This document shows positions 1-64,000 of a stretch of DNA of 64,000 nt, in pieces. Both the position numbers and the translations under genes were made by a program. Source of the stretch: Apiotrichum sp. Y4204 (taxonomy: Eukaryota > Basidiomycota > Tremellomycetes > Trichosporonales > Trichosporonaceae). Positions within the stretch are counted from its first letter, which is position 1. Each line of letters begins with the position of its first letter. Location of the stretch: NCBI GenBank assembly GCA_025531455.1, contig JAMYHL010000037.1, positions 310,001 through 374,000 of the forward strand, in the 5' to 3' direction. The notes beneath the pieces are model-generated. The model had not been told where the DNA came from. It was given only the letters and a program-made list of their open reading frames with translations, and searched no databases.

Positions 1-368
1 CGGCGCGGAGCGTCTGGAGGGCGAGTCGCGGAATCGTCGGATACGCTCGTTAAAACGAGTGTAGTTTTGTGGAAATGTAAGAGATGGGAAGAGCCGTGAG
101 ATTGACGATCGATAGATCACAGTCGTGGACACGGCACTACACTTGATAGAGATGGAGATATGGCAATGATAACAATCAATGTCGAGTACGTCAGTCGACT
201 CGCTTTTTTCATCCACATTTTTCGACACAATCTCTAACGACAAGCAGAGCTGCAACTGGAGAAAACGAGTCACGTGACTGTCGTTATCGAGTTATAATCA
301 CCCCCCAAGGGCCACCCAACGCCCCACCCTCGAGATAAACATTCTTCGACGTCTGTCCCATCCTCGTC
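1..368. other. Non-coding, upstream of NRK1
   Basis: No supportable gene. The stretch holds mixed-composition DNA and ends in a short pyrimidine-rich segment just before the NRK1 start codon, so it probably contains that gene's promoter and leader. Any gene further left is outside the window. Confidence 0.5.
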
Positions 369-1241
369 ATGACATCGCCACTGGCCTACAGCCCTCAGAG
401 CACAATGACAACGCGCCTGATCACCATCGGGATAGGGTAAGTTTCCCAACGTCTATCCTCGCTAACAGCAGCGGCGCCTCATGCAGCGGAAAGACGACGC
501 TCGCAAAGCACCTCGCGCGCCTCCTCCCGGGCACGGTGGTGCACCAGGACGACTTTGCGCCGCCCGCCGCGCGCATCCCTATCCACAGCGTGCACGGCGT
601 GGCGGACTGGGACGACCCGGACACCGCGATTGAGTGGGGGCGCATGCGGGAGTTTATGGCCCGCCTGCGCTACCGGGGTATTGCGGAGTATACGAGCCGG
701 GACGCGCTGAATGCCGCTGTTAATGCCAAGGTGGACGTGCCGCTTTCGGACGCGACGGAGGCGCGCTGGGCAAAGACCTTTAATCGCATTAGGGAGAAGG
801 CTCCGGAGGACCGTCTGGTGTTTGTCCTTGTTGATGGGTTCGTGCTCTTCTACGACCGCGAAGTGACGGATGCGCTGGATGTGCGTGTCCTTCTCCGTCG
901 GCCGAGGGAGGTTCTCCAGCAGCGGAGGGAGGGGAGGGTGTACGCCCTGCAGAGTGAGTGGTGGCTGGTCCGGCTCTGGTTCATGTCTGACCCCAGATGA
1001 GGAAAACGAGGGAGATACGTGGGACGACCCTCCAGACTACTTTCCCAACATTGTCTGGCCGGCATACGTGAAGGCGCACGCGGGCCTGTTTGAGGATGGA
1101 AATGTTGAGGGTACGCCCCGTGGTAATTTGGAAGGTGGTGCTGTGCATGTGCTTGATGACAGCGATATCAGCGCGCTGGTGGGCGAGGTGTGCGGGCTGG
1201 TCCTGCGCGCAGTGAACGATGGGGCTGGCGTGAGATTGTAG
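369..1241 (+). CDS. NRK1: Nicotinamide riboside kinase
   Basis: Phosphorylates nicotinamide riboside to NMN in the NAD salvage pathway, in the cytosol (family knowledge). Exons 369..436, 472..953 and 997..1241 give 264 residues. The first splice creates a full P-loop, GGASCSGKTT, at about residue 23. It is followed by HQDDF, DWDDP (substrate side) and TWDDPPDYF, which matches the TW-DPPGYF region of eukaryotic NRKs. I chose acceptor 471 over the alternative AGs at 468 and 486 because it gives the cleanest P-loop. Introns are 35 and 43 nt. The gene ends 101 bp from the convergent gene on the minus strand. A uridine kinase-like relative is the main alternative, but the DPPDYF and DWDDP motifs favour NRK. 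Confidence 0.85.
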
Positions 1242-1342
1242 CGAAGCGTTCATCGGTGGCAGTGAGGTAGCAGCTTGGCAGACCCATACACGACATGCAT
1301 ACTGTACAAAATTACAGACCCGAATCAAGTCCCAAGCTTTCT

Positions 1343-4300
1343 CTACTTCTTGCCCCGTTTCGGTCGCGCATTGTAGTTGAACGCCACCGGCTCCTCGCCG
1401 TCGTAGAACATGGCCTGCACGGTCACCTTTGTGCGCTTGAGCTTCTCCACCGGCCGATCAAGGACGTTGCCGTGCGCATCGAGCGGGATCTGCGCTTCGC
1501 TCTTGAGTGCGGAACGCGTCGGGGGTCTGTCGGGAGCGGCTGGGGGCTCGCTTCCCAGCCCGCCACGAATGACGGTCAGGGAACGGTTCCAGCGCACAAA
1601 CTTGTCGGCCCCGCTTTCCTCCCCGTTCTCACTCCCGCTCAACCGTGCGCGCTTCGCGGGCCTGGCAGGCGTGTTGTACTCCTCCTCGTCACCTGGCCCG
1701 ACAGCGACCTGGACTTGCTCAATTAAAGGCTGGTCATCGTCAGACACGGAGCTGCTGCGCAGGCGCCGGCGCGCACGCGCGTTCCGTTCTGCCTTCTTCT
1801 CTTCCTCCTCCCGCTCCGCCGTCTTGGTAATCTTAGACGTCGGGGACGGTGGTCGGGGGCCGGGAACGCGGACAATCTGGCGATCAATCGCACAGAGATA
1901 CACCTGGTTGCGCATCGTGTTGCGTGTGGTTGCCGACTTGAGCTCCTTCTCGGACATGTTGGGAACAATCGAAGGAACGGGTGTCGGTTTAGCTCGCTGC
2001 GCGGTGGGTGCCACAATCGGCGGCGGAGGAACACGAGTTCGTGTTGACCGCCGGGCTCCGCGACCACTTTCCGGAGTGGGCGAGGCAGGGTCTGGTCGAG
2101 GCGCTTCTTGCTGTTCGCTAGCAGGTGCAGGGGCGGAAATCGGAATAGAAGAGGTACTGGTAGTGCTTCCGCTCGTCGTTCGCGTTGGGCGTGTGCTTGC
2201 GCTACTGCTGGCGTCATTGCTCTGTTTGCCAGAGTCGTTGCCTGCGCTTGTTTCCGTCTCGTTCTTCGATTCGGTGTTGGCATCAGCTGGCGCTGATGAT
2301 TCCTCGGAGGGAGCCTCGTCTACCTCCATCTTCTCCTCCTCCTGGGGCGGCTCTGCCCTCGCGTCCTCGACCTCCTCTGCGGGTTCAGATCGCGCCTCAG
2401 ACAGTCGCGGCATGAGCGACGTCGAGAACGGCCGCGTAGCGGGGCCAAGACCCGTGCGCATCTTCTGAGCCGACGAGGGCTGCGCGGAGGCGGGAGAGGG
2501 TCGAGTAGGGTGAAACTTGAGCGGCGTACTGGCTGGGCGAGCCGGTGAAGGCGCCTGAGGTCAGATAAAGACTCTTGGTATTTCAAGCATCATACTCACA
2601 ACCCTGCCCATGCGCTGGCTCGTGGGAGTCGCCATTGGCCGTACAGGCTTCCCCATGACACTCGCGCGATTTGGTGAGCGGAAAGCCCCGGACGCCAGAC
2701 CGGAGCCGAGGGAGAACTGCAGGCCGGCGTCTCGAACAGGGCGTGTGGCAAAGCTGCGCCCGCCGACAGCGACAGTAGAGCGATCGACCGACTGGATAGC
2801 TGAGAACGGGCGCTTGAGGGACGGGACAGGTGTGGCTTGAGGCACGTTGGCCGGGATTGGAGTGACCAGCTCCTGAAGTGGCTCAACGATGGACGCGGCG
2901 AGAGGCGGGACCGGGGCGATTTTGGTTGCACGGTGGATGGCCGGGGCTGTTGGCCTCTTCCCGACAGGGCGGGGAATGCCGGTACCCACAGTTTTCCGTG
3001 GAACTGGTATGCCTGATGTTGCTGGCTTGATTGGATTCTTCAGCGCGCTTTTCAGCGGCTTCGCCCTTGATTCGCCATGTTGTAAACGCTCGACGCGTGC
3101 CAGGGCGGAGACAGCGTCATCCGAAACGTGTGGCCGTGCCTCAGGTGGTGTCGCCTTGTTGACGTTGACTGCCAACGGCTGCGAACGGCTTTCAGCCATG
3201 ACCCGAGGGCTCTTCCCTAAAGCAGGACTCTTTGCTGGTGACAAGACGTTCTTTGCCGGCGAGAAGGAGGACATTTTTGATGACACAATCCAGTCCAGCT
3301 GGCCTCGGATGGCTGCCGCCTTCTTCTCCGCACGACGCCGGGCCCTGTCTGCATCGTTATTCTCGATCTGCGATGCTTTCAAGACCCGGTTGGGGCGCTC
3401 GCTGTAAGAGATTGGAGGGCGGTTCGGACGGGTGGACGCTGGCGTTTTAGGGAGCGGACCCATGCTGGGCGCAAGACGGCGGGGCGTTATAACTGGCAGG
3501 ATGCGCGAGCTTGGGCTGTCTAAAGATGGTAACGCGAGAGTCATCTCCGGCGTAGCTCCCGGCGGTGCGATATCGGCAGGTGCCGGGTCCAAGCCGCGCA
3601 TCGGTGTGACACTGGACGCTGAAGGTGAAGCCACGCTAAACACCGGCATGACCATTGGCCCACGAGCAACTATCGGCGAGTTGAGTTCCGAGTCATAGGA
3701 CATATCCGCTGCCACTTCCGAGGGAGTCTGGGGGAAGGTCTGCCGCAACGGTGTGGTTTTGACAGGCGTGGAAGCGGGTCGCGCCTGTGGAGACGGTTCA
3801 CTCGAGACCGCAGGGCGAGGGACGTCTGGAGCCTTATCCGGAGTCCACTGGGGGTGAATCAAGAAGGGGTCCTCCAGGGCAACCGAGAAATCGGACGCTG
3901 CAGATGCTGAGCTACCGAGAAAGGGATTCTCAAGCACACTAGATGCCGCAGCGCTGCTGAGGTCGGAGCTGTCCATGTCAAGAGTATCACAGGCGATAGA
4001 GGTATCCTCCAGTGGTCCCAGGTCGGGGTCGTCGAGATCGAGCATTGAGAGACCTCCCATGTCAATCTGCGTCGCAACGTCTGGCGTGAGTTTCGAAGTA
4101 CACAAAGAACTCACCTCCTTCCTTGTTTTCAAAGCCTAACGTGACTGCAGTGTCCGGTTCCCGCTCGCCAGTCATCATGTAGTCATCTTCCTCAGATCCG
4201 TAGTAGAGGTCGGGGAGCATCGTGTTCTCCTTGTCCGTCTCCTCATCACTCATGGGGATTTGGCGGAACATGTGCTCCTCGGCATTGAAGCTCGGCATGT

Positions 4301-4865
4301 CTTCCGGGGTGACATCTGGCGAGTCGAGGACGACATCAGTGGAGGCGGCAGCCATGGGCTGAGAACTGGGGCCGGCTTCGGGCTCTTCACTCAGCCTGGA
4401 CACCTCCTCCTCATTCTCCTCCTGCACAGACGGCCTGTCCAAGACATCTCCATCCGAACCTTTGTCCAGGTTGGTGGTCGCCTTCTCCAGCTCGGCATGG
4501 ACCAGTGTCTTGCGGCGCACAAACTCCCGCGAGCTGCGCGTATTTACACGATTAACAAGCGACGATCGTCGGCGGCCAGCAATCGTGGAGAGGTTGTGTG
4601 ATGCGGGGGAGGGGGGTATGGAGCGGGAGAGCGTGGCCACAATCTTGCGTTCGATGGGGTTGTGTGCGCCGAAGAAGACGCCGGCCTCATCATCGTCTGA
4701 TGCCATCTCAAAGGACGACAGCTCCGACTCGGTTGAAGAGTCGACATCATCATCCGATGCCAGGCGATTGTGAGGCGAGACAGATTGTTCGAGGATGGGA
4801 CATGTGTTCTGCTGAACCCGCTGCGGCGTTGGCGACACGATTGGTGGTGCGTCCGCTGAGGACAT
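1343..4865 (-). CDS. Large disordered KEN-box protein, unknown function
   Basis: I do not recognise this protein. Exons on the minus strand are 4865..4115, 4080..2600 and 2554..1343 (introns 34 and 45 nt), giving 1,147 residues. It is almost entirely low-complexity, rich in Ser, Pro, Glu, Arg and Lys, with no visible globular domain or membrane segment. Features seen: a KEN motif near residue 210 in an acidic stretch, RxxL motifs near residues 100 and 116, repeated S/T-P and basic R-K-P stretches, and a less degenerate C-terminus around FYDGEEPVAFNY ending in RPKRGKK. KEN plus D-box-like motifs suggest an APC/C-regulated cell-cycle or chromatin protein (inference only). The start is the Met of MSSADAPP; a Met five codons upstream is also possible. 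Its upstream region faces the kinase gene across 4.7 kb. Confidence 0.7.
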
Positions 4866-7800
4866 GGTGATATGCCAAGTGCGAAAGCACCGAGGGAAAG
4901 GGGCAGAACGAGATGTGCGTGGATGTGAGGTGTCTCGATTGTGGAGGCGAAGTGACGAACAACGAAAGGGGTTTGTGAGAGATCGGGCGGAGGTGCGAGG
5001 AGGGCAGTGACGGGAGAGACAGGTACTGTTGGGTGCTTTGGAACGAGTGTGTTTACGTGTACCGTATTGGGGATCGGAGAGGTCGTGGGACGGATCTGTA
5101 CGACCTGAACAGTAGCTGAACAGATAGGTGTTGTGGTTGTATGTATCACGGTGGTTGAGACAAGAGAAAAAAGAGACGAATGGGATAAGAGAATTGTTTG
5201 TTGTTGTCTGGGTCGTTGAGCACGGGTGTGGTTCTGTTGTTGTGTTTGTGGGGGGTGGGGGCAGGAGGAAGGCACGGTGGTGGTTGCTTTTTTGGCGTCT
5301 GGGTGGCGCGTGCTGTTTTAGCTTTCTTGGTGATGGAATGAATGACCTTTGTTTGTTTGGGTCATTTACAAGACACACTAAAAGGGTTTATATTACATAA
5401 TACAACAATCTTTAGAGCTTCTTCAGTCACGTGATGATTGCGCTGAGGGATCATGATTGATATAGGTTCGGGGATGCTGAGACAAAGGCAAAGGGAAGGT
5501 GCCAAGCCAAGACAAAGCCCCATTAGGACGGGGGTATTCAGGGACTTTGATCTGAAATGCTAATGAACTCATACCTGTGGTCTGCGTCGTTCATTACCGG
5601 TAGTTCGTGGGGGGTTCAACAGAAGATTCCTCATTCCTCAGCCTCGCCCATCAATCGTATGATGCGAGTTCGAGAAGTGCCCGAGGAGAGCTGGATGATG
5701 TACGCTATGCGTCATGGGCCAGACAGAGCACCACATTCATTGATGTTCTAACATTTCCCTCTTTCTCCTAATGTTCTAGTTGCTGATCGACATTGTTTAG
5801 CGGTATGCGGCTTGAGTGATGGAAGGAATGCAACACAGTCTCGCTTCGCTACGATCACTTCAAAAGGTCGAACCCTGTGGACTACTATGAAGATTAGGTC
5901 TCCTTGGTTCCAGAGTATCGTTGCCACATTGGGAAAGAACATGGTGTATCACGGAGAGATACCAGAGATCTGCGGATTATCGTAACTGGGTATCTCTCTG
6001 TCCACATGGATGGACTGCTCTTTCGCCGACAATATCCGTGCCAACCAGGCCTGACACTTGAATGCTAAACGACATGCCGTCCTCTGGCGAGAACCCAAAT
6101 TGAGAGGCACAAGTGCCCTCCTGTTGCACACCCCGCATAGAAATGATGTCGGAGATGTGTCCGAGAACCGGTCGTTTATGCTCGGTCGTTGAGAGAACGG
6201 GAGGAACAAGCTTACCATTAATTTCTTGTCAACCCTGTGCCGCACCTCCCGCTGCCAGTTCACGTTCCGACCTCTGTAAGGTTACGATCGCTGCCGATGT
6301 CGACACGACCAGGATTCTCGGCACACGCGATGACATGGCAGGGAGACTGCCCCTCGGGCAGCGCGGAGCGAGGATGAGATCGGCGGTTCAGTCTAGGCCT
6401 CCTGGGCGATGAAGGTTGATCATTGACTATTTGACTAGCGATGCGCCCGGCTTTGCCAACCGTGCTGATTTCTGGCGCCCGGCGCGCATGGGGTCGGGAG
6501 TACTGAATTGATGCGCTCGGCAATGCCCGTTCTGGACACTCTATGACATGGCGTAGGACGACCAAAGTAGGAGACGTAAGCTGTGTGTACCTCCATGTAG
6601 AAAGGCTGCAATTGGAAGAGGTCGTAGCAACCTGGGGCGCTGACGATACTTGACGATGATGATGCTGATGATGCTACATTGACATTGAGCTGGTGAAAAC
6701 GTGCCTGGGCGCCTGATACTGTTCAGAGGAACAATAGCTACTCTGCTGCAAATAACTCCCCTGTAGTAAGTAGCAGTCGGCTGCGCAACTACGTAGCTGT
6801 CGTTCTCGCGGGCCTCAGGGGGATCACGGATATTGAGTAGTTGTGACTCGGCCACTCGGCCACTTGGCCACTTGGTGTCCAGCGCCCATTCATCCAGGGC
6901 ATGATCAGCTGGCACATCGCTGATCGCTGATCATTCTGGACGCTGATCGTCGTGCAACGCGATTGCAGGTTGCTTGCATTGCTTGAGCGCTGTTCCATCA
7001 CCACAGTCACCCAAATCCATCTTGGGGGGGCGATGAAACGACAACTCTTTACTCGTGACTGCCGCTTGACAAGAGCATATTGAGCATGTTAGGAGCCCTA
7101 CACGCTACATGATCACGCTGCGTACCAAAGCAGCCCTGCTGCCAGGCACCGAGTACCGAGTATCCCTATCAGCCACGTTCCCTCTCATGCCCCCCTTTGG
7201 CACTCACAATCACAGCCGGCGTAGCCGTTGGCCGTCTGTGCCCCGGCGGGTATGCCCCCGCTTTTGTTCACCCCAGGTCCGCCCCAGCCAGCGGGTGGAT
7301 GTGTATGGTGTGATTCTGATTACCAGAGACCCTGCCTGTCCCATGGATTCCACTCAGACGGTGCCACGAGGACAGGGGCCCACAGGGGCGCGCGGGCGCA
7401 AGGGACCCGGGGGACCAACCGGGCCAACACAGCCAACAGGCCAAGAGCTAGCGGCCAGCGGGTCAACGGGGTTCCTTGTAGCCCCTTATCCCATCGCGCT
7501 ACATACGTGCTTTGCATCGCGCTCACCCCTGTGGACAGTACAGTACAACCTGCACCCGCCCAGCTACGCATATCCCATCCCATCCCATTATCCCATCGCA
7601 TCTCCCCCTCCCCCCGGCGCGCATCCGTCTGCAAAAGGAGACGACAAGAAGTGTGGGATCTCTAGCAATCTTTGTAGTGCGCAGTGCCTGCCTCACCCCC
7701 TCCCTTCCCTCCCTCCCCTCCCATCAATCCGCACATCTCTACTGCACCGCCAGTGCGCACCCTCTAGCTCCGGCCTCCAATCCATACCTTACGCACAACA

Positions 7801-9525
7801 CACCCACACCCACCCTCACACTCACCCTCTTGATCCTTCATACCCATCCCACGACCAACACTCAACGCCCTCTGATCCGACAACACACGCACAAATCATC
7901 CTCCTACTCACCGCCCCGGGAAGGAACAGCGACGACACCAAATACACGTATAGTGACAGAGTAGAGAAGGAGGGAAAGCAAATCACACGTCTGTCCCATC
8001 GGCCATCGTCCAACACGATCCAACAGTCGTTCACTTGATCACCTGCCGTTGATTATTCGCCTCTCCGGCACGCCTTTTCTCTCCTCACTCTCCTCTGATC
8101 CTCTTAGCTCCTCTCTTATTCTCCCCAGTTTGTCGGGAATAAGAGCAAGTCACATACCACGCCACACCCTCTGCTGGGACCTCCCGCGCCTCATCTCGCT
8201 TCCTGGACGTGTTCACCCTGGACACCGCCAGAGCGCCAGAAAGAACCTGGTCGATACCTACTGGTGCAGCAGACTGCTGTCACTAGCCACTAGGATTGAG
8301 GGCTCTCTGGATCTCTGTTCAGCTGTGTCTGATCGATCTTCTTCGATCCATCCCTCCACTCGCCCTTGTTCTCTTCGCGTCCGCGTCCGCGTCCCCGGAG
8401 CACCCCGTTCCCGCCTTCTTCATCTCTTCTCTACACACTCGGACCCACAGCTTCTCTGCGCCTCCGTTTTCTTTCCTTTGCCTCTGTTGGTGCGCGCGCA
8501 GCCGAAGGAAAACAACTCCCCATCGCATCTCGGGACGCGCACCTACCGTTCTGAGCCGCCAGCATAGCCCTGCACAAGTTGGTTGGACTCTGCATCTCAC
8601 TCCGTCCATCTTCCTTCTCTCAGTTCACTCCCCGTGCGCACTCCAACGCTTCCACAGCCATCACCACCACCGACGCCACCATCACTCTTCCCTTCTCCTC
8701 ACGCGCCGTTGTCCTCATTCCGACTTGTTAACGAACTCGCTCCTCGGCATCTCCCTTAGGTGCAGCTGCTTTCCCGACTGCTGTCGAACGTCACGTATCC
8801 TCGACACCTCGGACCTCGGACACGCCGCTGGCCGTTCGGTTGCCCCGTCTTCCAAGTTACCCCACGACCTGTTCACAGTGAGTTTAGTGGTTCACTGCAT
8901 TCTCAACACTTTTGTCTGCCGCGTTCCCTCGGATCATTTCTCTCGTCGCCGCCAGACCAATCCCTGCGAATACTGTGCATTCCCAACCTCTCTCCTGCCA
9001 TCCACCCATTCATCTTCAACTGCTTCAACAAGGCAGTTCTGGATCATCTCCTATAAAGCTGTCTGTCCCACACCCTCTGCTGTCCTTCTGTCTAAAGAAG
9101 CTACACCGTCCCTTTGAGCCCTTTGCATCCCTTGAGCGCACCCACCGCCTTGAACGTGAACCGACGAGTCGTGGTGCCAGCTTCGGTTGTCGCGCTCAAG
9201 GGCATGTTCCAGACTGGGTGTGAGATGAGAAACATTACCGCTCATTGTGCGAGACTGCAACGTGCATCGCACGCCTCGTCTCCGCCTGATCAACTTCCAG
9301 ATCACATATCACAGATCGCACACACTCTTCTGGCTACACTTTCCCATTACACTCGCGTTGCTTCATCTAAATTCATCACATCTTCACATACATTGTAGCT
9401 TTGTAGCACCTCCTTCATCTTCTGCTTCTTCTTCCTTACTCTCCACTCCATTATCCTTCTCAACACCAGTGCTGACACCGCTGCCCAGCCCTCTCATGAC
9501 GGACCGCTATTGAATTCAAAGTGCA
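4866..9525. other. 4.7-kb divergent intergenic region with pyrimidine-rich leader
   Basis: No gene supported. The part near 4.9-5.4 kb is the probable promoter of the minus-strand gene. From about 7.6 to 9.5 kb the plus strand becomes C/T-rich with many CCCTCC, TCTTC and CACC runs, as expected of a long promoter or 5' leader of the downstream kinase. Open frames here (for example 7109..8038 and 8296..9117) are compositional: Pro/Ser/His-rich translations with no domain and no splice logic. Upstream introns in the kinase leader are possible but I cannot place them. Confidence 0.5.
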
Positions 9526-12500
9526 ATGTCCTATCCCGCCGCGCGAGGTTCGCCCCCCCGCGCCGGGCTCTCACTACACGCGGCTGCCTACGCGCTTCAC
9601 ACCGATTCGACCGGCGCCCAACCCACTGTCTCCTCTACACCCTCGAGCCGTGTTGTGTCCGGCGCGCATGGGACACAGAGGCGGCATGTGTCAGCGTCGG
9701 CGTCACCGCCACAGCCATTTAATGGGTCGGGCAGGTTTGAGGATGCGGCTTATGAAAACGGTAGCGGCTCTGGTTACCATGGGTCCCCTGCTGCCAATGG
9801 CAGAGGCTACTATGTAACAACCGCGGAGCTTGCTGGTCCTTCCCATTCCTACCACGCCTCACACACAGCAGATCGCTACCCGTCTGTCCTACCGGCGTCC
9901 TCCGCCGACGTGTCGTATAGTAGTGCAGGCCCGGCTGAAGGCAGTGAACGCCTACCTTCGGGATCGCAGCAACAAACAACACCGACAGGTGGAAGCACAC
10001 TTCCTTCCTCCACAATGCGTGGACGGCGCGCCCCGGCACCAGCAGCGTTGGACCTCCGCTCGGATCGACCACCACCCCTGCCGCCAGGGGCCGCCGCTCC
10101 TTCGGGCCTGGATGACTGGGACGTCTACGTGCGGCAGCATCAGCCGCAGCAGCCCCGCATGTCGTACCAGGCAGTGAGTGGCCCTGTGGCGATAGGAACT
10201 GACGAAAAGCCGTCATCGGCACAACGCCCCGCGTTATCGCTGAACACGGGTCGGCACGCGTCTGGACAGCCAGCTCAACCAGCAGCAGCTCGAGTGGAAG
10301 CTGTTCCCTTCCCCATACAACATGCCACTCCTCCAACGCTCTCTCCATCTCATTCCTATCGATCCATCCCACTCTCCGCCTTCGGACCCACACCCGGCGA
10401 CGACAACACGCGCGTTTCCGTTATTGATCCACGTGCTTCCGTAGCAAGCTCGGATCGTACAGGTGTCAACGGGGATCGCGTCTCGTACGTTTGACTGTGT
10501 TGACGGTACACGCGGATGCTGACATTCAATTCAGAATTGACTCGTACTACCTAGGCGCTGGATACGGGAACGAAGGGGGTCTTTCTCCGGGAGAACGCCA
10601 CTCGTCTCTCACTCCAAGTACACCGGAATACTTTGACCCGTCAAACATTGACCGTCGAGGCTTAATCGGAGTCGGAGAACTTGCCACGCCGCGTTGGGGA
10701 CCGTCCGAGACCAGGCACTTGCGGACCCCGAGTATGCCGCATGACTTCTCTCTCACACCACCCGTTCCCCCTCTTGATCGCTCCCTGTTAGTCGGCTCAG
10801 CTCCTGGCAATCAGTCGGGGTGGACCAAGCGGTCGGAAGCCAGTTCGGCTGCTAGCCTGGGAGGAAATCCGCTGGAGCAGGTCATGGAACGGTCAGAGGA
10901 CACGCCTCGCAAGGATCGCATGCGCCACCGGTCGGTATCCCACGAGCACCCACAGCGACAGGCCAGCATCAGTTCTCAGCAGGGTCTGAACGCTCTGGAC
11001 AATCTCCTTTCGTTGTCATCATTAGGGGAATTTTCCTTCGACTCCACGATTGAGCCAACGCAGTTTGCCGCATCTCTCAACATGCCCGAGCCCAAGATCA
11101 CCCCTTCGTCGTCGATGCGAAACCGTGATTTGCGTGCATCTGCTCCACCGGCGCCCAAAGGCTATGCTTCCACGTTCACAGTTCCGGACGCCGCGCCCCC
11201 ACTCCCTCCCAAAATCCTGGACGGGCCTCTGTCTGCACCGCCAAGTGCCCCGCCCCTTACCATCCCTCCAGGCGCCGCTGCTCCTGAATTACCTCCCTCA
11301 ACACCTACAACAGCATTACCCGTTTCGTCAACACTACCCACTTCAGGGAGCGCGCGAGAACGCATCTATGCCAGGCGTGCGTCGCGTCAGCAAGCTGCAG
11401 CGGCTGCTGCTGGCATTCCCCCACCACAGATGATCGACCTTCCCCCACTTCCTGTGCCCAAGATGTCGCCACCTGACTCTGCCGATTCTCAAACGCAGAC
11501 GTTCCGCGAGTCACGCAAGACACCGCCATCCGGTGGACGCGACGCAGGTCGTGAGCGGGAGCCGTCTGTTGTGTCCAGGCGCCGAACATTAGCAAGCCCG
11601 AGTCACGATATACTGCGCCATATCGCTCCCAAGGACTTTTCGCACTTACCGCCCAGTCCATCAAGTGCTTCTATCAATCAATTTTTACGCGGATCATCTG
11701 CGACCACAACTACAACACGCGCCGCCGCGACGCGCACGCCGCCTCCCGGGTCGTTCAGCTCGCACACACCAAAGTCATCCGCCGCAGGAGTTTCACGTTC
11801 CGACTCGGTCCGCTCTCGGTCACGGTCACAGTCTATGAAGGTCGGCGAGGTCGCGGCCACTGCAGAGGCCCTCCGCAAACTTGACGGCCTTGGTGCAACA
11901 CCGATGAGCAAGAAGATGTCGTCTGGGTCATCGGCGACACCAAAGCCTCGGCCGCCGTCGCCTTCTGATGCTGCCAAACGTCTCACCGCAAAGAGCAGTG
12001 TCTCTAGCATTCAAACTGGTAGAGGCAAGGAATCCCCTCTAAACAACTGGTGCGAGATCAGTTTCAACGACCTGACGACCATGACGACTCCAGGTGCACC
12101 TACACCCCCGTCCCGTAGCAACCGAGCTTCGCGCGACGCCTCAATGCACGCCTCAGAACCGCCACCGTTGACATTTGAACAGAAGGCCCGTGAATCGTCC
12201 CCCAGCCTTGTCGGAACACCTACCTCGCGGGATTCACACACCCAGCCGCCAACCACGGTCACTCCTCCAGCTGTCGCTCGCGACTTCCGAGCTGAAAAGG
12301 CTGCCCGTCGCCCGAGCATTCAAAGCGACTTGTCATCTTCTGATGGAATACTCGACGACCCTGCTGCCGAAGGCTACGTACCACCGGTCCCTCCGTTACC
12401 ACGCGGATACATGTCGATGCGCCAAGGTCTTGTCCCCGCAGGGTCAAATCTTCACACCTCTTCCTCTCAGCATCTGATGACCAAGTATGTCCCCATTCAC

Positions 12501-15500
12501 AACGAGGACGAGGTTCGGACTCCTCAACCTGCGCCGACTCAACAACCGGCGACCGCATTCCCTGCTCCTCACAAGAGCTCGCCGGATATGCCATCCGCGA
12601 CTTTCTCATCCATGCCTGTCAACGACACACCACGGACTCGCACAATGAGCAAGAAATGGTCGTTTTCCTCGGCACTCAGTCTCAACAAATTGCACAAAGA
12701 GAAAGAGCCGTCGCTGTCGCCGAGCCAGTCACCCGCACACAAGCTATCTCCCAGCGCGACCTTTACCCGTTCTCCAAGCAATCATGTCAGCCTGTCGCCC
12801 TCGACAATGACCTCGTCGCCGAAACACGCAGTGGACTCCCCGTCAACCCCAGCTACGCCTTGGCAGGAGAGTGGAAGTGGTGGAGACCTGTCCTCACCGC
12901 CGTCTCATGTGCACCAGCCGTCGCAGTCATCGGACTCTGCCAATGCGTCATTCGACTCTTCGAACAACCATGCTGCGCCTGCCGCACCTGCAAGTCAATC
13001 TGGTCATTCTAGCCACACCGGCCTCGCACCGCCTTCCCTGTCCAAGAGTGGGTCCAAGCGCCTAACCCCTTCGTCGATTCCGTTCTTCCGTCGCGCATCG
13101 TCTTCTTCGGTGTCCATTTCGAACAAGCTGCAGTCGCCTGTGGAACACCAACATCACGCTCCTCGCTTCTCGGTGCAGGCGCCATCGCACCCTCCCTCGG
13201 CGTTGACAGTTGCGCCATCAGGAGCAACCACGCAACGAACCCCATCGGGAACGCGCAAGTCAATGTTGGGCATGCACATACCCTCAATGTTGCGCGGGAG
13301 CGGATCAAAGCGCGGCATGTCGCAACAACTCTCACCTCAGGCTGTTGAGTCTCAAATGACGCAGATGCGGCTAGAGGCGGCGAAACCACAAGAGACGGCC
13401 ACCAGCAAGGTTGGGTCTATTGGTCGCACTGGGCGGGCTCGTGGGATGGTAAGTACACACCGTGTGTGTGAAACTGATCGCCAGACTGTGTCGTCCGGTG
13501 GGGATCAGGGCATTGTCACGTCGCTGTCGCGCAAACCGTCAACAAGCACACGCTACGCGGCCAGGGGCGAAATGGATGTTAACGGTGCTCAATCCTCCGT
13601 TAAACCCACAAAGGTTCCTTCGGCCACTCTTCCGTCAACAGTCGCCCAGCCGTCTCTGCACGGCGCATCCTCTCAGGCATCGCTGCGCAAATCCGAGACG
13701 CGGGCGCCGCCATCGGCTACTCCCACCAAGATTCCCCGCATGACCTCGCGTCCCTCTGTAACGACTCCGAGCACGACCGCTCAAAACACCCAGAGCGCCC
13801 ACAGTGCCAGCATGCCTCCGCCTTCCCTCCCGCCACCCGGTATTACCTCGAGCCGCAGCAGTAACACGCTTGCCTCGTCGGGCGGCAACGGATCTGCCTA
13901 TGACGCCACTGATGTGACCAAGAGCGAATTTGGCACAACAACATCGAATATCAGACAGTCACTTCAGACGGGATCCACATCTGCGACCCATCGTGCCCAT
14001 CTTCTTGCCCCGATGTCGACGCGTAAACACAGCATGTCGGGAATTCCGGCACCACCACCTTCTGCTTCTATCCAATCCACCGTTAAACCGCGCGAGCGTG
14101 AAGGCTCGTCCACGACTGCTAGCGGCATACCCGCGTCTTCCTCACGCCGCAACCTTCCTCAGCTTCCCTCATCTGCAACCGCCATGACTATTTCTGCCGC
14201 TGCCAAGGCGCGCCCTGCGGCGTCGGTTCGGAACTCGCCGACCACCGAAGAAGCAAACACCTCGGCGCAGATGAAGTCGTCCAAGTCGTTCCACAGCAAG
14301 GCAGCCACCGGGCACACACGAATGTCAATGTCATCGTCCGTTGGCGCCTCTGGCTCCAGGCGCCAGTCCCTGGCCTCAGAATCCAACTATGACAGCCCTG
14401 CGGACGATGAGGAAACCCTCGCGGACTCTGAAATGGCGTCGTACGTTGCCCGTCGCAAGGCCCGCGCGGCGTCAGCTTCGGGATCCAAGAAGGACGACCT
14501 CAGCGACCTCATTGGCTTCCCCAAGGATATTACGCCTGCGGACGCTATCAGCCAACGGCACTTCATCTCGCGCTACCTCAACACGCTTTCCGATTATGAG
14601 CGCAAGGAGGTCCTCGACTTTGACTTCATCTACTATGTGGCCCACAATGTCCGCCGCGGACCGCAGCCCGACGGCAAGGTCTACAATCACGGCTACGATG
14701 ATGAGCGCGGTGACTACATCGTTGTTGAGGGCGACCACCTTTGCTACCGCTATGAGGTGGTCGGCGTTCTTGGTAAGGGTTCGTTCGGCCAGGTCGTGCA
14801 TTGCCGGGACCACAAAACGGGTGGCTCGGTTGCGGTCAAGATCATCCGCAACAAGAAGCGCTTCCATGCACAGGCGCTCGTCGAGGTCAAGATTCTCCAG
14901 CAAATCGTTGAGTGGGATCCGCAGGACAAACACTTTATGGTGAAGATGACCGACCACTTCTACTTCCGCGGCCACCTCTGCATTGTCACCGAGCTCTTGA
15001 GCATCAACCTCTACGAATTGATCAAGGCAAACCAGTTCTGCGGCTTCTCGACCGTCCTCATTCGGCGATTTACGACCCAAATGCTCGCGTCGCTTACCCT
15101 CATGCGCTCTCACCGTATCGTACACTGCGACCTCAAGCCTGAGAACATCCTGCTCCGCCACCCAGCCAAGAGCGGTATTAAGGTTATCGACTTTGGTTCC
15201 TCATGCCACGAATCGGAGAAGGGTGAGTGACAGTTATCCGTCGCGCAAACTAACGTTCAGTTTACACATACATCCAGTCGCGTTTCTACCGCAGCCCCGA
15301 GGTTATCCTGGGTATGAACTACGCGATGGCGATCGACATGTGGAGTCTCGGCTGCATCTTAGCGGAACTCTACACCGGCTACCCTATATTCCCCGGCGAG
15401 AACGAACACGAGCAGCTCGCGTGCATCATGGAGGTCCTCGGCGTTCCGGACTCGTACATTGTGCAGAAGGCGTCGCGCCGTAAACTCTTCTTCGACGCTA

Positions 15501-16004
15501 CCAGCGCCCCTCGTCCGTTTGTCAACGCCAAGGGCAAACGTCGGCGCCCCGGTACGAAGACGCTCGCCTCTGTGCTCAAGTGCAACGATGAGCTATTCGT
15601 GGACTTTATCTCCAAGTGTCTCACCTGGGACCCTGACAAGCGTCTCAAGCCGCAGCCTGCGATGCGGCACCCGTGGATCCTTGCCGGTCGTCGCCGGCAA
15701 GCGCCTCCGCCGCCCGAACGAGACGGGCGGTCGTCTTTTCTTGGCAGCAGCAGTTCGACACGGCGGTCTCTGGCGGCAGCGAACGGAAGTGAAAAGAAAG
15801 GGCTGATTATCTCTCCACCCACCCCGCTCGTGGCTCGCGTCCCGCAGGCGTCATCTAGCTCGTCGCGCATTGGCGTGTCCGTCTCGTCTGCGCGTTTACA
15901 CGCACGCAACAGTACCTATGTTGTGAGTCGTTACAGCCAGGCTGAAACGTTGATGTCACCCGCTAACAATGCAGCCTAACGCCCAAAAGATCAGCATGGC
16001 TTGA
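9526..16004 (+). CDS. DYRK-family dual-specificity kinase, Pom1/DYRK2-like
   Basis: CMGC kinase of the DYRK group. Exons 9526..10484, 10535..13448, 13485..15222, 15261..15922 and 15975..16004 give 2,100 residues, about twice S. pombe Pom1 as I recall it. Residues 1 to about 1,600 are disordered, rich in Ser/Pro/Thr. A DYRK-homology region lies at about 1,640-1,700 (HFISRYLNTLSDYERKEV, then NHGYDDERGDYIV). The kinase domain follows at about 1,713-2,030: GKGSFGQVV glycine loop, AVKIIRNKK lysine, HCDLKPENILL catalytic loop, DFGSS, and the activation-loop YTY of VYTYIQSRFYRSPEV. Introns are 50, 36, 38 and 52 nt. The 36-nt intron has no stop and preserves frame, so retention would add 12 residues. 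The last 52-nt intron also reads through: unspliced the frame ends at 15979, spliced it ends in PNAQKISMA. Pom1-like kinases act in polarity and size control; that role here is inference. Confidence 0.88.
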
Positions 16005-19000
16005 ACACAGTTGTAAAGCCGCTGTTCACGACCCCAATCACCAACATGTGTAACATACTTTTACAGCTTCGGATCCTCGAGCTCGCGGGCTAAGACGAGT
16101 GACCGATATGCGCGCCATAATGTTTCTCGCTTTCTCTCGTCCAAACGACTACTGGTTTCACCATGAGCTGCTCCGACCTAGCATATATACATGACACTTT
16201 CATCTCTCCGTGACCCCCAACTCCCAACCCTGCAAGCAATTCCCCCATTCCATTCCACTCCATTTCCATTCCAACTTCCACTTGCCATTCATCGACCCAC
16301 ATTGTGCTGCGCGCCAGGCCTGTTTCTGGTACCGCGCATCTCCTCATCGTATCCTCTCATACAGTCTAAGAGTAGTAGTAATTGGCGACTTGAGCTGCTC
16401 GCACATGTAGATTACAGGCGCCCGGAGCAGGCCTGCCTGCATGTGTCGCTCATGCATTCATCGGTTTGATTTCTATAAGCGACGTGGGCGCTGGACAGTT
16501 GAGATGTGTGACTAACTCCATTGATTCTCCGTAGCGAGTGGAATAATAACAGCCTCGGTCATACCGTTGGCGATCCCAACATGGTTCGGAGGATTGAATG
16601 AATGCACTTGAGCATCGCAGGCGACGCACAACAATCAGCTGGTTCTCTTACTCTCCGCGATCGGACGCCCCACGAAACCTGATCGGAAGAACGCCCTGGT
16701 CTTGTGCTTTGATAGAGCTGAACTATCGCTCTCTAGTACAGCTCGTCCGAGCGGCCTAACGATGACTAGCACTGGCACCACTTGAGCCAAGCAAGGGCGA
16801 TCATGTGCGGTACTGTAGTGCTGTGTAATGTCGTCGCGCCAGCCCGCCAGCCCATTCCTAGTTCGCGCCATATACAATTAACTATGATCAGTAATGGGAT
16901 AGTGGGGTCAGTCGTCTATTCAAGACATCGGCCACATGCACGCACGCCCATCTGCCCATTCATGACGCATGACGCGCCCAGGCCGCCGCCAGGCCACCAG
17001 TATGGCAGTACGCCAGACCGCCAGGGCTGAGATTGGGCGGGCCTGAATCGTGGATCTAAGATAGGCCACTGGCGCGGAAAAGTCCAAGCAAGGACCAACG
17101 GCGTCTACGACGCGTATTGTATGTACGCGGCTTGTGCCGCTGTGCCGCTGTGCCGCTGAGCTGCTTGTCTTGGTCGGGTGCCCCACACCGACAGTGGACT
17201 GGTAATCTCCCTCATGCATCGTTCATCGGATCAAGTCATCGGAGCAATGCCGTCCGGTATACCGGTATGCTGGACGCGCTACGGCTGCAGAACGCACTAC
17301 GGAGGAACAGTACGGCACCAGCGGTACGGCAGGCAACCTTGGCCCCTTGGCTCCCTGCGTCGGGTCGGGAGTAGCGGACGCAGCGGGCCCGAATCGGTGG
17401 AGCCAGCGCGCTCATGCCCTTTGAGCTTGTGACGACTCTCTCCGTGCGTCACAGAATGGCGGGAGGCGGATGCTGCGATCATCTGCTACATTATTGCTAC
17501 TTGCTACATGCTACAGGGCACAAAGCAGTCGTGGAACAGGGCGGGCACGGCCGGTCGATGTGGAGCATGCGAGCCAATCTGGCGCGCCGGAGCGAGTGCT
17601 CAGGACCAACGTCGTCACTGTCTGACAGCATGCCCAGATAGCCTTTGCTTGCGGCCTTGGAAGCCCAATGTCGGCGTCTTGCTGAGTGGAGAGATGTTGC
17701 AGGGTCAGGAACAACTACTATCAACAGTTACGGGTAGTCAGTCGCGCCGGGTACAAAGCAGGAACACAAGACTTGCTCATTACCCCGCCGCTATCGCAGC
17801 TGCCAGGGGCCGACGAATGTTACAGATGCAGAGATACCGGTAGCCGTGGACGGTGGAGCGACAGCGGTACCGCGAGCCCTTGGCATCCAGGTCCCCACAG
17901 GCATCAAGCTCGCGTCACGGGCGCGTGATCATGATTGAGAGGGCCAAGAGGGAACAGGACAGGAACCCGCTGCCACCTTGATTCATGACTTTCTGTCCGT
18001 CCCGGACCCATCCCCGAAGCCTGCTGTGGGTGTTCGCCCAGTCGCACTCGTGGGCTTGAGAGCGTTTGTGCGGTGGTACAGATGCCCACCCGCAGAACGG
18101 TGGCGCAGTGGCGTAGTGGACTAAGTACGTATAAGTACCCGTCTGGGATCACATGGGCAACAACTCGCAGCGCGCAGTGACAGACGCAAGAGTACGCGTA
18201 TGGGGGCGACATGGCTATTCACCTTGAAGTGAGACCAGGGCCAGGGATCACTGGAACCAGAGAGGCAGAGAGAGGACATGCAGAGGTTCGGAGGAGAGGT
18301 AATTGTGGCGCGAGATCCGTAGCCAAAGCTTAACTTGATCAGGGCGGGGACAGTGAGTAGTGGTAATGATGGTAATGATGGCATCAAAGCCAAGCACGCC
18401 CCCCGAGACGATGGGGGGGTTGTCGTTCATGTCATGTGTGCATGCATCCACGGGCCACGGGCAAGGCCAAGGACAGCCAGGATCCAGGATCCGTCAGGAT
18501 CGAACGCAGGACATATCCCATCCCATCTCAATTCCATCCCTTTTGCGATGAATCAATCAAGAAAGGCCAGCAGTCAAGACATGACGGAGCGGAGAGCGCG
18601 CGCTGATGTCAATGTGCCCTGTACTTGTACTCTTACGCGTTACACCAGAAGGAGCAGAGGTCGCGACTCGGGACCACGACGAGAAGAAAGGAGCAGGAGA
18701 AGAAGCAGCAGGAAAGCAACGGGTCACCTGCAACCCACCCGACCCAATTTCATATGCCCCCTCATCTCATCTCATCTCATTTCGTCGCTCACCACCGAAA
18801 TCAACCCCACCACCACTAAGTAACCCTCTCCACCCACCATACCACCACCTCACTCGCGACCCAATCCTCTCTCCACTTTCCACTCTTTCCACTCTCTTCA
18901 CTCTTTCCATTCTCCCCTCTTTCCATTCTCCCTCTCCTCCAATCGTTCCAACCACCATCCACTCGTTTACCCATCACGTTCCCCATTTCCACTTGTCCGC

Positions 19001-20376
19001 CGTTCTCATCGATCTCCACAGCAGGCTCTCTTGATTAACGCCACTCAACTCTCTCCAACCCGCGCCACACATTCACTCCTCTGGTCCTTGATCCACATCC
19101 AAGGTCACACATAACCACTCACGAGCACACGAGTCCGCAGCATCCACGCAGTCACGCCCACCCGCTAGTTCGCGCATCTGGCTCCGAGTTCCGAGTTCCG
19201 ACACACTGTGCCATCCACAGCGACCAAGCTTGCCGCGGCGCCGACTTCCACAAGCCTTACACTTTATATCATTCAGTGCGCTGTGCGCGGCTGCCTTTGC
19301 TGTTGAACCCCTCGAGCAGCTCACACTGTCGTTTCTCATACGGACCAACCTTCCTCCCCCTGCTCTTGTGCACGCCCACTACGACCGTGCGTCTCATTGT
19401 ACCTCCCTGCCTCAATTCTTGTCTCATCCGTTCGCCATCCGTAGCCTCCGGATCCATTCGTCTTCATTCACTGCGGACCGCGGCGCCCACATCCTTTGTC
19501 TATACATCTCCATTTCATCTATCGGCGGCCCAACTCGCCCCATACGCGCCCATACGTCGCCTCCAGCTCCATTGTACGCCCTCTTTCACCCGCCTCGCCT
19601 GCCACTGCAAGCCTCTTAGTGAGATAGCTGTACAGTGGCAAGACACCGGCATACGTCTCGATACCTTCAAGACACGCATCCAGCCCAGAGGTTCCGATCA
19701 CTTCCTATTCTCCGGCCGCTCCACTGTGCTGTACACCTCTATTCAGTGCCAAGGGAACCATCATTGAAACAAGCCACGGCCTGCAACGACGCGACGACCT
19801 ACGCAATCTCTCGATCTACAGCCCGCCAGGCGGCAACTGACGACGACGACTCGACACGAATCTCGTAACAAGGATCTTTATTCCCATCCAAGCCGCGATC
19901 ATATACAAGGCATACCCCAGGAGATAAGCTTGTCGACATACGCGCCCCCCGATCCCGCTCTTGAAATCTTGACGTCCGACACGACATTGATTATCCTCCG
20001 CACCACACTGCTGGCCCCGACACACGACATCCCCACGCCATTCCACAGGATGGGCCCCCATCAACCCCAGACGCGTAATCTCCATCTATCGCTTCCGAAG
20101 GAAGTGGGGGACACTGGACCATGCACGCCCACGTATGAGTTTGTGAGTACAGGACGCGTCCGTTGGAGCGTGCTGCTGACGCTCGCGTTTCTTTATAATA
20201 TTCGAACATGTCTACCCACGTTCCTTCCTCCAACGTTCGTCCTCACGATCACCTCAAACTACGCAACATGCTCCTCCTTCCACCGCTTATTCTGGCCATC
20301 CTCACCGCCTCGGTCATCTCGACCATGTCTCCAGCCCGTTACCCTCTCCCCGAACCCAGGGGCAGATACCCTCGAC
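16005..20376. other. 4.4-kb intergenic region with pyrimidine-rich leader
   Basis: No gene supported. The segment 16.0-18.5 kb is mixed-composition DNA with short simple repeats, such as GCCGCTGT repeats near 17.14 kb. From about 18.75 to 20.3 kb the plus strand is C/T-rich, resembling the kinase leader, and probably forms the promoter or long 5' leader of the gene at 20.4 kb. A CTGAC/CAG-type acceptor just before that gene's ATG would allow a leader intron. All open frames in the region are low-complexity. Confidence 0.5.
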
Positions 20377-22084
20377 ATGTCTACCCTATCGCTCGGCCAG
20401 CCGCTTACTCCGAATCCCCGCATGACGGGGAAGCGGGACCGTGGCGCGGAGACTCCTCAAGTGCAGGAAGAGCAATGGGCCGACGCCGATCTTCAGCTGC
20501 TTCAGAATGTGTGTACGATGGCTGGTTTCAGCTGACCGCAGGTCCTTGCTCGTCCTCCCAAGCAGGCCCTATATGCCCCAGGCTCTATGCCGCCACCGCA
20601 GATTCTTGATGAACTGACGACGGCGATTGTGAGCCAGTGTGGCCGTGCGCCGGAACAGGATGAGACGACGGAGGAGGAAACTACGGAGGAGATGACTGAA
20701 ATGGAGGACGAGACCGAGGCTGAAGCCGAGAGTCTGGTCGACACCGACTGGGGCATGCCGATCACAAATGGTACATCAGCGAACGATCTCGATGACAGCC
20801 CAGTCATTGACCTTGCCCCAGGAGATGGCTATGATGCGTCCGCAGAGCCGTCTCCCAATCCCAGTGGCCCAGTTTCCCGGCTGCCATCTCCGCTGCCAAC
20901 TCCTGGCTGGCCCCACAGCTGGGAAGAGACGCGTCGCATGCTCACAACTCTTGCTTTGGCCGATACACGACTTGGTCAGGCAAGAGAGGACCGCAAACTT
21001 ACGCGCCAGGAGCGCCTCGCCAAACCAGGCATCAAGCGAGTCACCAGCATGGACTTCCTTGATGATGCCTGCAGTGACTCTCAGCCGAGTGAGAAGATTG
21101 GCCGCGTTCTGAGGTAGGTTACGCTTGCAGGAACAACCTAACCCCAGACTGTCTACGCAGCTCCAAAGCTCGATCCGGGAAAGAGTTGCGCTCGCCCGAG
21201 CGGCATCGTACGGTTCCCCGGGGGCATCGCCTACGACGTCTGTACAGACTCCGGTCGCACGTACCGCCGTACAACCAACCCGTTCAACTCCTCCTGTCAG
21301 CTTCAATCGGTCATTCCCGCACACTCCATCGCCCAAGGTTCGCCCGTCGCCCATGCGAAGGCAGAGCAGCGGTCGTTCTGACCGCTCGACGCGTGCACCC
21401 TCGTTGCTCGTACGCGGTCGCAGCTTCACCGCTTCTGACCTCGAGGCTGAGGTCGAGGCCGAGGCCGAGGGCGGAACGCGCCAGGTTGCCAGCGAGCCCA
21501 TCTCCAACGCTACCAGCGTGGGCAACCTGATAAATCAAGACTCTCCCGGGACGCCGCGTGCAGCCAGCTTTGAGTCGTCTATGGTGCACTCTAACGATAC
21601 ATCTCCTCGCCGCCGCTCGTCGGCTCCAGACATGACTTCTGGTCGCTTGATGCGCTCGCAGTCATACTCTGCTGCCTCGTCACGGCGCGAACCGCGTCCC
21701 GAGCCCCGCATCACGTCACAGGACTATGGCGGGCCAGGACGCCAGTCACTCGGTCTTGGTCTTCCGCCTGCGCCCGTCCACCTCGGAGAGCAAACTCTGC
21801 TTGCGCCCGCATTCGACGCCCAGGAGACGGTGCAAACCCAGCTGGACACTGAGTGGGACAGCGACTCGGACCGTTCAGACCGCGACGGTGTCGTGTCTGT
21901 GAAACGCCGTGCCCGCCACCCAAAAGGTCTGGCAATGACAGCGATGGCCGGCATGCCACCCGCTGGCGCTTCTGCTCCGAGCGGCGAACGCCCCCCGAAA
22001 CTAGTGATAGATCACGCCATGACCGCGTCTGCAGGCGAGGTCAGCGGGCTCCGCAGCCCCTTTGAAGAACGCCCGATGGAATGA
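20377..22084 (+). CDS. Disordered Ser/Arg-rich protein, unknown function
   Basis: I do not recognise this protein. Exons 20377..20508, 20542..21113 and 21148..22084 (introns 33 and 34 nt) give 546 residues. The start is the Met of MSTLSLGQP; the frame is open further upstream but that part reads as leader. Seen in order: a short predicted helix around DADLQLLQNVLARP, an acidic Thr/Glu stretch at about 85-110, a basic helix-like segment (QAREDRKLTRQERLAKPG), then a long Ser/Arg-rich tail with many R-x-x-S type sites (KRVTSMDF, MRRQSSGRSD, RGRSFTASD, RRRSSAPD). These resemble basophilic-kinase or 14-3-3 sites (inference). No membrane segment, no globular domain. Both splice junctions keep frame and use CTAAC or CTGAC branch sites, which supports a real gene. 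Confidence 0.7.
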
Positions 22085-22778
22085 CAGGATACCCAGGGAT
22101 GCGCTCGCCGATCTTGATGATCCGACTGCGCACTTCCAGCCTTCTCAGACTCCACATCTTGCCCCACACGACGATCTCGCCACAGAACAATGGCTCCTGA
22201 TGGACAATATTTGATATGTTGTTACCTCTGTATTATCGTATGCCGCTATGTATAGTTTCGCACTCTGGCAATACATAGCGGATTGTGAGGGACGCAGCTA
22301 TAGCAGCTGGTGGCGAACAGCTCACCGCGTAAGCTCCGTCCACTCTCAGATCTGTCCCACGCCCCAAGGACCACGCCCCAAAGACCACGCCCCAAGGAAG
22401 TGTTGTCCAGTTCTTACGATACCACCTCTTGCCCACCATGACTCCCCTCACGAGTTCACTCTTATCCATTCCTTCTCATTTGCATCTGAACTACAACGCA
22501 CTCCGAGAAATCTCGCCTTCGACGACCGCACAATGGCATGTAGTCTCCAACCCCAGCAAACAACGCCAGGCGCGACTAGCGCAGCCCCGAAGCTCCGCTT
22601 CTTTGATGCTACACGGCCATCGAGTGGTGTCTCGGGCAATTCCACACCAACCAACCTCCCTTCGACATCACACACTCAACACCGCTGCTCACCCTCGATC
22701 AAGACCTTCGCGCGCTGCCATCGGGGCACTCCAGACCCCAAAAAGCCATCCCCGCGTCGCGGAACGGCAAAAGAGAAC
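22085..22778. other. Intergenic, 3' flank of Ser/Arg-rich gene and tRNA cluster edge
   Basis: No gene supported. It contains the 3' end of the preceding transcript unit, a small tandem repeat at 22359..22400, and the T-rich terminator of the first tRNA gene at its right edge. The plus-strand open frame 22248..22841 runs into the antisense of the tRNA gene and is not credible. Confidence 0.5.
22359..22400. repeat. Tandem 14-bp repeat, three copies
   Basis: Three head-to-tail copies of a 14-bp unit (ACGCCCCAAGGACC with one substitution in the second copy and a diverged end in the third). No function evident. Confidence 0.7.
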
Positions 22779-22859
22779 CGACAACGGCATGATTCGAACA
22801 TGCGCTCCCGAAGGAAATTGATTTCGAGTCAATCGCGTTAACCACTCCGCCACGTTGCC
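22779..22859 (-). tRNA. tRNA-Ser(CGA), copy 1, no intron
   Basis: 81-nt class II tRNA. The acceptor stem GGCAACG pairs with CGTTGTC (one G-U), the anticodon stem ATTGA/TCAAT encloses the loop CTCGAAA with anticodon CGA, there is a long variable arm (TCC-TTC-GGA type hairpin), and the T arm is GCATG-TTCGAAT-CATGC. The discriminator is G. A T-rich terminator (TTCTCTTTT) follows directly. CCA is not encoded. The about 34-bp upstream flank is closely similar to that of copy 5 at 39435. Confidence 0.95.
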
Positions 22860-23086
22860 CGGGTTGAAAGCGATTTTGGCGCCGATCCGCGAGAAAATCA
22901 TTGTGGTTGAATCTGCATCTGCGTGTTACAGATCTGCGGAACTAGGCGCCGAAATTTCATTCGATTTTTCCCACTAGCGATTCCATCCACCACATCCACT
23001 CTCTTCACTTCCGGACTTCGTCCTTCGACGTCCGACATCCCTCCATGCATGACCATGCAGCGCAGCCCACAGGATCTAAAAAGGAT

Positions 23087-23174
23087 CGACAACGGCATGA
23101 TTCGAACATGCGCTCCCGAAGGAAATTGATACGAGCTTTCGAGTCAATCGCGTTAACCACTCCGCCACGTTGCC
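23087..23174 (-). tRNA. tRNA-Ser(CGA), copy 2, 7-nt intron
   Basis: The same tRNA body as copy 1 with 7 extra nucleotides (AGCTCGT) one base 3' of the CGA anticodon, the canonical eukaryotic tRNA intron site. The intron contains TCG, complementary to the anticodon, as expected of splicing endonuclease substrates. A T5 terminator follows the 3' end. Confidence 0.93.
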
Positions 23175-23552
23175 TTGATGACCGGAAAAAGGCTGTGCCG
23201 CCGCGGCGGATCGCCGGCCTGTACTGGGGGACTCGAGCGTCGACGCGATAGAGCGCTACTCCGAAAGTTGAGATCCCCTTGTCCTCGTCTTCGACGATGC
23301 CAGACGCGAGAGTTTGCGTGAGGGTATGTGACGTCGATTGAGGGTTCTGGCAGTGGCAGGTGCTAGTGCCTGGTTAACCCCAAATCGCCACATTCCGCGC
23401 CACATTCCGTCCACTGCCGTCCGGGTAGTGTGTTGACACAACCACGCATCGCTCTCGTCCTCATCCTCCGTCCTCAACTTCTCTCAACCTTCTGGAACCA
23501 CTTCCAGTCACTCCTCCGCACCCTACCATTGCGACAGGACCTAAAAAAGTTG
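23175..23552. other. Spacer between tRNA-Ser copies 2 and 3
   Basis: No gene seen. The spacer does not show obvious similarity to the other inter-tRNA spacers, so the tRNA bodies, not the whole unit, are what is conserved. Confidence 0.45.
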
Positions 23553-23642
23553 CGACAACGGCATGATTCGAACATGCGCTCCCGAAGGAAATTGATACGA
23601 GGAGATTCGAGTCAATCGCGTTAACCACTCCGCCACGTTGCC
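23553..23642 (-). tRNA. tRNA-Ser(CGA), copy 3, 9-nt intron
   Basis: The same tRNA body with a 9-nt intron (TCTCCTCGT) at the same position as in copy 2. The intron again carries a TCG that can pair with the CGA anticodon. A T6 terminator follows the discriminator. The mature part is identical to copies 1 and 4 by eye. Confidence 0.93.
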
Positions 23643-24398
23643 AGCTGTTGGAACTGATTTGGGCCGCTCGGCCGCGAGTCGAGAGACCTGGCAGCTTCTC
23701 CGCGTCGATTTGCATCGTCTTGGTCAGTTGGTGGAAGGGACAGGAGAAGGCTAGGCTGTTTTGCCTTGCAATGTGGTGACGCCGGACGGCAGGATTGTGG
23801 TGTGCATGGGTGCCCTGGTCATGAACTGGGTACGAGGGGAACTGTTAGCGACGATAAAATGATAAATATTGCGAACTCTTTGACGAAAGCATTTGCTTAT
23901 GTTTCGGTACGGTCCGAGCTGACGTGTTCGGGGTGTATTAATCATAAGTCGTGCTCGGAGTGACGTCCAGCGAGTGCGTTAGGTGTGTCGGGCGGTCAGC
24001 GGGAAGCTGAGACGACAGTCCTATACTAATCACAGTAATTGTAGTCCGTTCCAGTAAGCGAGTGTCGCTTCTCCCTTGTCGTTGTGAGTGGCTCACCTGC
24101 TCAAGCCCGCAACGGACAACGAGCATGATACCTCTGATTGCTTTACTATTGACAAGAGCAGTTGACGCCAGGCATCCATCACGCTGGTAAATGCGGCAAC
24201 TATGAGCTCACCGGCGTGCCCGGATCAGACGGGAGGTGACAACCTCCTACCCACCTGCGAAGCGTCAGGCCCTACCAATAGTAGAGCGTTTGCAATATGT
24301 GCAAGATAGAAACGTTTCATTAATAACGGTAGAAACGCAAGAACGAGAAATGACGGTAGAAAAAACAAAAACAAGAAAAACAACAGAAGACAAAAAAG

Positions 24399-24429
<31 letters not shown>

Positions 24430-24463
24430 ATAAGATAAGAGAAAAAGGGAAGCAAAAGATAAC
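23643..24463. other. Spacer between tRNA-Ser copies 3 and 4 with A-rich tract
   Basis: No gene supported. From about 24,300 to 24,460 the plus strand is strongly A/G-rich, including a run of 20 A at 24399..24418. On the minus strand this is a T-rich region directly downstream of tRNA copy 4. It could be a degenerate poly(A) tail of an old plus-strand retrotransposed sequence, or simply an expanded pyrimidine tract. Confidence 0.45.
24399..24418. repeat. Poly(A) run (A20)
   Basis: Twenty consecutive A on the plus strand inside a longer A/G-rich tract, 46 bp from the 3' end of tRNA copy 4. Confidence 0.9.
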
Positions 24464-24544
24464 CGACAACGGCATGATTCGAACATGCGCTCCCGAAGGA
24501 AATTGATTTCGAGTCAATCGCGTTAACCACTCCGCCACGTTGCC
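24464..24544 (-). tRNA. tRNA-Ser(CGA), copy 4, LINE inserted at its 5' end
   Basis: Intact 81-nt tRNA-Ser(CGA) without intron, same stems, loops and G discriminator as copy 1, followed by a TCTTTT terminator. Its first eight bases (GGCAACGT on the minus strand) are duplicated at the far end of the adjoining 11.6-kb LINE, so the retroelement entered between tRNA nucleotides 8 and 9 and the target-site duplication restored the gene. The original upstream flank now lies beyond 36170. Confidence 0.93.
24537..24544. repeat. Target-site duplication, 3' side of LINE
   Basis: ACGTTGCC on the plus strand, the complement of the first eight bases of tRNA-Ser copy 4. The identical 8-mer occurs at 36162..36169, exactly where the LINE's strand-biased composition stops. 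Confidence 0.7.
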
Positions 24545-24560
24545 ATGCATATTCTGCCTT

Positions 24561-24587
24561 AGCGCTAGCGCTCACGTTTATAAACGT
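24561..24587. repeat. Two adjacent perfect palindromes at the LINE 3' end
   Basis: AGCGCTAGCGCT (24561..24572) and ACGTTTATAAACGT (24574..24587) are each perfect palindromes, separated by one base, in the 70-bp segment between the LINE stop codon and the tRNA. They could form hairpins in the element RNA and serve as a reverse-transcriptase recognition signal (inference). Confidence 0.85.
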
Positions 24588-24614
24588 CGGCAGGTTGGAG
24601 GTGCTATGAAGTTA

Positions 24615-27600
24615 CTATGTGTTCGTAGGGAGGTCATGCTCGTCGCGCTTTCTCTTAAGTGTGGCGGCAACGAATTGTTGTTTGTGTGGCCTCCTATGAG
24701 CGTGGTCCGGTGTTGCCGAGTCCGGGCTGCGTGGGCGTTTTGTTGGTGGGGCTGGGTGTGCGAGGGGTAGGTTTCCTGCTCGGTTTCGGTGGTTAGTCGG
24801 CTTGATTTTGAGGGATTTACGCGGGGGGTTATGCCGTGGAGGGGGAGGATTGGTCAAGGTGTGTCGTGTGTTATGTGTTTGGCCTGAGTGCGTTGGTTGC
24901 ACTATGGTTGCTGATTCCCTTGAGGGCCCGGTTATGCGTTGGTGGTGTGCCCGTGAAGCTTCAATAACTCGGTGAACTTCTGCTGCTGTCTCGGGGGATG
25001 GGTCGGCTAGTAGTCGGGCTAGGACGTCTGGGTGTGGGATTCTGGAGTGTGTCGCTGTCATGTGGGTAGATCCTGTTGGGTCGGCATGCGACATCTGATG
25101 ACTTATGCGTGCTAGGAGCCTGGGGTGGGGTACGCGGGTAGGAATATAGTTGGCGAATTCCTCGTCTGTGAACGGGATATTGTCCGGAATCTCCATATTG
25201 GTAGGAGTGATCACAGAGGGGTCATTTGGGGTTGGAGGGTCGGTGGGCTGTATTGTGTTCGTGCGGGGTCGGGGCATTGGGGTGGTGGCTGGGATCGGAT
25301 GTGGGGGGCTCGAGGCTGGGGCGTTCGATGTGGGTCTAATGCGTTTGGGTTGGGTGACTGGGGTGGTGTCGCTGCGGTCAGTGTTGGCGTCGGTTCTAGT
25401 GGTAGTGTTGGGGTTGGCGGGAGACCGGATACTGGTCTGGCTTTGAGGGTTGGTGATAGGTGAGGGGTGGATCGTGTGAGCGTTCGTGCCATTATGGTTA
25501 GCGTTGGTGGTAGAGGTGGTGTTGGTGTTGGCGTTGGTGATGGCTGCGGAGTTTACGATGGCATTGGGGTTGATGGGATCATATGTATTAGTCTGGGTTC
25601 GGGTGTTGGTGTCAAAACGGGGGTGGGTCGTGGGGGCGGTCGAGCTTGTCGTGGGCTTGGCCGGTCTGGACGCCCCTTTGGGTGGTGCTTGGCGTATACG
25701 GATCAGTTTGTATCCAGCGGGGTTCGGGCGCGCGACGTCCGGTTGGGGCCCCCTCAAGGTTGAGGATCGCGGTTTGCCTGGTTTGGACGTGGTGGTGTTG
25801 GTGGTGGTGGTGGTGGTGATGTCTTGTGGGACTGGGGTCAATCTGATCCAGGCTCCCCAGACTGTAGCTGCGACCGATACGCATGCTCGGTACATTCGAG
25901 ATTGGTGCCATGGTTGTAGTGGGTTAGGGGGGGGAGACGTGTAGCCATGATAGTAGGAACCTGTGAAGGGGGATTCGTGGGAGAATGTTAGTCTGGTATA
26001 TGTCCGCCAGGCGGATGCAACTAGTGCAGGATCGAAGTTTTGCCGATCCGGGTACGTTACGTGGCGCGGGGGTCTTGGTGGCTTGGAGGTTTGCTCAGTG
26101 ATCGCTTTGGTGCGAATTGTTTCTAGTGTTGGGCAGTGGATGAAAATGTGAGCTGTGTCGGCCCAATTGTGGTGGCAGAGGGGGCATTCTGGGTCAGTGT
26201 TGTATTTTCTAAAGAGCGTTGCAGGGGTGTCCAATAGGTTGGTGCGGGTAAGGTATTGTAGTTTAGGGAGAAATTTAGCTGGGGAGATGGTATGGAAGTA
26301 TGGGTCGCATGGGACTCGGGCTAACATATACTCTCCTTTGAGTCTGAGAAAGAGAGCGGTGGGGAGCTGTGTTAGGGTGTGTTCATGGGACGATCTCTGG
26401 ATGGCCAGTCGCCAAGTGTCGTTCATGTATCCGTTTCTCCCCATGACGGCATGGTTGGGCATGAAAGCTGTTGGGGGGGGTAGGATGGTGTGCAGGATGT
26501 TGAGGGTATTCGTGTTTTGGTCAGTGTTTGGCGGATATGATGAGTGGAGGTGAGGTGAATGGGCCCGCTTCGCGAGTAGGTCCGCTGTGTTGTTGAGGCG
26601 TGATCGGATGTCGGTATTGAGCGTGTGGGCTTTGACGTGGGTGACCGCAATTGCGCAGGGAGGTCTTATTTTGGCCTGTGTTTGGATCATGGCCATTCGT
26701 AGTACTGCTATGACTTCTCTGAGGGGCTTTGCTTGCCAGGTGAGGTTAAAGATGGTGTCGTCCGACTGAATGTGGCGTGCGGTCTGCACTGCTGATTGGT
26801 AATCTGTCACAATCTCATGAGAGGAGTTAGGGTCGTATTGTGTGGCTAGGAGCGCCGCGGCTGTAGCCAGGATCTCTGCGTGCCCTGCGTGAGATTCCAA
26901 TCCTGAAAGTGAGTATGTGACGGACTTGTTTGTTGGGCCCACAATCGCCGCGGAGGTTGATGGGGGGTTTATGGATGAGAGACGTGTGTCTGTGGGGTGG
27001 CGGTATGACTCGTGGTGGCTCCCGTCCGTCGCCCATATAGACAACGTGGAATCGTGGTCTGGGATGTTAACGGTTGTCCCTGTTATGATATCCATCGGGG
27101 GTTGAAGGAGTTGGAGAAATCCGGATCTCCTGCGTTGACGCGGCACAAGGAGGGAAGTGTCATGGTGAGCCAGAATCCGGGGCCATGGCGTGTGTTGCCA
27201 CCTTGATCCGTCATTCGCGCTGGTGACGAGGAATGTGCTGACCGGGATGTTGTAGGTGGCGTGGGAATATGGAGGGAGAGGTATGCGTTTGGAGGGGTCT
27301 GAGGAGAGATGGTGGTCACTGCAGAGGGTGGCGTGTGCTGCCGATAGAGTGTGGGCCATTGAGCACGAGGAGATGTGGTAGCTAAGATCCGTTGGGGTGA
27401 TTTTGAGATTCGCGCGGCCCAGTGCCGTTCGAGCGACCCTCCATGCGTGCGGCACTGGTGGTTTCCTCAGTATCTGGGTTTCATGCGTCTGTGTCTGGCG
27501 TGGTGTGGGGTGTAGGAGGGGGTTGACGCAACATTGGTGAGGCGAGCATGTCCAATTGGCCAGGGTCATATGTGCGGCTAGTGCGAAGGGTTCGAATCGG

Positions 27601-30600
27601 TGATTGAGGGCTCGAAGGGTAGTCAGTACGGCCAATTCTGCATTGATGGTTCTGATGGATGGGAAGCCAAAACCTTTGTGTTCTATTGGGAGGGATAGCA
27701 GAGGGTGTGCAGTGGCCGGTAAGTATAGTGCTTCACATACTTTGTCGGCAAGTTGTTTGTCCGCTTTGGCTGCATCCACCTCAGTGAGAGGTTGGTGTGC
27801 GAGCAGTGGGCGGATTTTAGGAATAAGGATTCCCCATGCTATGCGACGGGCCACATTCAGGTTCAGTGCTGGGGATCGTGGGATGGAGAAGTCGATGATG
27901 ATGTTACTAATCTTGATGGCTGAGGCATGGGGGTCGTCAATGAATGTCTTGAGGAATGACGGAGACCGGTCGACAGGGATGGAGCGTAGGTGCCCGTTGA
28001 TGATCAGTTCTACATGGCTCGGGAGACCTAGGGGGGTCTGTCCATATACCGCGCAAGTTGTTTTCTGGGACCAGGCCGTTACGATGCCATATGTGGCTTG
28101 AAATTTTTCCGCTAGGTCTGTAAGTTCTTCCAGCTCCCGCCAGCTTCTGCTGAATAGTACTGAGTCGTCCATGGCTTCCACTGACAACAGCTTGAGTCGT
28201 AGAAAGTCGGGGTGTGTGTGGGGGTTAAGTTGTTGACGTGTTGTCAAGGTTGGCGCGCGATGCCCTTCGCAGTCGTTCAGCCAGTGGTGAAGCATGGACA
28301 TTGTGAGGGTGTATTTGATGGGGCTTGCAGCGTCCCCTTGTTTTAGCTGGCCGGTCGTGAGAATCGGGGGTCCGATCCCGTCTTGTGTCCTGACGAGTAG
28401 CTGGACTGACTCAGCTCGTGCTCGTTCGAAGTCAATGAGGGAGGCGGGGAGGCCATATGCTGTGACTGCATCTTCGAATCCTGTGGGGGATAGAAAGTCG
28501 AATCCCTTCATGTGATCTCTTTTGATGGTGTAAAGAGATGTCTTCATTCGTTGCGCCAGCTTATGGACCGAGGCCAAGAATGCTGTGAGATCGCCAGTTT
28601 GAACGCCTTTTTGTGTGGCGATCTGTGTGGGTGGGATGAGGCCGGCTTTCCATGCGGTCTTTTGGAGGAAGTGCGCTAGCCAGGCGGCAATGATCGATTG
28701 GATGAGATTCGCGAACACGATGCCGCGGTAGTTCGTGGGCCGAGTGGGGTCTCCAGATTTGTAAAGGGGGGACAGGAAGTTGTCTTTCAGGGGTTTCGGG
28801 AATGAGTTGGTTTTGATTGCGTAGTTGCATACTGATAGGACACATTGCAAAAAGCTTTCAGGAGCGCGTTTGAGCATCCATTTTTCCATGCCGTCCGGCC
28901 CCGGGGACGGGCATGGGTTTCCCGAGTTGAGGATGAGCCTGAGATCAGGTAGGGACATCAGTGCCGGCCACGCGTGGGGCTTGGGATCACGTGTGATGGA
29001 ACGCTTGAGTGCTCGGATCGTTGGGGATGTCAGCCATGGTTTTGGAACCTGTGTTGGGATGGGTGGGCGTTGGAGTAGGGTGTTGAAGTGATGAGTGAAA
29101 GCTTGCAGTTTGTGTTTCGGAGACGTGAGGAGGTTACCTTCGGGCGACAGGATTGCCGGGGCGTTCGTGATGTGGTGGGTTCGGAGTAGACGTTTGATTG
29201 GTCCCCCTCTGAGGGCACGAGCGTAGTTGGCCTCAATCTCTGTCGTTGACGGGGAAAAACTTGCTGATGGGTGAAACTTACGAAGTTGGGTCGCGATTGA
29301 GTTGCGCAGAGTTCTGAGTGCTTTAGGGCTTGTTGGGTCGTGTTCTGATAGTTGGTTGGACAACGAAATCAGTTCCTGTTCTATTGGGGAGAGCGATGTT
29401 GCAGTTACGTCAGGGTGGAGCTTCATCCGTCTGATCAGCTTTTTTGTCGCCTCTAGATGTGTCTTTAATCGCGATTCCTGTGGGCTGGGTGCGGGGCGCC
29501 ACATGGCGTTTGGTGGGTTTTTGTACTTTCGGACGAATGATGCTTCGGCAGCCTGCGCCATGGCCTCTTGGATTTCTTCAATCGCCCGATTGTGTGAGGC
29601 CTCATCGACAATTGGCGCAATGGTGAACGGGGCAAGGGCCTCGGCCATGGCTGTGAATCGGGGATCCTCGCGGTCTTTTGGTCTAAGGTACCGTGGTTGG
29701 ATTCTTGTGCGGAATGTAGATCGGGGCAGGGATAGATTGGCAAGAGATAGGTGTGTGATAACGGGTCGATGGTCGGTGTCTGGTACGGTTCGGTTAGGGA
29801 TAGTGATGTCTGCAATTCTGAGGGAGGGGGAGCAAGTGAGTCGATCAATAATCCGGTGACTGGTGCCTTGGTTTCGCCTAGTGCCAGGTGCGGCGGGCTG
29901 TGCTCCGCGCCCGAAGGTCCAGTGGGTACGAACATTGGTGTGTGGAAATTGGTTCCAGGAGTCAATAGCATTATGTATTGCGAGGAAGTTACGGTAGCAG
30001 ACCTGTCGTGCGCGATGGAGTGTGCTTCCTTCGATGGACATCTCCCAATCGTTCAGTACACAGTTGAAGTCTCCCAGGATGAACCAGTGATCAATGCCCT
30101 GGATTAAGGAGCTGATGTAGTCCCAGAAGTTCTCGTATTCGACCTGGGTATTTCTCGAGCCATCGGGGGTTGGGGCGTAAACTGTGATTGCTCTTACAAT
30201 AGTCGGCCTGTTGTTGACCGGGAGGATCAGGTCAGCCATTGAGATTCTGCCCAGTAGGTCGTTCGGGACGGGGGGAAGTTGGGGAGATGTGTAAGCGATT
30301 GATCGGTGGATGAATGTCGCAGTGCTGGAGGACTGCTTTGTGGGGTGACAGCTAGTGACCATTGAGTATGCAGGATGTGTCCATGGTGGGAGGTGGAGGT
30401 GTCTTAGACCGTACTCTGAAAGCGCGATGACATGTGGGAGAACCTGATCTACTAATAGAGTAAGTGCGTCTAATTTTGGAACGTTATAGGGTGTCATGCT
30501 CGTGCAGTTCAATGTTAGCGTCGACAGGATGTTCGGTGCTGGTAAATGGGCCGCTGATGCCTGAGGGAGGATGATTATAAGTGATATGACGGGATTATGG

Positions 30601-33600
30601 GTGATTTGCAATGGTCTTTTATATATACACATGCATATGAGGAGGGCTATAATGAGGTTCATTCCGTGTTGATGGGGGGTGCTTTGCACTGGTATAATAG
30701 TGGCAGGCGAGTCGGCGGGTCGTGTGGCAACAGGGGAGCTTGGGCTTTGAGCGTCTGATTCATCAAGCCTTTCGTGCTGTCGTGTGATCTTTATGTTGTG
30801 CTCGGCGCGTGCTTGTTGGACCGTTGTTGTCGCGGCGGGGGGGTATGTCTGGGGTGGATGTGGATTTAGTGAGGCTGCGTGTTGGGTTGTGAGGCTGACG
30901 ATTTTGGGGGGGTGAGGCGGACCGGGATACCCAAAAGCGCGGTTTCCAGGTGGGTCTGGTAGGTGGGTGGGTGGACGAGGGGGTGGCATGGGTTGTTTGG
31001 GTGTCGCTAGCGTCCGTGGGGTTCTTAGTGGGGGATTTGGTATTACGGGACCAGTCTGAGTCATTGTGGGGCGTAAGGGGGCATTCTGAAACATTGCGGG
31101 GTGTCTGGTTCGGGGGGTTTGTGGGGTTGGTTGTGTGTGTGTGCAGAGAAGTGTGCAGCTTGGGTGAGCTAACTGGGTCGGGCCGGGAGGGCGGTGTTTC
31201 ACGGCTTGACTGGCATGTGAGTATTTTGATATTACTGTATAGTCAGTGGGGAGGGGTTCAAGGGGGTTGGAGTCGGTGCACAGCGGGATATGTGCGGTTG
31301 GGGGGTTTGGTGGGTGTAGTGGATCACTAACCTCATCGATTTCCATGCGGCCTTTTCCTTTGCCAGACGGATCCGGGGGAGAGAGGGGGGCGGTAGTCTG
31401 CACGGGGTTGTTGGCGTCTTGTGTCAGGTTGTCACTAGTGATCGTGCTCGACGTGATCAGGTTTGACGGACCAGGTCCGAAGTTTGAGAGGAAGGTTTCG
31501 ATCGAAGGGGGGGCTTCGAGGCGGGGGAAGTTCACAGGGCACTCTTCATGGGTCTCGAGTTTCTGCTGCCACTTGGTCTTTTCATCAAGCAGTGTTTTAA
31601 GTTGTGCGGAAGCTGACTCAATGGCCTTGCGTAGTAGTTCGGTGTCCGCCGCGGGGGTGTTCAGAACGGACGCCATCATGAGGGAAGTGGTTTTTTGGTC
31701 AATCGTGGATCTCAACGACGTGATTTCGTTCTGGAGGTCCTGGATCCGGCGCGAGAAACGGAGGGTCTGATTTTGGTGTTTATTGGTTGTTGCCTGGTGT
31801 TCTGACAGTGCGAACGTGTTCATTGTTTGAGTGTGGGACGTCATGGCTACGTATTTGAACAGGCCGCCAAGGGCGTTACGGGTCTGCTTGTTGTCTTCGT
31901 GGAGGGCTGCTGCGGTTTTCTCCTGGGCCGCGGAGGCCTTAGTTAAGGTGGTGTCCAGGCGTTGCGAGAAGCCAGGGCCGTTGCGAGGGTTTGTGAGCAT
32001 GCGGACGTTGAAGCCGCCCTCCATGGCTTTAGTGAATGTGGTAACCACAAGGATTGCCGATGGGATGGGGATGTCGGCTAGGTTGTTGAGGACGAAATGG
32101 AACACCGTGTAGTCGCTGAAGGTGATGGTGCCCCAGCGTGTGTGAATTCCAAGGGTATTGCAGATGTTGACGACTCGAGGCATGGGATCCGGGCGGGGCT
32201 GGCTACGGCGATCTAAGTCTGCAAGATACTGGCGGACTAAGAATTTGGCAAGGTATTTGAGTTGGTCTTCAGTGAGGGTATCCTCCGCTGCTAAGGCGAG
32301 TGTGGCGGGTCCAGGGGAAGGTATGATGTTGTTGATGCGGACGAAGTGGAAGTCGAACCAGGATCCTCCAATCTCCGCTTGGAATGGGGTGTCGCGTTCC
32401 GACGAGTGCTTAATGAGGGCATCTACGTCCCAGGGGGTGGGGAGGTCGATGTGAAAGGAGGGTTGAGCGGTTTGGTTGTTCAGAGGTTGGAGATTCCCCC
32501 AGGGACGGGCATCGTGGATATTGAGGGACGCGCAACATTTCTTCGCGAATTTGAAGGCGGCGTTCTTGTCTGGGACCGCGGACTTTCCTTCGGCATGGCG
32601 CTTCGAGGTTGAAAGGGTGACCTTGCAGACGGCTACTGCAAGTTTCGACGTGGAGGGGCCAGTCATCCAGAATGCCGCGATGTCGCGTTTGAGGAGTCTA
32701 ACGCGGAGCGTGTGGAGTAGGTTGATAGAGGCCACGCCGTTTTGGAGTGCGTCGGGGGTGAAGCGGATTCTCATAGTGCGGTCGACGAACGAGTTGCCGC
32801 GGCTGTCTCCGGCTCCGGGTTCGACAAATAGAGATTCGGGGTCGATTTGGATGTCCGTGGGGAGGTTGAAGCCGTCGTTGATATGTTGGAGGATGAGACG
32901 GGTCTTGGTGAGGATCGCTGCAGTAGACGGGCCCGAAAGGCCAAACAGTAGGAGCTCGAGGTCCGCATATGAGGGTTTCGCAAATGGGTCGGCGTCAAGG
33001 GACATGCCCTCAGTATCGATGACATCGTCGTCGAGTGAAATCAGATTGGCGGCTTCATAGTCGATTGTTGAGGAGAGGGCGAGGTGTGCCCCGGGATGGG
33101 GAGCCGAGTCGGGGGGGATATTACTGGTGGCCATTGAAATTAGCGAGGTAGGGAAGGATGGGTGTGGTGGTGAGTATGTTAATGGGGTGAGGGGAGGTGG
33201 TAAATGTGGGTAGCTGTCAGCTAAGAGGGGCAGCGTCGTCGGGCATTTAATCTGATGAGCAGCAGGTTCTTTTGCATGCGGGTTGGGGTAGGTAGCTGGG
33301 TGTGTGGGGTTGATCACAAGGGACCGGTGAAGTCGGAGTTCGCAGAGTGTGGGACGGGGCGTCACTGAGGTGTGTTGTAGGTCATGCGTTGGGGTTAGGG
33401 GGGCGTGGGCGTGTGTGTGCGGGGACAGGAGATCTAGATCGGCCAGATCGAGGTGGGCGCAAGTGGCGGCTTGTGAAGGGCGGGATGGATGTCGAATCCA
33501 GTTGTTTATGGGCGGCGTGCGTAGTGAGAGAGAGGGGGGGGTTTGGAGGTGGGGGGTCGTACCCAGGATTCGGGTTGACCTCAACAATCGTGAATCATGG

Positions 33601-35606
33601 GGTGAGTGTGTTTGGCATTCCTGGTGATACGAGATAAGAGATCTCTTGGGATCAGGGCGCTCTTTCTCAGCCAGGGGTCCTATGCGTGGGGGGCCCTGTG
33701 TATCGGGTGTGTGGGTGATCTCATATAGCATGTGTAGGGGTTCCGGGTATTGGATCATGTCCCGGTCGTGGAGATCTATGGACCACGAGGGGTGTTGGGG
33801 ATTGCGGCGCTGGTGACTGGAAAGGGCCCGTCCCACGGTGGGGTGTGGGTGAGGGGAGGTGTGAGCGCGGGTGAGAATGTTAATATCTGCCGGACACGTT
33901 TGATCTCGAGATCTGTGTCTCATGCCGAGATCCAAGCCGGGCTGGTCTTGTTTGTTGTGATTGGCGTCCTTCGTAGTATTAAATGTGGTCACCATGGGGC
34001 TTGGGGGGAAGGGGGTTTGGGGGGTGCGAGAGTTTAGGATCGCTCTGGGCGGTTGTAGGGCAGACCAGAGGTACTGGACTGACTGGGTTTGTGATGCGTG
34101 TGTGTGGTTCTGCATAGGTGTGGTGTTTGTTTTAACCTCACCGGGGTGGGGAGATGGAGCTGCGTGATTGCTTGTTCCAATATCCATTGGGTATTGTGGT
34201 TCAGGCCAGTGTGGGGTTGTACAGTACCAGGTCATGGTGGTTGCTGTCGGGCCTCCATTCGTCCATTGGTGGTTGTGGTCGATGGGGTCCACTGGACCTT
34301 GACACTTAACAGGGCCTCTAGCGGCAACATCTATGTGATTGTTATCGTAATGCTTCTTTTGTTCTGCACGGGGGGATTCAAACTGTATGCCCTGGTCTAG
34401 CCGTCTGGGGGTTTTGTGTGGCTCTAAGTGCTCTGGTCTGTCCATGGTGGCTCGGGATTCATTGAGACCGGTGTATCTGACGTTCAGGGCCTCGGTTTGT
34501 GATACATCATGAAGATGAGGAGTCCGGGTGGGTCGTGCAAGGTCTACGGTTGTGCGATGTATGGATTGTATAGATTGTATAGACAGGGGCATTAATTCTT
34601 GGTGAGGCAACCCTAGTCCTAGTGTCATGGACTGATGTGTGTGTGAAGCTGGTGCGGGGGGTTTGGTCACGTATGTGAAGTATTCCGCTGGTGGAGATCT
34701 GTTCTGTGCAGTCGTGTGATGTGTACCAGTGTGTGTCCAGTAGAAGTCATTAGGTGTCTCCCAGTGTCCGGGGTGGCTCTGTCGGGTGGTGTAACCTATC
34801 ATAGCAGGGTTCGCGATCAGTCTGTCTTCGGGGAGTATCATATGAGATGTTGGGTGTGACGAGATAAGTGTTCCAGTGATCCAGCGGCGGGTTGGGTGCA
34901 GTATCACCGGTTGACAGTCATTCGGGTCAGAACCTGTTCGCATGGGGGCTGGACACAGGAGTAGGGTTGGATTAGTGGACTGAGGCAGTTCATGTGTATA
35001 TGCACTGGACATTTTGGAAGTAACGAGGACAGGGAGTAAGGCAGCCGGAGCTGGGAGCACGGAGGCCGTGTCCGACGAGGTGAGTGACGACCAGTCAGCC
35101 CGCAGATGGTAGTTACACCACTGTGGAGCCGCAGCCCTTGCCACTGAGCGCTCATCCAATACAAGAACCCGGTTTAGATTAAAAATTGTAATGTGGCGCG
35201 ATGGTAACGCCGTTGGAGAGGTTGTAGAGTCCGGGAGGGCCGCATTCGAGAGCCTGTGACCCGGTTGGTAGGGATCAGTTGTCGCTGTTAGGTTATCAAT
35301 GGCCCGTGCGGTGTGGTGCGTTGAATCGATTGCGACCCCTAGGTGGGCAGGGGGTAATCCGCACGTCCGCGGGGCGATGTGGGTTTCGACGTTTGGAGGT
35401 TGGTGGTTACGGCCGACAAGGCACTGATGACCGTGGGTGCACTGTGCAGGGGGTGGTTGTGGGACGTCCGGGGTAGGGAGGAGTTGGGTGTGTGGTTGCA
35501 GGGCAGTTTTTGTTTGGTGTGAAGTCCAGTGTGGTTGAGTGGTGATTATTATTGCGCGGGTGCTAGCTGCCCACGCGAGCGCAAGTAGGGTGAGGGTTAA
35601 GATCAT
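24615..35606 (-). CDS. LINE polyprotein: ORF1-like, APE endonuclease, RT, RNase H
   Basis: One open frame of 3,663 codons. Residues 1-824 begin with a hydrophobic stretch and then look like translated non-coding DNA (Pro/His/Thr-rich); the likelier start of protein is Met825 (33134, MATSNIPPDS). ORF1-like region at about 825-1,300, with a coiled coil around RRIQDLQNEITSLRSTID. APE endonuclease at about 1,695-1,945: LNCTSM, ALSEYGL, VYAPTPDG, ILGDFN and TDHRPV all present. Reverse transcriptase at about 2,270-2,550: KRDHMKGFD (motif A), QGDAASPIKY (motif B) and EAMDDSVLF (motif C, MDD rather than the usual FADD). RNase H at about 2,855-3,010: ATDGSHH, GHAEILA, VTDYQSA, NNTADLLAKR. Zinc knuckle CPLCHHN-x8-H-x3-C near 3,140. 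A Pro-rich tail follows. Both catalytic Asp of RT and all RNase H acidic residues are kept. A cryptic intron between ORF1 and endonuclease cannot be excluded. Confidence 0.85.
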   Translation of the reverse strand: MILTLTLLALAWAASTRAIIITTQPHWTSHQTKTALQPHTQLLPTPDVPQPPPAQCTHGHQCLVGRNHQPPNVETHIAPRTCGLPPAHLGVAIDSTHHTARAIDNLTATTDPYQPGHRLSNAALPDSTTSPTALPSRHITIFNLNRVLVLDERSVARAAAPQWCNYHLRADWSSLTSSDTASVLPAPAALLPVLVTSKMSSAYTHELPQSTNPTLLLCPAPMRTGSDPNDCQPVILHPTRRWITGTLISSHPTSHMILPEDRLIANPAMIGYTTRQSHPGHWETPNDFYWTHTGTHHTTAQNRSPPAEYFTYVTKPPAPASHTHQSMTLGLGLPHQELMPLSIQSIQSIHRTTVDLARPTRTPHLHDVSQTEALNVRYTGLNESRATMDRPEHLEPHKTPRRLDQGIQFESPRAEQKKHYDNNHIDVAARGPVKCQGPVDPIDHNHQWTNGGPTATTMTWYCTTPHWPEPQYPMDIGTSNHAAPSPHPGEVKTNTTPMQNHTHASQTQSVQYLWSALQPPRAILNSRTPQTPFPPSPMVTTFNTTKDANHNKQDQPGLDLGMRHRSRDQTCPADINILTRAHTSPHPHPTVGRALSSHQRRNPQHPSWSIDLHDRDMIQYPEPLHMLYEITHTPDTQGPPRIGPLAEKERPDPKRSLISYHQECQTHSPHDSRLLRSTRILGTTPHLQTPPSLSLRTPPINNWIRHPSRPSQAATCAHLDLADLDLLSPHTHAHAPLTPTHDLQHTSVTPRPTLCELRLHRSLVINPTHPATYPNPHAKEPAAHQIKCPTTLPLLADSYPHLPPPLTPLTYSPPHPSFPTSLISMATSNIPPDSAPHPGAHLALSSTIDYEAANLISLDDDVIDTEGMSLDADPFAKPSYADLELLLFGLSGPSTAAILTKTRLILQHINDGFNLPTDIQIDPESLFVEPGAGDSRGNSFVDRTMRIRFTPDALQNGVASINLLHTLRVRLLKRDIAAFWMTGPSTSKLAVAVCKVTLSTSKRHAEGKSAVPDKNAAFKFAKKCCASLNIHDARPWGNLQPLNNQTAQPSFHIDLPTPWDVDALIKHSSERDTPFQAEIGGSWFDFHFVRINNIIPSPGPATLALAAEDTLTEDQLKYLAKFLVRQYLADLDRRSQPRPDPMPRVVNICNTLGIHTRWGTITFSDYTVFHFVLNNLADIPIPSAILVVTTFTKAMEGGFNVRMLTNPRNGPGFSQRLDTTLTKASAAQEKTAAALHEDNKQTRNALGGLFKYVAMTSHTQTMNTFALSEHQATTNKHQNQTLRFSRRIQDLQNEITSLRSTIDQKTTSLMMASVLNTPAADTELLRKAIESASAQLKTLLDEKTKWQQKLETHEECPVNFPRLEAPPSIETFLSNFGPGPSNLITSSTITSDNLTQDANNPVQTTAPLSPPDPSGKGKGRMEIDEVSDPLHPPNPPTAHIPLCTDSNPLEPLPTDYTVISKYSHASQAVKHRPPGPTQLAHPSCTLLCTHTQPTPQTPRTRHPAMFQNAPLRPTMTQTGPVIPNPPLRTPRTLATPKQPMPPPRPPTHLPDPPGNRAFGYPGPPHPPKIVSLTTQHAASLNPHPPQTYPPAATTTVQQARAEHNIKITRQHERLDESDAQSPSSPVATRPADSPATIIPVQSTPHQHGMNLIIALLICMCIYKRPLQITHNPVISLIIILPQASAAHLPAPNILSTLTLNCTSMTPYNVPKLDALTLLVDQVLPHVIALSEYGLRHLHLPPWTHPAYSMVTSCHPTKQSSSTATFIHRSIAYTSPQLPPVPNDLLGRISMADLILPVNNRPTIVRAITVYAPTPDGSRNTQVEYENFWDYISSLIQGIDHWFILGDFNCVLNDWEMSIEGSTLHRARQVCYRNFLAIHNAIDSWNQFPHTNVRTHWTFGRGAQPAAPGTRRNQGTSHRIIDRLTCSPSLRIADITIPNRTVPDTDHRPVITHLSLANLSLPRSTFRTRIQPRYLRPKDREDPRFTAMAEALAPFTIAPIVDEASHNRAIEEIQEAMAQAAEASFVRKYKNPPNAMWRPAPSPQESRLKTHLEATKKLIRRMKLHPDVTATSLSPIEQELISLSNQLSEHDPTSPKALRTLRNSIATQLRKFHPSASFSPSTTEIEANYARALRGGPIKRLLRTHHITNAPAILSPEGNLLTSPKHKLQAFTHHFNTLLQRPPIPTQVPKPWLTSPTIRALKRSITRDPKPHAWPALMSLPDLRLILNSGNPCPSPGPDGMEKWMLKRAPESFLQCVLSVCNYAIKTNSFPKPLKDNFLSPLYKSGDPTRPTNYRGIVFANLIQSIIAAWLAHFLQKTAWKAGLIPPTQIATQKGVQTGDLTAFLASVHKLAQRMKTSLYTIKRDHMKGFDFLSPTGFEDAVTAYGLPASLIDFERARAESVQLLVRTQDGIGPPILTTGQLKQGDAASPIKYTLTMSMLHHWLNDCEGHRAPTLTTRQQLNPHTHPDFLRLKLLSVEAMDDSVLFSRSWRELEELTDLAEKFQATYGIVTAWSQKTTCAVYGQTPLGLPSHVELIINGHLRSIPVDRSPSFLKTFIDDPHASAIKISNIIIDFSIPRSPALNLNVARRIAWGILIPKIRPLLAHQPLTEVDAAKADKQLADKVCEALYLPATAHPLLSLPIEHKGFGFPSIRTINAELAVLTTLRALNHRFEPFALAAHMTLANWTCSPHQCCVNPLLHPTPRQTQTHETQILRKPPVPHAWRVARTALGRANLKITPTDLSYHISSCSMAHTLSAAHATLCSDHHLSSDPSKRIPLPPYSHATYNIPVSTFLVTSANDGSRWQHTPWPRILAHHDTSLLVPRQRRRSGFLQLLQPPMDIITGTTVNIPDHDSTLSIWATDGSHHESYRHPTDTRLSSINPPSTSAAIVGPTNKSVTYSLSGLESHAGHAEILATAAALLATQYDPNSSHEIVTDYQSAVQTARHIQSDDTIFNLTWQAKPLREVIAVLRMAMIQTQAKIRPPCAIAVTHVKAHTLNTDIRSRLNNTADLLAKRAHSPHLHSSYPPNTDQNTNTLNILHTILPPPTAFMPNHAVMGRNGYMNDTWRLAIQRSSHEHTLTQLPTALFLRLKGEYMLARVPCDPYFHTISPAKFLPKLQYLTRTNLLDTPATLFRKYNTDPECPLCHHNWADTAHIFIHCPTLETIRTKAITEQTSKPPRPPRHVTYPDRQNFDPALVASAWRTYTRLTFSHESPFTGSYYHGYTSPPPNPLQPWHQSRMYRACVSVAATVWGAWIRLTPVPQDITTTTTTNTTTSKPGKPRSSTLRGPQPDVARPNPAGYKLIRIRQAPPKGASRPAKPTTSSTAPTTHPRFDTNTRTQTNTYDPINPNAIVNSAAITNANTNTTSTTNANHNGTNAHTIHPSPITNPQSQTSIRSPANPNTTTRTDANTDRSDTTPVTQPKRIRPTSNAPASSPPHPIPATTPMPRPRTNTIQPTDPPTPNDPSVITPTNMEIPDNIPFTDEEFANYIPTRVPHPRLLARISHQMSHADPTGSTHMTATHSRIPHPDVLARLLADPSPETAAEVHRVIEASRAHHQRITGPSRESATIVQPTHSGQTHNTRHTLTNPPPPRHNPPRKSLKIKPTNHRNRAGNLPLAHPAPPTKRPRSPDSATPDHAHRRPHKQQFVAATLKRKRDEHDLPTNT

Positions 35607-36118
35607 GGTGATAGGTCGGGATGGTATGTGCGGCCCAGGTGGTGGATGAGGCTGTTTAGGCGAATGTGTGGGTTGAGACGTGGGAAAGTGGGAAAGTGGG
35701 ATGCGGGCGGTGTGAGAGACGAGGCGTGTTTGGATACTGTGTGTAGTGGTCCCACGAGTGAGTGATATCGTGGGAGAAATGGGACGCAGGGTCCCCCAGT
35801 CTGTCGTAGAGGGTGAGGGTGGTGCTCAAACAGAACGGTGCGGGAACCGCTGGTGCGGGGGGGAGTTGGAGTGGTCAAGCCTGGAGTCGCCGGAGCCCGG
35901 AGCGACGATGGAGTGATGGGGCCCTTGAGGACGGGGCGGTATTGGGTCGCCCAGTAGTGGGAAGTTGGTCCGAGGCAGGCGACGAGGGTCAGCGGGGAAG
36001 GCGCCGGTGATGACTATAGGGTGCCTTGTTAACGGTGGTAGTCCGGTGATGGTGCTGGAGGTGCCAGCGCTGGTTGTGATGGTGGCGGTGATGGTGCTGG
36101 TGATGGTGCTGATGGTGG

Positions 36119-36120
<2 letters not shown>

Positions 36121-36159
<39 letters not shown>
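36121..36159. repeat. (ATG)13 / (CAT)13 microsatellite at the LINE 5' end
   Basis: Thirteen uninterrupted ATG units on the plus strand, which reads (CAT)13 at the 5' terminus of the minus-strand LINE, two bases inside the target-site duplication. Imperfect GGTGATG/CACCAT units continue further into the element. Confidence 0.95.
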
Positions 36160-36161
36160 TT

Positions 36162-36169
36162 ACGTTGCC
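36162..36169. repeat. Target-site duplication, 5' side of LINE
   Basis: ACGTTGCC, identical to 24537..24544. To its right the sequence loses the G/T bias of the element's plus strand and becomes ordinary flanking DNA. Confidence 0.7.
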
Positions 36170-36308
36170 TGTGAAAATTACTTTGAGCTGATTTCCCAGG
36201 ATCTCAAGTAACTTCCCACGCCCTGTCTGTTATCAATCCGACCCCCTTCACCCTTCACGTCACATCTCCCATGGCCACTGTCTCAACCACCCACTCGCTC
36301 GCGACAAG

Positions 36309-37949
36309 ATGGACCAGCCAACACGCGCGACAGACCCCAGGGGAAGCGGCGTCTCCGACTCGCTCGCGTCGATAACGCGGGGAGGACCACCACCAACGCA
36401 CCTCCAGCTCGAGCATCAGCAACTGCACGACCTGATCGCGCACTACCTGTCGACGCACTACCCTGCCGCGCTTCCCGCGTTCCTGTCCGCGTCGGGCGCA
36501 GCGGATCCAGCTGAGCTTCCGCCGCCGAATCCTGACCTCCGCACAATGATTACCGATGCGGTGAGCGCCGCGCGCGCCGAGGAGGTTGCGCGCCAGCTCG
36601 CGGCGGCCACCCTTGAGGATAAATTGTCGCTCGAGAAGATGCTCGCGCTCCCCCTTCCCCCGGACGACACCCTCACCCGCGTCGCGCGTACTCTTCCGCT
36701 TGCGGCGGCGAATCTCCTTGCTGTGATTGTTGCGGATGTGCCGTTCAGAAAGTTTGATACCTCGCTGGCACAGTATGTCGCCGGCCGCAAGCGGTGCGCA
36801 ATCGTCAGTGCGGCGGACCGCGAGGTCCGCGTTGTGGAATACGATTCTGGCGAGGTGAGTGATGGATAATCATGTTCGGATGCAGCTGACCACAGGTGAC
36901 TGAGCTTCTCACGCACAAGACACCCGTGCTGTGTATGGCGAGCCATCCGACGCAGCCTCGCTACCTCGTCACGGGCTCGATGGACGGCACGACGGCGGTG
37001 ACGGATCTGATGACGTCCGAGGTGGTGCAGAAGTTTACTGCGGGCAAGTTTGTCGTGCGCGTCGCGTTCAGCAGTGATGGTAGGTGGTTGGCGGCCGCGA
37101 GCTACGACCACACGATCTCGGTGTACGAGGCACGGGACGAGGTGCGCCACGAGGTAGCGGAAGCGGGGAGTGATGACGAGGCTGAGCTCCTGGACCCCCA
37201 GGACGACCCTGCTCTGGCCGCACCGCCGACGCTGCGGTATGAGCTGCGGCACACGGTCAAGACGGAGCAGAACCCCGAGGCACTGCTGTTCCACCCTCAG
37301 GCTGAGTGGCTCCTGTACACTGTGCGGGCGAGTCATGAGTTGCATTACCTCCGACTTCCATCTACACCAGCTTCTGAGCCCTCAACGGCAGAGGCCAGCG
37401 CCCCAACAGAGTCTGCAGAGGCGTGGAGCACTCGCACAAAATCGTTCAACCCTCATCCCCTCGACTCGCACGTGTCCTTCTCGGTTCTCGACATCGCGCT
37501 GCACCCGTCTGGTCGCATAATTGCGTGTATCACAGGCGACCACGCAGGGACCGCTGGCGAGCGCGTGCTCATTTACGGCGTGGAGCCCGATGAGGTGGGT
37601 GGATAATACAACATAGCTCGACGACATCGACTAACAACAGACGGATCGCCTGGCGTGTATCTGGACGGGCGCCGAGTCGGACGCGTTCGTCCTCCCCCGC
37701 GTGGCATGGTTGCCGTGCGGGCGTGGTGTCGTCACCTCGTCGCCTACAGGCCACATCACACTGCTCTCTACGACTGGCGAGGTGCGCTCGCAGCTGCAGG
37801 TGCACAGTGCGCAAGGTCCCGGAACGAGTGATGTCGTCCGCGACATGGCGGTTGTCCCAGTTCACGACGAGGACGATGATCGGGATGGGTGGGAAGTCGT
37901 GAGCGTCGGATACGACCGCTGTGTGCGGTTCACGCGTGGGCGGCCATAG
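36309..37949 (+). CDS. LisH / WD40-repeat protein
   Basis: Exons 36309..36854, 36896..37594 and 37641..37949 (introns 41 and 46 nt, both phase 0) give 517 residues. A LisH-type dimerisation motif sits at about 32-62 (QQLHDLIAHYLSTHYPAAL, with the Y-L-x-x-x-Y-P pattern). A helical segment follows, then WD40-like blades from about residue 150 to the end: KRCAIVSAADREVRVVEYD, HPTQPRYLVTGSMDGT, SSDGRWLAAASYDHTISVYE, HPSGRIIACITGD, and a last one near VVSVGYDRCVRFT. No transmembrane or catalytic motif. LisH plus WD40 proteins are usually scaffolds in microtubule, ubiquitin-ligase or transcription complexes; I cannot assign this one. It starts 139 bp from the LINE target-site duplication and is convergent with the RCC1-like gene (109 bp apart). 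Confidence 0.82.
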
Positions 37950-38058
37950 TGCAAGAGTTGCGAGTTGTATATAGCTTCTTTATGGAAAGCCGGATGTCAC
38001 CGTTGTGACTACATGAAGTTTGGCCGTATGCGATAGCTCTGGTTTCCGTCCACAGACT

Positions 38059-39051
38059 CTAACTGTCCGTGGTATGTCCTTCCTGATAGACGACGGAGAA
38101 GCGCCCAGCATGGACGGAACGCACCGAAGTTGGGAGTGCAATCTGTGTCCAGTCCTTGACGCGCTTCAGACCTGAACCCAGCTGGCCAAACGTATCTGAT
38201 GTCAGCGTATCTCACGACTCGCAAAGTCTTACTCTTGCCACGCCCAAACACCCTGCCATCACCGAGCACGACGACTGCAAACTCGTCGCCGAGTCCAATA
38301 TCGAGGACCGTTTCCTCCTCTTCCTCGTCCTCATCCTCGTCACCAGCAAGGCTCACGCGTTCCACCTCCTCTCCGACGATATACGCCTCTTGGGCACCGG
38401 TCACTACCCCGAACATATCCCCGCCCCCGCACACCTTCTTGATCCCGAGACCCTCAAGCTCCTCGACGAGGCGGATCTCTGCCGCGCCGGTGCGGCGGTT
38501 AAACTCGAGGAGCAGGAGATGGCGTCGATCAACAAGTATCGCGAACCGCGTCGTCGCTGCGTAGATGCAAACCGACTCAGACCGGGTAAGAAGGGGATGC
38601 TCGATCCGCTCTCCGCCGGACTGGGCCACCAAGTCGTCCAGCGACGCGAAGACAAACACGCCCTCGTCAGCACCTGCTATCAGCACCGCGCGAGACGTTA
38701 CTCACGGTATCCCAGCGCGCCGAGGCGCGAGACCCCCACATCTTCCCAGAGCACAGTCTTCCCTCCCATAGTCAGTCCTTGGGGGCCGAGGGCCGCCAGT
38801 GGGCGGTCGGTACCAATTACGCGCCCGGACCCTAGTGCGGTGGGCTCGTCACCAAGCACCGTTATCCCGTCATCGTCGGTGAAGATTGTACATGTCCAGT
38901 CATGCCAGGCTACCGTGCCTTGCCCGATGCGCGTCGGCCCCAGGATGGGCGGACCGCCGGGCACGAGAGCGCCGCAAATGTTGTTCCCCATGCCGATCAG
39001 ATCGCCCTGGCCCAGCGCCGCAGCCGGCGGCTCCGCAGGCGTGTCGGTCAT
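38059..39051 (-). CDS. RCC1-repeat protein, Ats1/Kti13- or RCCD1-like
   Basis: Exons on the minus strand are 39051..38706, 38673..38233 and 38195..38059 (introns 32 and 37 nt), giving 307 residues. The naive frame runs through the second intron to 38009. Splicing it instead yields NTFGQLGSGLKRV followed by HAGRFSVVYQEG, the classic RCC1 blade signature, so I prefer the spliced form. Other blade pieces: DLIGMGNNICGALVPGG near the N-terminus, YRADEGVFVFASLDD, VCGGGDMFGVVTGAQ, GDEFAVVVLGDGRVFGRG. The length and single beta-propeller resemble yeast Ats1/Kti13 (a partner of Kti11 in diphthamide and tRNA modification), but RCCD1-like proteins look similar, so the exact orthology is open. The start Met (MTDTPAEPP) is the second in its frame; the first would add 26 basic residues. 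Confidence 0.75.
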
Positions 39052-39434
39052 CGCGTGTGTCGCTGCCTGGTCGTCCAAGCTCGGTTTTCTCCTCGGCAGC
39101 AGGCGATCGCCGGCGTATACTTGTTGCAATCGACGCCACTGGCGCGGAAGTCGGGATAATGGTCTGTTGTTATGGGAGTTTTAAGCAGTGATGGTCCAGA
39201 AGCAAACGAGTTCCACACGAACACGACCCTGTTGATCTGGACAGCCTCCACTCTTCTCCACACACCTGCGCCCCCACCTCTCCGTTGTGTTCGTACAAAT
39301 TCCTTTCCTCTCCGACGCCGCAATACCTTCATCGTTCACTCATCGTGGTCAGGATAACACCTGCACAGTTGAGCTGCAGCTTCGCGTGCTCCCGCACGAG
39401 TCGCGGCTCAGCGGCCAAAATGGCTTTCAACCCG
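39052..39434. other. Intergenic, RCC1-like promoter and tRNA 5' flank
   Basis: No gene seen. The right end (about 39401..39434) is closely similar to the upstream flank of tRNA-Ser copy 1, including CCAAAAT and GCTTTCAACCCG directly before the tRNA. Confidence 0.5.
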
Positions 39435-39515
39435 GGCAACGTGGCGGAGTGGTTAACGCGATTGACTCGAAATCAATTTCCTTCGGGAGCGCATGTTCGA
39501 ATCATGCCGTTGTCG
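39435..39515 (+). tRNA. tRNA-Ser(CGA), copy 5, no intron
   Basis: 81-nt tRNA identical by eye to copies 1 and 4, on the opposite strand and 15 kb away from the cluster. CGA anticodon, long variable arm, G discriminator, T5 terminator (ATCTTTTT). Its upstream flank resembles copy 1 and its first downstream bases (GTTATCTTTT) resemble copy 4. Confidence 0.95.
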
Positions 39516-39534
39516 GTTATCTTTTTCAGTTTTG

Positions 39535-39548
39535 CCCCCCCCCCCCCC
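39535..39548. repeat. Poly(C) run (C14)
   Basis: Fourteen consecutive C on the plus strand, 20 bp after tRNA-Ser copy 5. Confidence 0.9.
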
Positions 39549-39555
39549 TGGCAGC

Positions 39556-39583
39556 GAGCGCAACGAGTGGAGCGCAACGAGTG
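39556..39583. repeat. Perfect 14-bp tandem duplication
   Basis: GAGCGCAACGAGTG occurs twice head to tail. Probably a replication-slippage product; no function evident. Confidence 0.85.
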
Positions 39584-39891
39584 GGGCAGTGGGCCGAAAG
39601 GGAGTGGTGATTCTTAGAGATTGCGCATTGAGACCGTGGTACCGTGAATCGTGAATGATCATGAGCGACGCTCTTGGAACATGCCTGCTTTTCAGTCCGA
39701 GGTCATTGAGATATTGTCTGTCGACAGCTCAACAGAATGGATGGACGACCACACCACCGATAACCTCAGCAATCGCAATCAGTAATAACCAACGAGCCTA
39801 GTCGAACAAATACCTCCCACTCTCTGCCGTGCAGCTCTATGCATGCATACATACTGATACAGACTAACCCAACGTTCCCCAATTCCCTTCT

Positions 39892-42800
39892 TCAAATCCA
39901 CACCAAGAGATGATGTCTCGTGTAGTCCTGGCCTGTGGAGAGGTCCGCACTGCTCCCGAGCGCGGGGTAGAATGGCACGAGCGCATCGACGGCGCCGAGG
40001 ATGAGGGTGTTGTACATGCGCCAGTAGACCTCGCGAACCCTGCGTGCGGGGTGGTACATGCCCTGGAGGACGTAGCTGAGCACGACGCCGGGTCCGATGC
40101 CGACGCGCATGGCCTCGATCGCGTCCATCACACCACCGATGACGTGCGGCGACGTCTCGAAGATGTTGGGCCAGACGAGGTTGAGGAGATGCGTCAGGGC
40201 CTCCTCGTAGCCCAGACCAGCGACTCCGATGGCGAGGTGCTTGACGATCGCGCATGCTGTTTGACGGTGGACGTGGTCACGGTCCGTCAAACTGTCCTCG
40301 AGGAGACCGATCACAGAGTGGATGTAGTCCTTGGACATCTCGCCGACATACTCAAACACATACGCCAGAGCTTTGAGACAACCGTTGCGGACGTTGAGCT
40401 CTGGTGTGCGGTACTCGTTGAGGATGGCGGGGATACACGTGAAGGGACCACAGGTCTCGGCGACAATGGCGATGGCGACCGTGGACAGGACACGGGACTG
40501 ACGCTCCTGCACCTTGAGGTTGGTGAGAAGAACGGAGAGCACATCCTGAGGACCGATAGCCTTGGCAATGTAACCAAATGAGTTGACAGCCGCACGACGA
40601 ATGGCCTTCTTGTGCGCTTTGAGGAGATCCAGCAGCTCGAAACAGATACGCATCCACTCCTTGGCAGGGACCTGCTCGGAACCACGGTCGGCTGTGAGTG
40701 TTAGCATAGCTGAAGAGGACGAGAGGCGCAGCGAAACTCACCAATACGACCAATCAGGTTGATAGTCGCCTCCTGAACCTTCTCGTGCCTATTCCTCAGA
40801 ATGGGCGTCATGCGGGGAAGGAGGTCCTTGACTGGCGGGTTCATGTGCGTCATACCGACAACATTCGCGATGGCCGCCTCGGCCGCGATGATACTTCCCA
40901 ACGCGTCGGGGTACTCTTCTCCGAGCTGCTCGAACAGAACAACACCAAGTTTCGAGAGGAGGGCGTCCTCGTCGTTTTGCTTGATGATCGGGGCGAGCTT
41001 TGTGGTCAGGTCGGCGGCCAGCATACGGACCTTGGCCGACTTGTTGGTCAAACGCCAGAGGATCATAGACACAATCTGAGGGAGGTACGGCTTCACGCGG
41101 GAGCCGAGCGCGCCGACGACAGCGGCGAAACCGTCGAGCATGACGTTGTCCTCGAACGTCTGCTCCTGGAACGCGAAAATGATACCGTCGATGAGCAACA
41201 CCTCCATGCGCTCGTCGATGTCAGCGGCACCATTTGCAGACACGACCTTTGTGATCGTCTCCATAACCATCTTGCGGTATGGCTCCGACTCGTCCTTGAG
41301 GTCGTTGGTGATGCGGCCGACAATCTCGGAGACACCAGCCTTGGACGCAAGGACGACGGTGGTCTTCACGAGCTCGTTGTAGTTTCGGCGGTCGAGTGCC
41401 ATGCGGCGGACCCAGAACGCCTTGAAAAAGTCGGGCAAAACCTCTTGGCGAATATATGTCGGCGTCACTCCCTCTGTGGCTGCGCACTGAGCAACAACCT
41501 CGAGAACGATACGGCGCATTGCCTCGTCTGATGTCTGGAACTCGCGGATGACGACCGGCATACACTCCGCCACGTAGTAGCCGGCGTACTCGGGGTCCAT
41601 GAGGGGGATGATGTAACCAATAGCCTTGATAAACGCCGCAAGTGTCTTGCCACGGTGCTGACGGACACCGAGCCAGAGGGGCTTGAGGACGTTGTCGAAT
41701 GACTCGATACCGTACGGTGCTGCGGCCTTGGCGAGGTCGGCGAGGGCGATGGCAGTCATCGTGCGGACCTTCTGCTGCTCGTCCTGCAGACCGTCTGCGA
41801 TTGCGTCGACAAGGTTGCGCAGATGGGGGAGAATCGCGCAACCCATGGCAACGGCAATCTGCTGGATGATGCGGATACCGGTATGGCGGGCCTGCCACGA
41901 CTTCTTCGAGCGACACACGGCGCGGAGGAAGGGGAGAAGCGCAGGAACACCAAGTGCGGCAGCGACGACGGCGAACGCACGCGCTGTCGTGTTACGCACG
42001 TACTCGTCGACGTGGTCGATATCCGGACGCATGGTCGAGATCATGTGCGCAAGACCGGCCGCCTTGGCCAGGTTTGCAATAATCTCACGACCCTCGACAC
42101 GGGCGTAGTAGTCCTCGTCGATAAGGAGCGGCTCGATGACAACCAGGATCTTGTGCACATACGGCCGGACGAGGTCGTCGAGCTTGTAGAGGATACGGTC
42201 AATGACCTTGACGAGCAGATGGCGCTCCTGGTCCTCGAGACTACGCTCCATGAGCAGCGGGAGGATCTTGTCGAACAGCGGACCAGCACCAAACTCGCGT
42301 GCCTTGTCGGTGATCTGGCGAAGCGCCGTCTTACGCACCGGCGGCGTGCCGTTCTTGATCTTGAGGAGCAAACGCATGATTTTGCGCTCCTTGAGCTCAT
42401 CGAGCGAGTAGTGCACGTCCTCCGCCTCGCCACCGCCTTCTCCAAGGACCTTTGCGAAGTACTCGGCATCCTCCTTCTTCAGGAACTGCAGTGTTCCAAT
42501 ACCCTCAATCTCCGTCTGCTCTCCCGAGCCCTGGAAGCCGCCTGCAGCCGTGACGGCGCGCGCGGCGGCACCCTCGTCCTGCATCATGAAACCGTCCGAG
42601 GCGTGCTGAGAAGTCGAAGGAACCATCTTGCGCACCGCCTGCGCCGGCTGATAGTCCTCGGGCACGGGGACGATAACGTAGCCTTCGCTCGGGCCAGGCA
42701 GAAGCGAGTTGAGCTCCTCATCGGTGATCGCGCGGTATCGCCTGTCCTCGACCATCTTGGGCTTCTCGTCGAGCGCCGACGACGATGCGACCATCGAGCC

Positions 42801-43385
42801 CGACCCAGCGTCGGGCGTCTGGTCCCAGCGCGACTTCTTCTGCTTGGCGGCCTCCTCCTCCGTCGGCATCTGGTCCCAGCGGCTGCGCTTCTTCTTCTTC
42901 GGCGCCTCCTCCTCCTCCTCCTTCTTCACCTCCGTCTCGTCCCACTTCCGGCTCCCAGGCGACGCGCCCTCCTCCTTAATCTGGTCCCGGGGCGGGGTCA
43001 CGTCTCCCTCGAGCTGGTCCCGCGGCGGCGTCTTGTCGTCCGCAACAGCGACCTGGCGGTCCGACTCGGCCTTCTCGCGGTCCTCGCGCTCGCGCTGCTC
43101 GCGGAACCGCCGCACGCGCTCCTCCTCACGCTCGAGGTTCACGCGCCGCATGCGCTCCTCGTACGTCTCGTCCTCACCCTCGCCGAACCCGTCGCGCCGC
43201 TGGAATCGCCGGAGCTGGTAGTCGCCCTGCCGCGCGGCAATCTGCTTGCTCCGCGACCGGTCCTGGATCTCGTCCAGGTGCTCCCCCTCCTCCTCCTCCG
43301 CCATGCGCGCATGCTCGTCCAGCAGCTCCTGCGGTGCAGAGTAGCTTGCCAGCTTCGGGTACGCGTTGTCCTCGTTGTCGGACAT
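39892..43385 (-). CDS. HSH155 (SF3B1): U2 snRNP splicing factor 3B subunit 1
   Basis: Largest HEAT-repeat subunit of SF3b; holds the branch-site helix of U2 snRNP in the nucleus. Exons 43385..40742 and 40691..39892 (one 50-nt intron) give 1,147 residues, shorter than human (about 1,300) mainly in the N-terminal region. Seen: an acidic/charged N-terminus, TPPRDQ repeats, two U2AF-ligand-type RW motifs ([10 protein letters not shown] and KKSRWDQTP), the conserved [18 protein letters not shown] entry, then HEAT repeats to the C-terminus, including [24 protein letters not shown]-like and [15 protein letters not shown]. The residue matching human K700 is Lys, but the one matching K666 is Arg. The splice joins GRI to ADRGSEQ, matching the family. 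It is divergent from the roadblock gene across 477 bp. Confidence 0.97.
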
Positions 43386-43862
43386 TTTGGATAACTGAGT
43401 GGCGGGAAGGGTGGATTAAAAGGAGTGTAATGTGGAAGTGTCGCTGTCGAGTCGCGATCGTTCGGAATCCCGGTCGCGCTGGGCCAGGCTATCGCGCTCG
43501 ATGCGGTTTTGAGAATGAGAGAGGGGGTGTAGCAAGCACAAGGAGCGAGAGGTGTTGTGGATGTGATTGTTGTTGCGAGATGGAAACGCAGCGAAGTGCC
43601 GGATGCTGACTGACCTCCTGGCAGAGTGATGATCCTGGCTGAGCCCCTCCACCAGAGCGAGCGAGGCCAGCCCAGCCAGGCGGAAAATGGCAAATACCGA
43701 CGTGTGGCACATGGCACACTCACCCACCCAGTCAAGATCACAGTGGTGGCGAGTGAATGCATTGTGCATGGTGCATGGTATGACGCGTTTCCATGCAATC
43801 AATGCATTCATGTTCATGCTTGACGTTCGACACTACCCCCAATCTCACTCCCTACTGCCGCC
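43386..43862. other. Divergent promoter region, SF3B1 / roadblock gene
   Basis: No gene seen. A 477-bp spacer between two divergent start codons, so it must carry both promoters. No TATA box is obvious on either side. Confidence 0.5.
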
Positions 43863-44502
43863 ATGCTCATCTCGCCTATACGCATCTACGAGCTGCTCTC
43901 CTCGCTCCTCGAGGCGGACGAGAGCGCGGGCCCGCACACCGCGCTGCTGATCACGCCGTCGGGGCAGCTGCTTGCCCACGCCACGCTGCCTGACGGCGAG
44001 GACGGGAGTGGGGGCGACGAGGGGGGAGATGAGGGCGGCGGCGAGGATGAGGTCGATGGGGAGGAGGAGGAAGGGGATGGCGCGTCAGAGGGCGCAGAGG
44101 AGGGCGACGACGAGCCGTGGCTTGAGGGCCCCGAGCGCCTCCGCCTCCTTCTCGGCCTCGCGTCGCAGTGGGAGGAGGACGCCTCGCCGCGCGTAGAGTG
44201 CGAGGTGAGTGTATTGAGTGCTGCTGAACCAGAATATCACAGCACGCAGAGCTATATGCACTCAAGATCTATGCTAATCCCAGCTTGGCCGCCTGTTCCT
44301 CCGCCCCATCGCACTCCCGGAGCCCGAGGTGCCGCCCGACAACGCCGCCGTCCCGACGTACCCCCAGCCTGTGTTCAACTCGTTTGTGCTCGTTCTCAAC
44401 GGAATGCCGGATACGCCATGGAGTGAACTCGCGAACAAGGTGGGTTGTGTAACCCAGAATGAATCTGACTCTTAGGCGGACCAGTTCCTTTCCGCATGGT
44501 AG
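43863..44502 (+). CDS. Roadblock/LC7-like protein, candidate LAMTOR2
   Basis: Exons 43863..44204, 44284..44439 and 44476..44502 (introns 79 and 36 nt, both phase 0) give 174 residues. The N-terminus MLISPIRIYELLSSLL followed by HTALLITPSGQLLAHA fits the first helix and strand pair of the roadblock fold, closest in feel to LAMTOR2 (ALTQVL then STLLLNNEGSLLAY). A highly acidic Gly/Glu/Asp insertion of about 50 residues separates this from the rest. The remainder (LGRLFLRPIALPEP, then FVLVLNGMPDTPWSELANKADQFLSAW) could supply the last strands and C-terminal helix. LAMTOR2 belongs to the Ragulator/EGO complex that anchors Rag GTPases on lysosome or vacuole membranes; the assignment here is inference from a short similarity. 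The last exon codes for only eight residues. Confidence 0.65.
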
Positions 44503-44708
44503 CCTGACCTGCGCATGCTGTCCACGTTCCGTTCCAGCCTTGCACTCGCGCCTTCGCTGCTCCCTCGACCTCCGCCACCCCTTGCCGGCCTACCCGCACT
44601 AGATACATACCCACCCTATCGTTGTACTTATGCATCCATCATCATGTCCTACACCGTTGCAATATCGTCTGCGAGCTACAGCTACAGCCACGCTACACTC
44701 TAGCTGCT

Positions 44709-46119
44709 CTAGCTGGTAAAGTCGCTAACACACTCCCAGCCCTTTCCAACACCCTCCTTCCACAGGCTGACCTTGCCATCACCGCACGAGACAGCCAGGA
44801 TGTTGCCCGCAATGGACCATGACACGCGCCAGACCGCGTCTGGGAAGTGGGGGTCCTGCGACTCGGGTGCAGATGGCTGGAGTGCTGTCGACTGCCAAGG
44901 CGCGTTGGGCGACTCGCGCTTGTGGATAAGAACTGTGCGGTCCTGAAGAAGTCAGTGATGACACTCGAGTGACTGGGCCTGGCTTGACAAGCAACAACGA
45001 GCCACCATTACTTACCTGCGATGCACTCGCAATGTACTGCCCCGGGAGGCCGATATTCGGCGCCCACGCAACGTCGCGTACCCAGTTCTCGTGACCGGAA
45101 ATCTGCTCCTCCTCGACCCACTTCTTGGCCGTCTCGTCGAATCCCCAGATGCGAATGACATTGTCCGATCCGCCAGACGCGAAACGCTTCTGCGCAGTAA
45201 CCGAGCCAGATGGTGAAGGCTTGGCACCGGCAGATGCAAGAACCGACGGGGCCCAAGAGATGGCGTTGGCGCCGGAGCCGTGGGCGTTGAAGATGACGGC
45301 GTCAGTGGAGCCGTCGTCTGGGAAGTTAGCATTGTGGGCTAGTTGATGAGCTCCAGCCTAATGAGCGCCAAATCCGCTCCAGCGATCCACTCTCCGTGCC
45401 CGAATGCTCAAAACGAAGCACGGCTCTTGCCCTGCAACGGCGATCCCTGCCTCGCACGTCTCTTGCACTCACTCTGGAAGCTCAAGACCGAGATCTTGCC
45501 GTCGCTGGAAGCGCACGCAAGCATGGGTCCGAGGTCGTACGGCGCCCACGAGATGGAGTTGACGCTAGCGGAGTGAAGGGTGTGCTCCTTGATGCGCTCC
45601 CAGCCGTCCTGCACGTCGCCGCCGCTGCCCTTGCCCTGCCCCTGGCCGACCTCCTTCCATATGAAGACGCGGCCGTCGTACGAGCACGACGCGAGAATCG
45701 AGCCGAACGAGGGGTGCGCCCACGAGACCTGCCAGACGGGCGCGGTGTGGCTGGGTGTTAGTTCCAAGTAATCAAGTTTCCGAGACGGCGTTCCTCCGGC
45801 GTGCGATTCGATCAATCCATCCGCATATCACGCAGTACTCACCCCTTGAGCACGACGGGGTCGCCCTTCGCCTCGCCCTTGACGACATTGAAGATGCGGA
45901 TCGTCTTGTCCGAGGACGCGGTTGCGAGGCGCTTGCCGTAGTAGTCCAGCTGCGCGTCGTGCTGACAGTCAGTAGGCAGCTCGGCCAAGAAGAGATTAGC
46001 TGCTCACGATCATGTCCTCATGTTGGGTCTCAACGGCAACAGCCTTGGATGCTTGTGCCGCAGACTGGAGTCAGTATGAAGTTCCTCCCAGGCTGTTAGT
46101 GCTGCAAGTTACGCACCAT
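44709..46119 (-). CDS. SEC13: COPII / nuclear pore / SEA-complex protein Sec13
   Basis: Six-bladed WD40 protein of the COPII outer coat, the Nup84/Y nuclear pore complex and the SEA complex. Exons on the minus strand are 46119..46117, 46064..46008, 45961..45843, 45750..45473, 45317..45016 and 44942..44709, giving 330 residues. Family signatures in order: [110 protein letters not shown] and [11 protein letters not shown] Gly/Gln-rich insertion follows IWKE in blade 2. Exon 1 is only the ATG: the donor GTGCGT follows it directly and exon 2 opens [12 protein letters not shown]. Introns are 52, 46, 92, 155 and 73 nt, unusually long for this window. Divergent from the MCM-binding protein gene. Confidence 0.95.
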
Positions 46120-46580
46120 GTCGGAGTGAGTGATGGAGAGTGTTTTGTGTCGCGAGATGGAGAGATGTATTCAGCGAGTTGGGTCTAGAGTGATGGGTCT
46201 GTTGGCCATTGACGACGTCGAGTGCACCACCGAAGGCCACCAACATCATTGTGTGTGTTCCGCACTGGCACGTCAGCGCTGATCCACATGTCCCACCCTG
46301 GAGAGACGGCAGGCGTGGAGACGGAATCAAAAGCCACGTGGATGCCGCCTAGTGACGGAACTAAAATATTGTATTAGCTTCTTTATGTAATACGATTACA
46401 ACGCGCGCAGATTCATTTGCGACGCGTCGCGCGTCGTCGATCCTTCGGCGTTGAGAGAGAGGCTTGAGAGCTTCGAGACGATGAGACAGCGACGGTCGCC
46501 ACCAATTCCACTACGACCACGACCCGACCACCGCTCCTCCTCTTTCATTCTCTTCCTCATCCCACTTATTTACCTTCACC
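46120..46580. other. Divergent promoter region, SEC13 / MCMBP
   Basis: No gene seen. A 461-bp spacer between two divergent start codons. It includes an A/T-rich segment near 46,360-46,390 and a pyrimidine-rich leader before the MCMBP start. Confidence 0.5.
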
Positions 46581-48295
46581 ATGCTCGCAGTGGAGAACAT
46601 CATCCGGATAGCTCTCCGGGAGACCGACGGCCCTGGTAGGTGGTATTTGCTGGAACCTACTCACGCCAGCCCCTGATGCCGAGGCCTACGCCGCGTCCGT
46701 GAAGCGTGCCCTTGAGAAGCCCGAGCAGGTGTGTTTTCACTCTCTTGCGTCATTCTGACCCCAGATTCCGACATTCACCCGCACATCGCGTCCGCTCGAC
46801 GTCGTCCGCTTCCGGTGTCTGCTCCAGGACACCGGATACCCCGCAGAGGTATACCTCCCCGAGGACCAGGAGGGCGACAAGGTGGACTGGAGCAAGCTGC
46901 AGGAGCGCTGGGTCGGCTGGGCGACTGAGTACGTGGTGTGTTGTCTGTTTGTTCTAACCACGCAGAATTCCTGGGGAGCAGGAGTGGGCGAATCTCAAGC
47001 CCACATCGTCGGAGAAGGACGTCGCGGACGCACTGGCTGGTCTGGCCGTGACGGAGCTCCCAGCACCAGTCAAGGGCAAGTTCCCGCTCGCGTCACAGGG
47101 AGAGTACACGGGAGCGCTGCTCAAGGTCTACGACGCGGAGGCAGCGTACCGTCCAGCGTCGGCGTACGACTTTATCGGCATTGTGTCGATCGCGCCGCTC
47201 CCGACCCCGCTGGACGAGGCGGAGGAGGGCGAGGTGGAGATGGTCCCCGCGATTCATATTCTTCTTCCCCCGACCACGGTCTTCCCTACATCTCCGATGC
47301 CGAAGGATGTCCCCAGCACGCGCGCCGCCCTCATTTCCCACCTCGCGAACGCCTTTTCTCCCCCAGACGCCGTCGCAGCCGAGCTCCTCCTCCTCGCCAT
47401 GATCGCCACCCCAGCATCGCGCCGCGCCGGCATCCCCTTGGGCACACTATCGCTCAACCTTGTCCGCCCAGCTGGTGACTCCGCCCTTGTCCCCGTCCTT
47501 GAGTCCCTCCTCCCCGCGGTTGTGCCGCTGGACATGACCATTCCTCTCCTCCACTCCACTGCATTCGTCCCCTCGTCCGACGGCGCATCCCTCGCCCCCG
47601 GCCTCCTGCAGCTCGCACCGGGCACGCTCCTCGTCGTTAACGAGGACGGGCTCGGTAACGGCGGGGCGCTGGCCGAGAAGGCCCTTCGTAACGTCCAGGC
47701 ACTCACGACCGCCATCGCCGACCAGACAGTGAGCTACGCGTATCCTTACACGGACGGCGTGCGCATCGAGTGCGCCCTGCGGAGCATCATCACAAGCGAG
47801 GGCAAGAGCCTGCTTCCGGCCGACATGCACGTCCCGGTCACGTTGGCGACCAGTGCACCTTCCACCGAGCAGCTCGCAGAGTTCCGCGAGTACCTCTCCG
47901 CCGTCGCTGCCCCCGCGCACGCCGACAAGCTCGTCGTGCCCGACGCGGTCGGAGAGGCGATCCAGGACGCGTTCGTCGCGGACCGGAAGAAGAACGGGAG
48001 CGGGAGCGCCGACGCGGCCGAGGCGCGTCTCCGGCGCCGTATGAAGATTGCTCGGTAAGTGCTCTGGAAGAGTATATCGGCAGTCGCTAATTCCAGACTG
48101 ATGGCCACGTCGTACCCCGCTGCGGAGCTCACGACCGAGCTGTGGGCGCGCACGGTTGCGTTGGATGACGAGGTGGAGAGGCGGCTTGCGGAGCGCGAGG
48201 CGCGTCGGCGAGAGGGAAAGATTGGCGCGCCGACCCAGGAGGCCAATGGCGTGGAGAAGGTTGAGGGCACGGCGAAGCACGAGGTGGCTGCATGA
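46581..48295 (+). CDS. MCMBP: MCM complex-binding protein
   Basis: Binds MCM2-7 and promotes its unloading or nuclear supply; nuclear (family: human MCMBP, plant ETG1, S. pombe Mcb1). Exons 46581..46635, 46670..46728, 46765..46928, 46966..48054 and 48097..48295 (introns 34, 36, 37 and 42 nt) give 521 residues, against roughly 640 in human. Signatures seen: VVRFRCLLQDTGYPAEVYLP (N-terminal domain), LLKVYDAEAAYRPASAYDFIG, AAELLLLAMIATPASRRAG, LGTLSLNLVRP, and the C-terminal block SLAPGLLQLAPGTLLVVNED, NVQALTTAIADQTVSYAYPY and ITSEGKSLLPADMHVPV. The central linker is shorter than in animals. All four junctions keep frame. Convergent with the esterase gene (182 bp between stops). Confidence 0.9.
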
Positions 48296-48477
48296 TGGAC
48301 TCTATAGTATGCATGTATTGATATTCTATTTGACCCTCAGAGGGTGTATGGTTGTTTTACGGATTGCAATGCGTATTGGTCGAGTTGTTTGAGAGAGGGG
48401 GGAGTGGTGGCCACTCTGGAAGATCAACAATCCCCCGAAATTCGGTGAAGAATTGCTTATGTGCAGCGGTATACAAC

Positions 48478-50554
48478 CTACTCACTCTCGCCATCGCTGT
48501 ACTTCTCACCCTCTTCATCATGGTACTGCGCGGTGAACGAGCCCACCGCGTGCCCGACGGCGGCACCGAGGTCGAGGGCAGGCACGTCGAGGTTGATGAG
48601 GTTGATGCCGTCCGAGCGCATGTCCTCGAACACGGCAGCGGGCGAGTCGGGTTGGGCGAGCATGCGTGGCGAGCGGTGCGCACGGAGCGCGAGCCGGTCG
48701 GAGCGGTGGGCGCGGCGCTCGGCGCGGAGGAACGGCGAGAAGGGCGATAGGGGGGAGAGAGGGGAGAGCGGGGACATTGTGATGTGTGGAGAGCGCGGGG
48801 AGGGGCGGATACGAGGGGAGGGGAGCGGGGCGGGGGCGTCCATGATCGGAGAGGGGAGCGCGAGGGGACCCATGTCCGCAATGTCCGCAAACTCGTCGTC
48901 GTCGCTGTCCTCCTCGCTCAGGAGGTTGCGCAGCCACTCGTCGAGCTCTTCGTAGACCTCGGCGGCCTCGCGGCCGAACCAAGGGAAAATGAGGAAATCG
49001 TGCACCGCGTCCGGGACGGTTATGATGTGGTCTGGGACGGCGGAGCCAGCTGGGCGCGAGAGCTTGACGCGGTGGAAGAGCTCGGTGATCTCGGGGCCAA
49101 TGCGTTCCGCGTCGCCGTGCACGACGAACACGGGCGGGAAGTCTTCGAACGATGTGGGCCCTGTGCGTGTCGCGGGTATGAGGCGGCCGGCGGGGGAGAC
49201 ATAAACATTGTCGTGCATGGTACTCTCAGGCAGGCCGCGGAGTAGGAGGGATACGGCAAAGACTCCAAAGGTGTCCTCGATTGTGTCCACACCGCGGTTG
49301 TGCGCCAGCCCTTCAGGCTCCCACTGCTGTGTGAAGCCTAGATCGCACCAGGGAGAAAAAGTGAGAACTGCACGCGGGCCCTGCAGGCCCAAAACACGCC
49401 CCTCGTCGCGAAGCCACCGAGTGAGCGCGAGAGCGAGGTGGCCGCCAGCCGAGTCGCCGCCGACCAGCAGGTCGCGCTCGTCGACTCCCTCTGATATAAG
49501 ATATGCGTACGCGGTGATTGCATCTAGGAGGGGAAGTGGCCAGGGCGCAGCTCCTGCGAGGCGGTAATCAACAGACAAGACATGGTCGACAGGCGTGTGG
49601 TTGACCATGCTCTTCGCAATGTTGCTCGTCATGTCGTGCTCTGCAGCTGATCCGACAACGTAGCCGCCGCCATGGAAGAGGAGGAGCACGGGCTCCCCTT
49701 GCTTCCGGGCGGGACGCGACGCCGAGTGGTGCTCTTTGCGTCCGCAGTACCAAAACCCTTGGACCGTGGTGAATCCGTACTCTTGTCTCTCATGGGCAGG
49801 GGGATTCCACTTGCCCCACGGACCGGAACGCGAGGGGCGGTAGATAAACTGTGGGTGCCACTTGCCTCGTGTTGAGTAGAGGTGTCGCAACATTTCCGCC
49901 GGATGGCCGCGCAGCCAGTCTGGTGGTGCAGGTGGCATCATGACGGGGTGGGAGTGTGTCAATGACTCTGGTGCCTGCGTAATGCGTGAGTATTCAGCAA
50001 ACGTCGCACATAGGAATGAGGGTGTGGAGTGCCTTGTGTAGGCGCATCACAGGAGCTTCAGCAAGGCTGGAAATTGTGGATACCCCTAGCGACATGTCGC
50101 AGGCTGCGACTGTTCACGGACCGCTCGCTGTCGGCCTCGTACATAGCCTCTGGACTCGAGACCGTCAGACGGAACATCGGTCCCCGCGAGTATCCGTACG
50201 ACCGAGGGGTCGGGTTCATTCAGTCCGCTTCACAAATTTGAGGCTAACTCTGCCTCTCTGCGAGCAGAGTCACGCCTCCCGGCGGCCGGAGGTACTCACC
50301 ACACGTTTAGCTGAATTGCTACCAAGGTAGTCTATCTCGCAGAAGGCCACCAGACCACAGAGGCGCCGACTCCAGCCGACTCGAACACATTTCTTGACGG
50401 TCCATGACTTGCGGGGCCGGTTCGACTGTGGGACGTAGTAGACCAACCAGAAGGGGACGAGGAATATAAGGGTGGATAGGAGGAAGTAGGCCAGATATAT
50501 TTGCCGCAGGACCGGCTGGCGGTGAAGGGTGTTATTGCGCGGCGCAAATTGCAT
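48478..50554 (-). CDS. Membrane-anchored HSL-type alpha/beta-hydrolase
   Basis: Esterase/lipase of the hormone-sensitive lipase (alpha/beta hydrolase 3) family. The hydrolase exon is 49974..48478; an upstream exon 50554..50300 supplies MQFAPRNN and a hydrophobic anchor (QIYLAYFLLSTLIFLVPFWL), giving about 583 residues if joined directly. Motifs: oxyanion hole HGGGYVVGS near 184, nucleophile elbow GDSAGG near 256, acid Asp in VVHGDAE near 370, His in DAVHDFL near 409. The C-terminal 110 residues are disordered with SPLSPLSPLSPFSPF. The two exons join in phase 0, but the implied 325-nt intron is far longer than usual here, so an undetected small exon between 49975 and 50299 is possible. An acceptor (CTGACAG) lies directly before the ATG, so a leader intron is likely. 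The substrate is unknown. Confidence 0.75.
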
Positions 50555-52358
50555 CTGTCAGGTCAGCACGGGCGGTGAGAGCTGGCCGCGGTGTCACTCG
50601 CTTCGGCGGCAGTGGACATTCGCCGTCGAGAATCAGCAAGGCAACACTGATACCCACACAGCGGGCTCGGATCGCCTCCGAGGTCATCTCTTCCGGAACA
50701 TCACCGGACGGGGAGGCGTGCTGGCGGCGACGCGTGAGGGAGCCATCGGGCATTGTGGAAGATGGGTAGATGCCAACAAGAGGGATGGTGGGCGGCTGTT
50801 CAAGAGGTGTTGGCGGTCGTGTGAATGGTGCAGTGGTGGGGGGCACACCGTCACGAGGCGTTTAGACCGTGGTATAGAGTGATGCACCGCCGACGGTGAA
50901 GTCAGTGGCGCTCACTTTGCAGAGCGAAGAAACGAAACAAAGTCGATCAGAAAAGTTGCACTACGCGTAGTGGTGGAGTGGAGTTGCGGACTTGAGTGTG
51001 GACAGGCCGGAGTGTTGTTTTGGGGTGGACTGATAAAATTACGAACGTTCGTGGCAGCAGGTTGATATTATACTGCCACGGTGTGGGCGTGGTGTGGAAT
51101 TGTGGACGGCGCGTCGGGAAACTCGACAACAACAAAAAAAGAAAGGAGAGCAAAAGCAAAGCTCATACCATTTCGACGGTAAGTGAGTAAGCGGTCAGCT
51201 CGGGTCAGTGAGGGGGGTGGACAATGGTGAAGAGAGTGTGGTGGTAAAAAACCCTCTGCCCAGACATTGCAAAGTGGGACTGAGAGAGATGGTCGTGTGA
51301 GCAACATGAAAATGATGGCGTAGGCCACAAAAGTTCAGTCAGCTCACACAGCCCAGCACAGACCAGCAGCCAAGGTCAACTCGGATATATGCGTCATGCT
51401 TGATATCCTGGATGGGTGGTGTCTGCGCAGCGAGGAAGAGGCTGAGTCAATGACGTAATGTGATGAATCCACTTTGGGTACGCAGGTGCGGCATCTCTTT
51501 GATCTTCGAGGCAGTGCAAAAACGCACGAGAAAAGGGATCGGCATGTCGGACAACACCGGCCCGGTAAAGGGCCACTCTGCTCTGGCAGTTGCAACCCAT
51601 GTGCTTTGGTTTGGTTTGTTAATTTGTTACGTTTGTTTGAGTGGCGAACTACTCTGTGTACTCTGCAGCAGAGGAATACATACTCCCGTTTTTCACAACG
51701 CGTATCCACGCCGTCTTATGCATCTGTTTTGTTTGGTAACAGAGTAGGGACGCCGACGGGGAACAGCCTGTCATGCATTGCGGGTAGAGTCGGTCTGTAT
51801 GGGGAGACGGGAGGGGAGCGAGTATAGATCCAGACAGGGCCCAAAAGAGTGTGACTTGCGGTTGATGTCAAGTACTGTATGCAGCAACTTTGGTGCAAAG
51901 GAGCAGAACAGGGCAAAGGCAAAGACAACAACAGCAAGCTTTCGCATGCAACAACACGCCATCTGGCCATCTGCTTTCCAAGTTTCCCAAGTACCCAGAG
52001 ACCACAACAACATCGCCCTTTATCTCATTTCTTGCATTGCATCCATCTACACACACTTTAGTACACACTATCGAACTATCCATCGGAGCAGTCGTCCATC
52101 AAGCCGTTTTCCTCGCATCACGTCGTCACAGTCGGTCACTCGAGAACCCTTGATTCAGAAATCGCGCACTTGGCTCCACTCACATTCCGCCCTTTTCCTT
52201 GTTGACACATCGCCGCATCATCCTTATAATCACTCCGACGGCACCGACAACCCCCCTCTGAGACTTCCGTCTTCCCATTCACGCACATTGAGATCCCATT
52301 GCAACCCTGGTCTAATCGATTGCCGAGCAGCTTCTCCCTACTCCATCGCCACCTCACT
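50555..52358. other. 1.8-kb divergent region, esterase / MFS transporter
   Basis: No gene supported. Open frames on both strands are short and without domains. The last 300 bp before the transporter start are C/T-rich on the plus strand and probably its leader; the first 300 bp probably hold a leader exon and promoter of the esterase. Confidence 0.5.
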
Positions 52359-55296
52359 ATGGCCCCTACACCGCCTCCGCTTGATCGCGGTCCACCGTTG
52401 AGCGCGACCAGCTCGACCTTCGACCTAGATGACAGCCCGTGCCCGTCGCCCTCTACCAACAGGTCGCGGGTGACGTCCGTAATCGGGCAGCGGGGCTCGC
52501 TCGGTGTCGCCTCGGGCTCGGCGCAGGTGACTCCCGCGTATCTCCCAAGACGTGTGTCACATGTCCGGCCTTCCTTCTCAACGATGCGTCGCGTCTCTCG
52601 CGTACCCACCCTTGACGATGATGGCGACGGTCCAAAGCTCCCCACTCTTGTCCCCGGTATTCGCCCTGCCTATTCCACCCCTCTGCCTGTTCTTCCCATG
52701 CTGGTCCTTTGCATTGTGGGTGGCCAGGGCTGTTCTGTAAGCTTACCCACCAGGCAATGCTGTCCGAGCTTCTCTCCGCAAACCTCTCCCAGCCCTTCAT
52801 GCTCAGGATGGTGGAAGGTAGGCGCACGGCATGCAGGCGAGTTCTAACGCAAAGGCTTTTTCATTGCAGAGGGGCGCACTCCGGACCATGACATGGAGGC
52901 ACAGGTTGGCTTGTGGACTGGTACGTGTCACCCCGACCGATCGCGTCTTCCGATCGACTCTGACATGTGACAGGCAATCTTGTTTCGGTTTTCTACATCA
53001 CCCAGTTCTTCACGTCGCTGCTGTGGAGCAGCATCGCAGACCGACATGGCCGTCGTGCGGTTCTTGTCGCCAGCATGTGTGTGAGTAACTCGGGTGCAGT
53101 ATTATTGGTTCAGAGTGCTCACATGTCCAGGGAAGCGGACTTGGTATGAAACGGCGACGCCACCAGGCCACTAACGTCAGCTCTTCTTATGTTTGGAACG
53201 TCCACTTCTGTAAATACTTACGGAAGAGCAAATCTGACCCCAGCTCCCAGAGGCAATTTGTGTTCGCCTGATCCAGGGCATTTTCGGTGGCGCCATCGGT
53301 GTGGTAAGTTGTTGGTGCAACGATTCCGCTGATATCCCAGTTCCGCGGATCTGTCCGTGACATCACCGATGAAACGAATGCGACTCGCGCGTATGCTCTT
53401 CTTGGCTTCTGTTGGGGTCTTGGTGGTGTTGTCGGACCGGTATGTGCACTCTGGGTACTCAGCGACTGACCTGCAGATCATTGGTGGTGTGTTCGAAAGC
53501 CCCGCCTTCAACTACCCCAACACGTTCTTCGGGCGCATCGAGATATTCAAGCGCATGCCATACTTCCTTCCAACCCTTCTGGGCGGAATAATCATGTTTG
53601 TTGGCGCCATTTTGGCCTGCTTCCTCTCGTGGGATGGTGGTGTTCGCGGTGGATCTCGTATCCAGCTGGAGGTCGAGAAGGACGAGCCGCTTGTTCCCTC
53701 TCGTCTCGACACCGTCTCGCCTCCTCGTACAGAGCACCGTCCGAGCGCTGCTTCGGCAGTGCGTATTCACCCCAACCGGCTTTTCTCCCCGAACAACGCA
53801 GACGAATCGGAGGCGCCCATGGCTTCCTCGTTCAAGCTCCGTCGTGAGAGCCTCGCCAGTCTCGGAACTGCTTATGGGTGGGTGAGAGCCTGTTCCAAAC
53901 GCTAACCGACAGCTATGGAGGTATCCGTTCGAAACACCCTACCCTCGCTGCTCGTCGCGCCATCGAGGCTGCTCGTCGCGCGTCGGCAGCAGAGCGCCGT
54001 CGTGCCGGTGAGGAGGCGGAGCAGGAAAATAACCGTAACGTCAGCTTTGCAACCAAGCTGCTTCTCGCAAACGAGGACAACACGTTCAACATCAACGACC
54101 TCTGGCTGTCCGCGGCTGTGGCACAAGACACTGCTGTGTTTGACGATGATGACGAGTACGACGAGGACGCTGAATATCTTGATTCCCGCATCGATTTGGA
54201 CGATGACGACGACAGAGAGTCCCTGGCTCCCACTGAGGCCGATGACACCATTACAGGTGGACCTGGATCTCCTGGATCGCCCCGCCGTGGGGTTCCTCTG
54301 ACGCGTACAATGTCCTCGGTCCGTTCCGGGGCTCGTCACCGTGTTGCCAGCAACGCGTCTGAGATTCACCGCCTCATCCGTCGCCAGTCCGCTGCTTCCC
54401 GCCGCCAGAGCGTCTCCTCGAATGTTGTTCCGTCTATCTTCGCCAACACTGGTCTCCAGTCCACCGCGTATGATGTTGATGACACACCGAGCACTCCTGC
54501 CGATCCCTTCTCGCCCCCTGGTACTATTCGTCGTGCGAACGCTCCCGCTCCCCTTACTGCGATCCAGGAGGGCAACGTCGCTGGAGCGTCGCCTCGTAGC
54601 GACACAGGCACCATGGTAGAGAAGCCTCCAACCAGCCGCTGGAAGCTGCTTCCTCTGCTCCTCATCTGCCAGTACGGCCTTCTCTCCTGCCACGATTCCA
54701 CCCATGGTCAGATTTTCCTGTCCTTTGTTGTTACGCCATACAAGTCGGGTGGTGTTGGTATAACTCCGGCGCACTACTCGGTCCTTGTCGCAATCATGTG
54801 CGTCGGACAACTTATCTATCAGTTCTACCTCTTCCCGCGTCTGGGCCCCCCTCTTGGTCGCTTCAACCACCTGCAGATGTTCCGTCTCGGCACAGCCCTT
54901 TTCGTGCCCGGTTACCTTCTCGTTCCTCTCATCCACCTCTTTGCGTCACCAAACAAGAGTGGTGGATTCCTCGTCATGCTGGTCATGTCACTCATTTCCG
55001 CCATCCGTTATTGCGGTGGTACCTTTGCGTACACCTCCGTGATGATCCTCATTGTGAGTTACAAAGTGGCCCAATCGTGCTGACAGAAGAATGCCATGAC
55101 CCCTCCGCACCTCATCGGACTTGCAAACGGTCTCGCTCAGTCTATCGTGTCGTGCGCCCGTTTCTTCGGTCCCGCCCTCGGCGGTGCCATCTGGAGTGCC
55201 AGCATTAACGGTAACCCTGCTGGATACCCCAAGGGTTTCTTCACTGTGGCGATATTCGCTGCTGTGCAGGTTCTTGGCACGCTCTTCATCCGCTAG
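52359..55296 (+). CDS. MFS transporter with large central cytoplasmic loop
   Basis: Major facilitator of the fungal YCR023C/ZIFL-like type; substrate unknown. Eleven exons: 52359..52715, 52754..52817, 52870..52920, 52974..53080, 53131..53143, 53181..53209, 53244..53303, 53341..53439, 53477..53877, 53913..55053 and 55090..55296, giving 842 residues. The first 105 residues are a disordered Ser/Arg-rich tail. TM1 is around LPMLVLCIAMLSELLSA. The MFS loop 2-3 signature is WSSIADRHGRRAVLV; YALLGFCWGLGGVVGPIIGG is the TM5 antiporter-like motif. A loop of about 320 residues (310-630), acidic and Ser/Arg-rich, separates the two six-TM halves. The second half begins LLPLLLICQYGLLS and ends with SCARFFGPALGGAIW. 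Ten introns of 34-53 nt, with a 13-nt exon. All junctions are in phase. The large phosphosite-like loop suggests regulation by kinases (inference). Confidence 0.9.
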
Positions 55297-56010
55297 AGCA
55301 CGGTATCATTTCATTGGCGCTCTCATCTCGCATTCACTTCACACCTGCCATTCCTCTCGGATATCTCTTCAACTACCCACTCCCCTGCACTCGCATATAC
55401 CCGCATCCATCCCTATAGCTGTACTTGACCCACGATCTCCATAGTCTTTCATGCGTGTCTGTCATTCATCACCATCACCCTCATCCCCTCATCCCATCGG
55501 CCCTATCTCCACAGCAGTCGTAGCATTCTCATGACCCGATGCTACTTGTTCTAAGCCTCCTGTGCACCTGTGCAATGTCTCTTTTCGGCGAGAGCTTGAG
55601 ATGTTGGGATGACCCCCAAGAGTTGAGCAGCGCGAGTGGAGGTACGTCCGCTTTACACGTGTCATTGTCGCAAGCGTTCCCTCTGGCCCGCCTCGCCCAC
55701 TGCCACCGTGTGTATCCCGTGTGGTGGTCCCTGAAGAGAGAGAGTGACCGTGACGTACCAGCGCGGTATCAGCCCCTCTCTCAGTACAGCCTGGCAGCAG
55801 TCTCCCATTCTGGGCAGTCTTGCCTGTCTGCCTGATGAGCACCGCAGCCACACGCTCCGTCCCTGTGTGCACTGCTGCTCGTCGTCACCACCCATCCACC
55901 ACCACCCACCACCACGACCACGACCGCAGTGACCACCAGCCAACAACACTCGACATCCATCCATCACATTCACCCACCACCCCACCTCTACATCATCACC
56001 ATCTGGGACC
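55297..56010. other. Intergenic, MFS 3' flank and VMA2 promoter
   Basis: No gene seen. The 714-bp spacer ends in a C/A-rich segment of CCACC repeats (about 55,890-55,990) that forms the leader of the V-ATPase subunit B gene. Confidence 0.5.
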
Positions 56011-58123
<2,113 letters not shown>

Positions 58124-58670
58124 TCCCCTAGACGTGTGCTAGTAGTGTGCTAGTCGCAGTGTGACCGAGAATGTAATACCCTAGCCGTGGCGTGCGCGGA
58201 GAGGTGAGGATCGTGTATGATTGACTGCAGCGGTGTGATGAGACGTCGAGGATCCCCGACAAGATCCCGGACATGAAGATTCCGGCTTTGTGGAGCCAGC
58301 TCTTCACTCTCAACCATCACCACGACGTCTTCAATAATGCGCTGACTGAAACAACCGTCCATGACCACACGACTGACAACACCACTGATGGCAGCGTCAC
58401 GATTCCCATTGTTGACAGACACACATCCCACATCTCTCGCACCCAGCACACACTTCATGACCCATAACGCAATACATTGTTCCCATGATGGCGAGGACGG
58501 CGACGTGGGACGACAAGGACAGGAGTATATATCACGATGCCTTGTTCCCTCCATCCTCCTCCATCTCCTTCCATCTCCCCATCCTCACCGTCTTTACCGT
58601 CCTCACCGTCCTCACCATCCTCACCGTCCTCACCTTCTTAACCGTTGATCCCCCAAGCTCCACGTCTGCA
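58124..58670. other. Intergenic, promoter of four-Cys gene A
   Basis: No gene supported. It contains CATGATGGCGAGGA at 58484..58497, nearly identical to an element before gene B, and a TATATAT stretch at about 58526..58532, about 140 bp before the gene A start. A CTCACCGTC repeat (about 58,575-58,640) forms the leader. Confidence 0.5.
58484..58497 (+). promoter_or_regulatory. Shared upstream element, gene A copy
   Basis: CATGATGGCGAGGA, 13 of 14 bases identical to 59752..59765 upstream of gene B. In both places a TATA-like stretch follows. Confidence 0.45.
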
Positions 58671-59627
58671 ATGTCCGCAATCATCGGCATGGCGCACTAC
58701 GCGTTTGCCCCGACGCGCCCGCCGCCCATGCGTCCGATGCCGCGCACGCCCTCACCGGTACCGCGCGCGTCGTCCGACTCAATCGTGTCGGTGGCGCCGG
58801 CGCGTACGCCGGCGGGGTGTGCGGGGAGTAGGGATGGGAGAAGGAGTTTTGATGGTGGGTACACTGAAAAACGAGAGTGAACTTTCTGTCTCGAACCGAT
58901 GGTATCGGGCGAGAGGGGGACTGCGATTCTCGCCCTGTTCACACTTCCTCTTGCCTTGTCTCATTCTCTCTCCTCTGACAATCTGACACCAGGCACCTGC
59001 GTCTATCTCCGCGACGGGACGGGCTATCCAATGTGTCTGTACTGCCGCGTTCTGCGCCGGCGCGAGTTTGTGTACGTAAACAAGTAGAACTGGACTGACG
59101 GCAGGACTGAGGCGGAGGCGGAAGCGAAAGCGAAAGCAGAAGCCAGGGCGGCGGCCGCAGCCGAGGCGGAAGCACTGGCTGCGATGACTGCGCCACAGGA
59201 CCAGTACGAGTCTGAAGAGGACGACGAGGAAACTCAGCTGCCGCAGCTGCCGTCACGCTCCCGCTTTCACGGCGTAGTCAAGGCTTTGCTCCGCCTCGCG
59301 CGCCCCGAGGCCACGATCTACGAGGAGCCCGAGACGCTCGGCGAACGGCTGCGTGAGGTGTACCGTCCGCGGCGCTCGAGCTCGGTGGGGACCAGGAGCT
59401 TGAGCACGATGAGTTCGATGAGCTCGATGGCCTCGAGCAGCCACATGAGCTCGACGACTTCCATCTTAGCTAGCAGCCGGAGGACTAGCACAATGAGCCT
59501 CGACACAGACACACCCGCGCCAAGCCGGACACGTCGGGTCAGCTTCCAGGAGCCGCTTCAGCGGGGGCGGCGCTGGCGGCGGACGGCGTCAGAGGGTGAG
59601 ACGCGGAACAATGAGTGCAATGAGTGA
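58671..59627 (+). CDS. Four-cysteine module protein A
   Basis: No family recognised. Exons 58671..58854, 58993..59071 and 59105..59627 (introns 138 and 33 nt) give 261 residues. Layout: a Pro/Met-rich N-terminus (MSAIIGMAHYAFAPTRPPPM), then the module spanning exons 1 and 2: C-A-G, 13 residues between Cys1 and Cys2, 11 to Cys3, then CLYC. An Ala/Glu/Lys helix (EAEAEAKAKAEARAAAAAEA) follows, then an acidic stretch and a Ser/Met/Arg-rich tail. The module's phase-1 intron lies two codons before Cys2, as in genes B, D and E. Four cysteines with a C-x2-C suggest zinc binding (inference). Neither the first nor the last exon is recognisable alone. Both splices keep frame. Confidence 0.65.
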
Positions 59628-59751
59628 GGGGGAAGAGGGGGATGCGGGATGGTATCAGCATGAATCATTTGACACAAAAGATGCATTGATATACACAGGA
59701 CTTGTGTGATTCGCGCCGCTGAGAGCGTGTACTGATCCCAAGTATTTTTCT

Positions 59752-59770
59752 CATGACGGCGAGGATATAA
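59752..59770 (+). promoter_or_regulatory. Shared upstream element and TATA box, gene B copy
   Basis: CATGACGGCGAGGA running directly into ATATAA, about 60 bp before the gene B start codon. The first 14 bases match the element before gene A at 13 positions. Confidence 0.5.
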
Positions 59771-59828
59771 GTCACATCTAGCGCCCGCTCTCCTTGCCAC
59801 CCAACCCCATCCCACTCTTACTCCCCAA

Positions 59829-60028
59829 ATGGACGAAATCCAGCTCTGTGTGGGAAACTACGCCTTTGAGCGCAACCGCGGCCGTGAGTCCCCCGAGAGC
59901 ATACAGTACTGACGACAGAGCCGTGCAAGCCGTACCGCGCGACTGACGGGGCGAGGTGCGCGTTCTGCGGGCGCGGTGTGCCCCCCGCGAATATACATTG
60001 GGCAATCTGGACGACCGCGCCCGTTTAA
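59829..60028 (+). CDS. Four-cysteine module protein B (54 aa)
   Basis: No family recognised. Exons 59829..59883 and 59919..60028 (35-nt intron, GTGAGT donor, CTGAC branch) give a 54-residue protein that is little more than the module: MDEIQLCVGN, 13 residues from Cys1 to Cys2, CKPYRATDGARC (10 between Cys2 and Cys3), then CAFCGRG. The rest is PPANIHWAIWTTAPV. The phase-1 intron splits the Gln two codons before Cys2. A TATA-like box lies 60 bp upstream. Too short for ordinary ORF calling, but the spliced frame, promoter and family pattern support it. Likely a small zinc-binding protein (inference). Confidence 0.65.
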
Positions 60029-60296
60029 GCTGCTTGAGAGCGTGTAGAATGTAGAACGAACTGTGGTGTTTGTGTATGTACAGTGCAGTGGTGAACAATG
60101 GGTTTCTGGCGGGTGTCTTTGATTATTGTGGAGTGGTTCAGAACGAGTGGAGTGAGTGTGGCGCGTACAGTACAAACGATACTCAATCTTTGCCACATAC
60201 ATACAAACGGCTCGCCATGTACAGTGATTATGAAGCTTCAGACCTATCTACAGCATGCGAATGACAGTCACTCATGACTCTCAGTCTCCTCGCAGC

Positions 60297-61009
60297 CTAC
60301 ACGCCGTGCTTCAGCCAGATTTTGAAGCGCGTCCATCGGCTTATCCCCTTCTGCTCTGTGGCTGTACACGCCGCACAGATTCCGCACGGCGCTAACGTAT
60401 GCGCCGCGGGGCGCACCCCGCCGCCAGTCACTGTCGTCAGAACGTTCTTTGTCGCCGCCACTTACCGCACTGGCAGTAGAACTGGGTATTCCCACCGAAG
60501 CGGGGACATTTCCGGTCGTGGCGCTCATACGTCTTCCACTTGGCCTCGGCGTCCGCCCGGTCTGGGGGTTTCGGCGGTGCCTCGGTGGGCGGGAGGCGGG
60601 GAAAGTCGTCCCAGTGCACGGTACGGTCGGCGGCCTTCTGCGTCTCGGAGGGGGGTATGCCGGGCTCGAGGGAGGGCAGGGGGCGGTGCGCGAGTTGTGA
60701 GAGGTATGGGTATTCTGGATCGGGAAGGCGGATGGGGAGGCCTGCGTGCGTCGGGCAGCGGCCGCACGTACACAGTGCGGGGTCCGGGTGACACGGCTTC
60801 ATAGTAGGTACGCGAGCTGAGTGACTCCACGGTGTGCCGTTGGTGTAGTGCTTTGCCATGTGTTCGTCTGAGAAGCCTCCAAGCGCGGCAGAGAGGGTGC
60901 GCGAGGGGGTCGGGCTGTTGAGGCCGGCTAGCGCGAGGCCCTGCTGCCGTTCCGAGAGGGGCGGGGAGTGCTCGCTGAACCCCGAGGCGTTGTACCCATG
61001 GCCTGCCAT
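60297..61009 (-). CDS. Cys-rich protein C, possible divergent member of the family
   Basis: No family recognised. Exons 61009..60466 and 60430..60297 (35-nt intron with CTGAC branch) give 225 residues. The N-terminal half is disordered (Ser/Pro); PCHPDPALCTCGRCPTHAG adds four cysteines. A conserved-looking stretch follows, KWKTYERHDRKCPRFGGN then QFYCQC, the intron, and a tail with PCGICAAC and GISRWTRFKIWLKHGV. Without the splice the frame ends at 60437 in RRQRTF; the spliced tail looks more protein-like. It shares with the neighbours a phase-1 intron between an upstream Cys pair and a downstream C-x2-C, but the Cys spacing differs, so membership is uncertain. Confidence 0.55.
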
Positions 61010-61751
61010 GGAGTGGGGAATTAGAAGATGAGGAGGTAGTGAAGGACGTGGAGCTGGGGGGACAAGGGATCGGGCGTGAGATAGTGTCTGTTTGCGCGGA
61101 TGGGCGCGGTCACTGCCGATCAACGCGTCATTTGCCACCAGCGAGAACACAGGTGGCACGCGCACAGATGTTCTGAGCCATGAGCGACCAAGACACCGGA
61201 AGTGTTGGAATTTTGGTACGACATGGATCCATGCGGGTCGGTTCTGGACTTCTTCCAAGTTCCGGATGTCGTGGGGACATGGTGGCCGCGGACCTGGCAT
61301 TGCACTGAGTGACCCCCTGCCAGCCCTGCCCGCCCACTCTTGGCGCCACATCCGTCGCGTCAAATCCATTCCTGGTGGCACAACCTTGTACTCAGAACAT
61401 TGTGGTTCCAAGTCCACGCTGCACACGCGTACAGTACACGCGCACACGCGCTTACACTATATAATAACGTCCTGTCTCGTGTGGATATCTGCATATAGCT
61501 CATCTCCGTATACAGACCCGTCTGCGCCAAAGTTTTACACCGTACGACCAGGGACTCTTGAGTCCGTGCGGAAGCCACAGCCGGGTGTGGGGGCAGATTC
61601 TGCTTTTGGGTGGGGGAATGTGAGGAAAAGCCCCCTCAGGCGGGCCGGAGAGAGTTTGTACGAATGCATTATGGCACAATATGTCTTGGATGGTAGAGTA
61701 CAGCCGCCCGCCAGCGGGCGGTTTTTGTCGTCGCTTGCTTGCCTGCTCGCT
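61010..61751. other. Intergenic, upstream of gene C and downstream of gene D
   Basis: No gene supported. The plus-strand frame 61092..61763 has no domain and overlaps the 3' end of gene D in antisense. The right end contains CCGCCCGCCAGCGGGCGG, an inverted repeat just past the gene D stop codon that might serve in 3'-end formation. Confidence 0.45.
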
Positions 61752-61960
61752 CTAACCGTCTAGCCCCTTGGCGCCGTCGTAGATGAGCCGACGGCAATAC
61801 GCGCAGTACATCTTGTCGCCCATGATGCGGGGCGCGCAGTAGTCTAGCGAGTTAGTACCGCAACAGGGAACTGGGAGTGTGGCCATGACTCACTGCCAAT
61901 GTTATTTGCGTGCGCGTCCCCGAAACACCAGATGTCTGTGCCTTTTGCGCAGTTGGGCAT
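61752..61960 (-). CDS. Four-cysteine module protein D (52 aa)
   Basis: No family recognised. Exons 61960..61894 and 61843..61752 (50-nt intron, GTGAGT donor, CTAAC branch, TAG acceptor) give 52 residues: MPNCAKGTDIWCFGDAHA, 12 residues from Cys1 to Cys2, CAPRIMGDKMYC (10 between), then CAYCRRLIYDGAKGLDG. The intron is phase 1 and splits the Asn two codons before Cys2, the same site as in genes A, B and E. The Gly-Asn dipeptide before Cys2 is shared with gene E. Upstream Mets in the same open frame exist, but the region before reads as leader. Probable zinc-binding micro-protein (inference). Confidence 0.65.
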
Positions 61961-63027
61961 TGTGGGTTGTGAGGCGGAAGACGCTGTGGGTTGGCGTTGA
62001 AAGAGCAGTCGGCTGGCGCTCGATAGACGACGACTAGGTTTTGTTGAGGTTGAAGCTGCAGCACAGAATGAACGAGAGAATATTGTCAAGAAAGGAAGAC
62101 TGACCAGCTGGGACCGTAAATACTGGACGCTGCTGAACGAGGGTGCTCCCCCATCAGTGCTGCCTCGAGAGAACCTCAAGCCTCTGGACCAATACGAGAG
62201 ACCGCCTGACATACACCAGTAGCAAGCGGTCCTCGTAGAACAAAACACGTTGAACACACAGCTTTCGAATTGTCAGACGCTCGCACCATCGATCGCGGAT
62301 GACCAGACATGATATTACGACGCGACTTGTGTGTGAGGTCATTGAAACGCGTCGCAGTCCGATCATGTCGGATCTTAGGTGTTCCAGCTGGTAGAGGATC
62401 ACTGGTGCCGCTGGTCACATCCCAAGCGCGACAGGTCCAGAATGCGGGCAGTGCTGCGCGGCGAGACTGGGTTGTCACGACCGTTAACCTAACGGTTCCA
62501 GACTCTGATTGTGACTCAGGCCTTGGATGTATTCTGGTACGAGCTTCCCCTGGCTTGACCAGAGTGACGCAGACCCAAACGTGACCGTACAGAGCTGTGG
62601 GGATGGGCGTTGGGTTATTCTCGTTGAGACCTTCGCCACGATCGCCACTCTCACGCCACGACCCCACATGCTGCACGCGTTGGACAAAGTGCTGTGACAT
62701 GTGTGGTCGTGCCACACCTGACGGCGCCACACCGGCCCCACCCCAGCCATCCGGAACTTGGGACAGTGGGGTACCAGGGATGTGTTCCAATGCCCGTTAT
62801 GAATACATGTCTACAAAAACAGATGTGCTATTGATGGCCAGAGTGAGCTTTATGGACCCTGGTGATGCGTGTGTGTGGTGTGGTGTGTGGTGTGCTGAGC
62901 TCGCGTTGGAGCGTGGAGAGTTCGTGACAATATGCAGGTGTCGTGTCGTGCTGGTACAGTGAAGGTGGAGTGGAAAGATCGGCGACATGTGTGGCAGAGA
63001 TTGTTGAAGGGATGCCTTGCTCGGTCT
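61961..63027. other. Intergenic between genes D and E
   Basis: No gene supported. Contains the promoter and leader of gene D on its left and the 3' flank of gene E on its right. A C-D-M-C-G-R translation near 62,690 on the plus strand lacks the spacing of the family and has no gene context. Confidence 0.4.
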
Positions 63028-63555
63028 CTACTTCAAGTCGCGACCGCAGTAGAAGCAACGCAGCTCGGATCCAAAGTACTCCATGGCACAGAGGTCTGAG
63101 CGAGTGAGTCCTGAACGGAGGTATGACTGCAGATGGCCATCGCACTATCTCAAGCGGCGGTACTCACTGCCGTTGTTCTTCTGGTCGCCCTTCCGCCCAT
63201 TACAGAGTCCAATGGTACTGGGCGGACCGGTGATAGTAGTATGCGGGGGTGGGGGAAAGATCTCGCCTTGGACAGCGTCCTCGTCAATGGCCGGAACCCC
63301 TGCTGGGCTGGGGCCGTCATCCTCGCGGTAGAAGTACGACTCGAACGAGCCATGGCGTTCGGTCCGGCCGGCGAAATACGGTTGTGGAGGCGTTTCCAGC
63401 GCCTTGGAGCTAATATGACACCAGCCCAGGGCACCGGAGATGGAATGGGAGCGGCCGGGGGTCGGCGACAGCGGCGTGGCCGGCAGCGAGGAGAAGGGCG
63501 ACAGATGGGAAGAGGCCGTCGAGCTCGGGGACGGAGGGGCGGTGGACGCGGACAT
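63028..63555 (-). CDS. Four-cysteine module protein E
   Basis: No family recognised. Exons 63555..63168 and 63095..63028 (72-nt intron) give 151 residues. The N-terminal 110 residues are Ser/Pro-rich (MSASTAPPSPSSTASSHLSP). The module follows at the C-terminus: GLCNGRKGDQKNNGNLC (13 between Cys1 and Cys2), CAMEYFGSELRC (10 between), then CFYCGRDLK and stop. The phase-1 intron splits the Asn two codons before Cys2, and the coding sequence around the donor (GGC-A / GTGAGT) is the same as in gene D. A TATA-like CATAATAAAG lies about 95 bp upstream on the minus strand. An acceptor at the nearer CTGCAG would break the frame, so I chose CTCAG at 63096. Confidence 0.65.
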
Positions 63556-64000
63556 GATGAAGTCCGTACAACAGTATGTGGGTGGTGTTTGCTTGCTCTT
63601 CGCTGGTGGCAAGGGCGTTGGGATTTCAGCTGCCATTCGACACAGCTTTATTATGTGGTGATGGTGGTTTGTCTTTGTCGCTTCTGCCGGGTGTCGTGGG
63701 TTCTTTAAAGTAGAACAGAGATGGAGGAAATATTCGCAATGTTCAAGTGGAGAGGAATGGATCTGGGCTCTGTGGAACACTGGCCTGAGACGGGGATATG
63801 TAGAGTTTATGGGCTGCTGCCAGAGGACCGGAGGCTCTTAAAGTCACCTTCCGAATACACCATTGCACGCGTATGCTGTATGCAGTGCGAGTGCGCTATG
63901 CGCAGCCAGGAATGCAGTGCTCGTGTGCGGCCACCGCATGACATGCAGATATGTCATGTCCAGGTGCAGGAGAACCTGCAGGACAAACATTCCACTCCGG
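63556..64000. other. Right edge of window; promoter of gene E
   Basis: Promoter region of gene E on the minus strand. On the plus strand a frame from ATG 63721 stays open for 93 codons to the window edge and encodes a Cys-containing stretch (ARVCCMQCECAMRSQEC). It is cut by the window, has no recognisable domain and may be chance; I do not call it a gene. Confidence 0.35.

Follow-up and report, generated by a model that had tools for sequence, protein, structure and literature searches.

Clustered and dispersed intron-split genes in Apiotrichum sp. Y4204 share a four-cysteine, probably zinc-binding, module

Close to the end of the 64,000-nucleotide stretch of Apiotrichum sp. Y4204 DNA analysed here (the window), several very small genes carry one arrangement of four cysteines interrupted by an intron, which raises the question of whether these genes descend from one another and what such a module may do. 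Recomputation returned the same coordinates, lengths and cysteine spacings for genes A, B, D and E as the preliminary description had given (Table 1), with 13, 13, 12 and 13 residues separating Cys1 from Cys2 and 11, 10, 10 and 10 separating Cys2 from Cys3, respectively. The four sequences match C-x-G-x(10,11)-C-x(10,11)-C-x-[FY]-C exactly, and the common intron site and phase claimed for them are indeed there: all four introns are GT..AG and phase 1, lie two codons before Cys2 and leave five exon bases ahead of the Cys2 codon. In gene A the module falls within the N-terminal third and is followed by a long C-terminal tail. Gene C, which is cysteine-rich and shows a dN/dS of 0.11 against its sister copy, was rejected as a family member, lacking the module as well as an intron at its site and having C-x-C instead of C-x2-C.

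Table 1. Genes, introns and modules of the cluster, in window coordinates
Feature	Position	Strand	Details
Gene A	58671-59627	+	261 aa; exons 58671-58854, 58993-59071, 59105-59627
Module of gene A within exon 1 (C-x-G ...)	58818..58854	+	split-module scan
Gene A intron 1	58855..58992	+	138 nt, phase 1, two codons before Cys2
Module of gene A within exon 2 (Cys2, Cys3, Cys4)	58993..59045	+	split-module scan
Gene A intron 2	59072..59104	+	33 nt; kept in sister copy
Gene B	59829-60028	+	54 aa, bare module; exons 59829-59883, 59919-60028
Gene B intron	59884-59918	+	35 nt, phase 1
Gene B module	59847-59883 + 59919-59968	+	
Gene C	60297..61009	-	225 aa; intron 60431-60465; located within the cluster
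Gene D	61960-61752	-	52 aa, bare module; exons 61960-61894, 61843-61752
Gene D intron	61893-61844	-	50 nt, phase 1
Gene D module	61927-61894 + 61843-61794	-	
Gene E	63555-63028	-	151 aa; C-terminal module; exons 63555-63168, 63095-63028
Gene E intron	63167-63096	-	72 nt, phase 1
Gene E module	63204-63168 + 63095-63046	-	
Genes F (55 aa) and G (40 aa)	just beyond the window end		found by split-module scans

The four genes first reported as the cluster all belong to it, but their number was too low: the cluster runs on past the window end and therefore holds at least six module genes, with F and G added. Seven further members (48, 59, 60, 61, 64, 68 and 77) lie on five other contigs, bringing the family to 13 members here. 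Members 60 and 61 were identified by reading the sequence by hand, and seven of the 13 (F, G, 48, 59, 64, 68 and 77) came from a scan that required the intron site. Genes F and G and members 48, 59, 60, 64, 68 and 77 have 12-13 and 10-12 residues between their cysteines and the same intron, the knuckle of G reading C-x-S-C; member 61 deviates, with 10 and 9 residues, C-P-A in place of C-x-G and an intron one codon earlier. Intron place and phase are thus identical in 12 of the 13 members and off by one codon in the remaining one. All 13 have the four cysteines (for most of them by selection), which would suit zinc binding but does not prove it, and an N-x-G motif absent from the preliminary description precedes Cys2, its N being present in 11. 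The majority form is C-x-G-x(5,6)-N-x-G-x2-C-x(10-12)-C-x-[FY]-C-[GR]-R, about 35 residues with a net charge of 0 to +4, often C-terminal. Some members consist of it alone and are 40-55 aa long, others carry an unrelated N-terminal part ahead of it. The term "bare module" suits not only B and D but also further members. Direct observation covers the family at sequence level, its intron and the way its members are both dispersed and clustered.

Low identity (only 18-30% to the first alignment row) could suggest that unrelated short reading frames just happen to fit the pattern, by chance or convergence, and the 17-base knuckle pattern by itself is not enriched (146 matches versus 181 in a backwards control). 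Against this stand the scans at defined phase and place. With introns of up to 250 nt, 291 kb contained 10 acceptor sites at the phase and place of the module, all belonging to A, B, D, E and F or to the sister copies of these genes; the 11 other settings tried gave none. When introns could reach 600 nt and eight types of donor were allowed, 302.9 kb contained 16 sites, all of them members, and four in total at the 11 other settings, one being member 48 with an alternative acceptor. Examination of the knuckle-pattern sites, a test that does not ask for the intron site beforehand, covered 40 of the 93 unassigned sites listed, five of which satisfied the strict scan in full; for the same 40 sites, ten of the 11 other settings gave no passes and the eleventh gave one, again member 48 with an alternative acceptor. 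In leave-one-out comparisons each of the 13 modules was recognised by the profile of the other 12, with scores of 15-35 bits that none of 200 cysteine-fixed shuffles reached for any member. Stricter shuffles, in which C-x-G and everything from Cys3 onwards were kept fixed, reached the score in 10 of 200 cases for E, two each for A and D and one for member 64. Frame, splice sites and cysteines are moreover conserved in sister copies, and distant members are also present as second copies. Chance or convergence, hardly credible as a reading, is already contradicted by these tests. The common descent proposed earlier gains from members predicted and then found, from the intron site in 12 of 13 and from profile recognition in 13 of 13, and appears near certain from the sequences.

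The assembly is duplicated (48.9 Mb), and the sister region of the cluster is 90.4% identical. Genes A, B, D and E retain their frame, cysteines and splice sites there, and comparison of the assembly's two subgenomes does yield homologues with the same spacing. Both exons of each of the seven dispersed members were matched on a sister contig, the exon 1 match of member 64 being weak (E 0.11) yet correctly placed. Pooling A, B, D, E and F against their sisters gave 52 synonymous and 23 non-synonymous changes, a dN/dS of 0.135, and the pooled cluster genes are under purifying selection. Between copies, exon 2 of gene E differs at 0 of 65 bases versus 9 of 69 in the intron, and exon 2 of gene D at 1 of 82 (last 10 excluded) versus 7 of 50. 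Taken one by one, small genes tell little about selection, because exon 2 of gene B (6/110) has diverged as much as its intron (2/35) and gene F shows few differences anywhere. Gene G, judged from translations, is apparently broken in the sister copy by a frame change that removes Cys4.

The claim that no such family is known held in Pfam, NCBIfam and PDB sequences, where no significant match to the family was found, and in a set of 5.8 billion proteins, which was queried with gene E and the module alignment only. Of the 76 candidates for gene E there, none reached E <= 1, and of the 28 for the 12-row module alignment none reached E <= 10, in a search that depends on shared 5-residue words; the homologues in relatives that the preliminary description had called for were thus not found with either query. 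This set does hold related fungi, because a control query with the neighbouring V-ATPase B gene retrieved Cutaneotrichosporon, Vanrija and Cryptococcus proteins, but tiny genes are easily left unannotated, which limits the negative result. A literature search for such a four-cysteine mini-gene family found no paper on it. Six weak matches of gene E in its own genome (E 0.08-2.7) were dropped, since none of the five inspected showed the module by eye; the matches on contigs C101 and C40 belong to longer frames, which we take to be arrestin-like. Rfam gave no match in 57500-64000. The upstream stretches of the cluster genes have no element common to all. A 14-base upstream stretch, identical but for one mismatch, is common to A and B and was not found in the other upstream regions compared, and the pairs A-C, A-D, C-E and D-F share different short stretches.

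Among known folds, the module could be a strongly altered zf-GRF-type finger (PF06839), contacting nucleic acid as GRF fingers do. According to PMC9369019, zf-GRF has a first pair of ligands with a single residue between them, the stretch N-x-G-R-x-F-aromatic ahead of the third cysteine and a group of aromatic residues after the last one. Set against that description, the module presents the same landmarks in the same order, C-x-G in the paired-ligand region, then N-x-G-x-x-C (N in 11 of 13) and then C-x-[FY] with its aromatic. Such a derivation would require the C-x-C pair to have lost one ligand, giving C-x-G, and a cysteine to have replaced the aromatic after the last cysteine, giving C-x-[FY]-C. 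However, a single cysteine stands at the paired-ligand start in all 13 members (C-x-G; C-P-A in 61), leaving the second ligand missing, N-x-G lies closer to the next cysteine, the knuckle has an extra cysteine, and none of 12 members matched PF06839 at E <= 10 (with filters that drop most matches above about 0.1). We regard this origin as improbable. The A20-type zinc finger, given in PMC9570247 as CX2-4CX11CX2C, resembles the second half of the module, C-x(10,11)-C-x2-C, but its first two cysteines are 2-4 residues apart, compared with 10-13 in all 13 members, and it gave no Pfam match among 12 members. The best PDB sequence match was the N-terminal knuckle of ribosomal protein eS26 (PDB 9v1j), which resembles N-x-G ... 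R-C-x2-C-G-R ... V-P of gene B but lacks counterparts of Cys1 and Cys2. This similarity was set aside as chance level (E 0.41 with the profile, 1.8 with B alone). The zinc ribbon models Zn_ribbon_9, zf-ChsH2 and Zn_Ribbon_1 of Pfam share the C-x2-C knuckle and matched one member each, at E 0.016-0.057, which is within chance; zinc ribbons carry two such knuckles, whereas the module has only one.

Four cysteines with a rubredoxin-like knuckle, histidine not being needed, would also suit an iron-sulfur cluster or a role in redox or metal buffering instead of structural zinc, and the small protein BsaP gave a match to one member (E 0.066, within chance). We consider this unlikely: the module has only four cysteines in about 35 residues, unlike metallothioneins, the single-member matches, likewise within chance, to zinc ribbon models point the other way, and the knuckle residues are ones we take to resemble those of zinc knuckles. 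Small size, an even number of cysteines, strong divergence of paralogues and a conserved intron also occur in secreted fungal effector families, and the proteins could accordingly be pictured as small, secreted and disulfide-bonded, effector-like or antimicrobial. This is a decidedly improbable reading, given that no signal-peptide-like N-terminus was seen among those inspected by eye (MDEIQLC in B, MPNCAKG in D, MPPPRSVC in F, MTPPSSPRRC in member 48), that a C-x2-C knuckle combined with G-R is a typical feature of metal sites and that the pooled dN/dS between subgenomes is low.

The reading we favour, with a probability of roughly 60%, is that of a new family of intracellular, probably zinc-binding C4 modules, often encoded alone. 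The duplication of one two-exon gene would have produced this multigene family, undescribed in the libraries searched; a single zinc ion would be bound by Cys1 to Cys4, the C-x-[FY]-C knuckle supplying one half-site, the proteins would remain intracellular, and the module may offer a small surface for docking or nucleic-acid contact. It could be speculated, very tentatively, that the bare modules are microproteins competing for the partners of longer module-bearing proteins such as A and E. Equally speculative is an extension in which a layer of intron-split micro-zinc modules, for the most part unannotated, would exist in this genome and perhaps elsewhere in the Trichosporonales. Here it may comprise 15-25 genes per subgenome, partly clustered, which would regulate longer module-bearing proteins through microprotein competition, the ancestral unit being maybe a re-wired GRF finger.

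Intron position and cysteine spacing are by themselves enough to recover this family of tiny spliced genes, which have no match in Pfam and which gene finders easily pass over. Should the zinc and microprotein readings be true, the Trichosporonales, a fungal order that includes oil-producing and opportunistically pathogenic yeasts, would gain a novel small domain for metal binding together with a group of candidate regulators.

Re-reading of the sequence and a scan for modules and splice sites agree with the preliminary description of genes A, B, D and E, which had them share the module C-x-G-x(10,11)-C-x(10,11)-C-x-[FY]-C and a phase-1 intron; the common place of this intron, one base into the second codon ahead of Cys2, was likewise confirmed. 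The scan combined C-x-G, a phase-1 donor, an acceptor five bases before a Cys codon and C-x(9-12)-C-x2-C, and across the whole window it returned these four and no other module gene. Two further cluster genes, F and G, were found beyond the window; F offers two candidate donors three bases apart, the one giving a 33-nt intron being chosen here. An upstream element, CATGAYGGCGAGGA, is common to A and B and is followed in both by a TATA-like stretch.

Module genes and other features (window positions unless a contig is named; C114 is the contig of the window)
Feature	Position	Strand	Description
Gene A			261 aa; 138-nt intron
Gene B			54 aa; 35-nt intron
Gene D			52 aa; 50-nt intron
Gene E			151 aa; 72-nt intron
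Gene F	C114:377714-377514	-	55 aa; just past window end; same scan
Gene G	C114:376427-375953	-	40 aa; 352-nt intron; second pattern, then longer-intron scan
Gene C (non-member)	60297-61009	-	inside the cluster
Element upstream of A	58484-58497	+	CATGAYGGCGAGGA
Element upstream of B	59752-59765	+	CATGAYGGCGAGGA
Member 48	C2:798429-798725		tandem CAGCAG acceptor ahead of Cys2
Weak match to exon 1 of member 48	C155:42576-42638	-	52% over 21 aa, E 0.17
Long frame	24615-35825	-	one unbroken 3736-aa frame; sole Pfam match at E <= 1e-6 Exo_endo_phos, residues 1781-1974
GC skew	24-36 kb		strong, +0.28 to +0.37
tRNA-Ser (CGA)	22779-22859	-	called with the bacterial code
tRNA-Ser (CGA)	24463-24545	-	called with the bacterial code
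tRNA-Ser (CGA)	39435-39515	+	called with the bacterial code

The knuckle pattern TGYNNNTWYTGYSGNMG alone proves nothing, because it matched the assembly less often (146 times) than its backwards control (181). Among the 100 matches listed of these 146, six were B, D, E and their sister copies; one contig-end site was left aside, and 40 of the 93 others, the first in contig order, were examined. Five of the 40 (members 48, 59, 64, 68 and 77) passed the full scan, and one more of the 93, inside L039, gave no match in the scan covering that locus. Two members were spotted by reading: 60, whose donor is GTCAGT and which then passed a wider-donor scan, and 61, which lacks C-x-G and has its intron one codon earlier. 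When the same 40 sites were tested independently of the intron, 13 had an in-frame Cys 9-12 residues before Cys3, preceded in 6 of the 13 by an acceptor exactly five bases upstream; that of member 61 lies eight bases before the Cys rather than five. For all seven, a second contig also gives matches (C2/C147, C24/C79, C46/C109, C13/C125 three times, C18/C180), and in the C180 copy exon 1 matches weakly (E 0.11); AAYNNNGGYNGTGAGT, which joins N-x-G to the donor, also places the motif there. This pattern matched 65 times in the assembly, against 43 backwards: 13 matches fall on exon 1 of established members or of their sister copies, five lie on the same strand 1.2-2.6 kb from members (C2; C13 and C125; C18 and C180) and are likely candidates for further tandem members, and the other 47, about the background number, are unassigned. 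The weak match on C155 is perhaps another member, and the tandem acceptor of member 48 could allow one residue to be inserted by alternative splicing. The family size is a lower bound; scaling 7/40 to the 140 TGYNNNTWYTGYSGNMG sites other than B, D, E and their sisters would put the two subgenomes together at about 25 module exons, these seven included, a rough figure since the 40 sites are no random sample and TGYNNNTWYTGYSGNMG misses types A, F and G.

Profiles built from the other 12 modules gave each of the 13 a score of 15-35 bits, which none of 200 cysteine-fixed shuffles reached for any module. With C-x-G and everything from Cys3 also fixed, no shuffle out of 200 did so for nine members, and few did for member 64 (1), A (2), D (2) and E (10); therefore, the likeness reaches past the selected motif, weakly for E. 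An additional conserved element, N-x-G, directly precedes the intron, with Asn in 11/13 and Gly in 9/13, or 10/12 and 8/12 when gene G is left out because it was found by this very element. The chain ends 4-6 residues after Cys4 in eight of the 13 (E, G, 48, 59, 60, 61, 68 and 77); A, B, D and F continue further, and the end of 64 falls beyond the sequence examined.

The assembly comprises 48.9 Mb in 182 contigs. Upstream of the final 6 kb of the window lies the gene for V-ATPase subunit B, whose most identical named proteins in a protein-set search belong to Vanrija (97%), Cutaneotrichosporon (96%) and Cryptococcus (96%), which places the fungus most likely within the Trichosporonales or close to them. 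One collinear 16.7-kb alignment joins the end of the window and the adjoining bases to a region of contig C115 at 90.4% identity, so that the assembly is duplicated and has the appearance of a hybrid or duplicated genome. The duplication much resembles that of the hybrid genomes reported for Trichosporonaceae, but the assembly is larger than the four described there, which average 40.5 Mb and reach 42.4 Mb (PMC7026411).

All 13 members are present in two copies, which provides an internal evolutionary test, every comparison being made with the sister subgenome within one assembly. Reading frames, cysteines and GT/AG intron ends are all retained in the sisters of A, B, D and E, and F is undamaged. 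The second copy of G is apparently broken: its translations retain exon 1 and seem to have lost Cys4 via a frame change. Synonymous and non-synonymous changes number 23/13 in A, 4/2 in B, 2/2 in D, 20/6 in E and 3/0 in F, and the five pooled give a dN/dS of 0.135 between copies (Fisher p about 1e-16), B, D and F being too short for a verdict singly. Exon 2 differs less than the intron in E (0/65 against 9/69 bases), D (1/82 against 7/50) and A (4/78 against 15/138); B shows no such difference (6/110 against 2/35), and in F both are low (2/110 and 2/33). Gene C, with a dN/dS of 0.11 between subgenomes, encodes C-x-C-x2-C-x2-H (CTCGRCPTH), together with C-x(10)-C-x-C and a C-x2-C-x2-C stretch. 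We take CTCGRCPTH to be reminiscent of the copper-sensing motifs of fungal copper-fist regulators; its histidine is an arginine in the sister copy.

Searches of known domains returned no significant match in Pfam, either for genes A-E (best E 0.046, for D, below the cut-off) or for 12 modules (best E 0.016), nor in NCBIfam (best E 0.066), and PDB sequences gave chance-level matches only. The zf-GRF and A20 fingers each resemble part of the module layout, but the module fails their defining features as given in PMC9369019 and PMC9570247, respectively. Literature searches aimed at such a family, whose coverage mostly excludes subscription journals, found no publication on one.

No signal peptide is visible, and the module is probably a small intracellular structural zinc site, a reading from sequence which its neutral-to-basic charge, four cysteines and C-x-[FY]-C knuckle fit; these cysteines, with the knuckle, would form the putative site inside the cell. 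The occurrence of bare modules, proteins of little but the module such as B and D, beside longer module-bearing proteins suggests competition, in which the former would compete with the latter for shared partners.
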